Shown here: piece by piece, positions 1-24,678 of the stretch | Position numbering within the stretch: the stretch's first letter is position 1 | Layout: every line of letters starts with the position of its first letter | DNA from: a virus | Virus record (IMG/VR): IMGVR_UViG_3300037293_000017 | Coordinates: 1-24,678 of that record | Strand: one strand, 5' to 3' | DNA: 24,678 nt | Program-made: the position numbers and the translations under genes | Notes under the pieces: model-generated | Seen by the model: only the letters and a program-made list of their open reading frames with translations | Told to the model about the DNA's origin: nothing | Database searches by the model: none

Positions 1-52
1 CGCTTAGTGCTAGGAAAATATTATCCCAGTGGCTCTTAATCAAATCAATCAT
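1..52 (-). CDS. Partial gene start, possible holin or small membrane protein
   Basis: A frame opens with ATG at 52 and stays open to the window edge, giving MIDLIKSHWDNIFLALS. It starts 17 nt after the stop of the coiled-coil protein gene, on the same strand. A short charged N-terminus running into a hydrophobic stretch, placed just after the tail fibre block, is what a holin or lysis membrane protein would look like. Only 17 residues are visible, so the function is a guess from position. Confidence 0.45.
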   Translation of the reverse strand, partial: MIDLIKSHWDNIFLALS

Positions 53-69
53 TTTAAAAATATTATTAG

Positions 70-465
70 TTACATTTCTACTGCATCGCTTTTCGGTGCT
101 TCTTTTTCTGTTGCTGCTTCTTGCAGGTCTGCTATTTCTTTGGCTGATTGCGTTGCGCTGGCTTCAAGTTCTGCAATTTCTTTATCCTTAGATTCTACTT
201 CCGCTTTTAAAGCTGTGTTATCACTTTGCAATGTTTCAATTAAAAGCAAGGCATCTATTAATACTTGCTCTAAAACATCGCTTAAAGGGAAGCCTTCTTG
301 CAGTCCTAGCGCAACGCTCTGTACGTTGTTTTGTTTTTGCGTTAGTATTTCACCGTCTTTTAATACAGTGTCTAAAAAGCCTACGTGTGCGCCCGAAATG
401 GTGCTGTTTTGATTCCAACGTACTAAAAATTCGTATGGTGTTCTGGTTTCTGTAAATTTTGACAT
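70..465 (-). CDS. Coiled-coil tail-fibre-associated protein
   Basis: The predicted protein has 131 aa. The first 60 residues look globular (MSKFTETRTPYEFLVRWNQN begins it). Residues of about 65-120 form a long Ala/Glu/Lys-rich helix with heptad-like spacing (ALKAEVESKDKEIAELEASA), probably a coiled coil. It follows the tail fibre gene by 15 nt in the same orientation and is the next-to-last gene visible in this unit. The N-terminal part resembles short proteins found after fibre genes in Bacteroidota phages, which may sit on or trimerise with the fibre. I do not recognise a named family. The start is an ATG preceded by an A-rich leader. Confidence 0.7.
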   Translation of the reverse strand: MSKFTETRTPYEFLVRWNQNSTISGAHVGFLDTVLKDGEILTQKQNNVQSVALGLQEGFPLSDVLEQVLIDALLLIETLQSDNTALKAEVESKDKEIAELEASATQSAKEIADLQEAATEKEAPKSDAVEM

Positions 466-480
466 AATTTTTATTTTTAT

Positions 481-2433
481 TTATGAACTTGTTACTGTTT
501 CGTAAGCGGTCGCACCGCCTATTCTCATTTTATCTAATGTAGTGTTAAAAAATTGCGCGCCTTTAAGGTAGGCTGGCTCGGTTGCTGTGGTAAATTGTGC
601 AAATGATACTGCACCTCTTAATATAGTGTTTGTAATTGCAGTGTTACCTAGAGTTACCGTGTTTGAACCTGCACCTATTGCGGTATGTCCAATTACAATT
701 TGATTAGTTTGGCTATTACCTAACGGCTTAGTATTGAATCCTAAAAAGACTGAATTGTTTACTATTGTTGCAGTTGAACCGTCTACAATAAAACGCCCTG
801 AAGATACTCCATTTGCTGTGTTATTACCTCCTGTTGTGTTATTAAACAAAGCATCTCTACCATTTGCTGTGTTATCAGAACCTGTTGTGTTTGAACGCAA
901 AGCATTTGATCCATTTGCTGTGTTATTACCTCCTGTTGTGTTGTTTAGCAAAGCATTTACTCCGTTTGCTGTGTTATTACCTCCTGTTGTGTTGTTTAGC
1001 AAAGCATTTACTCCGTTTGCTGTGTTACTAACTCCTGTTGTGTTTGAAAATAAAGCATTTACTCCATTTGCTGTGTTGGTAGATATATTACCGCCACCAC
1101 GCCCTACTGTTAAACCGTTTGCGTTTATGTCCGAGCCTGCTGTAACCGTGCCGCTGAACTTACCATTACCTACAACGTCTAGTTTCTCTATTGGGATAGT
1201 TTTGTTTATACCAAAATTTCCATTTGCTAAAATAACAGACCTTGCAATATCATTTGTTAAAAATTCTATATTTTTATTTTCTTTATTTCTTATTTGAAAA
1301 GTACCATCTGAATTTGCAAAACCAAGAAAGACACCCAATGTTGCCGAAGTAGAACTAAACTTTACATAAGGTCTATCAGTTTTAAAAATATTTAAAGTTT
1401 CATCTAATGTAGTTGTTCCTATTCCAACATTCGTTCCATTATCAAAAATAGAACTATTACCCACCACACCACTAGCAGTAAATTTAGGTAAAAAGTTTGT
1501 TGTTCCTGTGCCTGCCAAAAGCGTTCCGTTGCTTGCTGTAACCGTTCCGCTAAACTTACCGTTACCTACAACGTCTAGTCTCTGTGTTGGCGTGGTTTGG
1601 TTTATACCTACGTTGCCATTTGCAATTATGTTGTTTGTAAATGTTTTAACCCCCGCAACTGTCTGCGCACCTGTAAGCTGCACGCTGTTGTCTGCTGTTA
1701 CACCCTGCGCTGCTGTCGCTACTTCCGAAGTAAACGCAACAGCCTTAAACGCGGTGCCGTCGTGAATGTTTAACCTTGCGTTTTCGTCTAGCATTACAGA
1801 GCCTTTGACAGCGTTTGTAATAGTAGATAATGCAGCGGTAAAGAACTTTTGCATTCCGTTTTTAAACAAAGTATAAGCGTCTGAACGGTTGTTTGTGTCT
1901 ACTCCATTACCGTAGTTTACAAGTCTGTCTTCCTGAATTTGTGTAGGCGTGTAGTCTGTTCCATATATACCTCCAGAATGTTCTCCACGTGCACGCGCAA
2001 ATGAACCAACGCCTTGAGAGGTTGAACAATCACCACTTGCGATGGTGTCACCTCCATTTGCGCTCGCTGAATAGCCACTTGCTATCGTAGTGTCGCCTAA
2101 TGCATTAGATGCTTCGCCACTTGCTGTCGTGTTAATTCCTTGTACAAATGCTAATTCACCAGTAGCACCTCTGGTAGTGCTTGCTTGGGTTTGTGTACTT
2201 AAATCTACTGATTTAAAACCTATATTTCCATAGTTTGCAGGGTCAGCATCTTTAAGTCTGTAGCCTGTTTCACCGTTTTCTGTAACTTTTACAAGCTGAC
2301 CCGTGCTGATAGAACCTGCGTTTATTTGCGTAGGCTCGCCAGTACCGTCTTGAATCAAAACTTTTGCGTTCGCAGGCAAAACGGTGTCCGTTACTTTTTC
2401 GTTAAAATAATCCCTAAATAATTTATCTGCCAT
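481..2433 (-). CDS. Tail fibre protein with YadA-like and 17-residue repeats
   Basis: The protein has 650 aa and is probably a trimeric adsorption fibre. The N-terminal 50 residues look like a virion attachment segment. Residues of about 85-155 contain Gly/Ala/Ser repeats of the kind that form the left-handed roll of YadA heads (SGYSASANGGDTIASGDCS). The middle carries two copies of the block LDVVGNGKFSGTVTA, each preceded by NxGIN. Next come five near-perfect 17-residue units of the type NTANGVNALLNNTTGGN plus the start of a sixth. The C-terminus (to TAYETVTSS) shows no sign of a peptidase S74 intramolecular chaperone. The ATG overlaps the preceding stop as TAATG, so translation is probably coupled. 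Receptor specificity cannot be told from sequence. Confidence 0.85.
   Translation of the reverse strand: MADKLFRDYFNEKVTDTVLPANAKVLIQDGTGEPTQINAGSISTGQLVKVTENGETGYRLKDADPANYGNIGFKSVDLSTQTQASTTRGATGELAFVQGINTTASGEASNALGDTTIASGYSASANGGDTIASGDCSTSQGVGSFARARGEHSGGIYGTDYTPTQIQEDRLVNYGNGVDTNNRSDAYTLFKNGMQKFFTAALSTITNAVKGSVMLDENARLNIHDGTAFKAVAFTSEVATAAQGVTADNSVQLTGAQTVAGVKTFTNNIIANGNVGINQTTPTQRLDVVGNGKFSGTVTASNGTLLAGTGTTNFLPKFTASGVVGNSSIFDNGTNVGIGTTTLDETLNIFKTDRPYVKFSSTSATLGVFLGFANSDGTFQIRNKENKNIEFLTNDIARSVILANGNFGINKTIPIEKLDVVGNGKFSGTVTAGSDINANGLTVGRGGGNISTNTANGVNALFSNTTGVSNTANGVNALLNNTTGGNNTANGVNALLNNTTGGNNTANGSNALRSNTTGSDNTANGRDALFNNTTGGNNTANGVSSGRFIVDGSTATIVNNSVFLGFNTKPLGNSQTNQIVIGHTAIGAGSNTVTLGNTAITNTILRGAVSFAQFTTATEPAYLKGAQFFNTTLDKMRIGGATAYETVTSS
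811..1079 (-). repeat. 51-bp tandem repeat array inside the tail fibre gene
   Basis: The string ATTTGCTGTGTT (plus strand) recurs at 811, 862, 913, 964, 1015 and 1066, an exact 51-bp period that keeps frame (17 codons). The units starting near 964 and 1015 are almost identical over their whole length, while outer units differ more. The encoded unit is NTANG-x5-NTTG-x3. An in-frame, nearly identical internal pair suggests recent unequal recombination. Confidence 0.9.
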
Positions 2434-3005
2434 TATGCGTATATTAATCGGTTATTGTTACCGTCTGTTAAAATCTCAAATAATTCACTCAATAAATAAT
2501 CGTTATCGGTTACTAAAACAAAGCCCGCATCTTCTAAACTCGTAAATAAAGGCGACTTAAAACGTTCACGCGCTTCTAGTTCTAACTGATAACCATTAAA
2601 ATCTGCGTTTCCATTTCCTATACTTACCGTAAGGTTAAGTAAATCCACTCCATTAAACGCACCCATTAGCCTAAATAGACCGTTATAATCCTCAACTATT
2701 ACACCTAGCCTTATATCTTGAAACCTATCTAAATCAAAGCTACTTTCTAACTCTATTTTTTTAAGTATTAAATTTACTTTTTGCTCATATCCGTTATTAT
2801 CAATTAAACTTTCGCTTAAATCAGTACCATTTGCCAGTGTTTCAAACTTATAAACTATCGTAAGCGGGTAAGACTCTAAATTAACACCCCTAACGCCTTG
2901 TATTTGTGTGAGGTTATATTGCTGCCAACTCCACAAATAAACGTTTCTAACGCCTCCTAGCGTGTCTTTACACGGTTCTGTACGCCCTCTATCTATCTGA
3001 CCCAT
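2433..3005 (-). CDS. Virion protein, paralogue of the 5606-6145 tail-tube-like protein
   Basis: The protein has 190 aa. Its N-terminus (GRTEPCKDTLGGVRNVYL) matches the protein at 5606-6145 (GRTEPCKDTLGGIRAVYL) almost residue for residue. Later blocks also match: IVYKFETLANG versus TVYKFEALAEG, and ADFNGYQLELEARE versus ADFNGYNLTFSAQE. The two are therefore paralogues in one virion. This copy lies between the connector protein and the tail fibre, overlapping the former by 17 nt and the latter by TAATG. The more abundant tube subunit is probably the other copy, beside the capsid gene. This one may make a specialised ring, tip or fibre adaptor; that role is inferred. Confidence 0.75.
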   Translation of the reverse strand: MGQIDRGRTEPCKDTLGGVRNVYLWSWQQYNLTQIQGVRGVNLESYPLTIVYKFETLANGTDLSESLIDNNGYEQKVNLILKKIELESSFDLDRFQDIRLGVIVEDYNGLFRLMGAFNGVDLLNLTVSIGNGNADFNGYQLELEARERFKSPLFTSLEDAGFVLVTDNDYLLSELFEILTDGNNNRLIYA

Positions 3006-3549
3006 CGAGATACCATAATTTTATGCGTGGTGAGTCTTTTAAATAGAAACCGCCTACTATATTGCTGCTAATTACAGGATCGATATCGTAATTATTCGGC
3101 TGCGCTTGTTGATACTCTGGTATCTCATGCCCTTTATCTTCTAAATATCTTTCTAACCTGTCTATATAAACCTGCGCTTTTTCTCTTATGGCATTGGTGC
3201 GTCTGCTTATTATTGTGTCTTGCGTGTTTTGCGCGTCTGGCGGTGTTACGTCAAACACTCCATTATTATTTACCGACATACTAGCAAATAAAAGATATTC
3301 GGCAAACACGCTATTCCATAAAATAGGCTTGCAATAGTCAAACACTATTTTTCTGTAATGCCCTGTAAGGCTTTCTATGCCATCATCTGTTATATCTTGC
3401 AGTATCTTATCTATTAACGCAGTACCTAGCGTAGGCTCTAGTACAAAGACCTGCTGCTCTGGTATCATGTATGCGTATTTGTCGACGTCAACATTACCGC
3501 CCATTGGCGTGTTACGTGTTATTTCTATGGGTTGTATGATTAAAGCCAT
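2989..3549 (-). CDS. Head-tail connector-like protein
   Basis: The protein has 186 aa if started at the ATG at 3549, which overlaps the portal stop as TAATG. A 15-nt longer form would need a TTG start and is less likely. It is mostly helical, with an N-terminal segment (VDVDKYAYMIPEQQVFVLEP) and a middle typical of small adaptor proteins that sit under the portal in Bacteroidota phages (gp6/DUF6712-like). It is followed directly by a tail-tube-like paralogue. Position after portal and size support a connector role; no catalytic motif is visible. Confidence 0.65.
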   Translation of the reverse strand: MALIIQPIEITRNTPMGGNVDVDKYAYMIPEQQVFVLEPTLGTALIDKILQDITDDGIESLTGHYRKIVFDYCKPILWNSVFAEYLLFASMSVNNNGVFDVTPPDAQNTQDTIISRRTNAIREKAQVYIDRLERYLEDKGHEIPEYQQAQPNNYDIDPVISSNIVGGFYLKDSPRIKLWYLDGSDR

Positions 3550-5216
3550 TATCTTAGTTTCCAAAAGTTATTACTAGGACTTGCAATTTGTGCTACCTCT
3601 TTATCGTTTACTGGTAGTCTAAAATCTGCCCTATCGCTTGGGTCTAGTTCTAAGATTCTACGCCTTGCCTCGTTTACTGAAATGCGCTCATTGTTACGTC
3701 TTAAGTATATTTGACGCTGCCAGAAATGCTTGCAGTTAACGCCACCTTTGTATAAAAATATGTCATAAGTATTAGAACCGCCTTCACCCATTTTTTTTTG
3801 CACAATAGTTTTACTAGCCGCATCAATATCTTCTTTGCGATAAACTAATTTTGCACCCATAACGTCTCGGCAAAACTTACGTTCTGGAGCTGAATTACCT
3901 TTATACACATAACGCACTTTAAAAAGTCCGTTATCTTGCGATTTACTTGCGTTGTTAGGACTGTTATTTATCGGGCTTGCGAGGTTTATGTCTACGGGTA
4001 TGCCGCGGATAGCCTCTTCGCTTATAAGTTCCCACTCATCGCCCATTACCTCGCCTAGACCTATTAAAAACGCTGACCCGTCTGGCTCTTGCTCGCTTAG
4101 TGTAGTAGTTTCTACTGGCGCGTCCATCATTTCCTCTTGCTCCTCTTTTTTATTTAAGGCTTCAAAATACAAATCTAAATTTATACCTTGCTCTTGCAAA
4201 AATGGTGTGATGCTATCTATTATTAAGTCCTGCTCTGGATTAATGCGCATATCCATTGTCAAACTCAAAGCGGTTTGTAATTCTTCTGCGTTATTTCCTA
4301 GCCCGCTGTTATCTTTGATACCAAACAAAACAGGAGATACTACACCGTGAGCGCGCATTATTTTTTCCTCGCCTTGCTTGTTTACGCTTTCCCATTGCTT
4401 ATGCGAGTCGCTAACTTGCAAAGGCACTATTTCTACCGCAGCTTCTTTGCCGTCGTTAAATGATATGATAATCTTGCCAGCGTTTGTGCTGCCAGTCATT
4501 TGCATCTTTATACGTCTTTCAATCTCTTCGCGTTGCTCTTCGCTTGCTGGTACACCGTTGTTCATGTTTACAATGTAGCCGTAAGAAAATCCGTTTTTAA
4601 TGTGGTTTATATAATAGTTAGAGATTTCCTCCTCCATTTCTGCATACTGCAGACCGCTTTGATACTTTGGTAAAGAGTAATAAGACGCGCTGTCTTGCGC
4701 ATCGTTAATATATAAAATTTCAGTTTCTGAACCGTTTGTTGTTCCGTATTTAGGTATAAACTTAGGCTCATACTTCTTCACGTTTTTCCATTCTTCAGAA
4801 TACCAAAATCCATCTACTTCTCCGTCCTCGTTAACCTTGTTAAACGCTAATTTTGTAACGTCAATATACTTGGCTTGCTTTGTTCCGTTTTTGTTTGTAA
4901 TGATTTGAAACGCAGCGTTAAACTGCAAAGCATAATCTTTTATGACCTTGCGCATATCGCGCTTAGGTATAGCCGCTAACATCTTAGCATAATCCATAGG
5001 CTTGCGTGCTGCATCTCTAGCGTATAAACCACGCCCAAAATAAAGGTTTCTGTAACCGTTTATAATTGTGCTATTCGTTGGGCTTCCGATATACCTATCT
5101 TCTACGTACTGAAAATAAGAATTGTCTTTTCCGTTTAAAACCCAATCCTTACCCCTTACCTCTTCTATTTTAGGCTTTACGTAATTGTTTAACTGTATTA
5201 CTTTTATGTCGCTCAT
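3549..5216 (-). CDS. Portal protein with a C-terminal Cys/His-containing extension
   Basis: The protein has 555 aa from the ATG at 5216, which overlaps the preceding stop as ATGA. A frame reaching 5258 starts with TTG and is rejected. The first roughly 370 residues have portal features: an N-terminal clamp/wing region, the segment VVSPVLFGIKDNSGLGNNAE, and a following helix with an EEL motif, as in portals of Bacteroidota siphoviruses. After an acidic linker (about residues 370-430), a separate domain of about residues 433-506 carries FCRDVMG, YRKEDI and GGVNCKHFWQRQIY. This pattern resembles the C-terminal end of phage MuF/head-morphogenesis proteins. No separate MuF gene is seen nearby, so the portal may have absorbed part of that function. 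The portal assignment is firm; the extension's role is inferred. Confidence 0.85.
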   Translation of the reverse strand: MSDIKVIQLNNYVKPKIEEVRGKDWVLNGKDNSYFQYVEDRYIGSPTNSTIINGYRNLYFGRGLYARDAARKPMDYAKMLAAIPKRDMRKVIKDYALQFNAAFQIITNKNGTKQAKYIDVTKLAFNKVNEDGEVDGFWYSEEWKNVKKYEPKFIPKYGTTNGSETEILYINDAQDSASYYSLPKYQSGLQYAEMEEEISNYYINHIKNGFSYGYIVNMNNGVPASEEQREEIERRIKMQMTGSTNAGKIIISFNDGKEAAVEIVPLQVSDSHKQWESVNKQGEEKIMRAHGVVSPVLFGIKDNSGLGNNAEELQTALSLTMDMRINPEQDLIIDSITPFLQEQGINLDLYFEALNKKEEQEEMMDAPVETTTLSEQEPDGSAFLIGLGEVMGDEWELISEEAIRGIPVDINLASPINNSPNNASKSQDNGLFKVRYVYKGNSAPERKFCRDVMGAKLVYRKEDIDAASKTIVQKKMGEGGSNTYDIFLYKGGVNCKHFWQRQIYLRRNNERISVNEARRRILELDPSDRADFRLPVNDKEVAQIASPSNNFWKLR

Positions 5217-5518
5217 GCTCTTAGTGTGTAATTTTGTAAGTCGGTTTGATTTGTGCAATAGATTTCGCCTCTATAAACCACTTTTAAACCGTTATAAATA
5301 TCGATAGTTAAGTTGCTGCCCTCGCTTAATGTTATGCTGTCTGTCGGCATTGTAAATGACAAATAGCCTAGCACCTCAACGTTAGGCGCAAACGTTTCCG
5401 ACGTAAAAGTGTTACCGTTTGCCTTATCTTTTAGCGTATAAAACACTTCAGTAAGGTTAAAACTACGCGGTATAAATTTAAAGTTAAAATTTGCTAAGTC
5501 TTGGTTAACTATCTTCAT
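5213..5518 (-). CDS. Small beta-rich structural protein upstream of portal
   Basis: The protein has 101 aa and no recognised family. It has short alternating hydrophobic strands (VEVLGYLSFTMP, NLTIDIYNGLKVVYRGEIY), suggesting a small beta sandwich. It is the first gene after the late promoter-like element at 5523-5551, whose last base lies 4 nt before the ATG. Its stop overlaps the portal start as ATGA, so it is co-translated with portal. A virion or head-assembly accessory role fits the context. Confidence 0.7.
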   Translation of the reverse strand: MKIVNQDLANFNFKFIPRSFNLTEVFYTLKDKANGNTFTSETFAPNVEVLGYLSFTMPTDSITLSEGSNLTIDIYNGLKVVYRGEIYCTNQTDLQNYTLRA

Positions 5519-5522
5519 GTAG

Positions 5523-5551
5523 TTAAAACGATTAGTATGTGTATTTGTTTA
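5523..5551 (-). promoter_or_regulatory. Late promoter-like element A (portal/fibre unit)
   Basis: On the minus strand the site reads TAAACAAA, 11 nt, ATCGTTTTAA, then CTAC and the ATG at 5518. It is one of four matching copies, all before structural transcription units. It lies just downstream of the terminator at 5554-5587, as expected for a new transcription start. If TTTTAA is the -10 box, transcription would begin at or next to the ATG. Confidence 0.75.
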
Positions 5552-5553
5552 AT

Positions 5554-5587
5554 AAAAAAAGCCCCTAAAATTAATTAGAGGCTTTTT
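5554..5587. terminator. Intrinsic terminator, usable on both strands
   Basis: On the minus strand the hairpin is AAAAAGCCTCTAA, loop TTAATT, TTAGGGGCTTTTTTT, with one G-T wobble in the stem and T-runs on either strand. It follows the tail-tube-like gene (stop at 5606) and precedes late element A. It would end transcripts of the protease-capsid-tube unit, and would also stop any plus-strand transcript. Confidence 0.85.
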
Positions 5588-5605
5588 GCTTAAATATTTG
5601 TTTTA

Positions 5606-6145
5606 CTATGGGTTAATCGGTGTGCCGTCAACTAATGCTTCAAGTGCGGTTTTAGTTGCTGAATCTAAAAGCGGTGCGATTTTGTTTTCTTGTGCTGAAA
5701 ACGTTAAATTGTAACCGTTAAAATCTGCCTTTGCGCCACCTGTTCCGATAGTGCTACCTGTGGTTTCCATACCCTCGCTTATTCCTGCGACGTGGTAATT
5801 ATCGTTATTATCTCTAACGACTATTACAGGTCTACCAGCAACTATCTTATCCACTTGCGCGTGTGTTAAAACATCTTGCTTCTTTAATACTAAAGTAAGC
5901 GTTTGAGTGTTAACTCTTGTACCTGCCTCACGGCTTCCTATTAGACCTTGGTCAAAAGTATTGCCCTCTGCTAGTGCTTCAAACTTGTAAACCGTGGTTA
6001 ACTCTGCTGCAATAGCCGTAACTGCTCCGTCTAGTACTGTAAATGCTCCATCTGCCTCGACAAAATCTGCAAGGTACACCGCCCGAATACCTCCGAGCGT
6101 GTCCTTACATGGTTCTGTGCGTCCTTTTGTTACCAAACAGCTCAT
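5606..6145 (-). CDS. Major tail tube-like protein
   Basis: The protein has 179 aa. It follows the major capsid gene with a TAATG overlap and is followed by a strong terminator, a layout that fits an abundant virion protein. It opens with GRTEPCKDTLGGIRAVYL and contains ADFNGYNLTFSAQE near the C-terminus; both are shared with the protein at 2433-3005. Mixed beta content and length (160-200 aa) fit a tail tube subunit, but no signature motif proves it. A head-completion or decoration protein is the main alternative. Confidence 0.65.
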   Translation of the reverse strand: MSCLVTKGRTEPCKDTLGGIRAVYLADFVEADGAFTVLDGAVTAIAAELTTVYKFEALAEGNTFDQGLIGSREAGTRVNTQTLTLVLKKQDVLTHAQVDKIVAGRPVIVVRDNNDNYHVAGISEGMETTGSTIGTGGAKADFNGYNLTFSAQENKIAPLLDSATKTALEALVDGTPINP

Positions 6146-7053
6146 TATGCGCCTACGTAATAAACGATATCCTCTGAATTGTAGTAGTTTACACCACCGT
6201 TGTAAACCATTTTCATCCTAACTTGCCCGTCAAATAACACATCTTCCATGTCTTTAACTCTGATTTCGTTGTGATCTCCTAGCAAGCCAGTTGCAAAAGC
6301 AAGGTTCTTAACCTCATAAGCAACTATCGTGTTGTCAGCAAGTCCGTTAACTATCTCTAGTGTGTAACGACCGAATACTAATGAAGTATTTGCGTTTCCA
6401 CCTAGACCGTTTATCGCTCCAAAAGAGGTAAGCTTCTGCAAGTACTTAGTAGCCACGTCAGGAGATACAATAAATACAAGGCTCTTACGTAGCATTGCGG
6501 TAGGAATTGAGTTCTCTACCAACTCCAAAGCTTCTATAACGTTGTCCTTTGTTATTGCACCCGCTGGTGTAGGCTTAATTACTGCTGCATCGGCTCTAAA
6601 CAACTTTGTAAAGCCGTCCCACTCACCTACATTTGCAGAATCTCCGTTCCATATGAGGTCATCTGTACGTTGTGCTGTACTTGCTAAAACCTCGGCAAGT
6701 ATTGCGCTCTCGATGTCAGCAGCTAGAGTGTCGTTAAAGGCGCTTGCACCAAAACCGTCTTCGCTCCATGTTTGTCTAAAATCTTCCTTACATACTTCTA
6801 AGTTGTTCATCAACTTAACAGGAATTATCTGTCGCTCATTAAGAAGGATTGCACCCGATGGAGTGAATCCACAAGAATAAGCGACGGTACCGTCCGTGTA
6901 TCTAATACGTCTTAGACTGATTTTATCGTTTACGTTAAATAAAGGCGTAATTAAGCCCTTTGCTAGAGTGTCAGCTTCTCTGAATGCTGCACCGATTATT
7001 TCACCTGCGACCTTGCCCGCATAGTTACTTGATACTGTTGTAGTTGTTGCCAT
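6145..7053 (-). CDS. Major capsid protein, HK97-fold type
   Basis: The protein has 302 aa, the usual size for a processed or small HK97-like capsid subunit. The N-terminal region (MATTTTVSSNYAGKVAGEII) is followed by a long helix-rich segment. A long P-domain-like part includes ADIESAILAEVLASTAQRTD, and the C-terminal strands include GDHNEIRVKDMEDVLFDGQV and end NYYNSEDIVYYVGA. It lies 3 nt after the prohead protease/scaffold gene, the standard order for this pair. The next gene overlaps it by TAATG. The call rests on context plus this arrangement. Confidence 0.85.
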   Translation of the reverse strand: MATTTTVSSNYAGKVAGEIIGAAFREADTLAKGLITPLFNVNDKISLRRIRYTDGTVAYSCGFTPSGAILLNERQIIPVKLMNNLEVCKEDFRQTWSEDGFGASAFNDTLAADIESAILAEVLASTAQRTDDLIWNGDSANVGEWDGFTKLFRADAAVIKPTPAGAITKDNVIEALELVENSIPTAMLRKSLVFIVSPDVATKYLQKLTSFGAINGLGGNANTSLVFGRYTLEIVNGLADNTIVAYEVKNLAFATGLLGDHNEIRVKDMEDVLFDGQVRMKMVYNGGVNYYNSEDIVYYVGA

Positions 7054-7056
7054 TTT

Positions 7057-8151
7057 TTAGTTTCTATTTTTTTGAATTTGAGCAAGTATGCGCCCTTTGG
7101 CGGTTGCTGGTCTTTCGGTTAGTGTTACTTGTGATTTTGCTTGTATGCGTGTAGTTGCTGGCTGCTCGCCCATTTTAGAAAGTGCTAGTTTAAAGTCTGC
7201 GTTTTCTTGCTTAACCTCGGCTAGTTGCGTAGTCAAAGAATTTAAACCGAACCTTTTTTCTAACGCGTTAAAAAATTTATTCATTTCGTCGTCGGATAGT
7301 TCCGCTTCAACTTCTGGAGCGTCCTCTGCTGGTGCTGCTTCTGGTTGCATAATCTCTGCGATTATACCTTCCTCTGCGATAACCATCATAGTGCCATCCT
7401 CTAGGCTATACTCGCCTACTGGTAAAGGTACTTGCTCGCCCTCGTTCTCAATAAATACAACCGTACCTACCTCTAGTGCCTCGCCGTCATAAAAGACTTC
7501 TACACCGTCAGCGGTTATTACGCTGCCTGCTAGTTTAACGTCCGCTGGTTTTGATGCGTTAATTAGGGCTTCACCTAATCGCTGCAAAATCCCTTTGGAC
7601 TCATTTTGTTTATTCATAGTTACATTTTTAGTTATCTCTTTTAAGTTAAAAATTCCGTCAATACTAAAGCCTAATATCTTGCCGTCTTTGGCATCTTGCC
7701 ACACTTTGTCATCGTGTACCTTCATCATTACCGCCCATGAGCCTACGCGGTCAGTAAAGCCAAATTTTCGCGTCTTATCGTGTACGTCGTCTTCTATAAT
7801 CCACGATTCAACCACGCTCACCGCATCGCTTCCTAAATCAATCTCATGCTCTAGTGTGCTGTTGTTTACGTTGCCTTTTTTCACAAAATCGTGAGCGGCT
7901 TGTACTATTGTTTTGCTAGAAAAAACTAGGTTGTAGTCACCGCTCTCGTCGCTTCTAAAAATAGGCTTGTTTGGCACTAACGCTATACCCATAAGTATTC
8001 TGCGCTCCTCGTCTACCGTTGCAAGTTTTACCGTCTTTTTTTGCTCGGATAGTGTGATCCAGTTGCTCTGCATGGCTGGACTTTTAACCACCGACAAAGC
8101 GTAGACGCCCTCGTTTTCTTTTGGATTATACTCAACGTTGTAGATTCTCAT
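7057..8151 (-). CDS. Prohead protease (XkdF-like) fused to a scaffold-like C-terminus
   Basis: The protein has 364 aa. The first roughly 170 residues match the XkdF-type phage serine protease pattern: STLEHEI with His102, VESWIIED with Ser117, and KDGKILGFSIDGIF near 157-168. His102 and Ser117 are the likely catalytic pair. The remaining roughly 190 residues are Ala/Glu-rich and include a coiled-coil-like part (LTTQLAEVKQENADFKLALS), as expected of an internal scaffold that the protease later degrades. It directly precedes the capsid gene and is the first gene after late element B. Confidence 0.85.
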   Translation of the reverse strand: MRIYNVEYNPKENEGVYALSVVKSPAMQSNWITLSEQKKTVKLATVDEERRILMGIALVPNKPIFRSDESGDYNLVFSSKTIVQAAHDFVKKGNVNNSTLEHEIDLGSDAVSVVESWIIEDDVHDKTRKFGFTDRVGSWAVMMKVHDDKVWQDAKDGKILGFSIDGIFNLKEITKNVTMNKQNESKGILQRLGEALINASKPADVKLAGSVITADGVEVFYDGEALEVGTVVFIENEGEQVPLPVGEYSLEDGTMMVIAEEGIIAEIMQPEAAPAEDAPEVEAELSDDEMNKFFNALEKRFGLNSLTTQLAEVKQENADFKLALSKMGEQPATTRIQAKSQVTLTERPATAKGRILAQIQKNRN

Positions 8152-8155
8152 ATAG

Positions 8156-8184
8156 TTATAACGATAGCCTAAACCTTTTGTTTA
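8156..8184 (-). promoter_or_regulatory. Late promoter-like element B (protease/capsid unit)
   Basis: On the minus strand this reads TAAACAAA, 11 nt, ATCGTTATAA, then CTAT and the ATG at 8151. Spacing to the start codon is identical to copy A. It drives, by position, the protease, capsid and tail-tube-like genes and sits in the 51-bp gap after the tape measure gene. Confidence 0.75.
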
Positions 8185-8202
8185 ACTCAAAATAAAAATA
8201 AA

Positions 8203-10062
8203 TTATCCAAAAGCAGCCTGCGACCTTGTACTGCGGTCTGCGGCTTGCTGGCTTGTAACATCTTGACCTACTACAAAGGCTCTAACAGGCGGTGTATCTT
8301 GCTGGTCCAAACCTGTTCGTAATTGGTTTACATTTGACCTACCTACTAGATTAAACGCTGGCTGCTGCGTTGCTGTTGCCGTCGCTGTGTTACCACCAGA
8401 GCCGCCTCCTTGACCAGCTACCTTTACGGATAGTATTTGCTTAACGTTTGCCAGTCCAGCCGCTACCGCTGCCGCTGCTGCTATTGCTCCACGTATAGGC
8501 GCGTCAGGTGTTGCTAGTGTTTGCTGTGCTTTAAAAGCAGCCGTAGCACTTTGGTAGGTGTCTACTAAAGTAGTGGCAACCGCTAACGCTTTACTCGCAA
8601 CCGTTCTTTTTCCCGCTAACGCTTCTAAACCTTGCGCAACTGTGCTTAAATTGGTGAGAGATTGAATCCTAGAATTAGTTATGGCATCCTCTAAATCTTT
8701 TTTATCTTTTTCAACTTTTTCGTCTGCTGCCTCTTTTTTTTCTGCTGCCTCTTTTACTCTTAATGCTTCCGCTTCGTCAATCTCTTTTATCTTGTTGTCA
8801 AAATCTTGCTTTGCTGCAATAATCAATCTATCGCGTTCTAGTATGTCCTCGACCTGCAAAGCAATTTGCGCAAGCCTATCATCTCTAAGCTGTGCGGCTT
8901 CGTCTTTTGCGAGTTCTATTTCAGTTCTGCCTATCTTACCTAATTCGCCTAGGATGTCCTTACGTTCGAGCAAAAGGCTGTTTAAGTTAGCTTCCTGCTC
9001 TGACCTAAATCCACCGACTTGTGCCTCTATTGCTATAAGTTCGTTTTGCGCTTCGATTAGTTCGCGTTGTGCTTCTATGTTTCCGTTGGTTCGTTTTACC
9101 TCATCTGCTGCGGCTGCAACCCGAAAACCTGCCTGTGCCTTTTGCGCTTTCTCTTGCTCGTCAAGTACTTTGCCTAACTCCTCATTAGCTGCTATCCTTT
9201 CCTCAATAGATAGCCTATCATCATCTCTTATGCGTCTTTGTGTTTCTGCTAAAACGTCGAACTTTTCTATCAACCCTTGTAACCTTGCAGCGGATAGTAT
9301 AGCGTTATTTTGCAAATCCTTACTTGTTTTCGCTTGTTGAAATGCTGCCTCTAAACTTACCTTGCCTATGTTAGTACTTACGGCATTAGCCAAAGAGCCT
9401 ACTTCACTAATAGCCCCTACAAAATTATCCTTAATTTTAAAACCTGCCGCGACTGCCTCCGTAGTTGCTTTTAATATTTCGGCTTGCGTTTGTTTTATAG
9501 ATGCGTTTAAGGTTTTTATTGTTTCCTGGTCTTTATCACCGAAAAATGATTTCTCCCACGCAAGTTGCGCCTCTTGCAATGCTAATTTTATACCCGAAAA
9601 AGCAAGTTTAAAAGGTGTTAGGGTTAAGGTTAAAATACCGCTTAAAACTTTGCCTAATTTATCAAACCCTCCTGTTGCTTGGCTTACTGATTTAAAGGCA
9701 TTAAAGACCGCCGTAGCAACTTCTCTAAAAACGTTGCTTATAGTTCCTATTGCAACCGAAAAGAAATCTGCAACCTTTTGATTTTCGCTTAGTACTTTAG
9801 CAAATAAAGCAAACAACCCTAAGACTATTCCTAAGCCTAGACCCTTTATCGCTGTGCCTATTGCGCTTATTCCCTTGCTGGCTAGTTTGCCCGCTGTGCC
9901 TGCACTCTTTGCGCTCTTGCCTACTTTGTCTATGCTTTTGGTCGCTTCCTTACCGCCTTTCTCTGCGGTGTCTGCTACGCCTTTAATCGACTCGTCTAAG
10001 TCTTTGACGTTCTTTGCTGCGCCTGATTTGTCTATTACTAATTTTATAACTTTCTCAATCAT
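8203..10062 (-). CDS. Tape measure protein
   Basis: The protein has 619 aa. It has the typical tape measure make-up: a Lys/Ala/Gly-rich N-terminus (KSIDKVGKSAKSAGTAGKLA), hydrophobic segments near 70-95 (GLGLGIVLGLFALFAKVLS), and a long Glu/Ala/Lys-rich helical middle (about 270-450). A hydrophobic Ala-rich stretch follows near 530-550, then a flexible Gln/Thr-rich C-terminus. At about 0.15 nm per residue this predicts a tail of roughly 90 nm, hence a siphovirus. No lysozyme or peptidase domain is visible. Its ATG overlaps the end of the 51-aa gene upstream. Confidence 0.9.
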   Translation of the reverse strand: MIEKVIKLVIDKSGAAKNVKDLDESIKGVADTAEKGGKEATKSIDKVGKSAKSAGTAGKLASKGISAIGTAIKGLGLGIVLGLFALFAKVLSENQKVADFFSVAIGTISNVFREVATAVFNAFKSVSQATGGFDKLGKVLSGILTLTLTPFKLAFSGIKLALQEAQLAWEKSFFGDKDQETIKTLNASIKQTQAEILKATTEAVAAGFKIKDNFVGAISEVGSLANAVSTNIGKVSLEAAFQQAKTSKDLQNNAILSAARLQGLIEKFDVLAETQRRIRDDDRLSIEERIAANEELGKVLDEQEKAQKAQAGFRVAAAADEVKRTNGNIEAQRELIEAQNELIAIEAQVGGFRSEQEANLNSLLLERKDILGELGKIGRTEIELAKDEAAQLRDDRLAQIALQVEDILERDRLIIAAKQDFDNKIKEIDEAEALRVKEAAEKKEAADEKVEKDKKDLEDAITNSRIQSLTNLSTVAQGLEALAGKRTVASKALAVATTLVDTYQSATAAFKAQQTLATPDAPIRGAIAAAAAVAAGLANVKQILSVKVAGQGGGSGGNTATATATQQPAFNLVGRSNVNQLRTGLDQQDTPPVRAFVVGQDVTSQQAADRSTRSQAAFG

Positions 10063-10210
10063 TTTGTAACATTTTAATTGTTCTTATAACCTTGCGTTTT
10101 GCCCCTTTTAAAGTAGAAACTAGTTCATACTTTCCCTTTGCAATTTCTATTGTTTCGGTTTCACCGTAGTACTCAAATGCTTGCAGCGCATCTATTATTT
10201 TGCCTATCAT
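10055..10210 (-). CDS. 51-aa protein between tail protein and tape measure
   Basis: The protein begins MIGKIIDALQAFEYYGETET and ends TIKMLQND. It starts in an ATGA overlap with the stop of the 748-aa tail protein and ends 8 nt inside the tape measure gene. A frame stitched at both ends into its neighbours is very likely real, even though it is short. It is predicted to be an alpha/beta protein with a basic C-terminus (GAKRKVIRTIK). The family is unknown; a tail assembly role is inferred from position only. Confidence 0.75.
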   Translation of the reverse strand: MIGKIIDALQAFEYYGETETIEIAKGKYELVSTLKGAKRKVIRTIKMLQND

Positions 10211-12453
10211 GTTGCTAATTGTAAAACTGTTATAGTCGGGTTACTTACTCCGTCCGTTATATTTATAGTGCCTACTCTGTCCTCTGTAAAAACATCGGCT
10301 TTAAATGTAAATACAATGTTTTCGCCTGATGTAACTACTGGCGTTTGTAAAATTATAAACTGACTTTGCGTCGTTACAAATGCTTGCTCTGCACCTGTGT
10401 AGTAAATAGATCCACCGTCGGCAAATTGCCCAGTAGATTGTGAAACCTTGCTTATGTCGCCCGCGCTTAGGCTGGTAAAAATATCATTTATTAAAACCAA
10501 TTTTGAAACGCCTGTGATTAAGTTGGAATCCACGGTATCTATAATGTACCTATCGCCTTTTATTATTAGTCTGTCGTTTAGTTTTAACTCACTTGCAAGT
10601 GTTATGGGTAGGTTGGCATTTAGCGTGAACTGTCTTCGGTTTTCACTAAACAAATCATTTAGGTAATCGCTATAAAATCGTGAATACCAGTTGTCTAAAA
10701 GAGTAGCACCGTTGTACTCGCTAAACTCCGCGTTAAATTGTGCCGCAAAACCACCTGTTAACTGCAAAGAATGACTAGGTAAGCGCGCTTTTATTACTTC
10801 TTGGTAGGTATCACCACTGAATCCTATGCGGTTATCGGAAGTTAACTCTAGTAATGGTGCGTAAAACAGGAACGGTGCGTTGTTATAGGCGTTTAAATCC
10901 TTATCGACTATCAATCCATACTGCACGGTTGAGCCTGTGAAGCGTTCAAACTGTGGATTTTCAAATGGTAGTTCTATTTTTAACTCGTCCTCTGCTGAAA
11001 TATTCTCTAGGCTATCCTCAAAACCTCCAAATTGTTGCGAAAAAATACCCTCGTATTGTTCTGCAAGTATGCTTTGTTGCTCTTTATAACCAAAATTAAT
11101 CTCGTTGTATAGCTTACCGCGTGTCACGTCTAGCGTTTCTATATCTACATACTGCGATATGTCAGTAATTGCTCCGCTATCGTACCAGCTTGCTAGGTCA
11201 TTTATATAAAGGTCGCCATTATTTTGTGGTACGATTACTAAATTAAACGCCTTTACGATTGCGGCTATAAAATCAACTACTTTTATATCGGGCAAAATGT
11301 TTTTAATCTCTACTTGTGGCGCAAGGCTAGTAAAACTGCTGGTATTTGTGCTTTGATCAGTTACAAAAATATTACTAGAGTTGTTTACAAAGTTTAACGT
11401 TTGGTATGTTATGTCTACCGTCGCTGTTATTATGCCTTTTATTTCTAATTTATAGTTAAATAGATACGGTGCTGAAGTAAACGGAAACAAGTCACCTCTA
11501 TAAGTTATCCGATTATTACCTGTTAAATAATCGCTTTTGAAAACTTGCTCACCATTTATAAAAAATAACAAACGGTATTCAGAATCTCCCGCGCTTACAT
11601 TTACTTGCGCGCTTATTTCTGGTCTAAATCTCGGCTGGTACATTTCCCTTTGATAAGGTGTAATAGTAAAAGTATGCAGGTCTAGTATTCGACTAGGAAT
11701 AGCATCATCTTTGCCATTGCCTAAACTCATAAATAGATTGTCGAACTCTTGGCGCGCAAAAAAATCATTTGTAAAAAACAAGCCGTACTGCCTGCTTATT
11801 GCTTCCATTATTTCTTTTACTTTTATTGCTGGTTTTAATTCTCGCCAGCTTAACCCGCTAGTAAATGAAGCGTCATACTTTATATTTATATTATCTTCGT
11901 TGTCTAGTTGTGAGCCTTGAAACAAGTATCTTCTGTCATAAGATAAAAGAGGATATACTATGCTGCCGTAGCCGATACCAAACAGGCCGGTAAATCCCCT
12001 TAAAACCGTTTGCGGGCTATATGCATGGTCAAACTCTACAAGTTCGTCTAAATCCCGAAGTTTGTCCTCGCCTATCAAGTCCTTTATTTTAACCGTATCA
12101 CCAAAAAACTCTATCGTATAATTTACTGGTACATTTGATTGCAGAGATGCACCGTTAAGTTGAACCTTGCCTATTTTGTAAGTTACACCACCTAAAAGTA
12201 ATAACGCGCTTTGTTTTTTTCTTGCGTCAAAACCGTTTATTATTTGCGCGTCGTAGTAGTGCTTAAAAATAGCATTGTTTAGGTCGTCAGCAGGTACTCT
12301 GAATTGTTGCGTGAAGTCTGTAAATATTTTGGTTAAATCCTGAATAGATTGCACCGACTGGTTAAGCCTTATCGTTTCATCTGGGAATAAAGTAACGCGC
12401 TCAAATGGCGAGTCCTCGTTACGCTTTACGTAAAGTGCTAAATCGCTATACAT
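10207..12453 (-). CDS. Large tail protein (distal tail/tail-tip type)
   Basis: The protein has 748 aa from the ATG at 12453, which overlaps the previous stop by 8 nt. The frame extends to a TTG at 12468, judged less likely. The N-terminus (MYSDLALYVKRNEDSPFERV) contains the pattern around FTDFTQQFRVPADDLNNAIF seen in Bacteroidota phage tail proteins. The rest is beta-rich, with a central part (IKNILPDIKVVDFIAAIVKA) resembling gp27/hub-like folds in tail-tip proteins. It lies between the 473-aa tail protein and the tape measure gene. Tail hub or distal tail protein is the best guess. Confidence 0.7.
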   Translation of the reverse strand: MYSDLALYVKRNEDSPFERVTLFPDETIRLNQSVQSIQDLTKIFTDFTQQFRVPADDLNNAIFKHYYDAQIINGFDARKKQSALLLLGGVTYKIGKVQLNGASLQSNVPVNYTIEFFGDTVKIKDLIGEDKLRDLDELVEFDHAYSPQTVLRGFTGLFGIGYGSIVYPLLSYDRRYLFQGSQLDNEDNINIKYDASFTSGLSWRELKPAIKVKEIMEAISRQYGLFFTNDFFARQEFDNLFMSLGNGKDDAIPSRILDLHTFTITPYQREMYQPRFRPEISAQVNVSAGDSEYRLLFFINGEQVFKSDYLTGNNRITYRGDLFPFTSAPYLFNYKLEIKGIITATVDITYQTLNFVNNSSNIFVTDQSTNTSSFTSLAPQVEIKNILPDIKVVDFIAAIVKAFNLVIVPQNNGDLYINDLASWYDSGAITDISQYVDIETLDVTRGKLYNEINFGYKEQQSILAEQYEGIFSQQFGGFEDSLENISAEDELKIELPFENPQFERFTGSTVQYGLIVDKDLNAYNNAPFLFYAPLLELTSDNRIGFSGDTYQEVIKARLPSHSLQLTGGFAAQFNAEFSEYNGATLLDNWYSRFYSDYLNDLFSENRRQFTLNANLPITLASELKLNDRLIIKGDRYIIDTVDSNLITGVSKLVLINDIFTSLSAGDISKVSQSTGQFADGGSIYYTGAEQAFVTTQSQFIILQTPVVTSGENIVFTFKADVFTEDRVGTINITDGVSNPTITVLQLAT

Positions 12454-13867
12454 TTTGCACCGCGTCAAATGATTGTAAAAAGTCGATAGCGTAATTTATT
12501 AATTTATCGTTAAGCCCTGTTAAAACTCTTAGCGATTTGCTGTCTACGTTTACAGGTGTGAAAGTTCCTGCATCATTAAAATAAACATACTCGCTATTTA
12601 GCAAGTCTTTAAGTACTTCATTCTGTTGTTCGTTTAGATAGCCGCTGTTGAGGCTTACGGTAGTTCGTGCGTTCTTGTTCCCGCTTCTATATAAGTGTCG
12701 TGAGGTGTCGTATAAACCACCTAGAACAAAATTATTTTTATACTCGCCCTCTTGCGTAAATGTTACGCTTTCGTTTTTCGCCTTAAAAAAAGTTAGTTGC
12801 TCAAATACTCCGAGCCTATTTAAAAACATCACGTTAACAGGTGTAAACTTGCACTCTTTTACTATCTCAAAAATATACTCTGTATTTAATACTATATAAG
12901 GCGTGGTTAATGCCGTAGTATCTACAAATAAATACTGAACTCTGTTTTCAACTATCTGACTATTTACTATCGTATTACCATAAATAATATTTTGGTCTTT
13001 ATCTTCAAAAAAATAACTGGATCCGTCTGCTAATACAGGCACTACGATTGTATCCCCTTGCTGAACTTGGTTAAACTTAGAGGTTAGTAAGACGTTGCTG
13101 GTCGTGTCTAGGTAATTGGCTCCGTCAGCATAAGACGAATATCCGCGCGTAGTAATTAAGTCCACAATACGCGACTGTGGCGAGGTCTGTACGTTGTTTT
13201 GCGTTCGTATTGTAGTTGCTACTAACGAACCTACAGCGCTCGGTAAGATACCAGTAGATGCACGCCATACTGGTCTAGGATTTAGGAAGTCTAAAGCAAA
13301 TCTAGAGATTAAAACGTCAAAATATTCCCAGTTTAAACTAGGCGTAAACACTTTTTTCTCATAGTTAGGTGATGCAAGGCTTGCGCTCGTGTCGCCTGTC
13401 CTAAAAAACATCTGCACATTCTGGAATAGTTCCGTACTTATTACTAAAGATAGGTAATAGTTTGAACGCGCAAGCATTAAACCGTCGATTGCTGGCACGC
13501 TGCTAGGTGTGTTCGTTATTAACGCGCTTACTCTTACGTCGTTAGGCGCGAAAGTAAACAACTGATTTATAAATATATCGGGGTTTGTACTTTTAACCGT
13601 TACAACGTTGACTAAAATAGTACATTCCCATTGCCCACTAGCCACAAAATCCAAATCGATAGCGTCTTTGTATAGCTGTGCTTGCGTGTTTGAGTCCGTT
13701 CCTGCTGAAAATTCAAAGGCTTGCGACCTTGTTTGTACGATAGTTTCTAAAACTACCCCGCTAGACTGCGTAAATTGATTTGTAAAGCCTATCGATAGAC
13801 CGTTATTTTGTACGTTAAAATCAAATTCCTGATCGAACGTTATTTCTATCTCTGCGAATGTTGCCAT
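12446..13867 (-). CDS. Beta-rich tail structural protein
   Basis: The protein has 473 aa and is the first gene after late element C. Almost all predicted secondary structure is beta: short alternating strands separated by Asn/Thr/Ser loops. There is no signal peptide, catalytic motif or repeat. The C-terminal part (NSGYLNEQQNEVLKDLLNSE) resembles the end of tail proteins paired with the downstream 748-aa type in flavobacterial phages. The two genes overlap by 8 nt and are probably made together. Precise function is unknown. Confidence 0.65.
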   Translation of the reverse strand: MATFAEIEITFDQEFDFNVQNNGLSIGFTNQFTQSSGVVLETIVQTRSQAFEFSAGTDSNTQAQLYKDAIDLDFVASGQWECTILVNVVTVKSTNPDIFINQLFTFAPNDVRVSALITNTPSSVPAIDGLMLARSNYYLSLVISTELFQNVQMFFRTGDTSASLASPNYEKKVFTPSLNWEYFDVLISRFALDFLNPRPVWRASTGILPSAVGSLVATTIRTQNNVQTSPQSRIVDLITTRGYSSYADGANYLDTTSNVLLTSKFNQVQQGDTIVVPVLADGSSYFFEDKDQNIIYGNTIVNSQIVENRVQYLFVDTTALTTPYIVLNTEYIFEIVKECKFTPVNVMFLNRLGVFEQLTFFKAKNESVTFTQEGEYKNNFVLGGLYDTSRHLYRSGNKNARTTVSLNSGYLNEQQNEVLKDLLNSEYVYFNDAGTFTPVNVDSKSLRVLTGLNDKLINYAIDFLQSFDAVQNV

Positions 13868-13872
13868 AGAAT

Positions 13873-13902
13873 TTATAACGATAAAATGGGTATCTTTGTT
13901 TA
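13873..13902 (-). promoter_or_regulatory. Late promoter-like element C (tail unit)
   Basis: On the minus strand: TAAACAAA, 12 nt, ATCGTTATAA, then 5 nt and the ATG at 13867. It lies in a 133-bp gap before the two large tail genes, the 51-aa gene and tape measure. It is the third of four matching copies. Confidence 0.75.
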
Positions 13903-13917
13903 AATCAAAACAGCATC

Positions 13918-13992
13918 ATGAAATATACATTTGTAATAACACAAGAAAAAAAGAATGATTATACATTTGAGCAACCTGTCGATAGTATTTAG
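13918..13992 (+). CDS. Doubtful 24-codon frame on the plus strand
   Basis: The frame reads MKYTFVITQEKKNDYTFEQP then VDSI and a stop. It is the only candidate frame against the general gene direction and fills most of the gap between two minus-strand genes. A TATCTTTG at 13891-13898 fits the Bacteroidota -7 box, but no -33 box lies at the right distance, and the same bases belong to late element C. It could be a chance ORF or the remnant of a gene start. Confidence 0.2.
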   Translation: MKYTFVITQEKKNDYTFEQPVDSI

Positions 13993-14000
13993 GTATGACC

Positions 14001-14492
14001 TTACGACGTAGTAAATGTTAACAGGTCGTCAAGTTCTAATGCAAACGCTTCTACGACTTCCTCTGGCAGTTTCTTAAATTCGTTTTCGAATGGCTTAGTA
14101 AAAAACTTAGTAGGCTTTATGCCGCGTTTAAAAATAGCCGTAGCAACAGCAAACCCAAAGGATTTATAAGTAGTGAATTTGCCTTGTTTATTCCTGGGCT
14201 TTATGCCTTTAAGTTTAGCCCACTTCTCAAATATTTGTGCTGGTGGTTTCTTTGTCTTGTAACTAAAAGGCGTATTAAATTTGCGTTCCGTACCGCTTAC
14301 ACCGCTATCTTGAAACTGCCAGTAATTCTTTAAATCAAAACTTAAAATAAAAGAGTTCGGGCTTACGGTTAAATCGTACTTTGTAGATTCATACAAGCCC
14401 TTACTTGCGTTCATTTTATTACGCGTTAAGTTTGCACGCGCTTGCTGCTTTACGCGCTTACTAAACGTGTCTAAGGCTTTCTTTACGGACAT
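14001..14492 (-). CDS. Neck/tail completion protein, HK97 gp10-like
   Basis: The protein has 163 aa and is strongly basic. It begins with a helical Lys-rich stretch, then the segment NYWQFQDSGVSGTERKFNTP and the following KKPPAQIFEKWAKLKGI. That pattern (aromatic-Q-DSG-V-G, then PP-x5-W) is typical of small head-tail joining or tail completion proteins in Bacteroidota phages. It overlaps the 149-aa gene by 10 nt. Assembly at the head-tail joint is inferred from family resemblance. Confidence 0.65.
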   Translation of the reverse strand: MSVKKALDTFSKRVKQQARANLTRNKMNASKGLYESTKYDLTVSPNSFILSFDLKNYWQFQDSGVSGTERKFNTPFSYKTKKPPAQIFEKWAKLKGIKPRNKQGKFTTYKSFGFAVATAIFKRGIKPTKFFTKPFENEFKKLPEEVVEAFALELDDLLTFTTS

Positions 14493-14932
14493 ATAGACAT
14501 AACATCGTTAGGCACTTCAACTAACAAACTTAGTTCCCAGCCATAGATACCATTTTTAACTGAATCTACCTTTGTAAATCCGCTATCGGTTGATACGCTT
14601 ATAATCTCATTTCTTACTAACTCATTGTACATACGTCTTAGCGATTGTAAAGAGGTGTTATAAACGTCTTGGCGGTTGTCGTTTGTTGTAAACTTGTCGG
14701 TGTTTATCTCTTTACGTGTCTGCACCATGTCAAGTATTTGAACCGTAACGTTAAACTGAAAATTGTTTGCCGTAAAGTTTCCGTCTGCTGCTTCTATGTG
14801 CGCAAGCGGGTAAAGGTTCTTTTTTTGTATATCGATCTGGTCTATTTGGCTTCCCTCGGTAACCGTGTTAATGTCGGTATCTGCGCTTAAAATAGACAGT
14901 AGGTAGTTAAGTAGTTGTGTATATGCGTTCAT
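14483..14932 (-). CDS. Tail terminator-like protein
   Basis: The protein has 149 aa with an alpha/beta layout: an N-terminal helix (MNAYTQLLNYLLSILSADTD), a central strand pair (LYPLAHIEAADGNFTANNFQ) and a C-terminal strand before the stop. Length, order next to the gp10-like protein and fold pattern suit a tail terminator or tail completion protein, which caps the tail tube before joining to the head. No motif proves this. It is the first gene after late element D. Confidence 0.55.
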   Translation of the reverse strand: MNAYTQLLNYLLSILSADTDINTVTEGSQIDQIDIQKKNLYPLAHIEAADGNFTANNFQFNVTVQILDMVQTRKEINTDKFTTNDNRQDVYNTSLQSLRRMYNELVRNEIISVSTDSGFTKVDSVKNGIYGWELSLLVEVPNDVMSICP

Positions 14933-14936
14933 AATG

Positions 14937-14966
14937 TTAAAACGATTTGACTAGGCTTTTTGTTTA
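14937..14966 (-). promoter_or_regulatory. Late promoter-like element D, embedded in the end of the chaperone frame
   Basis: On the minus strand: TAAACAAA, 12 nt, ATCGTTTTAA, then 4 nt and the ATG at 14932. The TAAACAAA part lies inside the last codons (MAKQKA-stop) of the frameshifted chaperone product, so the box is conserved even within coding DNA. Confidence 0.75.
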
Positions 14967-15675
14967 GCCATTGTGTTAAGGTCGCTTTGGTACGCCATTT
15001 CCATAAACGCCTCGTGTATTCGCATTTGCTCAACTTGCTCAATCGTATAATTGAACGCAGCGCACAGCACTCTTATGTGATGATACCAGCCCCATTTTTT
15101 ACCGAAATTATTTCGAATGTTTGTCGCGTCGTTTACTTCGCCTCCTTGGAATACTTCAGGGTAGAGGTTAACAAGTCGTCCCTTAAAGTCAAAAAAAAAC
15201 CTATTGCAGACCTTACCACGTCCATTGGTAGCGCGTGTATATTATCGATGTGTAACGCTTCCCCTGTGTACTTTTCCACGCTGTAAGAGCGTATTACTTT
15301 CTGTTCAATAGGTCTGTAAAGTACTGCCATAAAATAGTCGATAGTGCTTTCGTCCTCTGTGTAGAATTTCTCTAAGTCCACGTATTCTGACACGCTTACA
15401 TTATCTAAGTTAGGTATAAATCCCAAACCTTTGTAAGTGGTTACTAGCGGCTTTGCTGGCTCTTGCAGTACACCCTGTAAGATAGTTACTATCTCTTTAT
15501 AATCCTTCATAGGTATTTGTTCAACCTCTTTTAAAGATAGCCCGCAAAACACGCTTAAAAGCTTCTTATCTGCTTGCTGCTGCGTTATCTCTTTGTTTGC
15601 GTTTAAGTATTCGTTATACTTCATAAACTGTATAAGGCTTACCTCGCTTAGTTGTGTTGGAATGTTTATGTTCAT
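14951..15675 (-). CDS. Tail assembly chaperone, -1 frameshift product (G-GT type)
   Basis: Reading from 15675 and slipping back one base in the T9 run (after codon 161) gives a 241-aa protein. It shares 161 residues with the short form, then 80 new residues: FDFKGRLVNLYPEVF and later NNFGKKWGWYHHIRVL, ending NTMAKQKA at a TAG at 14951. The second frame has no other good start and no gene otherwise fills this stretch. G and GT-type chaperones bind the tape measure protein and recruit tube subunits during siphovirus tail assembly. The short:long ratio is normally set by the slip frequency. Confidence 0.75.
15133..15675 (-). CDS. Tail assembly chaperone, short form (G type)
   Basis: The unshifted product has 180 aa. 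Its helical N-terminal domain (SVFCGLSLKEVEQIPMKDYK) is typical of tail assembly chaperones in Bacteroidota phages. The last 17 or so residues, ending KYSKEAK, are simply the zero-frame reading past the slip site. It follows the large terminase by 25 nt. Unusually, it is not next to the tape measure gene, which lies about 5 kb further on. No late-type element precedes it, so it may be transcribed with the terminase genes. Confidence 0.75.
   Translation of the reverse strand: MNINIPTQLSEVSLIQFMKYNEYLNANKEITQQQADKKLLSVFCGLSLKEVEQIPMKDYKEIVTILQGVLQEPAKPLVTTYKGLGFIPNLDNVSVSEYVDLEKFYTEDESTIDYFMAVLYRPIEQKVIRSYSVEKYTGEALHIDNIHALPMDVVRSAIGFFLTLRDDLLTSTLKYSKEAK
15190..15201 (-). promoter_or_regulatory. 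Slippery site for programmed -1 frameshift
   Basis: The minus strand reads GGT TTT TTT TTG in the zero frame, a run of nine T. It contains the canonical -1 heptamer T TTT TTT in the correct phase. Slipping here joins the 161-residue N-terminal part to the 80-residue second frame. Transcriptional slippage on the T9 run would give the same product. Confidence 0.75.
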
Positions 15676-15700
15676 TTATTTGTTTTTTAAATTATTTTAA

Positions 15701-16888
15701 TTACCTAACGTAATAAACTCCTTTAGGCTTACCAAAGAGTTCCATTATCGCATAACGAACTCCGTCGATAGCGTGGTTGTTTATGTCAATAGGCTTGTTT
15801 AGTCTCTCGCCTGTCTTATCTGTCGCCCATGTGTAAGATTGAAACTCCTTAATTACGTTCTTAGACCGCGATGTAATAATTATATCCTGCTCTTGCATTA
15901 ACTGTATACCAAAATTTATACTGTCGTTGCCCTTTTTGGCTGGTAGTATGCGTATGCCCGCTCGCTTAATTTCTGCTATGCTCTTTGGCTCTGCGCTGTC
16001 TGCGTATATGTATAGACTAGTTCCGATAGATTGTTGCTTACATAGGCTTACAATGTCGCTGTTGAGCAAACCAGTCTTATATACTTCCTCATCTAATATT
16101 ATGCTATCGTTATACTTGTAGATACTTGTTATGGCGGTAGGGTCATTTGTATAACCAAAATCTAAGCCATGACCTAGTAGCCTTGCATCTTGTGGCACGC
16201 TGTCTATTTGTTTAAACGATTCAAATATAACGCCTTCAATGCCGCCTGTGTTGCCTAATCCGTAGACCTGCCATTTGTTAGCCCAGTACTCGCTTTTTAT
16301 TGTGCCGTCGTCATTGTAGCCCTTACTCTTATACCGCAGTATCTCGTTGCGTTCTTGCTCGCTTAGATACTCGTTGTCTAAAAATGTGAGTTGTAGGAAG
16401 TCGCAGTCGTCGCGCGGGATTACTTCCTTATGCGCCCAAAATTCTACGTTCGGATTATAATCAATTATTATGCGTTTAGCGCGTGAGGTTAATTCTCGGT
16501 ATGATTCAAAGTTAATTTTGTTTGCTTCGTTAATATACACTAGGTCGGAGCGTAAACCTTTACCCACATCGTCTTTATCTAAGCCTATAAAGCGAATGAA
16601 CGAACCAGTAGGAAGCGTTATTTTAGGCTGTCCGAAATCTATACCAGTCATTTTACAAGTAATGCCTAGTTTATCTATTATGTTAATGCAGTCTTTTAAG
16701 ACCGTATCCCGCATCTTAGATAGTTCAGACGAAACAATATAGCACTCTTTACCGTTATGCTGTGCTAAGTGGTTTATAATGATTATACACGCGCTGTAAG
16801 TCTTTGCCGCACCTTGCGAACCTTGCAAACACCATATCTTTTTTTTTAATCCTGCTATCTTACGTAGCGCGGTTGTTTGCTTAATCAC
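15701..16888 (-). CDS. terL: Terminase large subunit
   Basis: The protein has 395 aa and is the packaging motor and nuclease. ATPase: Walker A GSQGAAKT (23-30), Walker B DLVYINEAN (115-123) with the catalytic Glu, and a coupling segment IIDYNPN. Nuclease: acidic residues in GLDFGYTNDPTA (Asp243), YADSAEP (Asp297) and NNHAIDGVRYA (Asp375), the RNase H-like metal site. The overall pattern is the PBSX/Terminase_3 group. The start is a GTG at 16888, overlapping the small-terminase stop; no in-frame ATG lies before the Walker A motif. It acts at the portal during head filling. Confidence 0.95.
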   Translation of the reverse strand: MIKQTTALRKIAGLKKKIWCLQGSQGAAKTYSACIIIINHLAQHNGKECYIVSSELSKMRDTVLKDCINIIDKLGITCKMTGIDFGQPKITLPTGSFIRFIGLDKDDVGKGLRSDLVYINEANKINFESYRELTSRAKRIIIDYNPNVEFWAHKEVIPRDDCDFLQLTFLDNEYLSEQERNEILRYKSKGYNDDGTIKSEYWANKWQVYGLGNTGGIEGVIFESFKQIDSVPQDARLLGHGLDFGYTNDPTAITSIYKYNDSIILDEEVYKTGLLNSDIVSLCKQQSIGTSLYIYADSAEPKSIAEIKRAGIRILPAKKGNDSINFGIQLMQEQDIIITSRSKNVIKEFQSYTWATDKTGERLNKPIDINNHAIDGVRYAIMELFGKPKGVYYVR

Positions 16889-17144
16889 TTAAAGGGTCTA
16901 TATTTATAATTTGCTGTTTAATGCTTTCGCCATTCGTGGTGACGTCGACTGACTGTCTAGGCTTGCCATATAAGTACTCAAAGAATAATTTAACCGCCCA
17001 CGATTGATCGTCTTGTAAACCTGTTTCTAATGCCTTATAAGCCTTGTCTATTAAAGGCGTAAGTTTCTCCACTAGCTTTTGCTCCTCCGCTTTAGGCTTT
17101 CGCCCTCCGTTGCTGTGCCCTCCGTTGTTTTTTCTTTTATCCAT
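16881..17144 (-). CDS. Small terminase-like protein
   Basis: The protein has 87 aa. A basic, Gly-rich N-terminus (MDKRKNNGGHSNGGRKPKAE) precedes two helices (LIDKAYKALETGLQDDQSWA, then the segment with LFFEYLYGKPRQS). This YGKPRQ ending is common in short proteins encoded just before terL in Bacteroidota phages. It overlaps terL by 8 nt. It would recognise the packaging site in the DNA. It is shorter than usual small terminases (120-180 aa), so the call rests mainly on position. Confidence 0.65.
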   Translation of the reverse strand: MDKRKNNGGHSNGGRKPKAEEQKLVEKLTPLIDKAYKALETGLQDDQSWAVKLFFEYLYGKPRQSVDVTTNGESIKQQIINIDPLSD

Positions 17145-17145
17145 A

Positions 17146-17167
17146 ATTGAAATTTATTGAGTTCAAT
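17146..17167. repeat. Short inverted repeat before the small terminase start
   Basis: ATTGAA and TTCAAT (plus strand) are separated by 10 bp, and an inner ATTGA-GT-TCAAT shares the right arm. It lies immediately upstream of the ATG at 17144, where it could form a small operator or an mRNA hairpin. The arms are short and AT-rich, so chance cannot be excluded. Confidence 0.3.
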
Positions 17168-17184
17168 ATTTTGATAATGTTTAT

Positions 17185-17388
17185 CTATAACTTTAAACCT
17201 GTATAAGGATTTGTATTTGTAAAAACAATAACGTCACTCGGTGCTAATTCTGTATAAAGCACCTTGTATCCCTTGTGTTTTGTCACGTTGCTAAAATGAA
17301 CCATCGAGCAAACAAAGAAATACTTTTCCGTGTTTAAAGTCTTTGGAACTTTGGCAAGCATCTTGTTTAATATCTTTCTTAGTTTCAT
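17185..17388 (-). CDS. Hypothetical small basic protein
   Basis: The protein has 67 aa with a basic N-terminal helix (MKLRKILNKMLAKVPKTLNT) followed by a beta-rich half (KVLYTELAPSDVIVFTNTNP). It starts 2 nt after the stop of the zinc-binding-like gene and precedes the small terminase by 40 nt. No family recognised; function unknown. Confidence 0.55.
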   Translation of the reverse strand: MKLRKILNKMLAKVPKTLNTEKYFFVCSMVHFSNVTKHKGYKVLYTELAPSDVIVFTNTNPYTGLKL

Positions 17389-17390
17389 AT

Positions 17391-17750
17391 TTAATACTTA
17401 GCGTACACCTTCTCTATTCCTTTAATTAGTTGTAGCCAGCCCTCGCCTCCGCAGCTTCTACACGGCTCTAGTGATGTAATGTTAATCGCGTTGTATGTAT
17501 CTTCTATAAAGTCCATATCCGAATCTAATATTATATTCTTATCTGCTACTCTATACGCTCCCCAGTCCTCAAATTGCTGCTGTGTCATTTCGCCCTTAAT
17601 ATTATTAAAGGGGAACGCTTTGTTTAGAAACTTCTGCCTGCGTGAGCAACCCTCACATTGCTTAATGCCTAGTGATTGAGTAAACGCCTTAACGACATCG
17701 CCTATGCCTGTCATTTGCGGTTTGTTCTTAACTCCTTTTTTTCGTCCCAT
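17391..17750 (-). CDS. Putative zinc-binding phage protein
   Basis: The protein has 119 aa. A basic N-terminus (MGRKKGVKNKPQMTGIGDVV) leads to GIKQCEGCSRRQKFLNKAFP, a C-x2-C-x2-R-x3-LN-x2-FP pattern shared by many small phage proteins. A second Cys pair, PCRSCGGEGW, lies near residues 97-106. The four cysteines could bind one zinc. It overlaps the preceding gene by 23 nt. Its place just before the terminase genes is common for this family; function is unknown, possibly DNA-binding. Confidence 0.65.
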   Translation of the reverse strand: MGRKKGVKNKPQMTGIGDVVKAFTQSLGIKQCEGCSRRQKFLNKAFPFNNIKGEMTQQQFEDWGAYRVADKNIILDSDMDFIEDTYNAINITSLEPCRSCGGEGWLQLIKGIEKVYAKY

Positions 17751-17955
17751 TTTTACGTTTGTATTTTTTTAATGCGTTTATAAACTGCTTAATATCTTTG
17801 TCGCTTTCTTTTGCGTGTATGCTTTTTTTTTCAGAAACATAAGTATCTGTATTATTTTTTTCCAAAAGGTTTATTAATTCTTTTTGTTTAAATTCAACAA
17901 ACCAATTTCCAGAATTATCGGTATAAGTTTTAACTGGTTTTATGTTATCTTTCAT
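17728..17955 (-). CDS. Hypothetical Lys-rich protein
   Basis: The protein has 75 aa, with a short beta-like N-terminus (DNSGNWFVEFKQKELINLLE) and a very Lys-rich C-terminus (LKKYKRKNGTKKRS). It starts right after the sigma-like gene stop and runs 23 nt into the next gene, so it is part of one unit. Not recognised. Confidence 0.55.
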   Translation of the reverse strand: MKDNIKPVKTYTDNSGNWFVEFKQKELINLLEKNNTDTYVSEKKSIHAKESDKDIKQFINALKKYKRKNGTKKRS

Positions 17956-17956
17956 T

Positions 17957-18442
17957 TTATTGCTTTTGTGCTAGGTATGAGTCTCTTAACTCCTTATCAA
18001 ATTTTAAACTGTCTTTAATTTTGACCACGTTGTATGAGATTGTTGAGTAGTGTACTTGATAACGCTTGCCGAGTTCACGAAATGTTTTACCGTCTACCTC
18101 CATGAGTGCTAAATCCGCATAGTATGGGTCATGCTGTTTTAACTTTTCCGTAAGCATTAACTCCGCTGCTGTGGCTTCGTTATCTTCGTTCTCTTGCGTT
18201 AAGTAGTTACTAACATCTTCTATATCTATATCGTGCTTGTCTGTTCTTAGAACGTCCCTAAACAAGTTTAAGATACACCAGTAGACATATGAACTATTTG
18301 TTTTGGTATAACCGTTTCGGTCAAACTTAATATACATCTCCTGCACTAACTCATCGCCTAGTTGCGTGTTGTTAGTTATAGAGTAAGCGTAAGCCCGCCA
18401 TCTGTTGTCATGCTCGGCTAGTTTGTCTAAGGTTGTTTGCAT
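17957..18442 (-). CDS. Phage-encoded sigma-70-like factor
   Basis: The protein has 161 aa. Residues of about 10-70 fit a sigma region 2 (AYSITNNTQLGDELVQEMYI, then YVYWCILNLFRDVLRTDKHD), including the aromatic/basic helix that contacts the -10 DNA. An acidic linker follows, then a region-4-like helix-turn-helix at about 119-143 (KTFRELGKRYQVHYSTISYN). Size and layout match ECF-type sigma factors, which direct host RNA polymerase to special promoters. It lies upstream of the terminase and structural genes. It is a natural candidate to read the four late elements; that link is inferred. Confidence 0.8.
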   Translation of the reverse strand: MQTTLDKLAEHDNRWRAYAYSITNNTQLGDELVQEMYIKFDRNGYTKTNSSYVYWCILNLFRDVLRTDKHDIDIEDVSNYLTQENEDNEATAAELMLTEKLKQHDPYYADLALMEVDGKTFRELGKRYQVHYSTISYNVVKIKDSLKFDKELRDSYLAQKQ

Positions 18443-18479
18443 GGCTGTAAAGCTACTAAAAATAAACCAATAAAAAAAA

Positions 18480-18665
18480 CTACTTTGCGAGGTGCAGAAT
18501 AGTTTTGTTAATTGCCTGCATTATTGTCTTAGTGGTGTGCTCTAATTTACCCATTACTTCGCGGTCTGGGTAGGTAGCCAAAACCCTAAATTTGTAGTCG
18601 TGGTTTTTCATTCCTATGGTTATACCTTGCGCTGCTAGTTTCTGTATTGCTTCTTGTAGTTCCAT
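18480..18665 (-). CDS. Hypothetical 61-aa protein
   Basis: A small mixed alpha/beta protein (starts MELQEAIQKLAAQGITIGMK, ends NKTILHLAK) 37 nt before the sigma-like gene. An N-terminal helix precedes strands and a C-terminal amphipathic helix. No family recognised. The A/T-rich leader and in-unit position support it as real. Confidence 0.55.
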   Translation of the reverse strand: MELQEAIQKLAAQGITIGMKNHDYKFRVLATYPDREVMGKLEHTTKTIMQAINKTILHLAK

Positions 18666-18750
18666 TTTTATCGTGTATGCTTTTTATTTTTTAAACATAC
18701 AAATATGTCTTTAAATTGTTAGATTTTCACATATTCGATGTTAGGAACAA

Positions 18751-18933
18751 TTATTTGGCTTTAGTATGTTCCCATTTTTCACGTCCACATTTACATTTTG
18801 TTGCACTGCTTGTTTTTGCGTCAAGTTCGAAAAAGCCACATAACACATTGCTAACATTGTGTATAGCATCATTATTTTTAAAAGTTAATTTTGGTGCATA
18901 TTCTCTTTCGTCTGTAAAATTTATTCCTGCCAT
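18751..18933 (-). CDS. Small Cys-containing hypothetical protein
   Basis: The protein has 60 aa (begins MAGINFTDEREYAPKLTFKN). Its C-terminal half has ATKCKCGREKWEHTKAK with one C-x-C pair plus an earlier Cys at about 32, possibly a small metal site. An A-rich leader typical of Bacteroidota starts precedes the ATG. It lies in the accessory zone and has no recognised family. Confidence 0.5.
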   Translation of the reverse strand: MAGINFTDEREYAPKLTFKNNDAIHNVSNVLCGFFELDAKTSSATKCKCGREKWEHTKAK

Positions 18934-18963
18934 TATATTTATTTTTAATTTGTTAAATATTTT

Positions 18964-18997
18964 AAAAAGAACGTGCTATACCCACGACCGTTAGCAC
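18964..18997 (-). terminator. Weak terminator-like hairpin
   Basis: On the minus strand GTGCTA and TAGCAC pair across a 13-nt loop, followed by GTTCTTTTT. It lies 12 nt after the stop at 19009. The stem is only 6 bp and one arm also belongs to the longer inverted repeat 18990-19107, so the call is tentative. Confidence 0.4.
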
Positions 18998-19107
18998 ACA
19001 TTAGTTTGTTATATTCTTTTATGATGCTTATTACAACACTCGTGGCTCATTGGGTTTTTGCAAATGGTTTTTCTATCCGATTTATCACAAACAAACGATG
19101 TGCTAAC
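18990..19107. repeat. Inverted repeat pair 1 with GTTAGCAC core
   Basis: GTTAGCACA at 18990-18998 and TGTGCTAAC at 19099-19107 are perfect 9-bp inverted arms 100 bp apart. The trinucleotide ACC flanks both outer ends. The right arm lies within the 3' part of the 101-aa gene, the left arm just beyond its stop. The same core forms a second pair at 19996-20180. Confidence 0.6.
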
Positions 19108-19314
19108 ACCGTCTATAATTAATGCTTTAAGTTCGGTGCTTTCCAATGGTTCTGGCTTATTTTCTCGTTCGCTTAATTTGTCCTCTAAATAATCAACATA
19201 CCTATCTAAATTACTTGCATAACTATAAAGATGTGGGCTATTTATATATTCATTATGTACTGTTTTAACATCTGCTTTTTCAGCGAAGTAATCTTTAATA
19301 TTCGGTCTTTCCAT
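19009..19314 (-). CDS. Hypothetical protein with Cys-rich C-terminus
   Basis: The protein has 101 aa. The first 65 residues are helical and acidic (begins MERPNIKDYFAEKADVKTVH). The last 30 hold four cysteines and several histidines (SFVCDKSDRKTICKNPMSHE then CCNKHHKRI), possibly metal-binding. The Cys-rich tail begins exactly where the right arm of a GTTAGCAC inverted repeat crosses the gene, raising the idea that the tail came from an inserted cassette. Family unknown. Confidence 0.5.
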   Translation of the reverse strand: MERPNIKDYFAEKADVKTVHNEYINSPHLYSYASNLDRYVDYLEDKLSERENKPEPLESTELKALIIDGVSTSFVCDKSDRKTICKNPMSHECCNKHHKRI

Positions 19315-19399
19315 CGCTCACTTTTTTAAGTTTATAATTCAAAGTTATTTTTCTATTTACCGCACTAATCATAGACGTCGCACGTTGTAATAAAAGTAA

Positions 19400-19482
19400 T
19401 AGCGGTATTCGTTGCTGAACTTTAATCTTCGTCTAAGTTAAGGTAATATCCAAACCCTTAACGCACTGGTACGACACCGCTA
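19400..19482 (-). other. Structured intergenic element, possible RNA
   Basis: Inside the 191-bp gap after ninB the minus strand can fold with an outer stem TAGCGGT/ACCGCTA (19476-19482 with 19400-19406). A flanking TCGT/ACGA pair extends it across a small internal loop, and an inner hairpin GTTAAGG/CCTTAAC (19437-19443 with 19456-19462) closes it. No ORF fills the gap. It could be a small RNA, a leader or a DNA site. Confidence 0.4.
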
Positions 19483-19490
19483 CATACTCT

Positions 19491-19528
19491 TATACTAAAC
19501 TTTATCTACAAATATATTTTTTGCTTTT
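19491..19528. repeat. Direct repeat R1, copy a (ninB 3' end)
   Basis: A 38-bp sequence covering the last codons of ninB and 15 bp beyond it. It matches 20286-20323 with one mismatch. It contains CTACAAATATATTTTTTGCT. Confidence 0.85.
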
Positions 19529-19943
19529 CAATTTCTGTATGTATGTGGTTTAGGTTGTCAATCTCGCCCGCTTCTGGTAAGTAGATACCATTCTTAACGC
19601 TGTATGCTCTAAACCTGTCAATCGCTAGTGTCATTTGCGTGCTATCTAATAATGCAGTAGACCGTACGTCTTTTCGTATGCTGCCTGTCTTTGTGTTTAC
19701 TCGATCGTATATAAACAGGTCAGCGTTTACTATTGCTTTAAAAATGTTTTGCTTTACGTAGTGCAATGTCTCACCGTATTCCAGCGCAAACCAGCTTATA
19801 ATCAAATGTAAATAACTGTTTTGAGGTATTGACCGTATAGGTTTCTTTTCCGTTAGTTCAAACTTTGCCTTTGCAGTCATTAACTTTTCAAACCTTGCAA
19901 CAGCGGTTTGCCTATCAAAGTCTTTTGAGGTGTCAAATATCAT
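19506..19943 (-). CDS. ninB: NinB-like recombination protein
   Basis: The protein has 145 aa, the usual NinB length. Features of the family: the RSIPQNSYLHLIISWFALEY segment with S-x-PQN-x3-H near 38-47, then a VKQNIFK helix, RSTALLDSTQMTLAIDRFRA, and a C-terminal LPEAGE. NinB (lambda Orf) is a recombination mediator that binds single-stranded DNA and SSB and helps load an annealing protein. It fits with ERF, SSB-like and NinG genes in this window. Near-exact copies of its 5' leader and 3' end occur fused together 0.4 kb upstream. Confidence 0.75.
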   Translation of the reverse strand: MIFDTSKDFDRQTAVARFEKLMTAKAKFELTEKKPIRSIPQNSYLHLIISWFALEYGETLHYVKQNIFKAIVNADLFIYDRVNTKTGSIRKDVRSTALLDSTQMTLAIDRFRAYSVKNGIYLPEAGEIDNLNHIHTEIEKQKIYL

Positions 19944-19950
19944 TTTTTAG

Positions 19951-19996
19951 TTTTAAAGTTTTGTTAAAAACGCAAGTTTATACGCATATACAGTAG
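19951..19996. repeat. Direct repeat R2, copy a (ninB leader)
   Basis: Leader sequence just before the ninB ATG (19943), including TTTTGTTAAAAACGCAAGTT. It matches 20320-20366 with one 1-bp gap and a few mismatches towards the right. Confidence 0.8.
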
Positions 19997-20180
19997 TTAG
20001 CACCCATTAAAGTAACTTATACAGAAACTTATGGTTATTATCCTACCATCGTATCTAAACTGATGGTTAATGTACTTGTCATTTTTTGCTATCTTTTTTC
20101 CTGTTCCGTAGCACTGCCTTTTCCTATTACTTGTTCGCTCAACCGTAGAACGTACATTCTGGAAAATAACGGGTGCTAAC
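19996..20180. repeat. Inverted repeat pair 2 with GTTAGCAC core
   Basis: GTTAGCACCC (19996-20005) and GGGTGCTAAC (20171-20180) are perfect 10-bp inverted arms 165 bp apart. They enclose most of the 77-aa gene, whose stop codon lies in the left arm. No clear target duplication flanks them. Confidence 0.65.
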
Positions 20181-20230
20181 AATATATATAAATCATTGCT
20201 TGGCTTCAGTGTATCATTTGTAAATGCCAT
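19997..20230 (-). CDS. Small protein, possibly a decayed zinc finger
   Basis: The protein has 77 aa. The C-terminal part reads QCYGTGKKIAKNDKYINHQF and then ITISFCISYFNGC. This looks like a treble-clef pattern (C-x2-C-GKKI-x-K-x2-KYI ... FC-x2-C) in which the second member of each Cys pair is replaced (Thr, Tyr). If so the metal site is broken. The first 15 residues lie outside the inverted repeat, the rest inside. A/T-rich leader, ATG start. Could be a functional variant or a gene in decay. Confidence 0.45.
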   Translation of the reverse strand: MAFTNDTLKPSNDLYILLAPVIFQNVRSTVERTSNRKRQCYGTGKKIAKNDKYINHQFRYDGRIITISFCISYFNGC

Positions 20231-20285
20231 TTTATTAAGTTTTATTAATTATTCAATGTATGTTATTTTTATACGCAACGCTTCA

Positions 20286-20366
20286 TATACTAAACGTTAT
20301 CTACAAATATATTTTTTGCTTTTAAATTTTGTTAAAAACGCAAGTTCATGCGTATATCTAATAGTT
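20286..20366. repeat. Fused copy of R1 and R2: apparent ninB deletion scar
   Basis: R1 (38 bp, 20286-20323) and R2 (about 46 bp, 20320-20366) sit side by side, sharing only TTTT. At ninB the same two sequences are separated by about 422 bp that hold nearly the entire coding region. The segment has no ORF of note. It includes CAAATATA (minus TATATTTG), which could act as a -7 box for the 77-aa gene, but without a -33 box at normal distance. Confidence 0.75.
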
Positions 20367-20385
20367 ATAAAACATTTAAAAAGGG

Positions 20386-20541
20386 CTAGTATTTAATTAC
20401 AACTAGTTTTTTAATTTTATCTTTTTCGTACATGTATTTTTGAAAATAACCTTTATCGATTAAACCTTGCGCCTTTTCCTTACTATAAAAACCAGTTGCC
20501 CAAAGTTCATTTGGGTAGTCTTTGCTCATGACTTTATACAT
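20386..20541 (-). CDS. Hypothetical 51-aa protein
   Basis: From the ATG at 20541 the frame gives MYKVMSKDYPNELWATGFYS and ends KIKKLVVIKY; an internal ATG at 20529 would give 47 aa. Tyr/Lys-rich with a pattern (WATGFYSKEKAQGLIDKGYF) that looks like a genuine small alpha/beta domain. It lies 7 nt after the next upstream small ORF. No family recognised. Confidence 0.55.
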   Translation of the reverse strand: MYKVMSKDYPNELWATGFYSKEKAQGLIDKGYFQKYMYEKDKIKKLVVIKY

Positions 20542-20548
20542 TCTTTAT

Positions 20549-20680
20549 TTATTTTTTTAAACTTTTAACAACAATATATATAAAAAACAAGGCAAATATT
20601 AAGTCCTTAGTGTGGTCTGTCTGCGCACAACATTTTATCCTGTCCACTTCGCCAGCTCTTTCGAGTGCCTTGAATTTCAT
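20549..20680 (-). CDS. Possible 43-aa membrane protein
   Basis: The frame gives MKFKALERAGEVDRIKCCAQ followed by a hydrophobic stretch (LIFALFFIYIVV) and a basic end KSLKK. One C-terminal membrane helix with positive flank is plausible. It starts 10 nt after the stop of the 71-aa gene. Its short length leaves real doubt. Confidence 0.4.
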   Translation of the reverse strand: MKFKALERAGEVDRIKCCAQTDHTKDLIFALFFIYIVVKSLKK

Positions 20681-20690
20681 ATACTAAAAA

Positions 20691-20906
20691 TTACTTATGC
20701 CGCTTATTAAACAAGTATTCCTGAACCTCTTTTGTCGCCTTGCGCTTTGCCTTGTGCAAAGTTATGTAGTTAGAATCGCTTTTGTTATTCTCGTATTCGT
20801 TGGCTTCCCTTACTTCAACATAAGTAAATATCTCACGTTGCCCCTGCGTGAGGGTGTTAAAATCTTCCTCACGCATTCTTAGGAACATTTCTTTATCTCC
20901 TTGCAT
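20691..20906 (-). CDS. Hypothetical 71-aa charged helical protein
   Basis: Mostly charged and helical (EVREANEYENNKSDSNYITL, then HKAKRKATKEVQEYLFNKRH). The ATG overlaps the ERF gene stop as TAATG, so it is likely translated together with it. The C-terminal KRKATKEVQEYLF pattern is familiar from small flavobacterial phage proteins, without a known function. It might assist the annealing protein. Confidence 0.65.
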   Translation of the reverse strand: MQGDKEMFLRMREEDFNTLTQGQREIFTYVEVREANEYENNKSDSNYITLHKAKRKATKEVQEYLFNKRHK

Positions 20907-21427
20907 TATGATAGTTTTAATTTCATAGCGTCTTTAGTTGCAAAGGTTGCGGCTTGCTCTGCTGGTGTAAACGCCTTGTAAGTAGTTTGCAGTTCACCCA
21001 TAGTATTGCAAGCGTTTAGCCTATTGTTTAAACGTGGTACGTCTAGTTTTGGGGCTAGTGGTTCGCCTGCTGCGTCTGCATCTTTGTCGGTCACTAATCC
21101 CAACATGCTAGAAAGGCTATAACGTCTTATGTAGGTAATCGCGCTGCCCAGTACTTGAAAGTCATTCATACCTTTTAAAGTTACGCCTTGTGGTATGTCT
21201 GTTATGCTTTTGATTGTTTCCCCAGTATCTACGTGAAACAAAATAGTTTCAATAGTTATACCGTTTACTAGTTGCGTAAAGCCTAGACCGTTCTTAGCCA
21301 ATAAAGGATTAATTGTTTCTAGTATTGTACTTAAATGTGTGTACGTATAGCCGTAGCCTTTCGTGTCCTGATGGATTGTTTTTACTTCTTGCTGAAATAA
21401 AGCTAGTGATTTATAAATGTTTTTCAT
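20906..21427 (-). CDS. erf: ERF-family single-strand annealing protein
   Basis: The protein has 173 aa. ERF signature: GYGYTYTHLSTILETINPLL near 24-43, followed by LAKNGLGFTQ, then GETIKS, and SAITYIRRYSLSSMLGLVTD near 95-114, which ends with DKDADAAGE. ERF proteins (P22 Erf type) coat single-stranded DNA and pair complementary strands during phage recombination or genome circularisation. The conserved core ends near 122; the last 50 residues form a separate helical tail. Part of a module with NinB, NinG and the SSB-like protein. Confidence 0.9.
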   Translation of the reverse strand: MKNIYKSLALFQQEVKTIHQDTKGYGYTYTHLSTILETINPLLAKNGLGFTQLVNGITIETILFHVDTGETIKSITDIPQGVTLKGMNDFQVLGSAITYIRRYSLSSMLGLVTDKDADAAGEPLAPKLDVPRLNNRLNACNTMGELQTTYKAFTPAEQAATFATKDAMKLKLS

Positions 21428-21455
21428 TATATTTGCGTTGTTTTGATTGTTATTT

Positions 21456-21487
21456 AACCGCTGTACTTTTTATGCAGCGGTTTTTTA
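21456..21487 (+). terminator. Terminator-like hairpin oriented against the genes
   Basis: AACCGCTG and CAGCGGTT (8 bp) flank an 11-nt loop, followed on the plus strand by T6. The T-run is on the plus side, so it would stop rightward transcripts. On the minus strand it forms a hairpin in the leader of the ERF gene, without a good T-tail. Confidence 0.6.
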
Positions 21488-21489
21488 TT

Positions 21490-21687
21490 TTAAAGTAATC
21501 CTTTGTATTCGTAGCCTTCGTGCTTTGCATCCTGTATAAAATCTTTAGCAAGGCGTTTAAATCCAAGTTCTAACGCGGTGATGATTAGTATAGGGGCTTC
21601 TTGGTAGATATACTCGCTGTGCCAGTCTATTGCGTTAAAATCGTTTTGCAATAACTCTTTTAACTTGTCTTTTACTTTTGTTTTCAT
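21490..21687 (-). CDS. Hypothetical 65-aa protein
   Basis: Small, helical, mixed charge: MKTKVKDKLKELLQNDFNAI, then EAPILIITALELGFKRLAKD and KHEGYEYKGLL. It begins 22 nt downstream of the palindromic element at 21709-21730 and is probably the first gene of a unit that includes ERF. No known family. Confidence 0.6.
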   Translation of the reverse strand: MKTKVKDKLKELLQNDFNAIDWHSEYIYQEAPILIITALELGFKRLAKDFIQDAKHEGYEYKGLL

Positions 21688-21708
21688 TGCTTTGTGTTTA
21701 TATTGTTA

Positions 21709-21730
21709 GGTGTAAATATACACTATTATT
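21709..21730 (-). promoter_or_regulatory. Promoter/operator-like element, copy 2
   Basis: A 22-bp sequence matching 23120-23141 at 21 of 22 positions. It contains the perfect palindrome GTGTAAATATACAC (21710-21723) overlapping a near -7 box (TATATTTA on the minus strand). No good -33 TTG lies at the right distance. It precedes the 65-aa gene by 21 bp. Confidence 0.55.
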
Positions 21731-21763
21731 TGTAATTATAGCCATTTTTTAAAATATACCAAA

Positions 21764-21949
21764 TTAAAATAAATGTTTGTTAACGCAGTCATAAAGAAAA
21801 TCACTATCCTCATTAAGTTCGTCCAGTTGTTCGTCTGTCATTGCTACTCCCTCATACTCCGCACTACAAATAAACGCATCGCAAAAATCTGGATAGTCAT
21901 TTGTATCTATTCCGTCAATATCTATGTTACTTATTTTTGAGTATTCCAT
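21764..21949 (-). CDS. Small acidic hypothetical protein
   Basis: The protein has 61 aa and is very acidic (MEYSKISNIDIDGIDTNDYP, later MTDEQLDELNEDSDFLYDCV). Its ATG lies inside the end of the helix-turn-helix gene (19-nt overlap). Similar short acidic proteins are common in Bacteroidota phages, some perhaps mimicking DNA, but nothing specific can be claimed. Confidence 0.6.
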   Translation of the reverse strand: MEYSKISNIDIDGIDTNDYPDFCDAFICSAEYEGVAMTDEQLDELNEDSDFLYDCVNKHLF

Positions 21950-22158
21950 TTGATAAAATCTATGTAGTTAAAATATAAAGTTAGGTCGTAACATTCACCC
22001 CTTTCAAATCGTCTTATTTTTGTAAGATTACAATTTAATTCGATTGCGATGTTTTCTACCGATATATCCGCAGCGATTCTACTTGCGCGTAAGGACTTAA
22101 CCTGCTCTTTTACTAGCTGTCTAGTTGTTAAGTCCTTAATGTCGTTTAAAGTAGTCAT
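21931..22158 (-). CDS. Small helix-turn-helix protein
   Basis: The protein has 75 aa from the ATG at 22158, which lies next to the SSB-like stop (TAATATG). An alternative ATG at 22176 adds six residues inside the previous gene. Residues of about 33-55 (SVENIAIELNCNLTKIRRFE) fit an XRE-type helix-turn-helix. It may act as a local regulator. The two copies of the palindromic element nearby are candidate targets, by inference only. Confidence 0.65.
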   Translation of the reverse strand: MTTLNDIKDLTTRQLVKEQVKSLRASRIAADISVENIAIELNCNLTKIRRFERGECYDLTLYFNYIDFIKWNTQK

Positions 22159-22159
22159 A

Positions 22160-22510
22160 TTAAAAAGGTAAATCATCCGCCTGCGCGTCTAGTTCAGACG
22201 TTGCTGGCTGAAATGGTACTGTTGCGTTTAACCCTGCTTTTGCTTTGTCAATTCTCCAACCTGTAATAGTATTAAAATACTTGTTCTCACCCTGTGGTGA
22301 TACCCATAAACGACCGCGAATGTTTATACCTACCGTTACCGACTCGCCTACTTTAACAGCGTTTAAAAGGTCTGTTTTGTCTTGGTGAAACTCCACCAAA
22401 ATATCCTGCGGGTATTGTTCTTCGGTTGTGATTACTAACTCACGCTTTTTAAATTTCTCGCTTACCGCTTGCGCTTCGTTAACTACTTTTACTGTTCCTG
22501 ATAATTCCAT
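22160..22510 (-). CDS. SSB-like OB-fold protein (DUF3127 type)
   Basis: The protein has 116 aa. The core begins MELSGTVKVVNEAQAVSEKF and includes FKKRELVITTEEQYPQ, then VKVGESVTVGINIRGRLW and FNTITGWRI, matching the Bacteroidota DUF3127 pattern, an OB-fold. It ends in DDLPF after an acidic stretch, the same kind of tail that SSB uses to recruit partners. It probably coats single-stranded phage DNA and works with ERF, NinB and NinG. Followed directly by the helix-turn-helix gene. Confidence 0.85.
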   Translation of the reverse strand: MELSGTVKVVNEAQAVSEKFKKRELVITTEEQYPQDILVEFHQDKTDLLNAVKVGESVTVGINIRGRLWVSPQGENKYFNTITGWRIDKAKAGLNATVPFQPATSELDAQADDLPF

Positions 22511-22517
22511 TTGTTAT

Positions 22518-22793
22518 TTATTTAGTTGTGAAAAAATTAATTACTTCTTGTAGTTCTTCTAGTGTGTTTATGTTCATGCGCGCTACTATGTCGCCCTCTG
22601 ATTTTTTACCTACGCGATACATTTCGCAAAGCTGTGTTTCCTTAGCCCAGTTAATCGCTATGTGTGGTGTTAACTGCTTTTCGATTATTGCATAGTCAAA
22701 ACCGTACCTGTTAAAATAAACACCGTCTTTTACAATTTCTTCGGTAAATCCTAAATTCATTATTTCGCTATACTTTATTTTTTCTTGTTTCAT
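22518..22793 (-). CDS. Hypothetical 91-aa phage protein
   Basis: Alpha/beta protein (MKQEKIKYSEIMNLGFTEEI, then DYAIIEKQLTPHIAINWAKE, ending LEELQEVINFFTTK). It resembles short conserved proteins in flavobacterial phage recombination regions, without known function. It lies 7 nt before the SSB-like gene and 2 nt after the zinc-binding-like gene, in one unit. Confidence 0.65.
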   Translation of the reverse strand: MKQEKIKYSEIMNLGFTEEIVKDGVYFNRYGFDYAIIEKQLTPHIAINWAKETQLCEMYRVGKKSEGDIVARMNINTLEELQEVINFFTTK

Positions 22794-22795
22794 TG

Positions 22796-23092
22796 TTATT
22801 TAGTTTTTAATTTATTGGTAATTTCTTGCAAACAATCCGCTTGTATTTCGGTAGCTGTTACAAGTAACTCATTTGCTATCTTTAAATCTGCGGGTCTAGT
22901 CAGGTCTAAATCGTTAAACTTTTTCGCTATGTAACTATCCGCGCAGTCAAAACCGCATAGTTCTAAATACTCCCAATCATCGTCCTGAAAATCTTGCTGG
23001 CAGCAAAGGCAATTTGCTGGGTCTGGTGTTACGTGGTTGTAGTTCCACGGTGCGTGTGGGTCGTGTTCTGCGCCTGCTGGTAGATTGCTCAT
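22796..23092 (-). CDS. Small Cys-rich, likely zinc-binding protein
   Basis: The protein has 98 aa. It starts MSNLPAGAEHDPHAPWNYNH, a common N-terminus in Bacteroidota phage proteins. It then has NCLCCQQDFQ and LELCGFDCADSYIAKKF: two Cys pairs spaced as in a small zinc ribbon. The rest is a helix. It is the first gene downstream of the promoter at 23124-23153. Its function is unknown. Confidence 0.7.
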   Translation of the reverse strand: MSNLPAGAEHDPHAPWNYNHVTPDPANCLCCQQDFQDDDWEYLELCGFDCADSYIAKKFNDLDLTRPADLKIANELLVTATEIQADCLQEITNKLKTK

Positions 23093-23119
23093 TGTGTTTT
23101 GTTTTGTTTGTTATTGTAT

Positions 23120-23141
23120 GGTGCAAATATACACTATTATT
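23120..23141 (-). repeat. Promoter/operator-like element, copy 1
   Basis: A 22-bp match to 21709-21730 (21 of 22). Here the palindrome is imperfect (GTGCAAATATACAC), but the -7 box is the full consensus TATATTTG. The variable base is the one that distinguishes a perfect palindrome from a perfect -7 box. Confidence 0.7.
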
Positions 23142-23153
23142 ATTGTTACGCAA
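23124..23153 (-). promoter_or_regulatory. Bacteroidota-type promoter
   Basis: On the minus strand TTG (23153-23151), a 19-nt spacer, then TATATTTG (23131-23124) fit the Bacteroidota consensus TTG-N17-23-TAnnTTTG. The ATG of the next gene is at 23092, leaving a leader of about 25 nt. It lies between ninG and the Cys-rich gene and would serve host RNA polymerase early in infection. Confidence 0.7.
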
Positions 23154-23156
23154 CTA

Positions 23157-23762
23157 TTAAATCGTTTTTATTTTATCGCGGTAGTAAATATAAAGTGCTT
23201 TTAGTTCTTGCCTATCCCATTTAAACGATTGCTTTTTACTTTCGGCTGCCATTTTTACAACTGTTTCAAATTCTTTTTTTCCTATTTTACTAGGTAATTT
23301 TAAGGAGTACTCATTATGGTTTCCGTCTTTGTGAAGATTGCACACCCTGCATTGTCCTGAAATATTAAATTCGTAATATTTTAATTCGCTATACTTATCC
23401 GCCTTAAAAAAATGCCCTGCTTGAAATTGATCATTCCATTTAGCACCGCAAGAAATGCAAGGTAGCCCTTTATCGCGCATGCGTATGTACTTGTGGCAAA
23501 TATTCATAACCTGCTTTTTAAGAGTTTCTAAGTCCTTTGTTTTTTTCTCGTTTGCTATTTGCTTATCCATATCTAAACGTGGGGCAGCGGCTTTATAAAT
23601 AGCCTTGTGAATTTTTACACGACCTGCTTCGCTTGTTAGTAGCCAGTGAGAATAGCAACACATCTTTCCTAAGCCATATACGCGATGGTAAGTAAGCTTC
23701 CCGCAGCCGTAACCTTTTGCGCTTCCTGTTCCCTTGCACGCTTTTTCTTTTGGCTTAATCAT
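23157..23762 (-). CDS. ninG: NinG/Rap-type recombination nuclease
   Basis: The protein has 201 aa, the usual NinG length. Signature: PCISCGAKW (Cys102, Cys105), QAGHFFKADKYSELKYYEFN (His117) and QCRVCNLHKDGNHNEYS (Cys138, Cys141), the HNH-like zinc fold of the family. An N-terminal Cys cluster (ACKGTGSAKGYGCGK, CCYSHW) could bind a second metal. Lambda Rap is a structure-specific endonuclease that cuts D-loops and Holliday junctions. Here it pairs with ERF, NinB and the SSB-like protein. Confidence 0.9.
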   Translation of the reverse strand: MIKPKEKACKGTGSAKGYGCGKLTYHRVYGLGKMCCYSHWLLTSEAGRVKIHKAIYKAAAPRLDMDKQIANEKKTKDLETLKKQVMNICHKYIRMRDKGLPCISCGAKWNDQFQAGHFFKADKYSELKYYEFNISGQCRVCNLHKDGNHNEYSLKLPSKIGKKEFETVVKMAAESKKQSFKWDRQELKALYIYYRDKIKTI

Positions 23763-23790
23763 TTTTATTTTTTGTTGTTTTTTTTAAAAT

Positions 23791-24603
23791 TTAGTCTGTG
23801 CATCCACCCGAATTACAACCCGAACCAGTACCAAAAGAAAAGTCGGTTTGCAGTCCAATGGTTTTAATTTCTTGCATAGACATTTCTTTTTTAAATTTAC
23901 TTTTTCCTTTTTCTTGGTTTGCAAACCATTGCATTTTCATAGGTTCATCATCCCAATTTTTACGAAGTTGCTGCACAGGCTTATGAAAACAACCTACGCA
24001 ATTACTGTCTTTAGGAAAATTTAAGTTAGTTGATAAACTCCATTTGTAAATTTCAAAATGTTCTATTTTATTATTAACTAATGGGTACTCTAATTCTCTG
24101 TACTTTTCAACTATCCATTTATTTCTACCATTTTCTGAAAATCCGTTATGAAATTTCAAACTTGTGTTATCGTAATTTACTCGGTGTTCTTCGTCGTATC
24201 TAATACCTAAACGTGTTAAAACGATTTCTTTAATTTCATTTCTGCAAAAATTAGCGATTGGTCGAATTTTCATTTCAGTAGTGCAAAACCTTGTCATTTG
24301 ATTAGGCAAATAATTTGATTTGTCTTTTATAATTTGCTCAAAAGTTTTGCCAGTAATCCATTTTATTTCAGTGCCGATTAATTGCTCTAAATCTAAAACC
24401 ACCTTTAAAGTCAAATCACTTTCAGCACTCGCGATAAATTCCATCCCTATTTTATCGCTAACTAATTGAGTTAACTTTTTATCTTTTGGCGCACATTTTA
24501 TATCTTCTATTCTAACCAAAGCAAACACATTGTAATCCGCTGGATAATGTTTAGCTAAATATGATGATGTTTTACCCCCTGATATGCTGTTAACTGTTTT
24601 CAT
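23791..24603 (-). CDS. PAPS-reductase-like / adenine nucleotide alpha-hydrolase family protein
   Basis: The protein has 270 aa. SGGKTS (8-13) is the PP-loop that binds ATP or PAPS. RFCTTEMKIRP (105-115) is the second family motif. Two later Cys pairs, NCVGCFHK (Cys202, Cys205) and GCNSGGCTD (Cys263, Cys268), could bind an Fe-S cluster or zinc, as in DndC-like members. True PAPS reductases have a C-terminal ECG motif, not seen here. Phage members are suspected of DNA or RNA modification, or sulfur metabolism. It starts 17 nt after the end of another frame. Confidence 0.8.
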   Translation of the reverse strand: MKTVNSISGGKTSSYLAKHYPADYNVFALVRIEDIKCAPKDKKLTQLVSDKIGMEFIASAESDLTLKVVLDLEQLIGTEIKWITGKTFEQIIKDKSNYLPNQMTRFCTTEMKIRPIANFCRNEIKEIVLTRLGIRYDEEHRVNYDNTSLKFHNGFSENGRNKWIVEKYRELEYPLVNNKIEHFEIYKWSLSTNLNFPKDSNCVGCFHKPVQQLRKNWDDEPMKMQWFANQEKGKSKFKKEMSMQEIKTIGLQTDFSFGTGSGCNSGGCTD

Positions 24604-24620
24604 TGTGTTTGTGTTAAGTG

Positions 24621-24678
24621 TTATTGTGTTTGTTCGTAATCTGTTAAAACTTGGTTTATTTGATTAATCAAAAACTTG
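24621..24678 (-). CDS. Partial gene end at the right window edge
   Basis: An open frame enters from the right edge and gives KFLINQINQVLTDYEQTQ before TAA at 24621-24623. It looks like the C-terminal helix of a protein and lies just before the PAPS-reductase-like gene in the same direction. Only 18 residues are visible. The palindrome TTTGATTAATCAAA at 24659-24672 lies inside it. Confidence 0.4.
   Translation of the reverse strand, partial: KFLINQINQVLTDYEQTQ

What the first reader, a model, noticed from the sequence alone, without database searches (positions are those of the whole stretch)
5523..14966. Four near-identical two-part elements mark starts of structural operons: a candidate phage-specific late promoter
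Seen directly: on the minus strand TAAACAAA, 11 or 12 nt, ATCGTTWTAA occurs at 5523-5551, 8156-8184, 13873-13902 and 14937-14966. Across the 18 defined positions only one varies (T/A). I found no fifth copy by reading. Each is 4-5 nt before the ATG of the first gene of a structural unit. The sequence does not match the Bacteroidota housekeeping promoter (TTG/TAnnTTTG). Inference: AAACAA as -35 and TTWTAA as -10 are separated by 16-17 nt, so this is a promoter class of its own.
Basis: partly seen in the sequence, partly recalled or inferred. Interest (0 to 1): 0.82.

Follow-up and report, generated by a model that had tools for sequence, protein, structure and literature searches.

The report
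Phage sigma's late promoters, likely leaderless
The four repeated DNA elements are very probably the late-gene promoters of a virus of flavobacteria-like bacteria, read by the virus's own sigma factor and placed so exactly that each late message should begin at the A of its start codon, without the usual untranslated leader.

Summary
In detail: four exact copies on the minus strand, none expected by chance, each 4-5 nt before the ATG of the first gene of a structural block. The interpretation (a phage-specific late promoter) is well supported and can be sharpened. The same architecture, AAC-N16..18-GTTWWH-N5-ATG, precedes orthologous late genes in relatives sharing only 26-60% protein identity, including the complete cultured Nonlabens phage P12024S. 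There, all six core matches in the genome lie 4-5 nt before a late-gene ATG. The window and nearly all long relatives encode a small sigma2+sigma4 protein of ECF type (window 17957-18442). In the published geometry of the ECF factor SigH (-10 = G-11 T-10 T-9; PMC6411747) position +1 falls on the A of the ATG. Among 63 non-redundant sites the base before the ATG is a pyrimidine in 61, against 596 of 1425 background ORFs (p = 3e-20): the initiator signature of transcription starting at the AUG. Late mRNAs are therefore probably leaderless, unusual for Bacteroidota. Nearest known system: phage 7-11 gp47 (GTAAtg-16-aCTA). New variant of a known kind. No RNA data exist; the sigma-promoter link is inferred.

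The parts
5523..5551 (-). Late promoter 1: TAAACAAA-N11-ATCGTTTTAA, before the 101-aa gene that opens the portal operon; predicted +1 at 5518 (A of ATG)
   Evidence: conserved in L011, L015, L018, L035, L041, L048 and others at the same position; position matches P12024S gp05
8156..8184 (-). Late promoter 2: TAAACAAA-N11-ATCGTTATAA, before the prohead-protease-like gene (PF14550); predicted +1 at 8151
   Evidence: kept in relatives with 44-59% protease identity
13873..13902 (-). Late promoter 3: TAAACAAA-N12-ATCGTTATAA, before the 473-aa gene; predicted +1 at 13867 or 13868
   Evidence: ortholog P12024S gp44 (41% identity) has a site
14937..14966 (-). Late promoter 4: TAAACAAA-N12-ATCGTTTTAA, before the 149-aa gene; predicted +1 at 14932
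   Evidence: ortholog P12024S gp41 (41% identity) has a site
5556..5587 (-). Intrinsic terminator hairpin with U-tract directly upstream of promoter 1
   Evidence: -16.2 kcal/mol, z -4.6; a strong hairpin and T-tract at the same place in 8 of 9 relatives inspected
17957..18442 (-). Phage-encoded ECF-like sigma factor (161 aa, sigma2 + sigma4), the inferred reader of the promoters
   Evidence: TIGR02937 1.3e-9, PHROG 1740 8.8e-8, PF04542 8e-5, fold match to ECF sigma factors; ortholog P12024S gp33
5213..5518 (-). 101-aa first gene of the portal operon, driven by promoter 1
7057..8151 (-). Prohead-protease-like protein (PF14550, XkdF-type), driven by promoter 2
12446..13867 (-). 473-aa structural-block gene, driven by promoter 3; ortholog of gp44
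14483..14932 (-). 149-aa structural-block gene, driven by promoter 4; ortholog of gp41

Best explanation
The four elements are the late promoters of a tailed phage of Bacteroidota related to Nonlabens phage P12024S. Proposed mechanism: early in infection the host sigma factor transcribes the early block, which includes the phage sigma gene at 17957-18442. The phage sigma (a two-domain ECF-type protein) joins the host RNA polymerase core. Its sigma4 domain reads TAAACA at about -34 to -29 and its sigma2 domain reads (C)GTT at -11 to -9. It starts transcription at the A of the ATG, so packaging and virion operons are made as leaderless mRNAs. At the portal operon a terminator directly upstream ends the previous transcript before the new one starts. 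SHOWN by sequence: the elements, their conservation at orthologous late genes, the fixed spacing, the fixed distance to ATG, the T(-1)/A(+1) signature and the presence of the sigma gene. INFERRED: that this sigma reads these elements, that the start site is the A of AUG, that host sigma drives the early block, and the late timing.
For: (1) Exact motif x4 against 0 expected. (2) Conserved at the protease gene in relatives of 44-59% identity, with diverged spacers. (3) The P12024S orthologs gp41, gp44, gp01 and the gene opening the portal operon (gp05) carry sites (gp01 in a degenerate form), plus gp08, gp35 and gp45, all in the packaging/virion blocks; 6 of 6 genome-wide core matches sit before an ATG. 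(4) In 32 records, spacing 16-18 gives 53 sites, against 9, 9, 9 and 13 for the other spacings tested and 25 for 10-12; gap 5 gives 34 sites, and gap 6 the next most at 11. In the wider set 59 of 78 non-redundant ATG sites have gap 5. (5) -1 pyrimidine in 61/63 sites against 596/1425, p = 3e-20. (6) ECF sigma: 39 of 45 aligned homologs match TIGR02937; sigma2 fits SigG1 at 2.3 A over 75 aa and sigma4 fits the SigC -35 domain at 2.8 A over 60 aa. It is found in 20 of 23 relative records of at least 23 kb. (7) Mtb SigH: -35 GGAAYA at -34..-29, -10 G-11T-10T-9, best spacer 17 bp (PMC6411747); the same coordinates put +1 on the A of ATG. (8) Relaxed sites occur in 19/23 sigma-bearing genomes and 1/5 without sigma.
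Against: No transcript data exist. The sigma falls just below the curated cut-offs of TIGR02937 (37.9 against 42.9 bits) and PF04542 (22.8 against 24). The AlphaFold model is only moderate (pLDDT 69, pTM 0.41), and the relative placement of its two domains is not reliable. The sigma-promoter link rests on co-occurrence and on analogy of the motif, not on a test. The AAC part is not perfect in all groups (GCAAAAT in L125/L128/L131, TAAACACT in L048), and 4 sigma-bearing records have no recognisable site. The window's terminase block (15701-17750) has no site, although P12024S has one before gp35.
Confidence: 0.82

Rival explanations
1. Same promoters, but the transcript starts further upstream or downstream, so the mRNAs have a short leader.
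For: Start sites of phage sigma promoters vary by a few nt (6-9 bp beyond the element in phiEco32 and 7-11; PMC8948821). A at -3 is as common at these sites (0.64) as at other genes (0.67), as a Kozak-like context would ask.
Against: Gap 5 dominates (59 of 78 ATG sites). The -1 base is a pyrimidine in 61/63 and almost never A, whereas other genes have A there in about half the cases; an initiator, not a leader, explains that. The SigH register gives +1 at the A.
Confidence: 0.12
2. The element is a translation-initiation (Kozak-like) signal of Bacteroidota rather than a promoter.
For: It sits directly before ATGs, and Bacteroidota lack Shine-Dalgarno sites and use bases close to the AUG (PMC6847099).
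Against: It occurs at only 4 of about 35 window genes and 7 of 59 P12024S genes, all at starts of late blocks. It reaches 35 nt upstream with a two-box spacing of 16-18. The reported Bacteroidota signal is A at -3, not this. It is missing in two Bacteroidota phages without the sigma (strict motif 0 in Fpv5 and phi46:1).
Confidence: 0.03
3. The element is an operator (AAC...GTT dyad) for a repressor or activator, and the real promoter is elsewhere.
For: AAC-N16..18-GTT is an inverted repeat of three bases.
Against: Symmetry stops at three bases; inner and outer flanks differ (AACAAA against ATCGTT, WWH after GTT). Spacing varies by 1-2 nt while the right box keeps a fixed distance to ATG, as a -10 does. 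There is no room for another promoter between element and ATG.
Confidence: 0.05
4. A host ECF sigma, not the phage protein, reads the promoters.
For: Bacteroidota carry many ECF sigma factors (own knowledge), and the motif is ECF-like.
Against: The phages carry their own ECF-like sigma as a near-universal gene (20 of 23 long records), and relaxed sites go with it (19/23 against 1/5).
Confidence: 0.08

Closest known systems
Salmonella phage 7-11 sigma gp47 and its late promoters (GTAAtg-16-aCTA), PMC8948821
   Same: Phage-encoded sigma factor, bipartite promoter with a 16 bp spacer, few copies, all before late genes, host sigma for early genes; start 6-9 bp beyond the element
   Different: Unrelated phage and host phylum; other box sequences; the word leaderless does not occur in that paper; sequence homology of the two sigmas not tested here
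phiEco32 sigma gp36 and its promoters (tAATGTAtA)
   Same: Phage sigma that drives middle and late transcription
   Different: Single-element promoter; its sigma lacks region 4 homology (PMC8948821), whereas the window protein has a predicted sigma4
ECF sigma factors of the SigH/SigR kind (GGAAYA-17-GTT), PMC6411747
   Same: Two-domain sigma2/sigma4; the three-base -10 GTT is identical; AACA shared in the -35; 15-17 bp spacers (SigH best at 17)
   Different: Encoded by a phage; no anti-sigma was looked for; TAAACA in place of GGAACA; low sequence identity (about 13-20%)
Bacteroidota housekeeping promoter TTTG / TANNTTTG (PMC6847099)
   Same: A box of this type stands before early genes of the window (TATATTTG at 23124-23131)
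   Different: Different boxes; its mRNAs mostly carry leaders (87% over 10 nt in F. johnsoniae)
T4 late promoter / gp55 (PMC2988020)
   Same: Small divergent sigma family protein dedicated to late genes
   Different: T4 splits sigma2- and sigma4-like functions into gp55 and gp33 and uses the sliding clamp; here one protein has both domains

Membership tests
ECF (group 4) sigma factor | Sigma2 and sigma4 domains with no sigma1.1 or sigma3 | tested here: met
   161 aa; AlphaFold model aligns residues 1-75 to sigma2 (2.3 A) and 89-148 to the SigC -35 domain (2.8 A); the domain arrangement itself has low confidence
ECF (group 4) sigma factor | Match to the curated superfamily model TIGR02937 | tested here: inconclusive
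   E 1.3e-9 over residues 9-147 but 37.9 bits against the cut-off of 42.9; 39 of 45 homologs match at E <= 0.01; two relatives pass the cut-off
ECF (group 4) sigma factor | Directs RNA polymerase to ECF-type promoters | not testable with these tools
   needs in vitro transcription; motif register agrees with SigH
Phage late promoter read by a phage sigma (7-11 type) | Conserved bipartite element before late genes only, few copies per genome | tested here: met
Phage late promoter read by a phage sigma (7-11 type) | RNA 5' ends a few nt beyond the element, appearing late and dependent on the phage sigma | not testable with these tools
   no transcript data
Bacteroidota housekeeping promoter | TAnnTTTG -7 element at a leader's distance before the gene | tested here: not met
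   the strict matches on the minus strand do not lie between any of the four elements and its ATG
Leaderless gene (TA-led type of PMC3160421) | -10 box about 10-12 bp before the start codon so that +1 is the start codon | tested here: inconclusive
   GTT ends 9 nt before the A at three sites, 10 at one; gap 5 dominant and T at -1 in relatives: position met, but the box is GTT, not TANNNT, and the actual 5' end is not tested

The most novel reading that the evidence does not exclude
A large group of Bacteroidota phages uses its own ECF-type sigma to rewrite late gene expression as leaderless mRNAs: promoter and start codon are fused into one roughly 36-nt cassette, so that late translation starts by a route different from that of the host's leadered, Shine-Dalgarno-free mRNAs and may favour phage proteins.
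Probability: 0.65. Interest if true: 0.75.

Novelty: new variant of a known kind. Interest (0 to 1): 0.62.

Why it matters
Transcription programmes of Bacteroidota phages are little known; literature searches here found no described late promoter for them. This gives a concrete promoter code (TAAACA-16/17-GTT with +1 at the AUG), a named sigma gene and a cultured phage (P12024S) in which to test it. If the late mRNAs are leaderless, it makes directly testable how Bacteroidota ribosomes start without a leader, and whether phages exploit that. The code also lets late operons be called from sequence in many uncultured phages, and offers an orthogonal sigma/promoter pair for a phylum with few genetic tools.

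Tried and rejected
A fifth copy at 10647-10675 (+) was considered and set aside: inside a conserved gene, no ATG behind it, found only in close relatives. Non-relatives among the 58 exact matches in viral contigs: roughly 20 loci with single matches and no window homologs look like chance hits in a very large collection and were not used. Sigma-70 consensus promoters: no excess over shuffles (51 found, 53.9 expected). Kozak-like A(-3) as a discriminator between leadered and leaderless: uninformative, 0.64 against 0.67. Controls that shift the -35 (CAA, ACA for AAC) gave 42 and 44 sites: they overlap the real AACAA box and are not independent, so the spacing and gap controls were used instead. 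Megablast of the window against named phages found nothing; only protein search found P12024S/L. The genome paper of P12024S could not be read.
Full report
CHECK OF THE OBSERVATION. The pattern TAAACAAA-N11/12-ATCGTTWTAA occurs exactly four times in the window, all on the minus strand at the stated coordinates; dinucleotide shuffles give none. The elements end 4 or 5 nt before ATGs at 5518, 8151, 13867 and 14932. A one-mismatch copy at 10647-10675 lies on the plus strand inside a conserved gene, without an ATG behind it. The window is a virus record of 24,678 bases, probably a fragment (the complete relative P12024S has 35.7 kb), so further sites may lie outside it.

GENES AROUND THEM. PHROG and Pfam place terminase at 15701-16888, portal at 3549-5258, a prohead-protease-like protein (PF14550) at 7057-8151, and a tape-measure-like protein at 8203-10062. 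An Erf annealing protein at 20906-21427 and a NinG/Rap nuclease at 23157-23762 lie in the other block. The gene at 17957-18442 is a sigma factor: PHROG 1740 'RNA polymerase sigma factor' 8.8e-8, TIGR02937 1.3e-9 over residues 9-147, PF04542 8e-5. The TIGR02937 and PF04542 scores lie just under the curated cut-offs.

CONSERVATION IN RELATIVES. A scan of viral contigs with the exact pattern gave 58 loci, about 35 of which are relatives by tblastn. Some share only 30-50% protein identity (L050, L054, L061). Protease and terminase alignments then brought in 160 more loci. Upstream of the protease gene the two boxes persist while spacer and flanks change: TAAACACT...ATCGTTATAACTATATG in L048 (59% identity), TAAACAAA...ATCGTTATAATAGTATG in L061 (47%), ATAACAAA...AGTTATAGTAATATG in L068 (45%) and others. 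GTTATA followed by ATG at a gap of exactly 5 is frequent (74, against 21 at gap 6 and 1-9 at the other gaps tested), and AAC peaks 16-18 nt before it.

A COMPLETE CULTURED RELATIVE. Protein search found Nonlabens (Persicivirga) phage P12024S, 35.7 kb. Its gp33 is annotated as containing sigma-70 region 2 and is the ortholog of the window sigma (26% identity). Sites of the form AAAACAA-N-CGTTAAT-N4/5-ATG stand before gp05, gp08, gp35, gp41, gp44 and gp45, with a more degenerate one before gp01. gp41, gp44 and gp01 are orthologs of the genes behind window sites 4, 3 and 2 (41%, 41%, 49%), and gp05 has the position of the gene behind site 1, just before the portal gene. All six strict core matches in its genome, both strands, stand 4-5 nt before a late ATG. 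Two Bacteroidota phages without the sigma (Fpv5, phi46:1) have no strict site.

STATISTICS OF THE ARCHITECTURE. In 32 records the pattern AAC-N-GTTWWH followed by ATG gives 53 sites at spacing 16-18, against 9, 9, 9 and 13 at the other spacings tested and 25 at 10-12 (the latter probably raised by A-rich spacers). By gap, 34 are at 5, 11 at 6, and 6 or fewer at each other gap. In the wider non-redundant set, 59 of 78 ATG sites have gap 5. The base before the ATG is T in 57 and C in 4 of 63 non-redundant gap-5 sites; in 1425 other ORFs it is a pyrimidine in 596 (p = 3e-20). Pyrimidine at -1 and purine at +1 is the usual initiator of bacterial RNA polymerase (own knowledge).

THE SIGMA FACTOR. 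An iterated profile search found 79 homologous ORFs in the fetched loci, some of them duplicates of one gene. Long records nearly all have one: 19 of 23 of at least 23 kb by TIGR02937, and 20 with the iterated profile. Of 45 aligned homologs, 39 match TIGR02937. The AlphaFold model (pLDDT 69) has a confident sigma2 (2.3 A over 75 residues to SigG1, 1.9 A over 65 to SigR) and a sigma4 that fits the SigC '-35 element' domain (2.8 A over 60); the best Foldseek matches are ECF sigma factors. Relaxed sites occur in 19 of 23 sigma-bearing genomes and in 1 of 5 without it.

WHY THE REGISTER MATTERS. In the SigH open complex the -35 element GGAAYA spans -34 to -29 and the -10 element is G-11 T-10 T-9, with a 17 bp spacer best (PMC6411747). 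Laying TAAACA on GGAACA and GTT on GTT, the window spacers are 16, 16, 17 and 17 bp. Counting 8 nt from the last T puts +1 on the A of the ATG at three of the four sites, and one nt before it at the site at 13873. Phage 7-11 promoters start 6-9 bp beyond their element (PMC8948821), which agrees. Leaderless transcripts would be unusual in this phylum: in F. johnsoniae 87% of predicted transcripts have leaders over 10 nt (PMC6847099), and leaderless genes were detected in 1 of 37 Bacteroidetes/Chlorobi genomes (PMC3160421).

TERMINATOR-PROMOTER JUNCTION. Directly upstream of site 1 is a strong intrinsic terminator (5556-5587, -16.2 kcal/mol, z -4.6). A hairpin with a T-tract stands before the corresponding promoter in 8 of 9 relatives inspected (not P12024S). 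The portal operon thus appears insulated from the operon before it.

COMPARISON WITH KNOWN SYSTEMS. In function this resembles phage 7-11 (sigma gp47, GTAAtg-16-aCTA) and, more loosely, phiEco32 gp36 (PMC8948821, PMC4331800). In promoter sequence it resembles SigH/SigR-type ECF factors. It differs from all of these in host phylum, sequence and the fusion of promoter to start codon. The searches made here found no description of it in Bacteroidota phages; the P12024S genome paper itself was not available. Verdict: a real promoter class, a new variant of a known kind; the leaderless prediction is the most interesting part and is untested.

Noticed in passing
L281 (P12024S) 2750-3031, 5123-5412, 23811-23961, 24839-25201: Four late promoters of P12024S stand divergent to small minus-strand ORFs (gp04, gp07, gp40, gp43); those of gp04, gp07 and gp40 have host-type TAnnTTTG boxes that overlap the late -35 region on the other strand. 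This could couple early and late transcription or silence the late promoters early.
   Followed up: partly
window 2433-3005 and 5606-6145: Two genes on either side of the portal gene belong to the same family (PHROG 19091; P12024S gp03, gp09 and weakly gp05 likewise), a duplicated small virion-block gene.
   Followed up: no
window 10647-10675 (+): One-mismatch copy of the promoter, antisense inside the 753-aa gene, conserved only in close relatives; probably a coding coincidence.
   Followed up: yes
window 23791-24603: Phosphoadenosine phosphosulfate reductase-like protein (PHROG 424) in the early block.
   Followed up: no
window 23124-23131 (-): Housekeeping-type -7 box TATATTTG about 30 nt before the gene 22796-23092, consistent with host sigma transcribing the early block with a leader.
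   Followed up: partly
L125, L128, L131: A subgroup keeps CGTTATA-N5-ATG but has GCAAAAT-like sequence in place of TAAACA as the upstream box at several sites, a natural variant for testing sigma4 specificity.
   Followed up: no
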